A DNA stretch of 64,000 nt, from assembly GCF_032854445.1 (NCBI RefSeq), contig NC_088295.1, positions 94,047,805 through 94,111,804 on the forward strand. The letters run 5' to 3'. Origin of the DNA: Liolophura sinensis (lineage: Eukaryota; Mollusca; Polyplacophora; Chitonida; Chitonidae). The notes beneath the pieces were generated by a model. The model made no database searches and was not told the DNA's origin. It saw nothing but the letters and a program-made list of their open reading frames with translations. Shown in pieces: positions 1-64,000 of the stretch (its first letter is position 1; every line of letters starts with the position of its first letter). A program made the translations under genes and the position numbers.

Positions 1-889
1 GTGATGTGATGTGACTGATGTGATGTGAATGTAGTGCTGTAGGTCTATGTGTATGACTGATGTGATGTCACTGATGCGATGTGAATGTAGTACTGTAGGT
101 CTGTGTATGACTTGTGATTTGATGTGACTGATGTGATGTGAATGTAGTACTGTGGGTCTGTGTATGACTGTTGTGATGTGATGTGACTGATGTGATGTGA
201 ATGTAGTGTTGTAGGTCTGTGATGTCAATGTAGTACTGTTGGTCTATGTGTATGACTGTGATGTGACTGATGTGAATGTAGTACTGTTGGTCTATGTGTA
301 TGACTGATGTGATGTGAATGTAGTACTGTAGGTCTATGTGTATGACTGATGTGATGTGATGTGACTGATGTGATGTGAATGTAGTGTTGTAGGTCTGTGA
401 TGTCAATGTAGTACTGTTGGTCTATGTGTATGACTGATGTGATGTGAATGTAGTACTGTAGGTTTATGTGTATGACTGATGTGATGTCAATGTAGTACTG
501 TAGGTTTATGTGTATGACTGATGTGGCGGATGTGAATGTAGTACTGTTGGTCTATGTGTATGACTGATGTGATGTCAATGTAGTACTGTAGGTCTATGTG
601 TATGTCTGATGTGATGTGAATGTAGTACTGTTGGTCTATGTGTATGACTGATGTGATGTGAATGTAGTACTGTAGGTTTATGTGTATGACTTATGTGATG
701 TGAATGTAGTACTGTTGGTCTATGTGTATGACTGATGTGATGCGAATGTAGTGCTGTAGGTCTATGCGTATGTCTGATGTGATGTGAATGTAGTACTGTT
801 GGTCTATGTGTATGACTGATATGATGTGAATGTAGTACTGTAGGTTTATGTGTATGACTTATGTGATGTGACTGATGTGATGTAAATGT
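1..889. repeat. 42-bp minisatellite in an MSH2 intron
   Basis: About 21 head-to-tail copies of a 42-bp unit with core gtgaatgtagtactgt, running off the left edge. It lies upstream of the first visible MSH2 exon and so is probably intronic. Because 42 is a multiple of three, long open frames run through it; these are not genes. Confidence 0.93.
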
Positions 890-1640
890 AGCTCTGTGTA
901 TGACTAGCTCTGTGTATGACTAGCTCTGTGTATGACGGTAGCTCTGTGTATGACTGTAGCTCTGTGTATGACTGTAGCTGTGTGTATGGCGGTAGCTCTG
1001 TGTATGACTAGCTCTGTGTATGACTAGCTCTGTGTATGACTGTAGCTCTGTGTATGACTGTAGCTGTGTGTATGGCGGTAGCTCTGTGTATGACTGTAGC
1101 TCTGTGTATGACTGTAGCTCTGTGTATGACTGTAGCTTTGTGTATGACGGTAGCTCTGTGTATGACAGTAGATCTAGGTATGACAGTAGCTATGTGTATG
1201 ACTATAGCTTTGTGTATGACGGTAGCTCTGTGTATGACGGTAGCTCTGTGTATGACTGTAGCTCTGTGTATGACGGTAGCTTTGTGTATGACGGTAGCTT
1301 TGTGTATGACGGTAGCTCTGTGTATGACTGTAGCTCTGTGTATGACTGTAGCTTTGTGTATGACGGTAGCTCTGTGTATGACTGTAGCTCTGTGTATGAC
1401 GGTAGCTTTGTGTATGACGGTAGCTCTGTGTATGACTGTAGCTCTGTGTATGACTGTAGCTCTGTGTATGACTATAGCTCTGTGTATGACTGTAGCTCTG
1501 TATGACGGTAGCTCTGTGTATGACTGTAGCTCTGTGTATGACGCTAGCGCTGTGTATGACTGTAGCTCTGTGTATGACGGTAGCTCTGTGTATGACTGTA
1601 GCTCTTTGTATGACGGTAGCTCTGTGTTTGACTCTGTGTA
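890..1640. repeat. 18-bp (16-bp variant) minisatellite
   Basis: About 40 copies of an 18-bp unit with core tagctctgtgtatgac, joined directly to the preceding 42-bp array. Both units end in gtgtatgac, so the shorter array may have grown from the end of the longer unit. It ends about 125 bp before an MSH2 exon. Open frames of 160-235 codons here are an effect of the period. Confidence 0.93.
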
Positions 1641-1764
1641 TGTGTCAGATTACACCATGATCTGGGTTGTGTTTCTGCAGCTCATACCTATTCTAGCCCA
1701 TTCAGTGTGTGCTGCAGTTCTCAAATTAAATAACTCAGCATGAGTATTTTTGTCTTCATCTCAG

Positions 1765-11530
<9,766 letters not shown>

Positions 11531-11871
11531 CAGCTCAGTGGTGCTGTTAGGCAGAGGGTGACAAACTGAAGAAAGTAGAAGTGAAGGACAAGGCTTACGT
11601 TAGTGATTTACTGGCCAGGAAACAGTGACAGCTCAGTGGTGCTGTTAGGCAGAGGGTGACAAACTGAAGAAAGTAGAAGTGAAGGACAACGCTTACATTT
11701 GAGACAGCTCAGTTGTATTAGGGGGCCGATGAGTAGGGAAGGGTGGTGGGTAGGGGGGCAGTTAGTAACTATGTGAAGGAGAACCATACGTTGTGAGGCT
11801 ATCTGTGACCTGTGTGTAGATGCATGTAAATACATTATGTAGGTACTGTAATACACCCAGCATGTTGTAAG

Positions 11872-11990
11872 TGATGTGCAGGACTGTGAGGAGTAGGCTG
11901 TGCTGAACTGTGAGGAGTAGGCTGTGCTGAACTGTGAAGAGTAGGCTGTGCTGGACTGTGAGGAGTAGGATGTGCTGGACTGTGTGGAGT
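11872..11990. repeat. 24-bp repeat in the probable MSH2 3' UTR
   Basis: Five copies of a unit with core ctgtgaggagtaggctgtg. It lies downstream of the MSH2 stop and upstream of the candidate polyadenylation signal. Confidence 0.85.
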
Positions 11991-12402
11991 GCCATATTGG
12001 AGGCGCATTATAACTAGCAAGGTTTCTGTATCAACATTGCTCCAATGTGATGGTAGGGAATGGCTCATACAAACCTTCAGCATATGACATGCTGCTTCAG
12101 CGCTTCATGGTGATTGCCTGGTCAAGATTGGTATGGAAGTGACTTCTCAGAGAAGAGCGAGCTAACTTAGATAAATGTTGAAATTGAACAGTACTTCATG
12201 ACTTTCAGTACTCTCTGTAATTACAACTGATGCATTAGAGAGCGTTTGACCATTAGGCTAGGGTGCACGCTGAGTACACCTAGCAGGTGGACCTGCCATT
12301 AGCTCAAGTGGATTAAAGGAAGGAAATAAAATATCTCTGCGATATTACTGTGATGAGACCTAATTGCAGGATTGACTGTGAATTATGCCTCTGAGATGTC
12401 TG

Positions 12403-12408
12403 AATAAA
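12403..12408 (+). terminator. Candidate MSH2 polyadenylation signal
   Basis: AATAAA within ctgaataaaagtctt, about 870 bp after the MSH2 stop and followed by a T-rich stretch. It is the first convincing signal I see downstream of the stop. Transcript data are needed to confirm use. Confidence 0.45.
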
Positions 12409-12411
12409 AGT

Positions 12412-12870
12412 CTTATTTTCCTGATGGATTGATTCTTTGTGCTCTGTGAAGTAGAGAACTGATGATCGTCTGCTTCATATTAGCTCCAGCTGTGTGCCCA
12501 CAAAGGTTTGTGTTCGGTCTTGTAGGATGGACTACATACGCTTAAATACTCAGGGCTAGTAAACCTTTTCTCCCATGGCCTGCCCTACTTGTCGTGTACT
12601 TGTCTGTAACTTCACGTCAGGGTTTTGCCACACACCTAGATGGCTAGGTTCCATCATTCAAGTTGCAGATGAATATAGATCTATGAATGCAGGGGCCCAC
12701 TTAACCTTGAAAGCAACTGTTTCAAGCAAAAGATATGGACGTGAGGTCACCCATAACTCTGGTTGGGAAAATTCTAAAAATAAATACTGAACTATTTTCC
12801 TGGACAGTGTTCAGTGGTCTTTAATCTGATATGTGTTTCATTTTACTGTTTTCTTTGCCTTAAATGAAAT
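12412..12870. other. Intergenic spacer
   Basis: Unique-looking sequence between the MSH2 end and the 115-bp repeats. I see no exon, RNA gene or recognisable repeat. Confidence 0.5.
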
Positions 12871-12871
12871 G

Positions 12872-13680
12872 TCAGTATTACCAGGTATGAGAAGCGGCAG
12901 TTGAATGCGCCTTCCGCAGATCCGCTCAGCACATTGTATCAATGCATTCCGAGGTATTAGGGGGGTGGAGGAAATATTGAGAAAATCTGTGTTACCAGGT
13001 ATGAGAAGCGGTAGTTAAATTGCACCTCCCGCTAATCCGCCCAGCACTTTGTATCAATGCATTCCGAGGTATTAGGGGGGTGGAGGAAATATTGAGAAAA
13101 TCTGTGTTACCAGGTATGAGAAGCGGTAGTTAAATTGCACCTCCCGCGAATCCGCCCAGCACTTTGTATCAATGCATTCCGAGGTATTAGGGCGGTGGAG
13201 GAAATATTGAGAAAATCTGTGTTACCAAGTATGAGAAGCGGTAGTTAAATTGCACCTCCCGCGAATCCGCTCAGCACATTGTAACAATGCATTCCGAGGT
13301 ATTAGGGCGGTGGAGGAAATATTGAGAAAATCTGTGTTACTAGGTATGAGAAGTGGTAGTTAAATTGCACCTCCCGCGAATCCGCCCAGCACTTTGTAAC
13401 AATGCATTCCGAGGTAATAGGGCGGTGGAGGAAATATTGAGAAAATCTGTGTTACCAGGTATGAGAAGCGGTAGTTAAATTGCACCTCCCGCGAATCCGC
13501 TCAGCACATTGTAACAATGCATTCCAAGGTATTAGGGCGGTGGAGGAAATATTGAGAAAATCTGTGTTACCAGGTATGAGAAGTGGTAGTTAAATTGCAC
13601 CTCCCGCGAATCCGCCCAGCACTTTGTAACAATGCATTCCAAGGTAATAGGGCGGTGGAGGAAATGTCGAGAATGTCATT
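12872..13680. repeat. 115-bp tandem repeat, seven copies
   Basis: Seven copies of a unit of about 115 bp containing ggtatgagaagcggtag, cacctcccgcgaatccgc and gcattccgaggtatta. Copy starts fall at about 12881, 12995, 13110, 13225, 13340, 13455 and 13570. The period is the longest in the window, and neighbouring copies differ at only a few positions. Confidence 0.95.
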
Positions 13681-13691
13681 GATGCGGATGT

Positions 13692-13775
13692 CGCCTGGGC
13701 CCGGTTGTTCAGAACTGGCTTAAGACTTAATACAAGATTTAAGTTTAAGCCAAATCTTCAGTGTTTGTATTTAGC
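13692..13775. mobile_element. Fragment resembling a widespread palindromic MITE
   Basis: The string gggcccggttgttcag followed by A/T-rich, partly self-complementary sequence (ggcttaagactt, then gtttaagcc) resembles a short non-autonomous element I recall from several invertebrate genomes. This rests on memory of the motif, so confidence is low. Confidence 0.3.
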
Positions 13776-14212
13776 CTAATATGTTTCAGTTTTTATCTTT
13801 GGCTACTTCTCATCTCCTCTCGGAAGTCAATTACAGTGACAATGTCATATTTCCTGGCAAAACCAGTGTGACAATGAATTGTAGCGTTAATCGTGGTGTA
13901 AAACCGATCGATCTACCTGGTTCTTTTGGTAAAACGCGGCTGCGAATCAATTCGCGACAGGATAACGTGTTAGGAAAGAAAGGTACCTCTTAGATAGAAC
14001 AATATGGCTCATACATACCCCCTGACGTTACACTTGCGTCCCCATGGTAACCAACCTTAATTTCATTGGATACGAAACTGCCAGCTTATGTTTGACTAAA
14101 CCAGGTTCATGTAGACACACTATTTCAATAAGAAAGAGTTGACTTACAGAATGATGCCAAAAAAAAGGATTATTCTGGGATATGGCCTTAGTTTCATAGT
14201 TACAACAGAACC
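13776..14212 (+). other. 5' flank of the first GPCR
   Basis: About 440 bp upstream of the start codon at 14213. I see no clear TATA box or upstream coding exon, although an unrecognised 5' non-coding exon is possible. Confidence 0.4.
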
Positions 14213-16269
14213 ATGAACAACTCGGCTACACTAAACGCGATCTCTGAGACTTCAGACCTGGCGACTTTCTCAAATTTTGCCCTTCTTGTGCCGGCAACCT
14301 TTGCCAACCTGTTGGCTATTGTGATTTTTTTTCGCTCTGTGCGCCGCGAGGGGCATGTTGCGAATTTATTTCTTCTATGTCTGAGTTGCACAGACCTTCT
14401 GGGTTGTTTTTACGGTTTGCATGTAGTTGCCACACCGCTCTATCAACACCTTTTTAGCCCGGTCATTTGTTCGATCTTGGTGTTTTTTGGAGCCTTCTTC
14501 GGCTTGCTGTCGGCTCTGTCTGCCACTGTTCTGGCCATTGACAGGTACTTCGCCCTGTGCAAGCCTTACACTTACGGAATAGCCTTCACTAGAAAACGGG
14601 CGTTCCTGTACATAGGCATTATTGTACTAATAGCAACTTCGGTGTGCCTGATCAACGTTGTTGGACTCGGTAGCTCTCACCAATTCGTGAACAACTCGGA
14701 TGGATCTCAGACAATCCAGTGTTCTTCTCGACTCTACCAGACGGCCCCGGAACGCCGTGTCTTCGGCTACCTGTATGGAATTCTAGGAACTGCTGTCCTC
14801 CTCGTGGTCACCTTCTGTAACGTACAGGTAATCATTACAGTGCTGAAGATGAGGCGGCGCGTTGCGAGCCTTGAAGGAGCAGGGGCCGTCGGCCAGACGA
14901 ACCAGGTAGAGGTGAAGTTTGCCCGGGTGATCATAGGCCTATCCATCGTCCTCCTCGTGTGTTGGTCTCCTTTCATGGTGAGCTTGAACAGGATCTTTTA
15001 ATTAGTTATTTTAGTTAAACATCATATTTGTTTGGCAAAAGAGATATGCTACCCTATGGTAAACCCCTTTTATGTACAATCCGACCTGTTTGTACAATGT
15101 ATGTCTGAAGAGTTCTCATCTTGGATGTATCACATATTTTGATGGACGTGTGTCCATTTAGATTTAGATATCTTGGATTTAGTTTAGAGGGTTTCTTTGT
15201 TTTACCATTTGGTATATTTGTATATGGTTTCATTTAAGAGTCATAACTGTCATCGTCTACATCAGAGAATCACTTGTAACTGTGTCATTGTCTACATCAT
15301 ATAATCACTCAAAACTCTGTCATTGTTTACGTCAGAGAATCACTCGTAACTATGTCATTGTCTACATCAGAGAATCACTCGTAACTATGTCATTGTCTAC
15401 ATCAGAGAATCACTCGTAACTGTCATTGTCTGCATCAGAGAATCACTTGTAACTATGTCATTGTCTACATCAGAGAATCACTCGTAACTATGCCATTGTC
15501 TACATCTGAGAATCACTCGTAACTGTGTCATTGTCTACATCAGAGAATCACTCGTAATTATGTCATTGTCTACATCAGAGAATCACTCGTAACTATGTCA
15601 TTGTCTACATCAGAGAATCACTCGTAACTATGTCGTTGTCTACATCAGAGAATCACTCGTAACTGTGTCATGGTCTACATCAGAGAATCACTCGTAACTA
15701 TGTCATTGTCTACATCAGAGAATCACTCGTAACTGCGTCATGGTCTACATCAGAGAATTGTTCATAACTGTTATTGTCTACAGCAGAAAAAAATTCGTAT
15801 CTTTGCCATTTTTCGCTCGCTCTCGGGTATGGCTGGCAAATTTGGGTAAACACATATTACAAGATGGCTAATATACCTCAAACATGGAAGATAACTGTCA
15901 ACCTTTTTATTCATTTCTATATTACAGTGTTGTGTTCTGAACCTTTGAATTTCATTTCATAGTGGGACTTCCTAAATCCTCTCATGTGTTTCCATGTCAC
16001 GTTTTTAGGTAAACTCTTTGCTTGCCCAGATGGACGTGAAGGTCAGTTTTCAATATCAGGTCGCCTCACATGTGTTGGTAACTGTGAACTTTATGGTGGA
16101 CCCATTTGTCTTCCTGCTCCTGAGGAAGTCTTACCGTAAAGAAGCCGCCCACTTGTTGTGTGGCTGCTGCTGTCACGTGACCACTACGGTTAATGACGTC
16201 ATAATGCCGCCAATTCAACGCTCCGTAATCAATCAGAGTAGAGATTCCCAGACCAGGTGTACTACGTGA
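14213..16269 (+). CDS. Prostanoid-receptor-like class A GPCR, two exons
   Basis: Exons 14213-14977 and 16009-16269 join in phase 0 (ATG|GTGAGC to TTTTTAG|GTA) to give 341 residues, a normal length for a class A receptor. The N-terminus has NNS near residue 2. TM1 lies near 22-42 and TM2 near 50-74. C86 and C170 are placed to form the TM3-ECL2 disulphide. IDRY is at 109-112 and CWSPF at 250-254 in TM6. DPFVF at 286-290 replaces NPxxY, and CGCCC near 306-310 is a likely palmitoylation site. The intron after TM6 and the DP in TM7 are traits of prostanoid receptors. However, the arginine that binds the prostanoid carboxylate in TM7 (nine residues before that D) is valine here, and the ECL2 signature is missing. 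The ligand is therefore uncertain. It should signal through a G protein at the plasma membrane. An open frame on the opposite strand is a shadow. Confidence 0.9.
15236..15790. repeat. 35-bp minisatellite in the GPCR intron
   Basis: About 15 copies of a 35-bp unit with core gtctacatcagagaatcac, filling over half of the 1,031-bp intron of the prostanoid-like receptor. Copies differ mostly in the ctatg/ctgtg segment. Confidence 0.95.
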
Positions 16270-16380
16270 CACGTGAGGCAGACAGACACGTGCCCGCCAT
16301 GTCGGCGGATAGGACTCCCCGACCAGGTGTACTACGTGACACGTGATGCAGGCAGACACGTTCCCGCCATGTCGACAGAA
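16245..16380 (+). repeat. 70-bp direct duplication over the GPCR stop codon
   Basis: Two copies of a 70-bp block (gaccaggtgtactacgtgac at 16251 and again at 16321). The receptor stop (TGA 16267-16269) lies in the first copy; the second is 3' UTR. Both contain cacgtg-like palindromes. The following 450 bp (16381-16830) holds nothing I recognise. Confidence 0.9.
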
Positions 16381-16829
16381 AAATTTGCCGCACACCGTCT
16401 ATTCCAGATTTTTTTGTTCATATACGTTTTGTATACTTCATTCTTGGTTGAGTCAAAAATGATTTGAAAAATATACTGTCTGGCGTTCTTATTTGTATAC
16501 ATATCGTAATTCGCCGTTATAATCAACAATCTTTTTATCTTCAAAATGTTCATGCTTGCCTGGTGTAAGTGTTTTGGAAACTTTTTGGAAATATAAAATA
16601 ATATTTAAGTTGTTTATATCGAAAGTTTTTGGTGTAATTTCAAACTAAGACATGTTGCCTTTGCTGATATGACCAAAAAGGTAAGGAAAAGTGCATGTTT
16701 ATAGGGTGTGTAGGGTATGTATACCATATCCGACGTGTGGGTGTTAGGGTGAGGGGGGGGGACGTATTTCACATCGTTTTGAGTATCTGTTTTTAGTAGT
16801 GTTTTTGGGAGTGGGTACATGATATCTTG

Positions 16830-18088
16830 ATAGGGAAGGCGTTATGTGATTCGTTTTGGGTATTTATATCTAGACTTGTATAGGAGCGGGTACATGATAT
16901 CGTCTTGAGCATCTATCTATAGACGTGTATAGGGAAGCGGGTACGGTATATCGTCTTTAACATCTATATATAGACGTTATATCGTCTTGATTATCTGTAT
17001 AATCGTGTAATAATCATCTATAAGCGTGCATTGGGAAGGGGGTAAGATATGTCTTGAGTATCTTATATCTAAACGTGAATATGGGGAGGGGTACATGTCG
17101 CCGTCATGGACACTTATAGCTAGACGTGTATATAGGGAGGGGTACATGATATCGTCTGAGTGTTCACATCTATATCTAGACGTGCGTAGCGAAGGGGATA
17201 TATGATATCGTCTTGAGTGTTCACATCTATATGTAGACGTGCGTAGCGAAGGGGGTATATGATATCGTCTTGAGTGTTCACATCTATATCTAGACGTGCG
17301 TAGCGAAGGGGGTATATGATGTCCTCTTGAGTGTTCACATCTATATCTAGACGTGCGTAGCGAAGGGGTATATGATATCGTCTTGAGTGTTCACACCTAC
17401 ATCTAGACGTGCGTAGCGAAAGGGGTATATGATATCGTCTTGAGTGTTCACATCTATATCTAGACGTGCGTAGCGAAGGGGGTATATGATGTCCTCTTGA
17501 GTGTTCACATCTATATCTAGACGTGCGTAGCGAAGGGGTATATGATATCGTCTTGAGTGTTCACATCTACATCTAGACGTACGTAGCGAAGGGATATATG
17601 ATATCGTCTTGAGTGTTCACATCTACATCTAGACGTGCGTAGCGAAGGGGGTATATGATATCGTCTTGAGTGTTCACATCTACATCTAGACGTGCGTAGA
17701 GAAGGGGGTATATGATATCGTCTTGAGTGTTCACATCTACATCTAGAAGTACGTAGCGAAGGGATGTATGATATTGTCTTGAGTGTTCACATCTACATCT
17801 AGACGTGCGTAGCGAAGGGGGTATATGATATCGTCTTGAGTGTCCACATCTACATCTAGAAGTACGTAGCGAAGGGATATATGATATCGTCTTGAGTGTT
17901 CACATCTACATCTAGACGTGCGTAGCGAAAGGGGTATATGATATCGTCTTGAGTGTTCACATCTATATGTAGACGTGCGTAGCGAAGGGGGTATATGATA
18001 TCGTCTTGAGTGTTCACATCTATATCTAGACGTGCGTAGCGAAGGGGGTATATGATATCGTCTTGAATGTTCACATCTATATCCAGGG
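16830..18088. repeat. 59-bp minisatellite
   Basis: About 17 good copies of a 59-bp unit with core gatatcgtcttgagtgttc followed by agacgtgcgtagcgaa, preceded from about 16830 to 17100 by degenerate, shortened copies. The decay at one edge suggests older units at the left and active turnover to the right. Confidence 0.95.
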
Positions 18089-19190
18089 GAGTTGGGGGCT
18101 GCATGACAAGTTTTGTCAGCAATAATTCATAAGTAATTAAAAATCCTTAAACGCTAGTAGTGAAATTTTGGGAACCCAGACGTGAAATATCCATTTGATA
18201 GCAATGCATTTGTTGCCACCTATGCAAACATTTGGCTGGGAGTAGTTTTCTTTCTTTTTTTATGTATACCCATGGGCATTACTATATCGCTAAAATTATC
18301 TCGCAAGGCTGATATTTAGCAGTACTGTAAAAGAAGCAGTAAAGAGGTGAAATTAGTGATATCAACGTTGAATAAGGATCATTAGATTAGAATCAGTATC
18401 CTGGGGCGAGAGATTCTGAAAATTAATAGACTCCATTGATATCCGCCGTAACACAGGGGTTCGAGTTATATAGACTTTTTCTCACACTACACAAAATGTT
18501 CACTTTTTAAGTCGCTTAAACATCTCCGGATCGTCATCGTAAAAAATGAGTCTCGCTGGCTTTTTCATGGTCAAATTTTTATGAGACCGGAGGCCTTTTT
18601 ACCTTTTGAAAACAGGACATGAACATTTCGAAAGGCAAGTTTTGTGGAGCGCTTGTAAACAGTTTTACCAAACCAGTAGCAATGAAGGTCAGCCGCTGTA
18701 TACGCAGTCAAGGGAAATAACCACGCGTGAAAAAATGTACACAAAGACAGTCCATCACTAATAAAATGGCTTGAGACCTGTCGAAAAGAAATATCAAATG
18801 GCCGTGTGCTAATAACTTACAGGTTATAATGTACAATAAAGACATGTAGGATTAATATACATTTAATTAGCTAATTCATTCAATGAACCGTAGGTTACAA
18901 CTGGCTGAAGTTATTTCAGTGAGGTATAGTGGGCCTTAGCTATATGCTTTGATCACAACAATGATTATTATCATTGTCTGACAAATCAGGGCGTGAAAAA
19001 TTACAAAAACATAATTATCAGTGAAAAGCAGATTGCTGATAACCAGCTTTCAACTGAACATACGACTGATTCAGGACTGTTGTAGTCTGTGCATGATTTG
19101 CTCAATCCATGCAATGTGGCAGGGAAGTTGTTTTAGTTCATCTGCCCCACATGTTATCTTTCTGGACAAACGATTAAGATAAGTTACATG
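18089..19190. other. Intergenic spacer
   Basis: About 1.1 kb of A/T-rich sequence with no open frame of note, no splice-supported exon and no repeat that I recognise. Confidence 0.45.
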
Positions 19191-19576
19191 TACGCATAAT
19201 GTGTCTGTAGCATACCTTTCTTGGTATCCGTAGCATTGTTCAGAAGTTTAATTCCTACTGTGGTTTTTGCTTCATTTATTCAGACTTTAAAAGTGACAAG
19301 AATGGAAACTACAATGACCTGTACAGTACACATACATGTTAACTTAGTAGGCCTACCTGTATGTGAGATTTTTAGAGCGAAAACTAGTAATTTATCTCGT
19401 AGAGCCAGTTGGATTGTAAAGTTGGTACATTACATCAATGTGAATTTGGTTTTGTGCCCCTATACGTACATGTTCATGCGCCAGGTAAATGTTTTATTTA
19501 AAACACGTTATTTTGAAAGAAAAAAAAGCACATAATGTTAGTGACATCAAGGTGACATAAGTTTATTCACAATTTA

Positions 19577-20172
19577 ATGCTTGATACTATATACACACAT
19601 CAAAATGATAATGAGGATATCATGATGTGTGATACCAAATGCACACATCAAAATGATAATCAGGCTATCATCATGTGTGAATGTATGATACCAAATACAC
19701 ACATCAATACACACATCAAAATGATAATCAGGCTATCATCATGTGTGAATGTATGATACCAAATACACACATCAAAATGATAATCAGGCTATCATCATGT
19801 GTGAATGTATGATACCAAAATACACACATCAAAATGATAATCAGGCTATCATCATGTGTAAATGTATGATACCAAGTACACACATCAAAATGATAATCAG
19901 GCTATCATCATGTGTGAATGTATGATACCAAATACACACATCAATACACACATCAAAATGATAATCAGGCTATCATCATGTGTGAATGTATGATACCAAA
20001 TACACACTTCAAAATGATAATCAGGCTATCATCATGTGTGAATGTATGATACCAAGTACACACATCAAAATGATAATCAGGCTATCATCATGTGTGAATG
20101 TATGATACCAAGTACACACATCAATACACACATCAAAATGATAATTAGGATATCATCATGTGTGAATGTAGG
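19577..20172. repeat. 56-bp hairpin-forming minisatellite
   Basis: About ten copies of a 56-bp unit. Each unit holds an imperfect inverted repeat: cacacat pairs with atgtgtg and atgata with tatcat, around a short atcaggc centre. Some copies carry an extra acacatcaat insertion. Confidence 0.93.
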
Positions 20173-20435
20173 AGTTATTAAACAAAAACAGCATTGATTG
20201 TAAATTTATAATTTACACTGTGTGACCACATGTACATCCCTATGGTAATAACATGAGTAGACATACTGAAGGTAGTCGGTTGTGACATTGTTTTGGGAAA
20301 CAATTGAATTGTGGAGTTACTACATCTGTATGTGACTGTAATTTTGTTCCCCTGTGCATATCCATACATGTACATGTATGTCCATGCAGCAGATTATTAT
20401 TTTTATTTAAAATACATAAGTGAAAAAAAATTGAT

Positions 20436-20945
20436 GGTAAATACACACAACTAAATTATAGTTACGGGCACGTGGGATAATTATAGTTACGGGCACATGT
20501 GGGATAATTGTAGTTACGAGCACATGTGGAATAGTAAATACACGCATCTAAAGTATAGTTACGGGTACATGTTCGATAGTAAATACACACATCTAAATTA
20601 TAGTTACGGATACATTGGGGATAGTAAATACACACATCTAAATTATATTTACGGGTTCATGTGGGATAGTAAATACACACATCTAAATTATATTTACGGG
20701 TACGTGTGGGATAGTAAATACACACCACTTAATTTAAATTTACGGGTACATGTGGGATAGTAAATACACACATCTAAATTATAGTTAGGGGCACCTGGGA
20801 TAGTAAATACACACATCTAAATTATAGTTAGGGGCACCTGGGATAGTAAATACACACATCTAAATTATAGTTACGGGCACATGTGGGATAGTAAATACAC
20901 ACATCTAAATTATAGTTACGGGCACATGTGAGATGACATCACGTG
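20436..20945. repeat. 45-bp minisatellite
   Basis: About eleven copies of a 45-bp unit with core tatagttacgggcacatg. It shares the segment aaatacacacatc with the 56-bp unit of the preceding array, so the two arrays probably have a common ancestor. Confidence 0.93.
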
Positions 20946-21311
20946 TGACATCATGTATGAGTTAATAAAAAAACCCAGCAGTGATTGTAAATTTGTACAC
21001 TATTGTCTGACCTGTAGGCCTACATCCGCATAGTAACAACACATAAGACTTACTGTCAGTTGGCAGTTGTGACAATATTATTTGGAATAATTTAAATGAT
21101 TTTGAAAGCGTAGATTTTTTACTTCTTTTGTCAAGAATGGGGGGGAGGACGGCTACATTTTTTTCTTCTCAGAAAATCTGCTTTTGTTCAGTGATATTAT
21201 TGATTTGTTAAGATATTCTCTAATAAGAACCTTGGTTACATTTGAGATGCTATGATCTATATAAAGTTTGTAAATTTCTTGTGCAAGGCATTGTATTTTG
21301 TTTTTTTTTTC

Positions 21312-21636
21312 AAGCTTGGGGTTTAACGCCGTACTTATCAATCTTTCAGTCATATGACGACGAAGGAATCCTTAGGGTGCATGTAATGTGCCTCCTTGTT
21401 GCAGGACGGTTTTCTACAGCTCTTTTATCTAGTGCTGCTTCACTGAGACGGCAAGTAAGCCATTGTACTCATACGGGTCAACCAGTCGTTGCACTATCCC
21501 CTTAATGCCGAATTCCAAGCGTAGTTGGAAGTTGTAACTTCCTCTTTTAAAGTCTTAGGTGTGAATCGACCCAGGATTGATCCTGGATCTACCGCTCCCG
21601 ACACGGACGCTCTACCAACTGTGTTAGCGGGGCCGG
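21312..21636 (-). mobile_element. tRNA-derived SINE (family B), minus orientation
   Basis: Read on the minus strand, the element begins with a tRNA-like head. It has an A-box-like cacagttggtagagcgtc and a B-box-like ggatcaatcctgggtcgatt. A body containing gacgaaggaatcc on the + strand follows. A second copy in the other orientation lies at 41829-42112, which supports mobility. Confidence 0.7.
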
Positions 21637-22837
21637 TATAATGTTGCTTTGAACCGTTCCATTAAATCTGATAATAATCAAATGCCAAGGAAAAATATTT
21701 GTATTAATTTGGTATGATTTCATTAGCACACCAGCTATTAACCACGAAGACGTTTTGGGTCTGTCCAGTTGGTTTTTTTTCCCTTTGGCCGGGAGATGTG
21801 TGGGGTGGAGGGGGTGAATTCAGACCTATGTCTTTGAACAAGTCCATCGTACATTCAGTATTACCACCTATTATCTTCTAGAAGTTTTCTTTTTGACATC
21901 CACAATTTCAGTCCTCGAAGTCAGTAGAGAAAACACACACAGACAATGTTTGGCTTACACGCGACTCGTTGCCAAATAAGGAATACAGCGCGTGAAACCA
22001 TTTACCATAAAAGGAATAGCCGAGGTCGTGAAAGCTCAAAGCCTGCTATTTTGCATAAAAATAGTACCAATTTGTAAACGTTATATTCAGTGGTTAACCT
22101 TTTATGGTGTTGACTAATTAACAATGCTTTGTGGGCCTGGTGGCATAATCTAGGTCGGAATTTTCCTCGGCCACTTTTGAAGCTTTGTTTTTATTGGTTA
22201 CTTGAAGCCAGAAACCATAATTTCACTAGTTGATAATGACAACACCAGCGTGGTAATGGTGGTAATATTTGGGTTGTAGTGTGAGAAACACTTATGTATG
22301 ATGCCTCGAAATCCGGAAATTTAATGTTGGTTACATGTTTTTGAAAATTCAACTCTGTGAAAAAGCGAGAAAGGCACGTTTTACTTCTTCTGTTTTCTGA
22401 GGTTAAAACAATCCCTGCTACAAGTATTTGGGATAAATCATTTTCTTACATGTTAGACTGTATAACGTAAAATATCTCTCTGGGAATGAAACTTTTGCCA
22501 CATATATACATGAGATTTATTTTCTTAGAACAGGAATGAAAGTTTGCAAAACAGCAGTAGTTTACCATGTTTGCAGACTTTTTAGTTTCCAGATAAGCCT
22601 GGAATGGATGTTGAGCAATTTTGTTTACCCTTGAGAGAAAATAGCTCTTTCCGATATCGTGTCCTGCAAAAATTAGATTTCGTGTGTGAAATTACACAGA
22701 GTTTGAACGAGTAAGAAGGGTTTCTATTGCAGACATGTATTAAAATCGAAAACGTCACTTCAGGCAGAATGTTTCATGTTTACTCAAACAAGCTATCAAC
22801 GTATGCCATTCACCATATACTCTTACAACTGATGGAG
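21637..22837. other. Intergenic spacer
   Basis: About 1.2 kb between SINE copies. I see no exon or RNA gene, only short unrelated open frames. Confidence 0.4.
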
Positions 22838-22935
22838 TGGTTTTTTGTCCGCCGGGGTTTTAGTCGGGAAGGTGGGGAGGGCTTTTGTCCGCTGGTTTAT
22901 TGTCCACCGGGGCTTTTGTCCATCGACCTTTGGCC
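22838..22935. repeat. Degenerate short repeat with cttttgtccgccgggg core
   Basis: Four loose copies of a unit of about 20-28 bp with tttttgtccgccgggg, cttttgtccgctgg, tattgtccaccgggg and cttttgtccatcg. It abuts the head of a SINE at 22949. Confidence 0.6.
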
Positions 22936-22948
22936 TGTGCTATTATAA

Positions 22949-23172
22949 GGGGTAGCGCCGTGGCCTGACGGTTAGCGTGCTAGGTCAGCACACTGACCTA
23001 GCAACCTCTCACCATCTTTCTACTTGGGAAGATCTGCAAGCAACCTGCGGATTGCCGTTTGTGCCCATCCCCCTTCCCCCGGCTGTTTCCGGTTTCGCCC
23101 CACAATAATGCTGGTCGCCATCGTGTATGTGAAATATTCTTGAGTATGGCCAAAATTCTAATCAATTAACCA
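22949..23172 (+). mobile_element. tRNA-derived SINE (family A), plus orientation
   Basis: A tRNA-like head (cgtggcctgacggttagcgt) is followed by the family body with ccacaataatgctgg and the tail cttgagtatgg, ending in a degenerate aatcaattaaccaaat. It is a somewhat diverged copy of the family also seen at 36406, 42832, 45755 and 59003. Confidence 0.8.
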
Positions 23173-23454
23173 AATGAATTCCAGTCAACAACCTGTATTG
23201 AGCTGGAGTTTTAGATGCATACAAAGCGCAATGCCACAAGAGGTATGTTCGTTCGCTTATGCTCTGTGTTCATATTAATTACCGTAAATGACCAAATCAC
23301 GACTGAGGTGGAGTTTTACATTAATATATTTGGTAGCCAAGATACCGAATCTTATTTAAATTAGAATCCGCATGTCCTAAATACACCTTCCTATCTGCGT
23401 GCATGAAAATCCATTATTGCACTAAGTACCTGAACGGGAGAAATTATGGAAATT

Positions 23455-23775
23455 AGCTGATTGTAATTAAACATAAGCATGGACAAGTTTAGATGATACA
23501 GAAGATATATGCTACGTTTCATGGAAATAGGTTTTGTAATTTAGGATGAGTTGCATGGACAAATCTGCACATATGGAAAAGTTATATGACGCAAAGTCCA
23601 AACTGGGGGTAGGTCTAATTGCCAATTGTCATTAAACTTCATCACGCACAAGTTCAGATGATAGGCAAGATGTATGGTAAGTTTCATCAAATTCGGCGCA
23701 GGAGTTTGGAGGAGATGCATGGACAAAATCGTGTCAACAGACAGACGAACAGGCCGGGATTCCAGCAATATATGG
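23455..23775. repeat. Diverged dispersed repeat, two adjacent copies
   Basis: Two copies about 180 bp apart share gacaagtt, agatgata, a gtttcat segment and gagttgcatggacaaa/gagatgcatggacaaa. The second ends in acagacagacgaac. This gcatggacaa plus acagacagac pattern resembles a dispersed repeat common in molluscs, here by memory only. Confidence 0.45.
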
Positions 23776-25199
23776 ATGGGTCCAGCATATGTCGTGCCCA
23801 TATCTCGCCTTGCAGCATTTGTTAGATCATGTGTTTTGTGTGATTCAATCAACGCCACAAGTTATTGCTGCAAAAACTAGTGTTTCAAGGTTATTCAACC
23901 AAACGCTTTCACTCCATGTTTCTTAAATTTTACGATGAGTATAATATGCTTGTAAGTAAATATGGACAGTACGTCGAAAATCTCTGGCTCTCTGTTTCCA
24001 GATTGTGTTCGCTTAACCCAGGGCTAGGGGATGTATATTCATCGGGTTGAGTTAGCTCGCCATGTTGGATCTATGAACAGTTGCAATCAAAGCGCAACTG
24101 AGATACCTCAGTTTTGTTATGGACAACTGATATTCTAGCATTGTACACGGTTTGAATACTGATTTCACTCAGTCACCTATAACATACCGTGCGTGCTTCC
24201 TACATCATTGAAAACTGTTGACCGATTCTCTTTGCATGGTATGTGTTATTTCCGTGCTTTATATACTTTCTTAGTTCTTTGGTGGTTTGTGTTATATGTT
24301 GTTTTGAGAATTGGCCGTGCGATTATTGACCTGGAACGTCCTTACTGGTTGACGATTGGAATACGAATAATATAGTTGAAGACGTCCAGCACTGAGAGTA
24401 AAACCAGAGCAGTGACCAAAGTGTGATAGGTGGCAAATGGCCACACATGACGGCTGAACTACGTCTCTTGTCAATATACCTGAGTCAGGGTTTTGTTCTA
24501 ACTGTTCATGTAAATGCATAAATAGTAGCAATTAACACGCCCCTAGGACCATGGCTTAAACAGAATTAGAAAAACGTCACAGGTCTAGAGTTACTCAAAA
24601 TACTGTGTTTAACATACAGTAACATTAAAACAATGCAAAGCGACCAGGCCTCGGGTTGCTTAGTTCACCAGCATAATGTTGGTTAATGCAGGAATACAAT
24701 AGAATTAAAGACGTATATCATAGAAAGAGAAACCCATGAGACAATATTTTGACACATAGCTTCCGGTGTAACCTTTGCCCTTACAGCTTCCAGTGTAACC
24801 TTTGCCCTTACTTCGTTGAGGGGATATAACAATCTAGCACAACCTTGACCACCGTGTGTATCTGTGGAGAGTTTTAGCGAATGGCGCAAGCCTCTAAGCC
24901 TCACGAAATTGATGCACTGTTACTACGACACTTAGTGCGGATAAACTAACGTATGGAACGTAAACAATACAACTAAGTCGTGTTTTAGTCTAAATAACAA
25001 TCCCTACCTCACCAGACGACACGTGTTTTTATTAAAGTTCTAGCTGAACTGAGAAAGCAGACTGTGTCGCATTGCCTGTATGACCTTTAAAGGTTTGCGG
25101 TAATTGATAAGAACATAGAGCATAAAAGATGGAACATACCTCGCGTGGTATTGTGCTTTGTAAACATGTACAATTTCAGCTCAGTATAGGGTATTGGCT
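23776..25199. other. Intergenic spacer with a small direct repeat
   Basis: No supported gene. Near 24758-24812 a 27-bp segment containing gtgtaacctttgccctta occurs twice in tandem. Otherwise I see nothing. Confidence 0.4.
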
Positions 25200-25202
25200 A
25201 GA

Positions 25203-25312
25203 ATTTATTTATTTATTTATTTGATTGGTGTTTTACGTCGCACTCAAGAACATTTTACTTATACGACGACAGTCAACGTTATGATCGGACGAAACCGGGC
25301 AAAATAGCCCTT
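25203..25312 (-). mobile_element. SINE family A 3' fragment, minus orientation
   Basis: A tttatttatttatt run is followed by gattggtgttttacgtcgca, ctcaagaa, ttatacgacgac and gaaaccgggc. This is the 3' half of the family A SINE read in reverse. It sits just left of an array grown from the same family. Confidence 0.8.
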
Positions 25313-25364
25313 GTTTTAAAATATGGTGAGCAATGGTTTAATATGATGACTAATTCTTCTGCGG

Positions 25365-26400
25365 ACACTTGGTCGTGGGTTTCCCCCGGGCTCTGCCCTG
25401 TTGTGGATACATGGTCGTGGGTTTCCCCCGGGCTCTGCCCTGTTGCGGATACATGGTTGTGGGTTTCCCCCGGGCTCTGACCTGTTCCAGATACCTGGTC
25501 GTGGGTTTCCCCCGGGCTTTGCCCTGTTGCGGACACATGGTTGTGGGTTTCCCCGGGGCTCGGCCATGTTGCGGATACATGGTTGTGGGCTTCCCCCGGG
25601 CTCTGCCCTGTTGCGGATACATGGTCGTGGGTTTCCCCCGGGCTCTGCCCTGTTGCAGACACAGGGTTGTGGGTTTCCCCCGGGCTCTGCCCTGTTGCGG
25701 ATACATGGTCGTGGGCTTCCCCCGGGCTCTGCCATGTTGCGGATACATGGTCGTAGGCTTCCCCCGGGCTCTGCCCTGTTGCGGATACATGGTCGTGGGT
25801 TTCCCCCGGGCTCTGCCTGTTGCGGATACATGGTTGTGGGTTTCCCCTGGGCTCTGCCCTGTTGCGGATACATGGTCGTGTGTTTCCCCCGTGCTCTGCC
25901 CTGATGCGGATACATGGTCGTGGGTTTCCCCCAGGCTCTGCCCTGTTGCGGAAACATGGTCTTGGGTTTCCCCCGGGCTCTGCCCTGTTGCGGATACATG
26001 GTCGTGGGTTTCCCCCGGGCTCTGCCCTGTTGTGGATACATGGTCGTGGGTTTCCCCTGGGCTCTGCCCTGTTGCGGATACATGGTGGTGGGTTTCCCCC
26101 GGGCTCTGCCCTGTTGTGGATACATGGTCGTGGGTTTCCCCCGGGCTCTGCCCTGTTGCGGATACATGGTCGTGGGTTTTCCCTGGGCTCTGATCGGTTG
26201 CGGATACATGGTCGTGAGTTTCCCCAGGGGTCTGCCCTGTTGCGGATACATGGTTGTGGGTTCCCCGGGGCTCTGCCCTGTTGCGGATACATGGTCGTGG
26301 GTTTCCCCCGGGCTCTGCCCTGTTGCGGATACCTGGTTGTGGGTGTCCCCCAGGCTCTGCCCTGTTTCGGATACATGGTCGTGGGTTCCCCTGGGCTCTG
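25365..26400. repeat. 42-bp minisatellite expanded from the inside of a SINE
   Basis: About 25 copies of a 42-bp unit with core gggtttcccccgggctct. The unit matches an internal part of the family A SINE (ggatggtcgtgggtttcccc, then gggctctgccc), and the last unit runs directly into SINE sequence. Long open frames exist on both strands because the period is a multiple of three; none looks like a gene. Confidence 0.95.
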
Positions 26401-26440
26401 TCCAGTTTCCTCCCACCATAATGCTGGCCGCCGTCATGAC
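26396..26440 (+). mobile_element. SINE family A body, plus orientation, at the array edge
   Basis: After the last 42-bp unit the sequence continues as ccaccataatgctggccgcc, exactly as in complete family A copies (for example near 42923). This marks the SINE from which the array arose. The 3' tail is replaced by other sequence after about 26440. Confidence 0.8.
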
Positions 26441-26529
26441 ACCAGACATGACACCACACCCAGCCAAAACATACCCCTCGCAGTCATATTGTACTTGCAT
26501 TGACACAGGGCTTACCAGTCCCCTTTCCT

Positions 26530-26668
26530 TGCTCTAACCTCTCAGTGCTGAGCGCCAAGCGAGGAAACAAAAAGTACCAGTTTTAAAGTCGTTAGTATAA
26601 CCCAACCGCGGTTTGATCCCAATCTCGGGATGGAAGCCCTTACCATTAGATCATCGAAGCGGCCTTTA
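26530..26668 (-). mobile_element. tRNA-derived SINE (family C), minus orientation
   Basis: On the minus strand a head with gatctaatggtaagggctt and a B-box-like gggatcaaacc is followed by a body with ggtacttttt and cgcttgg. A plus-strand relative occurs at 56302-56430, with ggatcaaacc and ggtacttgttg. Confidence 0.65.
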
Positions 26669-27460
26669 ATTTGGATTAAGCAATGCTTTAATGTTCTATT
26701 AAGTAGAATAATCTATTTAATATTTTTTCACCCTTTAAAAGTAGAGCATTACATTACATAATATGGTTACATGGCAGGAATAATTCACCTAAAGTGCTAG
26801 TTTTATCCTTCAGCACATTATAATACATCATGGCGTGGAAAATAAAAACAAAAATGGCGAAAACAATCCTGAATAACATGGCAACTAAAAAGAATACAGA
26901 TGTGGCAGGATGGCATCAATATGACAGGATGGAGAATGCCGATGTGGAGAGAAGAGCGATATGAGCAGTCCTGCATGCTGTAAAATGGCGTTGTTCAGAT
27001 TGCTGGAGTATGGTTAGCGTTGTTCAGATTGCTGGAGTATAGTTAGCGGTGTTCAGATTTGCTGGAGTATCTCAAAAGGATCTAAATGACAAGGATAGAC
27101 GTTCCCCAAATTATATTTCATTAGCAAAGGTAAGGGTAAATTAGGGAATTAAAACATCTCTTACAAGAAAGACGAGGTCGACATTTCTACATATTTGCTG
27201 GCGCTTTTCCGCTGTGAGGCCGGTAGCACACCGAGACCCACAATACGACATACAGAATGAGAAGGAATATATGAGGCTCGACTGGAGATCTTTGTAGAGC
27301 TGAGAGAAAAATACTTGTCTCAGGTGAACTGCTATTTAGTCATTTTCAATATAATTTTCAAGGGTGAGCAATTTAATTGCTTCAAAAAGATGTTCATAGA
27401 TAGTTTTTCCACATATTAATCTTGTCAGACCTCTCTCGAAAATCAAGGCAAGAAGAGTTG
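26669..27460. other. Intergenic spacer with a small 31-bp repeat
   Basis: Three tandem copies of a unit of about 31 bp (gttgttcagattgctggagt) at 26987-27075. The rest is unremarkable A/T-rich sequence. Confidence 0.5.
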
Positions 27461-27464
27461 TTGA

Positions 27465-27972
27465 CTGGTGCCCTGCCGTGTCCTTGTACAAATGGGCGTA
27501 TGCATTCATGTGTGGTTGTGTCCGTTCACAAATCAGCGTATGCGTTGATGTGTTGTTGTGTCCTTGTACAAATGCGCGTATGCGTCGATGTGTTGTTGTG
27601 TCCATGTACAAATGGGTGTATGCGTTGATGTGTTGTTGTGTCCGTGTACAAATGGGCCTATGCATTGATGTGTTGTTGTGTCCGTGTATAAATCAGCGTA
27701 TGCGCTGATGTGTTGTTGTGGTCGTGTACAAATGGGCGTATGCGTTGATGTGTTGTTGTGTCCGTGTATAAATGGGCGTATGCGTTGATGTGTTGTTGTG
27801 CCCGTGTATAAATGGGCATATGCGTTCATGCGTGGTTGTGTCCGCGTACAAATCAGCGTATGCGTTGATGTGTTGTTGTGTCCGTGTATAAATTGGCGTA
27901 TGCGTTGATGTGTTGTTGTGTCCGTGTGCAAATGGGCGTATGCGTTGATGTGTTGTTGTGTCCATGTACAGA
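27465..27972. repeat. 40-bp minisatellite
   Basis: About 12.5 copies of a 40-bp unit with core tgcgttgatgtgttgttg. Open frames on both strands through the array are artefacts of the repeat. Confidence 0.95.
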
Positions 27973-28849
27973 CCCGCGTGCCAGCAGTGTATTAATTAGG
28001 TCGAAATATATCCAGACTAATGGATGATATCGTCTCCCACAATTTACGTTCTCTAGTTGTTCATCCAAGTCTTATAAAAGACTTTGTGGGATCGAAAACT
28101 TAAAATCAATTTAAACTGATCACAAAGTAGTTGCACAGAGTGGGATTTCCTCTCGTCTTTTCTTATCTTCTTCTGAAATCTTTTTATTCCTTTCTTCTGA
28201 TTGTACAGATAATTGGGCGAACCTTTAAGTGTTTCCTGAGCAGTGTGTGGTGTTCACGAGTGAGTAGAAGCCTATTACTAGGCCTGAAATCGCTTCCTCA
28301 ATTACACATAATGTTTCTGTGAGTATCCAGATAAGGTTTTCTTACATGATTACTTCAGATAAATAGTTTTACAAAGCGACTCGTTGTTAGACACAAGGCA
28401 GTGTACTTACTCACAGCGTCTGTCCAGTTCTCTGTTCGGGAATTATCAATGAGCCCAAAATAGCGTTTTTCTGCATACCTAGTGTGTATGGGGTCTGGTT
28501 TGTAGGGTATCACAAGAAAATCCGCATCTAACTTGTCTGCGGTCAGTGGTTTCATCCAACCATAGAATAACCATCATGATATGGGTCGAGAATTATTCAC
28601 TGTGGCATAAAACAACGAGCAATCCGTCAATAATTCAGTCACTGCTGACCGATAAACATTTTGAAGAAAGCCCCAAGACGGCCGTGTGCGAGGATATTCT
28701 GAGTGTGTGGGTATCGTATCTGGTGTGTCCTACATGCTTCTTTAGTGAAGTATAGGGGAATAGCAGTTGTAGGACCGTCCTGGCAAGATAACTGAAATTA
28801 TGTTGAATGCGATACTCTGGGACAGAGTTTGTGTCCCTTGGTAACGATA
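27973..28849. other. Intergenic spacer
   Basis: No gene, RNA or repeat that I can support in this 0.9 kb. Confidence 0.4.
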
Positions 28850-29048
28850 TATATAGTTCAGCACAAAACCGACTGTCAAATCTCAATGCCGTAGTTCAGT
28901 ACAAAACCGACTGTCAAATCTCAATGCCGTAGTTCAGTACAAAACCGACTGTCAAATCTCAATGCCGTAGTTCAGTACAAAACCGACTGTCAAATCTCAA
29001 TGCCGTAGTTCAGTACAAAACCGACTGTCAAATCTCAATGCCGTAGTC
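28850..29048. repeat. 38-bp minisatellite, five near-identical copies
   Basis: Five copies of a 38-bp unit with core gtacaaaaccgactgtc. Apart from the first, the copies are identical or nearly so, which points to a very recent expansion. Confidence 0.95.
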
Positions 29049-30155
29049 TGTCAGTCAGACAATTATACGGAACTAAAAATCAAAGAAACATGAATCTCTC
29101 TCTCTCTCTCTCTGTATATATATACACGATCAAGCTTGATGTGTGGCGAACCACTAATGAACCTGTGATAATTAGACATTCTGATTTTGACAGACTGAGA
29201 AAGCAGGGATTTCTGATAGTTTGCCGTTGTAGAGGCGGGGTGCTGTGGCACGTAGTGGGGTGGGGGTCTATATCTGCCCGTCACGTGCGCTTCTTCTGAG
29301 ATCAGAGGCAAAGAATAGATCTGCAAGACAATTTGCAATTTAATCAATGTTAATGAAAGCAGTGTGCGTTGATCTGAAGCAATCCAGAATGCGCCGCAGA
29401 GATCTATAGATGATATCCTTCATCATAATGATAAATAAATAGACATAGAGGAAGTCTAAGTGCACACGTCTCCATCACTGTCAAATTTTAATTCAAAGGT
29501 AAGATTTTGTGGACAACAATTAAAGCACCACACCCAAAAGAATGGAAAAAGAATTGAAAATCCTCGTGTATCATTTTTATTATTGAAGCATGATCAGACT
29601 TGTTTTATGTAATCATATTTTCATTTCATAGACTGATGTCATTTTTCCCGTCACTGGTGATATTTTGTTTCTGTTGTTTCCATGGTAATCGCGATACAAA
29701 ACAATTTCAGTTCCTCAAAACTCATACATGAATTTACATGAGTTTGAGACATGTTAGCATGAGTGAAAGTTGACTTGAGAGTTGATTTGTTTCCAAATTT
29801 GCTCTACTTTCCAAAATAAAAAATTGTCGCTCTTTGTATACAACAATGGTACTGCATACTGAAGATTTGCTTTACTTTTATGGGCGGAAGAAACCGGCCT
29901 GCCTTGGGTAAACCACGAACTTTGGCGAGTTACATGACCAAGTTTCCCACGTTTAACGTGCAGATAGGTGCATTATAATTTCCGAAAACAAGTGGTCGTC
30001 AACGAACATTAGACTACATAAGACTACACTGTCGACTAGAGTAGTCGACTACAGTGTCGACTACTTGTCTATCAGGCAAATATACGCTGCCCGAGACAGT
30101 TAGGAAACTTCCTATATGTTCAAGAAATTGCTTACGTTGGTTGCTTTTTGCCTGA
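29049..30155. other. Intergenic spacer with a microsatellite and an inverted repeat
   Basis: A ct microsatellite passing into ta repeats lies at about 29094-29126. At 30025-30060 an imperfect inverted repeat pairs acactgtcgacta with tagtcgac and acagtgt. No gene is supported. Confidence 0.5.
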
Positions 30156-30159
30156 ATGT

Positions 30160-30565
30160 TTCTCGAAAAAAACTTCAGTCAAACACTACATGATATGTGT
30201 ACACCAAAAAACTTCAATCAAGCGCTACATAAATTGTGTACACGAGAAACTTCCATCAAACACTACATAAATTGTGTACGCCAGAAAACTTCAGTCAAAC
30301 ACTACATAAATTGTGTACACGAGGAAACTTCAGTCAAGCACTACATAAATTGTGTACACCAAAAACCTTCACTCAAGCACTACATAAATTGTGTACACCA
30401 AAAACCTTCACTCAAGCACTACATAAATTGTGCACACGAGAAACTTCCATCAAACACTCCATAAATTGTTTACACGAGAAAACTTCAGTCAAACACTACA
30501 TAAATTGTGTACACCAAAAACCTTCACTCAAGCACTACATAAATTGTGTACACGAGAAAACTTCA
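30160..30565. repeat. 39-bp minisatellite upstream of the second GPCR
   Basis: About ten copies of a 39-bp unit with core cactacataaattgtgtac, ending roughly 320 bp before the receptor start codon. Open frames of 100-147 codons here are repeat translations. Confidence 0.95.
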
Positions 30566-30884
30566 GTCAAGCAAGATGATTTGTCGAAAAGGGGCAAATC
30601 GGGTGCCATACTCTGTTTGTTTCCATATCTGGTTTGGAGTTTTCTGAGAATCGATCATCTGGGCGATGTTGAGATGTAATGATCCCGTTTCATTTCTCAC
30701 TCATTGTCTTTCTGTGTGCAGTGGACAAACTTTAATGTTTATATATCATTATCTGGTGTGGACAAGTGGGGAGAGTTGGTGTGGCTGGAAACCATAACCA
30801 GAAAACATCCGTGCAGGATAACGACTGTGGTAGTAGTGCGGTGGGTCTTTGAAACTGTTTGAAATATTATCAAGACTGGGTCAA

Positions 30885-31895
30885 ATGGAGAACAGCACGA
30901 TTACAGACTCTGGTGCAGATTTCGTACAAGACAATCGCTCAGAATTAGAGAAAGTCACCAAGACTGTGTTGATTAACACCATCGTGTTGTGCATCGTCCT
31001 CAGTAATGTCATCAACCTGATAGTGCTGAGAAAGACTACGCAGATTCCGCCCAATGCTCGCATCTGTCTCGTCAACCTGAGTATAGCGGACCTGTGCGTG
31101 GGCCTGGTGTCTTGCGGCCCGAGCGTCTACCCGGCCTACAGTGGCGTTTGGCCTTACGGCGATGCCCTCTGTCAGATCACCGGCATCTTCCATGGCTCCT
31201 CTGTTACCATTTCCATATGGAGTCTCTCTCTGGTCAGCGTAGACCGCTATTTCGCCATTTTACAGCCACTGCGGTACCACGCCATCATGACTCCCCGTCG
31301 CATCTACGCGGTCCTGGCGACGTTCTGGGCGATTGCATTGACCACGTTCCTCGTGCCAGTGTTGATTAAGAGACCGACGTTTGTGTATTACCGTTACACG
31401 GTTGAGGAAAACCTGTGTGGAATGTTCTGGGAGTTTCGTGAGTTTGCCGTTCTTACCGCTGTCTACATCCCCATAGCCTCAGGATCGGTTCTTATCTTCA
31501 CGAACTACAAGATTCTGCGGGCAGTGTTTCAGCTGCGCAAGGTGAGTCCCGCCGAGGCGCCAGCCCAGCACAAGTCCAAGGAGGGCGCCAAGAAGGACTT
31601 CAAGGCGGTGAAAGTCCTGATAATCACGTCTGCCGTGTACTTCAGCGCCTGGGGTCCGTACGTCCTGCAGGTTCTGGCCGAAGCCGCCAAACCCAACCTC
31701 TACATCTGGCCCGTCTTCCAATTCGCCACGGTCTGGCTGGCCAACAGTAACAGCTTTATGAACGTCATCATTTACTCGTTGATGTACAAGTCCTTCCGCC
31801 AACAAGCCTTCATGGTCATCAAGGGGGTCCTACTGTGCAGGTGTGGCGATCTGGATAGAATTAACGATACCAAGGTGGAAACGTTTGTCACCTAG
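30885..31895 (+). CDS. Orphan amine-type class A GPCR, single exon
   Basis: One uninterrupted frame of 336 residues from the first in-frame ATG (30885) to TAG. The N-terminus has an NST glycosylation site at residue 3. TM1 is near 24-48, and TM2 contains NLSIADL with D69. C96 and C178 can form the TM3-ECL2 disulphide. SVDRYFAILQPLRYH covers 118-132, with DRY at 120-122. TM5 lies near 188-207, a lysine-rich third loop near 219-243, TM6 with AWGP at 255-258, and TM7 with NVIIY at 293-297. WPYGDALC and SVDRY place it near amine or GPR21/GPR52-type receptors, but no ligand can be named: the TM3 amine-binding aspartate is not evident. Unusual: CWxP is AWGP and NPxxY is NVxxY. It is expected at the plasma membrane, coupled to a G protein. 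Codon use is GC-rich compared with the flanks. An upstream non-coding exon is possible. Confidence 0.9.
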   Translation: MENSTITDSGADFVQDNRSELEKVTKTVLINTIVLCIVLSNVINLIVLRKTTQIPPNARICLVNLSIADLCVGLVSCGPSVYPAYSGVWPYGDALCQITGIFHGSSVTISIWSLSLVSVDRYFAILQPLRYHAIMTPRRIYAVLATFWAIALTTFLVPVLIKRPTFVYYRYTVEENLCGMFWEFREFAVLTAVYIPIASGSVLIFTNYKILRAVFQLRKVSPAEAPAQHKSKEGAKKDFKAVKVLIITSAVYFSAWGPYVLQVLAEAAKPNLYIWPVFQFATVWLANSNSFMNVIIYSLMYKSFRQQAFMVIKGVLLCRCGDLDRINDTKVETFVT

Positions 31896-33378
31896 ATAAA
31901 GCGTGTTGCTTAGATGTTCAAATTCCTGGCCGATCGACTGAATATGATGACTTGTCAGAAGACAGGGTTTTCAGATAGTATGATGCACAAAGACGGCAGC
32001 GTTTAACTCATTCTTAACAATTTCGTATTCCCGCGTTTTGTTCGGATTTGCCTGTGGACCGGATTCATCTTGAAGGTTCTTTTTTGGATGATCTCATTTG
32101 GATGTTTTAAGATCTTCATGACCTTCATGACCTTAATAACACAGTGCGCAGTGTCACCACAAGCAAGCCACTAGCGAGCTTTTCTCACACAGCTTGGATG
32201 CGCCAAGAGAACTTTGAAGCTAGCTGGAACTGTATAAGGTCGTAAATTTATATCCCTTGGACCTATAAATATATTTATCCCATAATTTGCCCGTGTCAGT
32301 GATATAACAACAGTGATGTAAATTTTCAATATTCCACGCGTTACATAAATAAACTGAAATTCTGACTGGCCACCTCAACATTCTAAAACAGCTTATCCAA
32401 TTAAAAAGTGCATCCGCATACCGGACTACTTGCAATGTTTGTTGCTGTGAAAATAGGCCAGCCTAGCCATCACTTACTACACCGTGGCAGCGGTTTCTTG
32501 GTACCAAACGATTAATATTTTTTTCTTGTTGGGGACACTGGATAGACGTAAAATTTATCTTCATGAAATGTGAAAAATAGCAAAGGCTGGTGAAAGGAAA
32601 TGAAGCCCTTGACGCTGTAAGCCTGGACAAGGTAGCCAACTCACAAACAGTGAACTCAAGATCAACCACCAACGATGGCAGCATGCCTCGGTATCAGATT
32701 GTCACGAAATTAAACACCTACTAACTTATCTCAACACTTTGTAGAGAACCAAAGAGTCTCGTGCGTATGAACTGGTCTGCAGCTGATGTACCTCAAAATT
32801 ATTCTTAGATCTAATCCATTCTGTTTGCCAGATCGAACACGATAATTGGTCTCACTCTGACCCTGTGATTCAGCATCACGTCTACCATCACACGGGGAGT
32901 CCAAAACAGTCTAGCTCTTTGCATTCTTTTTGTTGCATTCTCCAAGTTCCAAGATGGTTAGTAAGACCAGCAAATAACTTTTTAAGTGAATTATTTCGTT
33001 TAGTATGATTTCGAAATCACCGCTCCTCACACCCTGACCTAGAATTAGGTCCCAGTTAAGGTGTCCGATGTTTCGATAAATAAGCAGTTATGAATGCTGA
33101 TATTTTAGAAAACAGTTGGGGGTAAAGCCCGTCCTCTTATCGCTCTCTAGTGGACGGTGTTGTGTTTTCTGTTCACGGAAATCACAGATTTCCTCAATGT
33201 TTTCTAGAACTATATTTGGTGAAGTGTGTGGTTTGGTTCCAACCGCTTCACATGTATCAATATCAGTACCAGTACGTATCTTCATTTAATGTACATACTT
33301 GCCAAAACAAACAGACGTTGTCTTCTCTATCAACCACCTAAAACGGTTGAAAATAAACTATGGGATGAACAGGGCAAG
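31896..33378. other. 3' flank of the second GPCR and spacer
   Basis: The first AATAAA after the receptor stop that I see is at 32348-32353 (cataaataaactg), about 450 bp downstream. It is a candidate polyadenylation signal. The remaining 1 kb shows no gene or repeat. Confidence 0.35.
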
Positions 33379-33379
33379 C

Positions 33380-33546
33380 TTACTTGTACATGTGCGTACA
33401 TATATGGACTCGAAGCGTACAAAAGCCAGAACACTTGTACATGTACGTACATCTATGGACTCGAAGCGTACAAAAGCCAGAACACTTGTACATGTGCGTA
33501 CATATATGGACTCGAAGCGTACAAAAGCCAAAACACTTGTTCATGT
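33380..33546. repeat. 51-bp minisatellite
   Basis: Just over three copies of a 51-bp unit with core ggactcgaagcgtacaaaag, each holding the palindrome-rich ttgtacatgt. Copies are almost identical. Confidence 0.93.
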
Positions 33547-34838
33547 ACTGTGCTTGTTATTCCTTGTGTATTGTAGGGGAATTTCATTACTGACTTTAAA
33601 ACCATGGAGGAATTGTCATCGAACGTTTCCAAATAAGTTTGTCTTATCAATTTATGTTACATTAACATATTTGTTTCTTCTCTATTGATTTTGTAGGAAT
33701 ATAATTATATATCTGCAACATCAGCTTTTAGCATATTTTCAAATGACGGCTTGTGTTGCGTGTGATACCGCCCTTGTTTCTAAGTTTGCCTGCAGTCAAC
33801 AGTCCAGCATGTCTGGAAGAGGCTTTGTCCTGAACACAATTAAATATTATTCAGTGTTGCTTTAATGTTAACGAACGACACTTCAGCTTTTGGCAAGGTT
33901 TGGCAACTGTATGACTAATATGTACACAGCCCCATTCAAAATCTGGCATCTCCAAATCCACAATACGAGAGAAGATGTCATTTATGCCGAACTACTGAAC
34001 ACGAATAATAAGATCGCGGTACCTGCAGCGGTTCCTAAACTGGGCATCAGTATAATTTGGTCAAACTTTAGAATTATTTGAACACAATAAATAGTGATGG
34101 TACGAATATTACATGTACTGGGAGGCAATAAACAAAACTATATATGCTTGGTAAATACAGAAAATTTGAATTGATTTGATTTGCGTATATGGATTTTTTG
34201 CCAAACTTTCCCGTATAGCTTCTGTAGGTAAGGGCTATTGTTGAAGCAGGTGAGAAATTTTTAAAAAGACCGGTTGAGGCAGGTGTGAAATTGTTAAGAA
34301 GACCTGTGAGGCAGGTGAGGAATTTTCATATGTGGCTGTGTCCGATTTCTTCCAATTAAAATCGGGAAAACGCCTTCAAGAGTAAATATAGTTAAAGAGA
34401 TAAAATGACCAGCATACAACATCAGAACAGTCAGAAAGGCGATCCTACAAGTACGTTGAAGCGTTGATGGCAACATTTCGCAAAATATCCATCCTTCTAT
34501 GCGTTAGAACAGATGGAACTTAATTGTTCTACTAGCCGAAGTATGCAATTGTACTAAACCTGCCCATCCCACTCCCTCTGTTAGTCCCATATACTTGTAT
34601 ACAGGTCAAAGTTTGTGGACATTGATGTAAACGTTAGTGATTATACAGGGGCAGCCTGAGAAGATTAGCTTAAATTAATGTGACGTTTACAGGGAAAGTG
34701 CAGAGAGCGCCATAAATGACGACTTAATGGCCTGTGTTTGTGGTCGTCGTATCCTATTAATTGGTCAGTGTTATGAAATCATTTAGCTCATTTCTATATT
34801 ATCTCCACTGAATTACTTCACTCATTATAACCGAGGTG

Positions 34839-34846
34839 TATATAAG
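34839..34846 (+). promoter_or_regulatory. TATA box of peptide gene 1
   Basis: TATATAAG 92 bp before the start codon at 34931. The region from here to the exon-1 donor is almost unchanged in the second copy, where the box is at 49177-49184. An ATG at 34863 that opens a 29-codon overlapping frame probably lies just upstream of the transcription start set by this box. Confidence 0.75.
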
Positions 34847-34930
34847 AGGCCTGATTGAGGGCATGGGAATTGCACTCGTATACGTCATTACAACAGCATC
34901 TGTTCAGTCAGCTGTACAACCCGGTGCGCC

Positions 34931-37900
34931 ATGTCAACACGGATCAGCCTAGTTCTGCTGCTGGTAGCCCTCACAGTCCACGTGCTGGTGAGTACAAACA
35001 CTATTTACCCCTCACAGTCCACATGATGGTGAGTGCAAACACTATGTAACCCTCACAGTCCACTTCCTGGTGAGTACAAACACTATTTACCCCTCACAGT
35101 CCACATGATGGTGAGTGCAAACACTATGTCACCCTCACAGTCCACGTGCTGGTGAGTACAAACACCATTTAGCCCTCACAGTCTACTGTCTGATGAGTAC
35201 AAACACTATGTAATCCTCACAGTTCACTTGCTGGTGAGTACAAACACTATGTAATCCTCACAGTCTACCGTCTGATGAGTACAAACATTATGTAATCCTC
35301 ACAGTCTACTGTCTGATGAGTACAAATACTATGTAATCCTCACAGTCTACCGTCTGATGAGTACAAACACTATGTAACTCTCACAGTCTACTTACTGGTG
35401 AGTACAAACACTATGTAACTCTCATAGCCCACTCCCTGGTTAGTATAAACATTATGTAACTTCACAGCCTACTCCTTCCGAAATCCGTACATATCAGCAT
35501 TATGTAGCCCTCACAGCCTACTTGCTGGTGAGTACAAACATTATGTAGCCCTCACCGTCCACCTGCTGGTGAATGCAAACACTATGTAGCCCTCACAACC
35601 TACTTAAATATAGGTCTCCGCTCCCCTGTTACTAGACCTTTATTTATTCACATATGACTACGGCTACATGTACAGCATGTTAAAAAGCAATCATCTTCAT
35701 GAAGCCGTAGATTTCATGGCACAGTTTACCTGCATTTATACATTTCCTCTCACTTTGATTGTATGAAAAGAGAAATGACTTCAGTTTGGATAGCGTTAAC
35801 TATCCTTACGGATGGCAGTATCTCAGAAAGCCCTTGACAGGGTGTGTACATATCTAGTCTAGCTGAATATGCTAGAGCGTGCATTAAAACCCACAATTCA
35901 ATCTATGTCACACAACATCGCAGCTGAAACTTCGTAATCTAGGCTTTACCTGCAAGCGCTATCAAGCGCCATCAAGTGCCTCCACTAAAAGCCTATACTT
36001 TGTGAGTATGCACATGTATCTAATTCCGATTAAACCGGTGCTAAGGGCAGTATTAACAGCCAATAGTTTTAATATATCCGCTGTGTTTATATGAATAATT
36101 GCAAACCTTAACTGATATACTTTTTCCCTGCTTTATAGCAAGATTTTATGCCTAATACCTTTATGGATCCATCGGTGTTATAACACAGAAGGTTACGTAA
36201 TACGTAATGGATTTTATATTACACACATATGACCTTCCGACAGCACTGGAAACCTAGATATTCTGAACAATGTTGTTTGTAAATATAATTATGTCATTTC
36301 ATCTCCAACAGTTATAAACAGTTATAAATCCAACAGTCTGAAGCTTTTCATCCCGACGAAACCTTTCGGACTTGTATATGAACTTTTACTTTGACTTGTA
36401 TGAACTTCATTCTGACTTGTGGCCGAGGTGGTTAGCGTGCCAGTGCGCCGCAATGACATGGGAACCTCTCATCAATGCGGTCGCTGTGAGTCCAGCTCAT
36501 GCTGGCTGCCTTTCCGGCTGTTTGTGGGAAGGTATCGCAGCAAACTGTGGACGGTCGTGGGTTTCCCTCGGACTCTTCCCGGTTTCCTTCCACCATAATG
36601 CTGGCCGCCGACGTATAAATGAAATGTTCTTGAGTATGGCGTAAAACACCAATCAAATAAATAAAACTATAAATATTGTATGAACCTGGTATATTCGGCT
36701 TATGTCTGTCCTTCCACGAACACGACACGTTAGATAACTCGGCTTTTCTGAATATCTCCCCAGAGTGCCTTTACCCTGAAGGAAGGCGGCGAGGAGGGTT
36801 TTAAAGACGGGCTGTCCAGGAGAAGGATGCTACAGAATCTGGGTTCAGGTAAGTCGTCTGTCTCTAACAGGGATTACAGTATTGATCAAATTGTAAATTG
36901 TCAGAATATACACGTATAAAAATTCTGAAAGCTAATAGATTTCCAAAAGTACTTTCAAAATTTGCTGAACATTTATACCAGTGAAAACAAAGAGAATTTT
37001 TTTTAAATCCTGCCTTTTTTTCAAAGTTTTATTTTTTAGCCAATTTTCAACACCATTAAAGTTTTGCTGTCCAAGTACAGAGTTTACTATTTTTATCACA
37101 AATTATCTGACAAATTTCCAATATTAGATTTTTCTGAGTGATGATTTAAAGGTAAAACTGTCAAAAGTTTCAAAAGTTTTGAAATATCTTACATTCTTCT
37201 TCTAACAACGTAAAAACTAGAGAAGATATCGATAGTTTGTATGACCGTCTAAGCTTAAGTAATTAGCTACATGCGTGTTGAATTTCAAAGTATTGTGTTT
37301 TTAGAGAATAAGAAAATAAGAGAGAAATGAAAGAATTTAACATCACGATTAACTCAAAAACACAGAAGGAAAGATAATTAATTAATATTAATGCTTTAAT
37401 AAAGCGTAAATTGGCGTTTTATCTTGACAGTTCTGAGCAAAACCTGTTGGAATGCATGTGTTCACAGTCCCCTCCCAGAATGGCATCCTGAAAGGGTTAT
37501 TTAGGCTGTTGTTTTTATTAACATGTTTATAAGGCCAACAATGCCTGAATAAGGAAGAGGCCCGCACTAGCAGTGACAAATGTTAGCAGAAGAATCAAAA
37601 TGTGAAATAAGAAAATGCTGGCCAAATTTCACCTAAATTTTACCTTCCACAATTGCATTAATTGCGCATCTATAACACTACTCCTTAAAATGCATGCGCT
37701 GTTCTCTACGTTAGTTTTAGGTTACACGTGCACAACTGGTGCAATTGGGCCCAAGGTTTGCTACCGAACTGAAGAGTGAAGGAACACTGAATGAAAACTA
37801 CTGCCACAAACATTCTAGGTCGCCGATACACTATTATTCCTGCACTGCTATTTTTTACTTTGTTAAAATAAACCTGTAACAGAATTATGTCCACAACTGA

Positions 37901-39094
37901 AAACTTTTTGTCCAGGGTTAATAGTGAATGCTTGGGTATAAGTCTATAAGGTGCGTGAGTGAGTGCTTGGGTATAAGTCTATAAGGTGATTGAGTTAGTG
38001 CTTGGGTATAAGTCTATAAGGTGAGTGAGTGAGTGCTTGGGTATAAGTCTATAAGGTGTGTGAGTGAGTGCTTGGGTATGAGTCTAAAAGGTGTGTGAGT
38101 GAGTGCTTGGGTATAAGTCTATAAGGTGATTAAATGAGTGCTTGGGTATAAGTCTATAAGGTGAGTGATTGAGTGCTTGAGTATAAGTCTATAAGGTGTG
38201 TGAGTGAGTGCTTGGGTATAAGTCTATAAGGTGCGTGAGTGAGTTCTTGGGTATAAGTCTATAAGGTGATTGAGTTAGTGCTTGGGTATAAGTCTATAAG
38301 GTGTGTGAGTGAGTGCTTGGGTATAAGTCTATAAGGTGAGTGAGTGAGTGCTTGAGTATAAGTCTATAAGGTGAGTGAGTGAGTGCTTGAGTATAAGTCT
38401 ATAAGGTGTGTGAGTGAGTGCTTGGGTATGAGTCTAAAAGGTGAGTGAGTGAGTGCTTGGGTATAAGTCTATAAGGTGAGTGAGTGAGTGCCTGGATATG
38501 TCCATAAGGTGTGTGAGTGAGTGCTTGGGTATAAGTATATAAGGTGCTTAAGTGAGTGCTTGGGTATAAGTCTATCAGGTCAGTGAGTGAGTAAGTGCTT
38601 GGGTATAAGTCTATAAGGTGCGTGAGTGAGTGCTTGGGTATAAGTCTATCAGGTGAGTGAGTGAGTGCTTGGGTATAAGTCTATAAGGTGAGTGAGTGAG
38701 TGCCTGGATATAAGTCCATAAGGTGAGTGAGTGAGTGCTTGGGTATAAGTCTATAAGGTGTGTGAGCGAGTGCTTGGGTATAAGTATATAAGGTGCTTAA
38801 GTGAGTGCTTGGGTATAAGTCTATCAGGTGAGTGAGTGAGTAAGTGCTTGGGTATAAGTCTATAAGGTGCTTAAGTGAGTGCATTGAATTTACTGCATGT
38901 GTACAAAGTGAGTTTCCATGACAACTGATGATCCCTGTTTGATTCCTGCCTCAGGTTACGAGTTCCAGGCGCACGTTGCACGTGTGAACGGTGTGCGCGG
39001 TTACGCCTGCTCGTGCACGCACTATGGCGAAGACGTCAATCTCTACAACTGCTTCAGGCAAATGAACTGGAAAGTGAATTGCATCCACATCTAA
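34931..39094 (+). CDS. Secreted cysteine-rich peptide precursor, paralogue 1 (four-Cys form)
   Basis: Exons 34931-34987, 36764-36848 and 38955-39094 splice (GTGAGT, GTAAGT; CCCCAG, CCTCAG) into a 93-residue precursor. Exon 1 gives the signal peptide MSTRISLVLLLVALTVHVL. Exon 2 gives a short acidic propeptide (LKEGGEEGFKDG) ending in an Arg-Arg-Arg site at 38-40. Exon 3 gives most of a mature peptide of about 53 residues with cysteines at 66, 68, 80 and 90. The paralogue at 49269 has two further cysteines, at 57 and 62; both are arginine here. Four cysteines allow two disulphides. The pre-pro-mature layout is that of antimicrobial peptides or toxins, but the cysteine pattern matches no family I know and the function is unproven. 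The gene has a TATA box and an AATAAA. Intron 1 carries the splice-donor array and a SINE; intron 2 carries a 35-bp array. Confidence 0.82.
34962..35612 (+). repeat. 41-bp array built from the exon-1 end and splice donor, gene 1
   Basis: About 16 copies of a 41-bp unit with core ctcacagtccacgtgctg followed by gtgagtac. The first unit is the real end of exon 1 and its donor, so the array is an expansion across the exon-intron boundary. Two subtypes alternate: ctggtgagt keeps a consensus donor, while ctgatgagt has lost it. Each donor-keeping unit also has an acceptor-like ctcacag 11 bases upstream, so it looks like an 11-base micro-exon. Confidence 0.93.
36406..36675 (+). mobile_element. Full-length SINE family A in intron 1 of gene 1
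   Basis: A tRNA-like head (ggccgaggtggttagcgtg), a body with ccaccataatgctggccgcc and the tail ggcgtaaaacaccaatcaaa then taaataaa. It is flanked by a 10-bp target duplication ttgtatgaac (36396-36405 and 36676-36685). Gene 2 has the empty site (ttgtataaac near 52755), so the insertion came after the gene duplication. Confidence 0.92.
37918..38884 (+). repeat. 35-bp array in intron 2 of gene 1
   Basis: About 28 copies of a 35-bp unit with core gggtataagtctataagg followed by tgagtgagtgagtgc. Many units read ataaggtgagtgag, a near-perfect splice donor in the sense direction. The array ends 70 bp before exon 3. Gene 2 has no such array in its intron 2, so it arose after duplication. Confidence 0.95.
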
Positions 39095-39140
39095 GGCTAA
39101 CTCAAACAAGCTTCCGTTTATTTCTGTCAGAGAAATCTTG

Positions 39141-39146
39141 AATAAA
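39141..39146 (+). terminator. Polyadenylation signal of peptide gene 1
   Basis: AATAAA 47 bp after the stop codon. The same signal in the same context (ttgaataaaattc) follows gene 2 at 54359. Confidence 0.8.
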
Positions 39147-39354
39147 ATTCCGATGACCAAACATTACCAGTAGGTTTGTGATCGTTTTGTTAAGGTGGCG
39201 TGTCGTAAGTGGTTAAATAACTTTTTGGGTGGTTTGTACATGGTATGTTGAGGACAGTTGTAAGGTCAAATACAAGTTTGTCGTATAAACCTATTCCTTC
39301 AACTTGAAACTGGACACATCGGCTTTATGGAGTATGAAGTGGGTATATGGAATT

Positions 39355-39543
39355 GTATATTTATTTATTTATTTGATTGGCGTTTTAAGCCGTACTCAAG
39401 AATATTTCATTACGCGACAGCGATCAGCATGATGGAATTCCTTCAATTTGAAATTGGACACATTTGGTTATCGGAAGGATGAATGTCCGATGGAATGGTA
39501 TATTTATGTATGTATTTGACTGGCGTTTTACGCCGTACTCAAG
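39355..39543 (-). mobile_element. Two SINE family A tail fragments, minus orientation
   Basis: At 39355-39436 tttatttatttgattggcgt leads into cgtactcaagaatatttc. At 39500-39543 a shorter copy reads tgactggcgttttacgccgt. Both contain only the 3' end of the element, consistent with 5' truncation. Confidence 0.8.
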
Positions 39544-39756
39544 GTATGCCAGTTTTTATACCCGCTAGTTAATATGTATGAATGATTTAGTCAGTAAATG
39601 GTTTTGTTCATTTCACTGGAGATTAAGCGACCTCTACCTTATTTTAATCCCAGATTTTGCTAAGTATACTCTTGACTTTTCGTACCATTTTAAATAAAAT
39701 TTAGCGACATAAAGAATTTACACACACTATACCGCGCGCATAGGCCGGGTGCATAA

Positions 39757-40112
39757 GGAATGTCACAGCAAGAGGACATCCCTCAATCAAGCATCTGGGA
39801 CGCGGTGTCGTCTTGCTGTGACATCCCTCAATCAAGCATCTGGGACGCGGTGTCGTCTTGCTGTGACATCCCTCAGTCAAGCAGATGGGACGCGGTGTCA
39901 TCTTGCTGTGACATCCCTCAATCAAGCAGCTGGGACGCGGTGTCGTCTTGCTGTGACATCCCTCAATCAAGCAGATGGGACGCGGTGTCACCTTTTCATG
40001 ACATCCCTCAACCAAACGGCTGGGACGCGGTTTCATCTTGTTCTGACATCCCTCAACCAAACGGCTGGAACACGGTGTCATCTTCCTGTGACATCCCTCA
40101 ATCAAGTGGCAA
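39757..40112. repeat. 45-bp minisatellite
   Basis: About eight copies of a 45-bp unit with core gacatccctcaatcaagca. The period is divisible by three, giving open frames of about 120-134 codons on both strands. Their composition follows the repeat and they are not accepted as genes. The 300 bp that follow (40113-40417) hold nothing recognisable. Confidence 0.95.
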
Positions 40113-40417
40113 GTTTTAATACTGTTTCACCTGTGATGCTAAACGTTTCATGAAAGATGTGTAATATCCAGTAACTGGTGTATGTAAAAGTCACGCGCTT
40201 AAAATATCTGGTTTTGTCCCCCATAACAGCATGACCTTTTGTCGAAGGTGTTGGTGAGACCTTCCCTGTTTCGTCATAAAGGTGTCATGTTCGGTACTTT
40301 TATGTTTCAAACAAGCTGGCATATTGTCAAGATGCCACAGTATACCGTATAGCAAAATGTCATGTCCGGTGATATTTCAAGCATACCAATGAGAATTGGA
40401 TATATTATCTATCATTC

Positions 40418-41485
40418 ATGACGATGCTCTCCTCACACACATCATTATCATTAAACACGATGTTCTGTTCGCACTCACACCATTATCATTCATCACGATG
40501 CTCTGTTCACATTCACTCCGTTATCATTCATCACGATAATCTGTCCACACACTGGCCGTTATCATTCATCACGCTGGTCTGTTCACAGACACAAAGTTAT
40601 CAATCATCATGGCGATCTGTTCACACATTCACAGTTATCATTCACCACGATACTCTGTTAACACACACACACACACACACTATTATCGTCATGATGCTCT
40701 GTTTACACACGCACCGTTCTCATTCATCACAATGCTCTTTTCACACTCACCATTATCATACATCACAATGGTCTGTTGACACACACACCATTATCATTCA
40801 TCACAAATCTCTGCTGACACACTCGACCTTATCATTCATCCCGACGTCCTGTTGACACACTCGCCGTTATCATTCAACACAATGCTCTGTTCACACTCAC
40901 ACCATCATCATTCATCACGCTGGTCTGTTCACACACCCACCGTTATCATTCATCACGATGGTCTGTTCACACACTCGCCGTTATCATTCATCACGATGCC
41001 TTGTTGACCCTCTTGCCCTTATCATTCATCACAATGCTCTGTTCACACACTCACCGTTATCATTCACAACGATACTCTGTTCACTCACACTATTATCATT
41101 CACACTCACCAGTATCATTCATCATGATGCTCTGTTAGCATACACACCGTTATCATTCATCGCAATGCTCTGTTCACACTCACCATTATCATTCATCACA
41201 ATGCTCTGTTCACACGCTGGTCTGTTCACAGACTCTCAGTTATCATTCACCATGGTACTCTGTTCACACACACCATTATCATTCATCACGATGTTCTGTC
41301 CACACACACCATTACCATTCATCACAATGCTCTATTCACAAACTCGCCGTTATCATTCATCACGATGCTATGTTCACACTCACCATTATCATTCGTCACG
41401 ATGCTCTGTCCACTCACACATACACACCGTTATCATTCATCACGATGCTCTGTTCACACACACTGTTATCATTCATCACAAGTAC
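40418..41485. repeat. Roughly 36-bp minisatellite
   Basis: About 30 degenerate copies of a unit with core ttatcattcatcacgatg followed by ctctgttcacac. Unit lengths vary. It is related to the smaller array at 56436-56706, which has ttatcattcatcagaatg. Confidence 0.93.
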
Positions 41486-41828
41486 AGCGATGACACTTAA
41501 GTTTCTATCAGTCACGACATTCCTATCACTGAAAACTGACTCTTAAGTTCCAAGCTCATGCCAAAAACCATTTAAGAATGACCCTATCAACGCTGTCATT
41601 AGGACTTCCATCGGTTATGTTGCGTACAAGGAGGATTTTTCCACCAAAAGATACATTGAGATATAGTGATTATGAAAAGCTAATTGTTAAATTCCAACTG
41701 TATGCTAAAATCCGCCTAAGAGCGGGCCAAAGATCACTAATATGGGCTAAATTATCATAAAACTAGACAAAGGTCAGCGTTGAGTTCTTACTTTAGTGTT
41801 CCTCGTGACAACGTATTCTCACTAAAAC
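41486..41828. other. Intergenic spacer
   Basis: About 340 bp with no gene or repeat that I can support. Confidence 0.4.
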
Positions 41829-42112
41829 GCCGGGAGCAGTAGATCCATGGTCAATCCTGGGACGAGTCACACCTAAGACCTTAAAAGAGGAAGTGCAACG
41901 ACTGGTTGACCCGTCTCAGTAAAATGGCTCGGGCGGGGCCGCTTATTTGCCTTCGGTAAGGCGTCCCAGTAACGCAACACTAGATGAAAGAGCTGTGGAA
42001 AAGAGTCCTGCAACAAGGAGGCACATTGCATGCACTCTAAGGACTCCTTCGTCGTCATATGACTGAAAAAGTGCAACGTTACACCCCAAGCACTCACTCA
42101 CTCACTCACTCA
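41829..42112 (+). mobile_element. tRNA-derived SINE (family B), plus orientation
   Basis: A truncated tRNA-like head (gagcagtagatccatggtcaa, in two parts) is followed by gagtcacacctaagacctta. The body contains ggactccttcgtcgtcatat and is the reverse complement of the element at 21312-21636. It ends in a cactcactcactcact run. Confidence 0.68.
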
Positions 42113-42831
42113 TCCATTCACTAAAACCTGATTATTAAGTTCGCAGCTGTTAAATGGACTAAGTCATTTGAGAAAGCCTTATTAACGCTTATTATGACTT
42201 CGCAGCTAACGCGAAAAGCCATTTAAGGGGGCTAATTAATGCTAATTAGGATTTTCATCTGTCTTGTCGCGAACTGGCGACTGGTTAAAAGACAGACTAT
42301 ACTTGCAAGGGCTCATTCCAACTATCTTCTCAAACCTACTGACGTGAACCATATGCAGTTACATAGCCCGTACATACATGGCCTAGTCTCACGAGACTTT
42401 AAAATCATAGCATTGCATACATATAAATATGTGCATGATAGCTACTGAAATCGTTTGTATAAACAAAAGTTTCATAGAGCTTGAGAATTAAAGAATAAAA
42501 CTGGATAAAAGTGTCTTGGAAAGCGCCAGGATTACCCGTTGTAAAATATTTAGTCTTAAAATATTTAATTATTCTTAGTACTGATTGAAATCAACATTTC
42601 AGTAAAAATACACATGACTGCATGCTGACGTAAAATAAATTGAAACATAAACATGACGTGTTTCTTATGTCTCAGTCTGTCATATATTAATATGGCTTAA
42701 ACATTTTACAATGAAAGAAAATAACAGATGTCTCATTTTTTCTGTTCCACTTTTCCTGTTTTCATTAAAGCAACTTACGACGATGTTCCCCAATTTATTG
42801 ATAAGATATAGTTTATTTATATCTCTACGCC
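42113..42831. other. Intergenic spacer
   Basis: No supported gene. A short Met-led hydrophobic stretch at 42711 (MKENNRCLIFSVPLFLFSL) looks like a signal peptide, but I find no convincing donor after it and do not call it. Confidence 0.35.
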
Positions 42832-42999
42832 ATGCTCGCTTCCTCTTTGGCCGTACGTGGGAAGGTCTGCAGCAACCTGGGGATGGTCATGGGTTTTCCC
42901 CGGGCTCTGCCCGGTTTCCACCCACCATAATGCTGGCCGCAGTCGTATAAGTGAAATATTCTTGAGTACAGCGTATAACACCAATCAAATAAATAAATA
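42832..42999 (+). mobile_element. SINE family A, 5'-truncated, plus orientation
   Basis: The element runs from cgtacgtgggaaggtctgca through gggttttccccgggctct and ccaccataatgctggccgc to the tail aacaccaatcaaataaataa. The tRNA-like head is missing. Confidence 0.85.
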
Positions 43000-43032
43000 C
43001 GTAAATTATATCTCTACGCAAAATTATTTCAG

Positions 43033-43117
43033 CCAGTTGTGTTACAAGCGATCTGCGATCTGCGGATCCGACATCACCAACAAATGTCTCAAACAGCGTT
43101 ACTTAGGACGTCCTTAA
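43033..43117 (+). CDS. Candidate terminal exon with a Kazal-like fragment
   Basis: After an acceptor-like aattatttcag (AG at 43031-43032), a frame reads QLCYKRSAICGSDITNKCLK and continues for eight more codons to TAA at 43115-43117. The CGSDxxTxxxC stretch is the hallmark of Kazal inhibitor domains. An AATAAA at 43210-43215 lies 93 bp downstream, as expected for a last exon. I cannot find the upstream exons with confidence: a SINE lies just 5'. It could be a real small gene, a decayed relative of the Kazal gene at the right edge, or chance. It lies between the two peptide genes. Confidence 0.4.
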
Positions 43118-43215
43118 GTGGTATCATCATTAGCAGTAACCTAGAACTGTTTCTTCAGCCATATACTGCCATTGCGATTATGTCCTCGTGTCCTAGTGTC
43201 CTCGTGAGCAATAAA

Positions 43216-44240
43216 AGTGTTAAGTCAAGTCAAAATTGTACATTTTCAGTGATTCGTCAACTTATTGGAGCTGAAACATATTATAAAAAATCATTTCCGG
43301 ACATTCATTTGAAGATTTTTTGATGAACGCGACTTCAATTACGCACAAAAAAACGCTCCAGACAAAGTTTTTGAAGACCTTTTGACAGAAATTTACCCCA
43401 AACATTGACATTTGATCCATTCTTATGTAGTTTTGTGCAATTTTGCTGGAATTTAAGAATCAGTATTTTTGTATCTCCTTTTGTCGTTTGTTATAAATAT
43501 CATCCTCGTACTCGTCATTACCTGATAAAATTTCAACTTAGCTTTAAGTTGACCGTTTTTAAATTGGTTAAGAGTATTTATGAATGAAGTCTTAATTTTC
43601 TTCTGTCATTAGCTGGACACTTAAGAAATCGCCTTTTCGTGAAAAAGTTGCCCTGAGAAAGATATGTACAGCAAGTTTCATTCTTGTACTCAACCATGTC
43701 CCATGTATTTTAAATGTACTTGAGCAGGGAGTTGGAACTTAAGAATTAGCATTTTATAATCACTATGTCTCAAGTTATCTTTTGATGGAAAAATCCTCCA
43801 TTTACGCGAAATAACCGATAATCAGCGTTAATTACGACTAAATTTTTAATGCAGCTGGAACTGTATGTGGTCGTATTACATGAAGTTATAAATATATAAC
43901 TTATATACAAGTACAATAACACAACAATAATACAATAAGCGTTTCCCTCAGCACGTGTTACAGCAGGAGGAAAATTTTACATTTTCACTTGTAAAGTATC
44001 CTTACGTGGACAGCAGGCATGGTCCTGCGGTATCAGGCATACATATATCGACTTTTAGCGTACTCAATCTCTAATGATAGATTTCCATAATGTTTGATAT
44101 GTTGACGCGATGCATGTTTTCATAACAACTCTACATGTATACGAGCGTGTGCGCCACTACACAGTGTGTGTTCCCACCCTTTTTGTAAGTGCCAAGTGTT
44201 CGCTAGATTGCTCCCAATAAACATCTTTAACACGAATAAC
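43216..44240. other. Intergenic spacer
   Basis: About 1 kb with low GC and no recognisable feature, ending at the Ty3/gypsy fossil. Confidence 0.4.
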
Positions 44241-44261
44241 GGACATTCTTTAATCATTAGA

Positions 44262-46826
44262 TGGTATCAGAAGTGGAGCACACAAGTGCCCGCATAGTAC
44301 AAGAGGGCGGCTTGCCACCACGGAAAGCTTTGAATCATGACGGCTTGTGGTTGTCAGTTGCCTTGGCATCCAGGACTATGCCATGAGCCGAGTGTAGGTA
44401 TGCGCAAATTGAAAAAAATGCTCTTGTCAGTACCTACCCATGTGAACATTTTTATCAGTACATTTATGGTCAGGCTGCTGAAATTGAAACAGATTACAAG
44501 CACTTGGAGGCCGTATTCAAAAAGGGAGTGAATAATTGCCCTCTAAGACAACAACGATTCCGACTGCGATTGTAAAAGTATGACTTCACTGTGTGTTATA
44601 AAACTGGGAAGCTGATGTTTACCGCAGATGCTTTTTCTAGAGCTTATAACAAACAGAAAGTGCCAGTTAGCAGTACAGAGACTGATTTACAAACATACGT
44701 TGCCGGCATACTGTCAAATGTACAGGTGTCTGAGGAACGACTAGATGACATCAGAACTCAAACAGCTAATGATACTGTGATGTCACTCTTGTCAGTGTGA
44801 TTCTTGATGGATGCCCTAACGACAAAAAATCTTGTCCTACTGAGATCTCTGAATTTTGGTTGGAATTATAGGGATGAACTGACCACCATTGAAGGATTGG
44901 TGCTTAAAGGCTCCAGAATTGTGATCCCCAGATGCACGACCTTATGTTGACAAAAGTTCACAAAGGTCATCTTGGTCAAGAAAAGTGTACACGTAGAGCC
45001 CATGAAGTGTTATTTTGGCCTCGTATGTATCAAGACATTGGCAATGTAGTGAAAAACTGTGAACTATGTATTACGTACAGACCAAGGCGGCAGAGTGAGC
45101 CGTTGTTTCCATATCCAGTAACTGTACGACCTTGGCAAAAGGTTGCCACTGATTTGTGCTATTTTGACAACAAAAACATTCCCAGAGATCAGTGAGATCA
45201 GTGGATCCGGAAATAAACCAGTAATCCAAGCATTAAAATCTGTATTTGCCAGACATGGTATACCAGTTGAAGGACCATGTAACAACAGTAATGAATTAAA
45301 ACAGTTCTCTACAAATGGAGGGATTTACCCGTTCTACATTTAGCCCATTGTACCCTCAGCCCAATGGACTAATACAAAAAGTCGTTCAGATTGTGAAGGG
45401 GATACTGAAGAAATCTTGGGACAGTGATGATGATCCATATCTTGGACTGCTGTGTACAGTAGTTCACCTCTTGAGAATGGAATTTCTCCTCCTCAGTTGT
45501 TAATGAATCAACACATTCGCTCAAATTTGCCCATAAAGGAATATTTGCATAGAGTTAAAAACTGTTCGTAGAAAATTGGAACAGAAGAGGAAACAAAAGC
45601 TGTATCATGACAAGGGAAGCCGACCTCTACTGCCATTGAGCCCTGGGCAAAGGTGCGTATCAGGGAATAGAAATCCTGGGTACAGAAAGGAACTGTTCGC
45701 CACGTAGCCCCTCGTTCCTGTCTTGTGCGAACAACCGATGGCTTGGTGTTTAGACTTGACGTGATTGGTGTTTTACGCCATAGTCAAGAATATTTCACTT
45801 ATACGACGGCGGCCAGCATTATGGTGGGTGGAAACCGGGCAGAGCCGGAGAGAAAGCCAGCATGAGCTGGACTTGCACTCACAGCGACCGCATTGGTGAG
45901 AGACTCCTGGGTCATTGCTTGGTGTTTAGAAGGAATCGCCTTGATTTGCTGCATGTTAATCAGACAAGCCCTGATATTTACTAACAGCCAGCCGAGAACC
46001 AACTATTTGAACAGCTACAATATCAGAAACCTATTGTGACAGATAGCAGAGAGCTGACTGCTTCATCACTTGAACCTATATGTTATTCCTCCAGCTGGAA
46101 GCAACTGACAACAGGACCCAAACTGACCAGTACCACTGACACCCTACAACCCGTCCAGCTAGGCCAAGGAGAGAAATTAAGCCACCAGTGAGATGTAAAT
46201 TCAAGGTTTCATAGACTGCGGTGTGATTTAAGATAGTACATGAACTGTAATGTCCTTCATGGATTGTGGTGTGATTAGTATAAATGGTCCTACAAGTGTC
46301 ACACGTGGATGTTGATGTTTTCCCTACTGTTGTTGCCTCTTCATATTACTCTGTCATCACTCCATTCTGATTATTCATTCCTCTGCAATGTTAACAGGGT
46401 TCACTAAACATCCAGTTTCGCGCCGTAGTACATAAAGTTTTTAGTTACTGGCGGCAACGGTATTGTGCCATGTTATATGAAGGGTGTTTGATATGCATTT
46501 TCTCGGACCCACTGGGCTCGTGTATCTGCATGCTGATTGGATATGTTGTTATTCAGTTGTTCACATAGCTGAAAAAATTTTGTTTTCTGCCCCCCTCAAG
46601 TATTGTATTCGGGCTTGTAGACTATGGTTATATTCCATTTGACATACTTGTTCCAATCAATAGTTGTTCAGGGCAGATGTTAAGTTGTTATCATCGTTGC
46701 ATAAGCTTTGTTTTCTGTCCCCTCAGGTCAGCCTGTTCTGAGACCAGTACCATTTGAAATAAAGCATTCTACATGTCACTAGCCTGTCGTCCCAAGTTAT
46801 TCCCATCATAAGTAACCCACGTTACA
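44262..46826 (+). mobile_element. Ty3/gypsy LTR retrotransposon fossil
   Basis: A Ty3/gypsy remnant in plus orientation. Recognisable parts are a primer-binding-site-like stretch near 44262, the end of the reverse transcriptase-RNase H region (about 44400-44700), and the zinc-binding and core parts of integrase (about 44930-45500). A candidate 3' LTR spans 46246-46826, starting TGTAA and ending TTACA, with an AATAAA near its end. No matching 5' LTR is apparent. It is broken many times over and a SINE has inserted into it, so it is old and inactive. Boundaries are approximate. Confidence 0.75.
45755..45916 (-). mobile_element. SINE family A inserted in the Ty3/gypsy fossil
   Basis: Minus-oriented family A copy (gattggtgttttacgcca, ttatacgacggcggccagc, catgagctggacttgcac). 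It is flanked by a perfect 14-bp target duplication gcttggtgtttaga at 45741-45754 and 45917-45930. It is younger than the element it interrupts. Confidence 0.93.
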
Positions 46827-47345
46827 CAAGTATGAACTGAGACGTGCTCATAGACTGTTATTTGGATTAAGAAGTTGGAAAGTGTGCTATATAAATGTGT
46901 ACTGAATCATTTGCTTCATTCTTGGTGAAGAACACAATGAACTCGTAAACTGTGTTAGATTGACTGAATGATCTTGACAGATTCAATGTTCTTAAGACAG
47001 CTCTCTATTTTCCGTGTGAACATTCTACGTTAATGCCAATTAAATCTCTTTTCAATGCGGACTTAAAACCGATCCAGCCGATCAGTTGAATTTGTTTTAC
47101 AGTTTGCTAAAGTTAAAAAAAGAGATGTGATGATAGATTACTGGACCGAAAAGTAATGAAGATTCGTCATCGAACATTTCTAAATAAGTTTCTGAACAAG
47201 ATCCGTGTATCTGTATTGCTGATCAATATTGTACAAAGCCTGAAATATCTAAACTGAACAAAAATGTAAACTCAACAATATTTTGATAAAATTAACTGCA
47301 TTATCAAATTCTTTCCGATACCGTTTTTCAGAGGGGGGGGGAGGT
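46827..47345. other. Intergenic spacer, left edge of duplication copy 2
   Basis: Homology to copy 1 begins at about 47150 (cgtcatcgaacatttctaaa). A run of g at 47332-47341 precedes the inverted repeat. No gene is seen. Confidence 0.4.
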
Positions 47346-47872
47346 TTTGCCATTTGTGGAGATTCTCCAAATTTCTGACTTGTTTCGTCATTTCTTTCAT
47401 TCATGCACGATGCCTTGCCGTGTGCAGCGAACGAAAGCTATCTCCTTTCAAGTACTTCCGTCAATGCACATGCGTTTCCGGGTAACTTAATCTCGAAGAC
47501 GTTACATTAATTAGAAGATAAGTTGACTGGATTATGGCCAGACTATCTGTGTTTATATGATGTTCGCTCCTCAGGTTTCAGAGATCGGGATAAGAGGACT
47601 TCGGCACTGGAAGAAATCGTCAGCAAGCTTGGTCAAACTGGTAATGTTTGCATTTCTATGTTCATAACACACAGATGTCCGCTTTGATCAGCCGTCTGCT
47701 TTTATCATGTCGTCGTGCACTGCCATCTTGCAGACCATGTGACCCGGGAAGGCATGCGCATTGGGACTACCTGAAAGGAGTTTTCGTTCGAAGCACACGG
47801 CAAGGCATCTTGCACGAGTGAAAGAAATTATCAAACGTTAAATATTTGGCGCATCTCCACAAAAGGCAAAAT
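47346..47872. mobile_element. Long inverted-repeat element with an exon-like loop
   Basis: Two arms of about 135-140 bp, 47346-47487 and 47739-47872, are inverted copies of each other at roughly 75% identity by eye. Shared strings include gatgccttgccgtgtgc, cgaacgaaa and ctcctttca. Copy 1 of the duplication has no such structure, so it probably inserted later as a foldback or MITE-type element. A perfect 9-bp stem hairpin (ggcacttgc/gcaagtgcc) lies just outside at 47895-47914. Confidence 0.65.
47575..47640 (+). CDS. Candidate orphan exon inside the inverted repeat
   Basis: A 66-base exon-like block lies between an excellent acceptor (gctcctcag) and a donor (ACTG|GTAATG). In the phase used by the peptide genes (phase 1 on both sides) it reads FRDRDKRTSALEEIVSKLGQ then T. 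It has a dibasic KR and a short amphipathic stretch. A phase 1-1 exon would fit between exons 2 and 3 of the peptide gene, yet it lies upstream of copy 2's exon 1. I do not recognise it. It may be a captured exon, part of a lost third gene, or chance. Confidence 0.3.
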
Positions 47873-49176
47873 TTACAGAAACTTCACCGCCGACGGCACT
47901 TGCGTGCAAGTGCCACGAATAAATTTTTGCTGGGCACATAGCTCTCGTGTGCGCCGGGCTTTAAGATCATGCTATCGTCGAACATGCCGATGGCGCGCCC
48001 TCGTTGGTTTTGTGGCATCTGTGGCATAGGGTCTTTTGACAGAACATATACTGTAGTGGAAACCATTCTTGTGCGTGTGAAGGTATGTCTAATTTAACGA
48101 GGGGCATTTCACTTCAGCTAAAGTTTGACAATTGGGTAACTATATAAGCCCCATAAAAAACCTGTATCTCAAAATCCACAGTACGAGAGACCCTGTAATT
48201 TATGCGGCACTGGGACACGAATAGCGAGGTCGCGGGATCTGCTCCAGCACACGCTGGCTTGGGCGCTGATTTAAAGAGACTATACCAAGATTTTGCCAAA
48301 GAAAAGGTCGATAAGCGATTTACTATTAGGCCAAATACTTAAGGTTCACGAAATATCAGCCTTGTCTGTGCACGTCACCGTTAAATTGATCAGGACGTTC
48401 CTAAAGTGGGTCGGACTATACTTTCTGACAAACTTTAGAATCATTTTAACACAATAGACAGTACAGATACGAGTATTACATTTGCCGGAAGTTGAGCTAT
48501 AAATTCTTGTTAAAAAAAACAAAACAGAAAATTTGATTTGATTACCGAATGTAGATATTTTTGCCAATATCTCGGCATAACCTTTGTAAGTAAAAATATT
48601 TGTTGAAGTAGGTGTCGATTTTGCGGTATACTTGTGAAGTTTTTCTATGTGGTCTGCTTTCCTGTCTGCTTTATTACAAACAATAAGAATGGTATAAGAA
48701 AGGTTAAAAGTAAATAGAGATAGAGAAAATGATCAGTTTGCTACATAAGTACAAATAGAAAGGCGATCATACAAGTGCATTTACGTTGGAGTGTTGATGG
48801 CGACATTTCGCAAAATGTTCATGCTAATATGCGTTTGAATAGATTGAACTCTAATTATACTATCGCCTGGTATGCCATTTTGCTAAACATACACGTAGGG
48901 CCCGTTCCCACGGCAAACACCTCGCCCACTCTTTCTCTTGGCCCTTATAGGCATGTTAAGATTGGCAGACAATGATAGTGAGCTTTAGTGAATATCCAGT
49001 GACAGCGCTAAATGATTTCGAAAACATTGACCAATTAACACGACACGGCCACAAATACAGACTCATTATGTCGTCATTTATAGCGCTCTCTGCATTTTCC
49101 CTCTAAACTTCACATTAATTTAAGCCTATTTATCTATTATCCACACTAAACACCCTCACTCATTATAGACAAGGTG

Positions 49177-49184
49177 TATATAAG
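49177..49184 (+). promoter_or_regulatory. TATA box of peptide gene 2
   Basis: TATATAAG 92 bp before the start codon, the same spacing as in gene 1. The segment from TATA to donor differs at only a couple of positions between the two copies. Confidence 0.75.
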
Positions 49185-49268
49185 AGGGCTGATTGAGGGC
49201 ATGGGAATTGTACTCGTATACGTCATTACAACAGCATCTGTTCAGTCAGCTGTACAACCCGGTGCGCC

Positions 49269-52200
49269 ATGTCAACACGGATCAGCCTAGTTCTGCTGCT
49301 GGTAGCCCTCACAGTCCACGTGCTGGTGAGTACAAGCACTATGTAACCCTCACAGTCCACTTCCTGGTGAGTCCAAACACTATATACCCCTCAGAGTCCA
49401 CGTGATGGTGAGCGCAAACACTATGTCACCCTCACAGTCCACGTGCTGGTGAGTACAAACACCATTTAGCCCTCACAGTCCACGTGCTGGTGAGTACAAG
49501 CACCATTTAGCCCTCACAGTCTACTGTCTGATGAGTACAAACACTATGTAGCCCTCACAGTCCATGTGTTGGTGAGTACAAACACTATGTAGCCCTCACA
49601 GTCCATGTGTTGGTGAGTACAAACACCATTTAGCCCTCACAGTCTACTGTCTGATGAGTACAAACACTATGTAACTCTCATAGTCCACGTACTGGTGAGT
49701 ACAAACACAATGTAGCCCTCACAGTCCATGTGTTGGTGAGTACAAACACTATGTAGCCCTCACAGTCCATGTGCTGGTGAGTGCAAACACTATGTCACCC
49801 TCACAGTCCACGTGTTGGTGAGTACAAACACTATGTAGCCCTCACAGTCTACTGTCTGATGAGTACAAACACTATGTAGCCCTCACAGTCCACGTGCTGG
49901 TGAGTACAAACAATACGTAATCCTCACAGTCCATGTGATGGTGAGTACAAGCACTATGTAGCCCTCACAGTCCACCGTCTGGTGAGTACAAACACTGCGT
50001 AGCCCTCATAGCCCCCGTGCTGGTGAGTATAAACACTGTGTAACTCTCACAGTCCACGTGGTGTGGAATACAAACACTATGTAGCCCTCACAGCCCAGGT
50101 GCTGGTGAGTACAAACACTATGTAATCCTCACAGTCCACGTGTTGGTGAGTACAAACAATATGTAGCCCTCACAGTCCACGTGCTGGTGAGTACAAACAA
50201 TACGTAATCCTCACAGTCCACTTGCTGGTGAGTACAAACACTATATAACCCTCACATTCTACGTAATGGTGATAAGTACAAACACTATGTAACCCTCACA
50301 GCCTGCCGTCTGATGAGTATAAACACTATGTAACCCTCACAGTCTACCGTCTGATGAGTACAAACACTATGTAACCCTCACAGCCCAAGTGCTGGTGAGT
50401 ACAAACACTATGTAATCCTCACAGTCCACGTGCTGGTGAGTACAAACACTATGTAGCCCTCACAGTCTACCGTCTGATGAGTACAAGCACTATGCAATCC
50501 TCACAGTCCACGTGCTGGTGAGTACAAACACTATATAGCCCTCACAGTCTACCGTCTGATGAGTACAAGCACTATGTAACCCTCACATTCTACGTAATGG
50601 TGAGTAAGTACAAACACTATGTAACTCTCACAGTCCACGTGACTGGCTTTGTATATATACTTTGACATTAAGACTTACAGATCTGTTCAAGCAGACGTGG
50701 ACTACAGGTTATCTGCATACCGAAGGCTTTACCTTTGGAGCATTTTATTATAGCTGAGTTTGGGTTACAATTTTTCTTGTCAATGAAGTATTCAGATTAG
50801 CTGTTGTCATGACTCATCCTGCACAGTATGAACTTCAACTCACGACGATTTCCTAGTCGACTACGTAGTACTGTGTCGTGTAACAGAATCTGTCCACAGT
50901 GTAACGAGAGATAGGTATAGGCGACGAATCCATGTAACAGTATGTTATCGTGCAACATGAACATTATCTGGCTCTGCCCAAAAAAGATAAGTATTCCTAA
51001 CATCCAATCCTATGATGTGTATGGATAGTGTTTACTAGCCACGGCAGACATAAATTATTATCATTAGGCAAATGTGTCATTTCATTTCAGTTTTTATTCA
51101 CCATAAACCTTAAATTGAATACATAGGTACATATGCGCGGTACATTTTGCGGGAATAAAGCTCACAAGAGCTTGTTCTATCAGGAATCATAAAAGATGTT
51201 GGAAACTTTAGGTACAAGAACTTTAGGGAACTGATTTTCTTTTTGTCATTAACCTACATAAGCAACCTAAGTGCGGCTTAATCAAATTGCTCAAGGAGAT
51301 ATCGTTTAAGCCAGGATTTAAAATGAGATGTGGAATTTATAATACGAAGAGTGATGGGTAGTTTGTTCCATTCTTCAGGGCAAATTGTTCTTAACGAGAC
51401 GTACGATAAGTTCGTGCTGTACATAGGTCTATTATAATCTAATCGAGTTGCTCTAGTCACATAGTGATGGGTAGCAGATTGTTTTAACGGGTAAGTTCGA
51501 AGCTTGGAGAAATAAGTTCGGGATGATAGAAAAACTTGTGTGCTAAGCGTGATACAGGTAGAATGTTCATCTCGCAGTGGTAAGATGTCAGAGATATATT
51601 CTGCATATCTGTGTTGTAATTAAAGGCAGCACAGTTTTATCAATGCTGACAGAATGTTTTAATAGTGTAAGCCTGTATACTCTTCGTCTTTGGTTGTTAT
51701 CCGTTCTATTTCCAAACACGAAATAAACATCAGCGGTACAGATCCACCTCATCTTCAAATTAACTAATCCACCCAATAAAGAATTTAATAATATTCGTCA
51801 ATAATGTGAGGCCTCCTTTGGTATTTGTCGGTGTTTTATTATCTAACTCATGTTATAGAACTCCAATGATGAAACTCCTATGACAAAACTCATATTTTAT
51901 AACTTCTGGTGTAAAACTCCTATGACAAAACTCGTGTTTTAGAACTCCTGGTGTAAGTCTCCTATGATAAAACTCATGTTTTATAACTCCTGGTGTAAAA
52001 CTCCTATGACAAAACTCGTGTTTAGAACTTCTGGTGTAAGCCTCCTAAGACAAAACTCATGTTTTAGAACTCCTGGTGTATGTCTCCTATGATAAAACTC
52101 ATGTTTTATAACTCCTGGTGTAAAACTCCTATGACAAAACTCGTGTTTTAGAACTTCTGGTGTATGTCTCCTATGATAAAACTCATGTTTTATAACTCCT

Positions 52201-54312
52201 GGTGTAAAACTCCTATGACAAAACTCGTGTTTAGAACTTCTGGTGTAAGCCTCCTAAGACAAAACTCATGTTTTAGAACTTCTGTTGTATGTCTCCTATG
52301 ATAAAACTCATGTTTTATAACTCCTGGTGTAAAACTCCTATGACAAAACTCGTGTTTTAGAACTTCTGGTGTATGTCTCCTATGATAAAACTCATGTTTT
52401 ATAACTCCTGGTGTAAAACTCCTATGACAAAACTCGTGTTTTAGAACTTCTGGTGTAAGCCTCCTAAGACAAAACTCATGTTTTAGAACTTCTGGTGTAA
52501 GCCTCCTATGATAAAACTCGTGTTTTAGAACTCCTGGTGTAAGCCTCCTATGATAAAACTCATGTTTTATAACTCCTGGTGTAAGTCTCCTATGACAAAA
52601 CTCATGTTTTATAACTCCTGGTGTGAGACTCCTATTGTTAAACTCTTTCTATAATAATCCTGTTATGAAACACCTGTTATAAATCCAACAGTCTGAAGCT
52701 TTTCATCCGGACGAAACCTTTTGGACTTGTATATTAACTTTTACTTTGATTTGTATAAACGTTTCGTATTCGCCTAATTTCCGTGTCTTTCCACGAACAC
52801 GACACCTTAAATAACGCAGCTTTTCTGAACGTCTCCCCAGAGTGCCTTTACCCTGAAGGAAGGCAGCGAGGAGGGTTATAAAGACGGGCTGTCCAGGAGA
52901 AGGATGCTACAGAATCTGGGTTCAGGTAAGTCGTCTGTCGTGTATATATATTCTGAAAGCCAAAAGATTTTCAAAAATACTTCTAAAATTTATGTAACAT
53001 CTGTAGAGGTGAAAACAAAAGATTTTTTAAAAAAGCCTGGCCATTTTTTCTCCAGTTTTCAATATTTTTAAACTTTTGTTGTCCAAACACATATTTAACT
53101 ATTTCAATTAAAAAAATGACAGATTTCTGTTATTCATCTTAGATTTTTCTGATATATAGACTAATGTTAAGACTTTCAAAAGTTTTGAAAACTTTGATAT
53201 TCTTTTACTAATACCATAAAAACTAGAGATGATATCGATAATTTGTAGGACCGTCTTAGCTTTAGCATTTAGCTACATGCTAAGCATGCGTTCCAAATTT
53301 CAAACCAATATGTTTTTAGAGATTAAGGAAATAAGACAGGAATTTCACCTCACGCTTGTCTCAAAAACAGAAAAGTCAAAGCTGTCAAAATTCATCATTC
53401 ATTCGTTTGAAAATTGTGAAAATTAACTTTCATTAAGAATTGTTCCCTTTCTCGCCCAAAAAACACATCACCCTATGTATGCAGATAAAAAAAATTACAA
53501 TATTCTATTAAAGCGTAAATTTTATCTTAAAGGCTCTGAGCAAAATCTGCTGGAGTGCGTGTGTTTACAGTTTCCTCCCAGAATGGCTCCCTAGATTCTG
53601 TTATTTTCTTTTTTTTACATTCTTTAACATGTTTATATTTATTTCTTTTTTATTTGATTGATGTTTTACGCTGTACTTAAAAATATTTCACTAGCATTAT
53701 GGCCAGCATTATGGTGGGGAGGAAACCGCGCAGAGCCCGGGACAAAACATGTTTATAAGGTGCACTATGCCTGAGTAGGTCTGCACATGCAGTGACGTAC
53801 GTTACAGACAAATGCTGACAGGAGAATCAAACCGAGAAATTTCACCTTCTATAACGGCATGCTGATTAAATAGTTCCACTCGATGGCACCAGTGGTTAGG
53901 TAAAGCCTAAACAAGCCTACGTGTCGCACGGGCTCAAAAGGTCAAGCTTGTCTAGTGGTGGCAGAGATATAAAGCGAGCGTAGAGAGCGGCGTATGTGCT
54001 ACAAGGAGTAGGCCTATGATGTGTAACCTATAAGGACAGAGCTGTGCGGTTAAGGCTGTAAGGATGAGGCTATATCAAATTAAACAGTGGCGTATAAAGC
54101 TTGTACGTTGCCTTTAGCATGCGTACAATGTTTCCATGACAACTGATGTACCCTGGTTTGGTTTCTCCTCAGGTTTGGAATTCCAGGCCCACTCTGCTTG
54201 TATATACGGTACGTGCGGTTACGCCTGCTTGTGCAGGCGCTATGGCGAAAAAATCCACGTCAGCAACTGCTTCTGGCAAATGGACTGGAGACCGAATTGC
54301 ATCCGCACCTGA
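49269..54312 (+). CDS. Secreted cysteine-rich peptide precursor, paralogue 2 (six-Cys form)
   Basis: Exons 49269-49325, 52841-52925 and 54173-54312 have exactly the lengths and phases of gene 1 and give 93 residues. Exon 1 (signal peptide) is identical in sequence. Exon 2 differs at two bases (G to S and F to Y) and keeps the Arg-Arg-Arg site. Exon 3 gives a mature part with cysteines 57, 62, 66, 68, 80 and 90, pattern C-x4-C-x3-C-x-C-x11-C-x9-C, allowing three disulphides. It differs from gene 1 at 21 of 46 residues. It ends in TGA with AATAAA 46 bp on. The spacing does not fit CS-alpha-beta defensins, big defensins, macins or myticins as I know them. Host-defence or toxin-like function is inference from the precursor layout and the divergence pattern. 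Intron 1 is 3.5 kb, mostly arrays plus a LINE fragment; intron 2 holds a SINE. Confidence 0.84.
49300..50652 (+). repeat. 41-bp array built from the exon-1 end and splice donor, gene 2
   Basis: About 32 copies of the same unit as in gene 1 (ctcacagtccacgtgctg then gtgagtac), twice as many as its paralogue. Donor-keeping (ctggtgagt) and donor-less (ctgatgagt) subtypes are again mixed. The first unit coincides with the true exon-1 end. Some units contain tgtgttggtgagtac, keeping the donor with changed flanks. Confidence 0.93.
50653..51072. other. Intron 1 of gene 2, plain stretch
   Basis: About 420 bp between the donor array and the LINE fragment with no recognisable feature. Confidence 0.4.
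51073..51600 (-). mobile_element. Non-LTR retrotransposon (LINE) 3' end, minus orientation
   Basis: On the minus strand a frame reads HHYVTRATRLDYNRPMYSTN and then contains ICPEEWNKLPITLR and FKSWLKRYLLEQFD before a stop. This is the conserved C-terminal end of a LINE reverse transcriptase of the Jockey/CR1/L2 type. A 3' UTR with gaataaaaactgaaatgaaa follows, ending near 51073 in a short tgaaa repeat. It is 5'-truncated, as most LINE copies are. It lies inside intron 1 of peptide gene 2. Confidence 0.78.
51835..52652. repeat. 42-bp minisatellite in intron 1 of gene 2
   Basis: About 19 copies of a 42-bp unit with core ataactcctggtgtaaaac, with variants (agaacttctggtgtaagcc) arranged in a higher-order pattern. 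Gene 1 lacks it, so it post-dates the duplication. Confidence 0.95.
53638..53745 (-). mobile_element. SINE family A 3' fragment in intron 2 of gene 2
   Basis: Minus-oriented tail and body (gattgatgttttacgctgta, cagcattatggtggggagg) flanked by a 12-bp target duplication aacatgtttata at 53626-53637 and 53746-53757. Gene 1 keeps the empty site (ttaacatgtttataagg near 37519), so the insertion post-dates the duplication. Confidence 0.92.
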
Positions 54313-54358
54313 AACTAAACAGAACAAGCTTCCGCTTATTTCTGTCAAAGATGCTTTG

Positions 54359-54364
54359 AATAAA
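54359..54364 (+). terminator. Polyadenylation signal of peptide gene 2
   Basis: AATAAA shortly after the stop, in the same context as in gene 1. Confidence 0.8.
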
Positions 54365-54400
54365 ATTCACATGATTAAGCATTACTAACAGGTTTGTGAT

Positions 54401-55105
54401 AGTTCTGTTACGGTTTCGTGTCGTGAGCGTGGATGCTGATAGCGGCAGTGCGAGATTGCCGCTTGATTTTCTTGATTTTGTCTTCCGATTTTAATCGCTG
54501 TGGATGTGACGGACCGGAAGTCAAAATGTCAAAAGGCCGAGGGTCTATCAAACCTCGCACTTTAATACCTTTACCTTCCGGTTTGTCATGCAAACAGGGA
54601 TTTAAAAGTGGAAGGCAAAAGTACGAAATAGTGCGGTTTGGTGGAGCCTCGTCCATTCCTGGTTTCGCTTTTTCCTATGTTTAGGCCTACTATGAATGAA
54701 AAGTGGAAAAACAAGAGGGCGAAACAAAAACACGAAAGGGCGAGGCGAAAGTACTGCAGCGGTTCAATTATTTCTCATGACGTCTTCTCCTCAAGTATAC
54801 ACATACCTATGAGTGCGACACCATTCAATCACTTTATTCCTGTTTGATATTTAACGTGCCGAGCGAAGCTTGTTAAATGAATAAACCAATCAGGATTCTC
54901 TCCCCTGAACTCAGAGGCGCCGCTACTATTTGGATCCGATTTCATAACATTTCCAGAACTCGGGTTGTTATCCAGTATGACTTGTGCATGAGATTTAAGA
55001 TTCTTATACGAAATAAAAGTTCTCCATCAAAAGATCGTCAGTGAATCAAATGATGAATATTTATTATGACCAGGGAGGAACCAGCAGTTGACACAAGTAC
55101 CAAAC
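54401..55105. other. Intergenic region with possible decayed repeat
   Basis: At 54705-54755 the strings agggcgaaacaaaaacacga and aagggcgaggcgaaag resemble internal parts of short mollusc repeats I have met before, but the family is not established. Open frames here on both strands show no conserved feature. Confidence 0.3.
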
Positions 55106-55109
55106 AGTT

Positions 55110-55445
55110 CAGTGTCATATGGGACAGAGTCCCAATTAAACAGCACAGAAAGTCTCATGAGACTATTGTCCCAAATTGTGGTACCAACGTTCAATTGCTA
55201 TATTCTGGTATATGGTCTCTGTGGTCCACGTTTGATATCTCAGATAATTTCTACTTTCTACTGTAGCTGGATTCTCAGGTTTCGTGAGACTGGAGAGTCC
55301 CAGAATTTTGGGACAGGGAAAGTTTCTCATGACACTGTATTCCCGGCTTCCTGGGACTGGTTCCCACCAAGTGTCAACTGTCTCTGAGTTCTTTATCTGG
55401 ATGACAAATTACTATTCCAGACACTGGGAGTGTTTCCCAGTTCAC
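55110..55445. other. Cluster of small hairpins with TGGGA/TCCCA stems
   Basis: Within 335 bp there are four short inverted repeats built on the same stem: tgggac-gtccca at 55120-55134, gtccca-tgggac at 55297-55314, tggga-tccca at 55352-55366, and actggga-tcccagt at 55423-55441. There is also a perfect 14-bp palindrome agtctcatgagact at 55151-55164 and further tctcatga/cgtgagac copies. No coding potential is evident. Confidence 0.6.
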
Positions 55446-56301
55446 CGTACAAGAATTTTCCCACTCTATATAAAATATCTACTTACTGAGGATGCTTACC
55501 AGCAGTTTGGTGTCTACTCGTGGCAGACCCCAAGGCCATCTACAGACGCTGAAAAATCAGCGTGTTTATAGATTTCCACATGGTGTAGGCGGAGCAGTGA
55601 ACCAAATTAGGAGACTCTGGTCAAAAGGGCAATTTTTGACAGTTTGTAAACACAGCTGACATGATGACATCATCCCGATCGCAACCAAAAACTCCGGAAT
55701 AATGGCTTTCCTTTGAAGCCAAAATCTAAATGCCAATGTCTGAAAATATTTTTAGCCCTATTACGCAAAGAGTATAACCAATTTCCACACATGGGTATTA
55801 GGCTAAATGATAAATTCCTTTTCAAACTGTGGTGGGAATATCCTGGTCCGATTTTTGAAAGACTGTAAAAGAGGGTAGGCCTAAATGTACAAAAATGGCG
55901 GCAACACAAACTTGTGATTTCGAGGTTGAACTGAGGACAATAAATGTCATTTTACTGGGTAAAACACGAAAATAGAAGATAAGACAATCACATAAAATTT
56001 CGTAATTTTTATATTATTATCACTACATGGCTTATAATATTCCCAAATATGTAGGAACGCCGATACAACAACAACAACATCACTCGTCCATGAAACAGAT
56101 AAACGTAAGTTTAAAACTTCCTGCGAGAATAAATAAACGCTATACTGGCAAATATTGACTTCATAAATTAGCAAGTATGGTCTCAGATAACGATCTTAAC
56201 AAAACTTCCATGAAAATTCATTAAAACATGAATATATGAAACTTCCCTACGTTAAATTTATTTCCCGCAACAGTACAAAATGACGAGATTGTTAATCAAG
56301 C
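55446..56301. other. Intergenic spacer
   Basis: About 850 bp with no supported gene or repeat. Confidence 0.4.
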
Positions 56302-56430
56302 CTGCTTCGGTGGCCTAATTCTTAGAGCTTCTGCCTCAAAGTCGGGTAACCCGGGATCAAACCTGGTTAGGGTCATACCAAAGACGTTAAAAATGGTACT
56401 TGTTGCTACTTTGCTTGAGCTTTCAGAATG
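56302..56430 (+). mobile_element. tRNA-derived SINE (family C), plus orientation
   Basis: A tRNA-like head (gcttcggtggcctaattc, B-box-like gggatcaaacctgg) is followed by a body with ggtacttgttgctactttgc. It is related to the minus-strand copy at 26530-26668. Its 3' end runs straight into a tandem array. Confidence 0.68.
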
Positions 56431-56435
56431 CAGTG

Positions 56436-56706
56436 TACACACACACCTTAATCATTCATCAGAATGCATTGTACACACACACCATTATCATTCATACGGC
56501 GTAAAACACCAATCAAATAAATAAGTAAAATAAATTATCATTCATCAGAATGCACTGTACACACACACCACTTATCATTCATCAGAATGCACTGTACACA
56601 CACACCACTTATCATTCATCAGAATGCACTGTACACACACACCACTTATCATTCATCAGAATGCACTGTACACATACATCATTATCATTCATCAGAATAA
56701 ACTGTA
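56436..56706. repeat. Roughly 37-bp minisatellite at a SINE tail
   Basis: About seven copies of a unit with core ttatcattcatcagaatg followed by cactgtacacacacac. It starts within the end of the family C SINE and is interrupted at 56498-56535 by a family A SINE tail (ggcgtaaaacaccaatcaaa). Related to the larger array at 40418-41485. Confidence 0.9.
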
Positions 56707-56877
56707 CAAACAGTACAAACAGATAATAGTGCACATATAATTGCAGAGAAAAAGTCTCTGTCGTTCTTTGTTTAATTTCTTACATGATTGTACGGTATTG
56801 TGAGGAGTTTGGTTCTTCTGGCTTCCATCAGACTTGTGACGGTGCTTAATATAAAAGCGTCACAGGTGTTTGTCTGT

Positions 56878-58560
56878 TGTCGTGTGTTATGAGGACCTGG
56901 TTGTGTTGTGTAATGAGGGAGTGGGTCGTGTTGTGTTATGAGGGAGCTGGTTGTGTTGTGTTATGAGGGAGTGGGTCGTGTTGTGTTATGAGGGAGCTGG
57001 TTGTGTTGTGTAATGAGGGAGTGGGTCGTGTTGTGTTATGAGGGAGCTGGTTGTGTTGTGTAATGAGGGAGTGGGTCGTGTTGTGTTATGAGGGAGCTGG
57101 CCGTGTTGTGTTATGATGGAGCTGGGCGTGTTGTGTTATGAGGGAGCTGGTTGTGTTGTGTAATGAGGGAGTGGGCCGTGTTGTGTTATGAGGGAGCTGG
57201 TTGTGTTGTGTTATGAGGGAGTGGGTCGTGTTGTGTTATGAGGGAGCTGGTTGTGTTGTGTAATGAGGGAGTGGGTCGTGTTGTGTTATGAGGGAGCTGG
57301 TTGTGTTGTGTAATGAGGGAGTGGGTCGTGTTGTGTTATGAGGGAGCTGGCCGTGTTGTGTTATGATGGAGCTGGGCGTGTTGTGTTATGAGGGAGCTGG
57401 TTGTGTTGTGTAATGAGGGAGTGGGTCGTGTTGTGTTATGAGGGAGCTGGCCGTGTTGTGTTATGAGGGAGCTGGCCGTGTTGTGTTATGAGGGAGCTGG
57501 GCGTGTTGTGTTATGAGGGAGCTGGGCGTGTTGTGTTATGATGGAGCTGGCCGTGTTGTGTTATGAGGGAGCTGGCCGTGTTGTGTTATGAGGGAGCTGG
57601 CCGTGTTGTGTTATGATGGAGCTGGGCGTGTTGTGTTATGAGGGAGCTGGCCGTGTTGTGTTATGATGGAGCTGGCCGTGTTGTGTTATGAAGGAGCTGG
57701 CCGTGTTGTGTTATGATGGAGCTGGTCGTGTTGTGTTATGATGGAGCTGGCCGTGTTGTATTATGATGGAGCTGGCCGTGTTGTGTAATGAAGGAGCTGG
57801 CCGTGTTGTGTTATGATGGAGCTGGTCGTGTTGTGTTATGATGGAGCTGGTCGTGTTGTGTTATGAGAGAGCTGGTCGTGTTGTGTTATGAGGGAGCTGG
57901 CCGGTGTTGTGTTATGATGGAGCTGGCCGTGTCGGGTTATGATGGAGCTGGCCGTGTTGTGTTATGAGGGAGCTGGCCGTGTTGTGTTATGATGGAGCTG
58001 GCTGTGTTGTGTTGTGAGGGAGCTGGCCGTGTTGTGTTATGAGGGAGCTGGCCGTGTTGTGTTATGAGGGCGCGGGGCGTGTTGTGTTATGAGGGCGCGG
58101 GACGTGTGGTGTTGTTGGGGAGCGGGACGTGTCGGGTTATGATGGAGCTGGCCGTGTTGTGTTATGAGGGCGCGGGACGTGTTGTGTTGTAAGGGCGCGG
58201 GACGTGTGGTGTTGTTGGGGAGCAGGACGTGTCGGGTTATGATGGAGCTGGCCGTGTTGTGTTGTGAGGGCGCGGGACGAGTTGTGTTATGAGGGCGCGG
58301 GACGTGTTGTGTTGTAAGGGCGCGGGACGAGTGGTGTTGTTGGGGAGCAGGACGTGTCGGGTTATGATGGAGCTGGCCGTGTTGTGTTGTGAGGGCGCGG
58401 GACGTGTTGTGTTATGAGGGCGCGGGACGTGTGGTGTTGTTGGGGAGCGGGACGTGACGGGTTATGCGGGATCGGGACCGTGTAGTGTTGTGAGGGAGCA
58501 GGGAGTGTTGTGCTGTGAGGGAGGGGAGTGTGTAGTTTTGTGAGGGAACCGGTCGTGTGG
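56878..58560. repeat. 25-bp minisatellite, 1.7 kb, with a structured gradient
   Basis: About 67 copies of a 25-bp unit with core cgtgttgtgttatgaggg. The left part alternates two unit types in a 50-bp higher-order repeat (ttgtgtaatgagggagtggg versus ttatgagggagctgg). The middle is simple. The right end turns GC-rich, with cgcgggacgtg units and a roughly 108-120-bp higher-order repeat, then fades into a SINE. Confidence 0.95.
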
Positions 58561-58572
58561 TGCTGTGAGGGA

Positions 58573-58784
58573 GTGGGCCGTGTAAATGGGTCGAAGGTTC
58601 GAATCCAGTTGCTCCCCGCTGGTTATGGTTTTTTAGGATTGGAAGTTGCCAAGTACTTGACGGCAGACGTTGGTCTTCCCCAACAATGTCCTTTGCTCTT
58701 CACTAATTAACATAACCACCGTCATGGAATTAAGTGACAAATTCGATCGTATGGCGTTAAACACCAATAAAACAAATAACTTCA
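58573..58784 (+). mobile_element. tRNA-derived SINE with B box, plus orientation
   Basis: A B-box-like ggttcgaatccagttgct lies near 58596. The tail atggcgttaaacaccaataa with aacaaataac at the 3' end resembles the family A tail, but the middle differs, so it may be a separate subfamily. Confidence 0.6.
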
Positions 58785-59002
58785 GTTCCGACAGAAAGCC
58801 GGCGTCGCCTGGGTCTGCGAGGGCTCTACCTGTCTGAGGATTGAAGAGCTCTATACTCAGTCATCATAGATACTATAGACGTAATATAGTTTTCTCCTTG
58901 CGAAAAGCGTCATGTTTGTTCCCATGGTTTCCATGCAGCACGTGGGAGTAGCATCATGATGACGTAAGGCATCCCCCTATCGCAGCGTTGCTCACACCCA
59001 CC

Positions 59003-59326
59003 AGGTGTTTTACGCCGTACTCAAGAATATTTCACTTATACGACGGCGGTCAGCATTATGGTGGGTGGAAACCGGGCAGAGCCCGGGGGGAAACCCACGA
59101 CCATCCGCAGGTTGCTGAGAGACCTTCTCACGTACGGCCGGAGAGGAAGCCAGCATGAGCTGGATTTGAACTCACAGCAACCGCATTGGTGAGAGACTCC
59201 TGGGTCATTACGCTGCGCTAGCGCTTTAACCGACTGAGCCACGGGGGCCCCCGAGTCTTCTTTAATGTAGTGATAGGCCACTGAGTCACTGATGTTAGCA
59301 CGCTAACCACTTGGCTACAGGGCCCC
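59003..59326 (-). mobile_element. Full-length SINE family A plus a second tRNA-like head
   Basis: The complete minus-oriented copy spans 59003-59253. It has the tail gtgttttacgccgtactca, the body gcagagcccggggggaaacc and the head, whose reverse complement reads gtggctcagtcggttaaagc. At 59285-59326 a second tRNA-like head (reverse complement gtagccaagtggttagcgtg) lies alone, the remnant of another copy. Confidence 0.85.
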
Positions 59327-59605
59327 GTAGTGACTGTAGTAAGTCGAGGTTAGTTTTTGCATAATTCTATTGCAGTTTTATTAACGTAAACATTTGTTTT
59401 ATAACAATTTCTGAATGTGGTTCATGTTTACTTGGATTCGCACTCCCCCATATGGGCAATGGTGATCTCTCGTTCTTCCCTACAAATAGAAATGAAAAGA
59501 TCAATTCATTACAATGCTTAATCTTTCGCTCCATACCTTACATGGCGCTATCAGGGCAAGTCTGTTGGATCCTGTTGTATACAAATGAGCTAAGGGTGCT
59601 GTAAA
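59327..59605. other. Spacer left of the Kazal gene
   Basis: About 280 bp with nothing recognisable. Confidence 0.35.
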
Positions 59606-59760
59606 TGACTGCCTCAGGTCACTGTATGTAACTGCTTCAGGTCACTGTATGTAACAGCTTCAGGTCACTCTATGTAACTGATTCCGGTCACTCTATGTAA
59701 CTGATTCCGGTCACTCTATGTAACTGATTCCGGTCACTGTATGTAACAGATTCAGTTCAC
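59606..59760. repeat. 23-bp repeat, about seven copies
   Basis: A unit with core cactgtatgtaactg and gattccggt, lying just downstream of the end of the minus-strand Kazal gene. Confidence 0.88.
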
Positions 59761-59817
59761 ATATACGTTTACAATACACTGGCTCTGACAAGTGTAAACA
59801 CAGAGAGTGGGAGTTTT

Positions 59818-62800
59818 TTATTCAAACCAGATTTCACTCAGATCAAGGAGGCACAAATTAATTGGACATCCCCTCACGTTCTGACTTAAAACAGTAACAA
59901 CAACAATAGGTTATCGACAGCACAGTGTGACAGATCGGTGATAATTCATTCTTCGAACTTCTGGTCTACTTACCGGCAGGCGGTTTGTCTGAGGGCACAG
60001 TCTGAGGGGTAAGTCACACCCTCGCTAGAGCAGGCCGGGAGTAGACTTTTAGAACAGGCCACTTCGTCACACTCTGAAAAAAGGTTAGTAATATTTGGTT
60101 TGTTCTGTACGTCAATCTCACAATACACCTGTGTTCACACCGGGCTGGATGCCTTCATATATACATGGCCAACAGAGCATTTACAATATCACTCAATATC
60201 AAACATTATCAGGGTAAATTACCGAGAACTGGATTCGATCTTGTGGCAATGCTGTTTGTAGATTTATAATAAGGTATGGTATCCCTACTTACTGCACCGT
60301 CCAGTGTAGGCTACGGTCAATGGGACCACACCTCGTCGGCTGTTGGTCGAAACAAATCAGTCATCAGACAACTGCTGCATACATGTAAAAGCTGTGAGGA
60401 TAAATACATGTTACTGCGGTATTCCGTTTGCTCTACCGTAAGCTTTTTAGGAATCCATAGAGGCTGAGAGAAATGACTACCACTGGCTTTATAGGGATCC
60501 ACAGAGTCTGAGAGAAACGAGTACCATCGCCTTTATAAGGATTCATATATGACGGAGCTACCAGCTGGGGATTTGAACTAGCGAGGGTTACGAGTCCACG
60601 CTTCTACCATTAGACTGAAGGGAAATTCCCTCCAGTCCGGAGGTAAATAGCGCTTCTACATCACCCTACTTCATTCATCCTCAGTTTTACCAGTAAAGTC
60701 GCAGGAAAGGAGAGTCGAAGACACACACAGTATCACGACTGCTATATAAGTCACCTCAGCAACTCTGCTCACCTCTCCCAAGTGTCACTTGGCTAACAGC
60801 TGTTGATTTGAACCAGCCATTTCTGGGTTACAAGTGCACGCTTTCCACTAGACTAAAAGGGAAGCCTACGGCTTGGAGGTAGACACTCACTGAATCTGGG
60901 AGAAGTGAGTACCATCCGCTTTATGGTAATCCATGCGCAGAAAATAAGTGTTTTCAAAATAACAAACGCGAGCATATTAAACAGTTAGTATTTGTAACAT
61001 AGCACCAAACGTTTAGTGCGAAGTAACAGAATCAAAGAAAACAAGCCAAGGGCAACAACAGTATAAAGAACGTAATTTACGGCTTTCTGAGAAAAGAGTT
61101 TTGGTAATCCGCAGAGATGAATGTGAGATTCCAGCTGCTGGAAGGTTTATGTCGGTGGCGGCCATCTCATATATATCACAGTTAACATCAGTGCTTTTTT
61201 TGCCTAATTCTGTATAGGACAGCATCTGGTTAATATTAACAGCACCTGATTAATGTTTACAGCACCTGGTTAATGTTTACAGCACCTGGTTAATGTTTAC
61301 AGCACCTGGTTAAGGTTTTCAGCACCTGGTTAATGTTTACAGCACCTGGTTAAGGTTTTCATTCCCTGGTTAATGTTTACAGCACCTGGTTAATGTTTAC
61401 AGCACCTGGTTAAGGTTTACGGCACCTGATTAATGTTTACAGCACCTGGTTAAGGTTTTCAGCACCTGGTTAAGGTTTTCAGCACCTGGTTAATGTTAAG
61501 CCTTTAGCACCTCGGCTTCAACAACGCATTTGGATAATTTTAATGCATGTTATAATAACAAAACAGAAACAAACACACCCTTGGTCTGCAAAAAGGACAC
61601 ATATTAAAATTCTTCAGTTGTGATAAATTCAAAAAAAAAACTTTTTCACTACCGGTACTTCAAAGATTTAATTTCAAACGTGACAAGATTAGATATCTTC
61701 TCATTCCTTGAAACCTCCAGCATCCTTATGCTTGGAATTCCTTAGTGAATCTTGGTGAATTTTAGTGAATCCACACTTAATTAAATCACTGTAAATGGTC
61801 TCAAAATGATCTCTGGCGTACATTGGAGTAGTTCTGCTTTATTCATGGTATGAATGGGTAAAGGCTACGACACAGCTTATGTCGCGTAATATGATATCAA
61901 CGCGGCTGAATGGCTAAAGGCTACGTCACAGCTTATGTCGCGTTATCTGATATCAACACGTTTGAATGGGTAAAGGCTACGTCAAGGCTTATGTCGCGTA
62001 ATCTGATATCAACGCGTTTGAATGGGTAAAATTATCAAGATGGCTGACTCGATTCACACCGGCCATTATCTCAGTATTGTCATTTTGTCTTACATTTTTT
62101 GGCGAAATCTCATCGGAAAGATAAAGTATGATATTTTTTAGAAAGCTTGGGTATGCTGCTTTCGATTAAATTATTTAGGCCGGCGCTGTCGTTTCCTTTA
62201 AGCCATGCTGTATTCTTCAGTACGGCGCAAAACATCAATCAGATAAACAAACCACGGTGCTAGAGGGGTGTAAGTTGCTACTGTTTTAACTATTTACATG
62301 AACAATGAGAATAAACCCTAACAGGTAATATTTGTGACCATTTGCCAACTATCACTCTATCGTCGATGCTCTGGTTTCACTCTCTATACTATAGACTCAC
62401 ACACAGTCGACTCTCTTCAGGTCACATTCGCTGGGGTAGGTGAAGCCGTCACTTCCACAGACCGGAATGAGGCTGTAGGGACAGACAAACTCGCATGGGT
62501 TAAGGGGCTCAGCTGAAGCTGGAGGAGAGAAAGACAAAAAAGAACACGGTAGGATTAGACTCACTATGAGTATCCGGTGGATTGATGAAGTCTTCGTTGG
62601 TTTTGAATTTAAAGTCACTTTATCTCTATTCTCAACTCTACTGGACTGTGGTCAGATGCAACTGGAAGCTTGGTAAAATGGATTTACCAACAGACAAAGG
62701 AAATTAGGACGTCACGTGACCTTTCGTTTCTTTATACCACACTCATTTTATAAATGAAAGTATTTTTACACCTGGTTTTTAGCTGTCCGTCTGATGAACG

Positions 62801-63516
62801 TTACTTCATATATTATAGCTTTCTGTCACTTTACGTCTTTAGAATTGGCCACCTCTAGGAAGGCCCATTAATATGTAGAAATGCACATTTGCCGCAAATC
62901 AACATAAACAGGGTAAATGGAAATAAAGTAGTGTTCATCTTCTACAGAAGGAAAATTGCCATTTCCGATTTTCAACATTTCGTGGCTTTGACTATCTTTC
63001 CACCTCTACTAGCAATGTGCGGGTTAACACCTGAACGAATCCCCACGGTCACTTTGTAGCAGACATGTCCCAATGTGATACCGACATTTCCCATCGTAAT
63101 GGAACGCCATGGGGGCGGGGAGAACTGACATGACACTCCATCCAATCGTGGTCGACTGACACCGGGACGACCACTACTTGGCCTCTATCCATCAACCAGA
63201 CATGACACCTCGCCTACTCGCGTACATAGAAATGTGGCAAGAGAGTGGAGAGTCGTCTGCAGGAATTACGCCCGGGTACATTACAAACCTTGGTCGCATA
63301 GAACATAGTACCCCCGCCGGAAAATGGCCCGAGTAAATCTACATGTAGGCGCTATACCTGACACTAGCTGCCATGGTTACCATTATAGCGATAAGATGAG
63401 GCTACTACAGATTTTGTTAAAACCATACTGTTGTGTAGTGAACTACGACTGAATGATACACTCTTACCAAAGGCCATGACGATGGCAACAGCGGTGAGGG
63501 CGAAGACGGTCTTCAT
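59818..63516 (-). CDS. Secreted Kazal-type protein, two Kazal domains
   Basis: Minus-strand exons: 63468-63516 (signal peptide MKTVFALTAVAIVMAF), 62401-62512, 59974-60073 and 59818-59884. Exon 2 encodes Kazal domain 1 (NPCEFVCPYSLIPVC, then GSDGFTYPSECDLKRVDC). Exon 3 encodes domain 2 (ECDEVACSKSLLPAC, then SSEGVTYPSDCALRQTAC). Both follow C-x3-C-x7-C-x6-Y-x3-C-x6-C and have their sixth cysteine outside the exon. For domain 2, exon 4 gives RQNVRGCPINLC and stops at a TAA that overlaps an AATAAA (59817-59822). For domain 1, an exon carrying the sixth cysteine should lie between 62400 and 60074; the phases (2, then 1) also call for one, but I could not find it. Kazal domains bind serine proteases; in molluscs they often serve defence or secretions. 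The protease target is unknown. A TATA box lies 90 bp upstream. Confidence 0.78.
60450..60940 (-). mobile_element. tRNA-like SINE copies in an intron of the Kazal gene
   Basis: Two tRNA-like segments in minus orientation. The first, about 60551-60625, has reverse complement gtctaatggtagaagcgtgg and a B-box-like gttcaaatcccc. The second, about 60790-60866, has gttcaaatcaac. They are accompanied by three copies of a gagtaccatcgcctttat-type segment near 60450-60540 and 60900. They look like tandem or nested SINE units rather than true tRNA genes. Confidence 0.55.
61206..61500. repeat. 20-bp minisatellite in a Kazal gene intron
   Basis: About 14 copies of cacctggttaatgtttacag with variants (aaggttttcag). 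In the minus (gene-sense) direction it reads ctgtaaacattaaccaggtg, which includes the donor-like caggtg. Confidence 0.93.
61848..62036. repeat. 56-bp repeat, just over three copies
   Basis: A unit with core taaaggctacgtcacagc, then ttatgtcgcgtaatctgat and atcaacgcg. It lies in the intron between the two Kazal domain exons. Confidence 0.9.
62195..62252 (+). mobile_element. SINE family A tail fragment
   Basis: ttcttcagtacggcgcaaaa followed by catcaatcagataaacaa is a diverged 3' end of the family A element, here within the Kazal gene intron. Confidence 0.7.
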
Positions 63517-63604
63517 GATGAGTTGTCCGAGGGCGAGGGTTCGCTTCTGGTTATGTACGTGTCAGCTAAGGCAGCGGCTGTGATTACGGTACCTCCTCGG
63601 ACTG

Positions 63605-63612
63605 TATATATA
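63605..63612 (-). promoter_or_regulatory. TATA box of the Kazal gene
   Basis: TATATATA on the minus strand about 90 bp upstream of the start codon (63514-63516), in the context gggtatatatacagtccg. The spacing puts the transcription start near 63575 and leaves a 5' UTR of about 60 bases. Confidence 0.7.
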
Positions 63613-63619
63613 CCCGTGG

Positions 63620-64000
63620 TGTAAGGTCCTGGGGAGGGACAGGCCGTAAATCTTGGGGACAGGTACCCGGTACCATTTGTCACAAAGGCCCTCGTAAATC
63701 TGTCACGAGGAGCTGTTTGCTGAGGGGATGAGTATTTGGTCATAAACAGAATCAACAAGCAGCAATCCTGGTAGAGCTAGACTCTTGCTTCCGGATTTTA
63801 TTACACCTACTGGTTCCGGGTTTTCGGCACATTTACTTCACAAACTAGAATCCAAATGTCCGAAATACCCCCCTTCCGTTCGACATTTCCAAAAGTAAAA
63901 GAAACAAAACTATGAAAACCTTAAAAGAAATGAAGAGACGTCATGTTGCTTAGTTTTGCTTCATATACACATGGGTCATTCGTGGTTGGCACTGACTGCA
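63620..64000. other. 5' flank of the Kazal gene
   Basis: Upstream sequence to the right edge. I see no further gene. A short open frame on the minus strand here lacks any family feature. Confidence 0.4.

What the first reader, a model, noticed from the sequence alone, without database searches (positions are those of the whole stretch)
34931..54312. Undescribed-looking pair of secreted cysteine-rich peptide genes with a fast-changing mature part
Seen: two paralogous three-exon genes with identical exon lengths and phases. Exon 1 is identical (57 of 57 bases), exon 2 has two base changes, and exon 3 has 21 of 46 residues changed. In exon 3 only three codons differ silently while 21 differ in amino acid. 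Established: a conserved signal and propeptide with a hypervariable cysteine-framed mature peptide is the mark of toxin and host-defence peptide families under diversifying selection. Inference: this is such a family, with a framework (C-x4-C-x3-C-x-C-x11-C-x9-C) that I cannot match to a known one.
Basis: partly seen in the sequence, partly recalled or inferred. Interest (0 to 1): 0.88.

Follow-up and report, generated by a model that had tools for sequence, protein, structure and literature searches.

The report
Chiton gene pair for secreted peptides
Two neighbouring chiton genes look like an apparently unannotated pair of small secreted, cysteine-containing peptides whose leader stays nearly fixed while the active part changes at least as fast as unconstrained DNA, a familiar pattern in defence, mating and toxin peptides, here with no relative found in the searches made.

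Summary
Two tandem three-exon genes (93 codons each) lie at 34931-39094 and 49269-54312, in the chiton Liolophura sinensis. Exon 1 is identical, exon 2 has two changes, exon 3 has 21 of 46 residues changed and three silent codons. Correction: the six-cysteine framework is in gene B only; gene A has Arg at the first two positions.

Neighbouring introns give a neutral yardstick (about 14.5% different). Exons 1-2 fall far below it (omega 0.13, p 7e-5). Exon 3 silent sites match it; replacement sites exceed it (omega 2.0, p 0.0035). That excess survives CpG stratification (p 0.011-0.016) but not removal of CpG sites (p 0.24), and codons alone give p 0.12. "At or above neutral" is solid; positive selection is suggestive.

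No relative in Pfam, NCBIfam, the PDB or 5.8 billion proteins, which include L. sinensis proteins. A local 264-kb scan found only these two genes. Weak models of both show a hairpin plus helix, with residues 57 and 62 facing: an optional disulfide staple. Best reading: an orphan, basic-site-processed secreted effector, most likely defence. Expression is untested.

The parts
34832..34930 (+). gene A core promoter and 5' UTR: TATATAAG at 34839-34846, 92 bases before the ATG; 3 differences to gene B in the 150 bases 34832-34981, against 14 in the 50 bases upstream
   Evidence: TATA role recalled
34931..34987 (+). gene A exon 1, codons 1-19, signal peptide (by hydrophobicity, no signal predictor run); identical to gene B
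   Evidence: best 11-residue Kyte-Doolittle mean 2.93
34964..35597 (+). 41-bp minisatellite, about 15 copies; first unit is the last 24 nt of exon 1 plus its splice donor
36764..36848 (+). gene A exon 2, codons 20-47 and first base of 48: propeptide, tribasic site SRRR (codons 37-40), start of mature part
38955..39094 (+). gene A exon 3, rest of mature part, 4 Cys, stop TAA
39141..39146 (+). gene A AATAAA signal
49177..49268 (+). gene B TATA element (49177-49184) and 5' UTR
49269..49325 (+). gene B exon 1, signal peptide
49302..50646 (+). same 41-bp minisatellite, about 33 copies
52841..52925 (+). gene B exon 2, propeptide with SRRR
54173..54312 (+). gene B exon 3, rest of mature part, 6 Cys, stop TGA
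54359..54364 (+). gene B AATAAA signal

Best explanation
Two tandem, intact, protein-coding genes in a chiton encode 93-residue precursors of one orphan peptide family. Exon 1 is the signal peptide. Exon 2 is a mildly acidic propeptide ending in a tribasic convertase site (SRRR). Exon 3 is most of the mature part (about 53 residues, near 6.1 kDa, slightly cationic, four or six Cys). Shown: anatomy, constraint on leader and propeptide, and exon 3 change at or above the neutral rate with the frame kept. Inferred: the precursor enters the secretory path, is cut after SRRR, and folds as a beta-hairpin plus helix held by two disulfides, with a third (C57-C62) stapling the hairpin tip in B only. It then acts outside the cell on targets that change quickly, most likely microbes at mucus or haemolymph surfaces, the duplicated copies diverging to cover different targets.
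For: Identical architecture and an open frame despite heavy intron indels. TATA element, ATG, splice sites and AATAAA kept in both. Exons 1-2 omega 0.13 tied to introns, p 7.3e-5; exon 3 omega 2.03, p 0.0035; codon bootstrap 95% range 1.14-3.01, 1 of 60 resamples at or below 1. Exon 3 codon positions 1+2: 25/90 against 114/791, p 0.0015; CpG-stratified odds ratio 1.86, one-sided p 0.011, 0.016 with continuity correction. Mature pI 7.7 (A) and 8.3 (B), propeptide without the RRR pI 4.4 (computed for A). Both models give strands 49-58/61-70 and a helix, which puts residues 57 and 62 opposite each other. Conserved leader and propeptide, an ORF over three exons, a dibasic site and a variable Cys-rich mature part is the build of mussel CRP-I (PMC10138031, passages).
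Against: Only two sequences. Exon 3 codons alone do not reject omega 1 (p 0.12; Fisher p 0.13); exons 1-2 alone are uninformative, having no silent change (p 0.23). Without CpG sites the exon 3 excess falls to 17/103 against 100/744, p 0.24, and for codon positions 1+2 to 14/69, p 0.087; without codons 74-78 to omega 1.64, p 0.066. No transcript seen. The protein collection holds named L. sinensis proteins (3 of 28 rows) yet neither precursor was found, so they seem unannotated. Net charge is low (+0.7, +1.6). Models are poor (pLDDT 62 and 69) with no fold match. Defence itself has no direct evidence: the tested mussel peptide sCRP-I H1 had MIC above 32 uM on four of four bacteria.
Confidence: 0.45

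Rival explanations
1. Mating or gamete-recognition peptide pair (waterborne pheromone or egg/sperm coat ligand): conserved leader and 5' UTR with the receptor-binding part changing under sexual coevolution.
For: Rates pattern fits equally; near-fixed TATA-to-exon-1 stretch; tribasic convertase site; low net charge; only two copies found.
Against: No expression data; no reproductive protein matched.
Confidence: 0.2
2. Relaxed constraint: exon 3 drifts near neutrality after duplication (its apparent excess being CpG hypermutability), with A possibly having lost a disulfide, while exons 1-2 are held or converted.
For: Non-CpG sites alone show no significant excess (p 0.24); codons alone p 0.12; A lost or never had two Cys, both as C/T changes; not found among known proteins.
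Against: No stop or frame break where about 8 indels were expected in exon 3; four Cys, splice sites and signals kept in both; exon 2 bounded closely by diverged introns; CpG-stratified test still p 0.011-0.016. 0 of about 38 silent sites differ in exons 1-2, so nucleotide-level constraint or conversion acts there as well.
Confidence: 0.2
3. Peptide hormone or neuropeptide precursor pair acting on a receptor of the animal itself.
For: Single Cys module after a basic site; regulated-secretion type cleavage (no Arg at P4, so not a full furin site; rule recalled).
Against: Hormones usually keep the mature part and vary the rest (recalled); here it is reversed. No family match.
Confidence: 0.08
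4. Venom or prey-directed toxin as in cone snails.
For: Signal/pro/mature precursor over three exons; three is the commonest exon number of conotoxin genes, though that paper notes exons need not match the three regions (PMC10561478, passages).
Against: Chitons are grazers without a known venom gland (recalled); only two copies found; no conotoxin family in Pfam matched at E 10.
Confidence: 0.03
5. Not genes: a chance open frame in duplicated DNA.
For: No transcript or annotation seen.
Against: Frame, splice sites and exon bounds kept through about 14.5% divergence; exons 1-2 omega 0.13.
Confidence: 0.03

Closest known systems
CRP-I cysteine-rich peptides of Mytilus (PMC10138031, passages seen)
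   Same: Molluscan; ORF over three exons; conserved signal and propeptide, dibasic site, variable Cys-rich mature part reported under positive selection; groups that lost cysteines.
   Different: Array there is C-C-CC-C-C, predicted knottin, with many genes; here no adjacent Cys, six or four Cys, two genes found. No direct sequence comparison with CRP-I was made beyond Pfam and the protein collection.
Conotoxin precursors (PMC10561478, passages seen)
   Same: Mostly three-exon genes; fast mature part; that paper also cites mature exons diverging more than flanking non-coding DNA.
   Different: No family match, no venom system known (recalled), two copies found; here replacement sites of the mature exon run at about twice the neutral rate, against about three times the flanking divergence cited there.
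Big defensins (PMC7203481, passages seen; a transcript is reported there from Chiton olivaceus)
   Same: Signal, propeptide with dibasic site, Cys-rich part after a phase 1 intron; in gastropods the ATG lies in exon 1 before a phase 0 intron, the same phase order as here. Present in a chiton.
   Different: No hydrophobic N-terminal domain (though short forms without it are reported in two bivalves), only four Cys in gene A, no Pfam match; a helix, not a three-stranded sheet, in the weak models. Shared intron phases are a lead, not a test.
EGF-like domains
   Same: A stretch GYAC-x-C recalls the C4-x-C5 part (recalled resemblance).
   Different: Six-Cys order does not fit, A keeps only four, no Pfam match at E 10.

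Membership tests
Mytilus CRP-I | Conserved signal and propeptide with KR/RR cleavage site | tested here: met
   exons 1-2 nearly identical, SRRR at codons 37-40
Mytilus CRP-I | C(X3-6)C(X1-7)CC(X3-4)C(X3-5)C array | tested here: not met
   no adjacent CC in either peptide
Mytilus CRP-I | Knottin fold | tested here: inconclusive
   hairpin plus helix at low confidence
Conotoxin superfamilies | Sequence match to a conotoxin family | tested here: not met
   Pfam at E 10 gives none for A and one weak DUF below cut-off for B
Conotoxin superfamilies | Venom-duct expression | not testable with these tools
   no expression data
Big defensins | Hydrophobic N-terminal domain before the Cys part (canonical form) | tested here: not met
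   sequence; no family
Big defensins | Six Cys paired 1-5, 2-4, 3-6 | tested here: not met
   gene A has four Cys; pairing in B not testable here
Big defensins | Phase 1 intron before the Cys part | tested here: met
   phases; passages
EGF-like | Six-Cys EGF profile match | tested here: not met
Fast-evolving secreted Cys-rich effector peptides (kind, not family) | Leader under constraint | tested here: met
   omega 0.13 tied to introns, p 7.3e-5
Fast-evolving secreted Cys-rich effector peptides (kind, not family) | Mature part above neutral rate | tested here: inconclusive
   p from 0.0015 to 0.24 by test and control
Fast-evolving secreted Cys-rich effector peptides (kind, not family) | Bioactivity or immune/reproductive expression | not testable with these tools
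   no RNA or assay

The most novel reading that the evidence does not exclude
A chiton-specific peptide family with its own fold (one long beta-hairpin plus a helix on two disulfides) in which a third disulfide stapling the hairpin tip is gained or lost between tandem copies, so that tip rigidity itself is the trait being diversified under positive selection.
Probability: 0.15. Interest if true: 0.6.

Novelty: new member of a known kind. Interest (0 to 1): 0.4.

Why it matters
The searches made here turned up few papers that mention chitons together with defence or cysteine-rich peptides (5, 1 and 0 papers), and short fast-evolving genes are easily missed by homology-based annotation. This pair gives a clean test case: introns supply the neutral rate, exons 1-2 the constrained control and exon 3 the changing part. 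The paired 4-Cys/6-Cys state makes a testable prediction about one disulfide.

Tried and rejected

Literature: Liolophura genome, 6 papers; chiton with antimicrobial peptide, 5; cysteine-rich Acanthopleura, 1; conserved signal/hypervariable mature terms, 10; Liolophura antimicrobial peptide, 0; Polyplacophora/conotoxin-like terms, 13 of which 10 listed; plethodontid modulating factor with disjunctive evolution, 0. Listings and abstract starts only, except passages of PMC11068029, PMC10138031, PMC10561478 and PMC7203481 and the whole text of PMC12441733.
Full report
SOURCE. The window is G000:C1:94047805-94111804; C1 has 96,433,062 bases and the assembly 632 contigs. PMC11068029 (passages) gives 632 scaffolds, the longest 96,433,062, for the chiton first named Liolophura japonica; the correction (PMC12441733, whole text) renames it L. 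sinensis. The total differs slightly (609,464,459 held against 609,495,693 printed).

OBSERVATION. Gene A exons are 34931-34987, 36764-36848 and 38955-39094; gene B exons are 49269-49325, 52841-52925 and 54173-54312. Lengths and phases are the same. Residue differences are 0 of 19 in exon 1, 2 in exon 2 (G28S, F32Y) and 21 of 46 in exon 3, with three silent codons and different stop codons. Both have a TATATAAG 92 bases before the ATG and an AATAAA after the stop (read). At positions 57 and 62 A has Arg, each by one C/T change, so A keeps four cysteines.

RATES. I aligned intron 1's end, parts of intron 2 and the 3' flank: 791 positions, 114 or 115 differences by aligner setting, 45 indel events. 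The intron 1 minisatellite and parts of the introns without clear alignment were left out. Exon 3 silent divergence (dS 0.17) is close to this level (JC 0.10 to 0.18 by piece), and replacement divergence is 0.31. A joint codon-intron likelihood gives omega 2.03 for exon 3 (2dL 8.52, p 0.0035) and 0.13 for exons 1-2 (p 7.3e-5). Results against: exon 3 codons alone do not reject 1 (p 0.12; Fisher p 0.13), and exons 1-2 alone say nothing (p 0.23). Nine of 33 exon 3 differences are CpG transitions, against 7 of 114 in introns. With CpG sites removed, exon 3 is 17/103 against 100/744 (p 0.24) and codon positions 1+2 are 14/69 (p 0.087). Stratifying by CpG keeps an excess (odds ratio 1.86, one-sided p 0.011, 0.016 with continuity correction). 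Dropping codons 74-78 gives omega 1.64, p 0.066; resampling codons gives 1.14-3.01, with 1 of 60 resamples at or below 1. So exon 3 changes at the neutral rate or faster with the frame kept; positive selection is likely but not proved by two sequences.

LEADER. From the TATA element to near the end of exon 1 only 3 of 150 bases differ (34832-34981), against 14 of the 50 bases just upstream, and no silent site of about 38 in exons 1-2 differs. Exon 2's conservation stops near its splice sites, which favours selection over a random conversion tract. For exon 1 and the 5' UTR conversion cannot be excluded.

PRODUCT. The precursor has a likely signal peptide (hydrophobic stretch mean 2.93; no signal predictor was run), a propeptide (computed for A) of pI 4.4 before the basic site, SRRR, and a mature part of 53 residues with pI 7.7 (A) and 8.3 (B). 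Two AlphaFold runs on the exon 3 pair, each with one paralogue first, gave the same strands 49-58 and 61-70 and a helix at 77-82 or 77-84 (pLDDT 62 and 69). In that hairpin 57 and 62 face each other, so the pair of cysteines present in B and absent in A would be one disulfide. This is inference from weak models; I did not see coordinates. By chance alone, two cysteines lost at random would be partners in 3 of 15 cases.

RELATIVES. None in Pfam, NCBIfam, PDB sequences, viral contigs or the protein collection. The collection does hold proteins named L. sinensis: 3 of the 28 rows for the neighbouring receptor. The absence therefore means that these precursors are probably missing from the public annotation, not that the species is missing. 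Only proteins of 0.55 to 1.75 times the query's length were candidates. In the genome, precursor B found just these two genes, and 264 kb of local sequence held no further clear copy. Gene A's exon 3 was sent 17 times for a loose genome-wide search and never answered, so distant copies elsewhere are not excluded.

MECHANISM. Most likely: secretion, cut after SRRR, disulfide folding, and action outside the cell on a fast-changing partner. Defence is my first choice because the build matches mussel CRP-I (PMC10138031, passages), but that family's tested peptide had MIC above 32 uM on four of four bacteria, and mating or gamete recognition explains the rates as well. Membership in CRP-I and canonical big defensins fails on tested features, and conotoxins and EGF-like on the profile match. 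The order of intron phases (0, then 1) is that described for gastropod big defensins (PMC7203481, passages), a lead that the cysteine count does not support.

VERDICT.

Noticed in passing
34964-35597 and 49302-50646: The intron 1 minisatellite is seeded by the exon 1 splice junction: each 41-bp unit repeats the last 24 nt of exon 1 plus its splice donor, giving 8 (A) and 22 (B) GGTGAGT copies, the real donor included. Decoy donors could affect splicing; not tested.
   Followed up: partly
37923-38882: Intron 2 of gene A holds a 35-bp array (27 copies) whose unit contains AAGGTGAGTG, also donor-like; no array is listed in gene B's intron 2.
   Followed up: no
34668-34787 and 49007-49125: A 120-bp stretch just upstream of the two promoters is inverted between the paralogues at 86% identity.
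   Followed up: no
30837-31895 and 14192-15001: Two rhodopsin-type receptor frames on the same strand (PF00001). The first is closest to aminergic receptors and GPR21 in the PDB and has relatives at 42-51% identity, several molluscan; the second is closest to prostaglandin receptors.
   Followed up: partly
44576-45707: Decayed retroelement pieces between the genes; one frame resembles the zinc-binding part of a retrotransposon integrase (resemblance recalled).
   Followed up: no
36419-36650, 45762-45918, 59004-59242: Dispersed repeat, 80-89% alike in the pieces compared, probably a molluscan SINE (name recalled).
   Followed up: no
1-64000: Very dense minisatellites: 79 tandem-repeat rows, some long arrays such as 2690-6586.
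   Followed up: no
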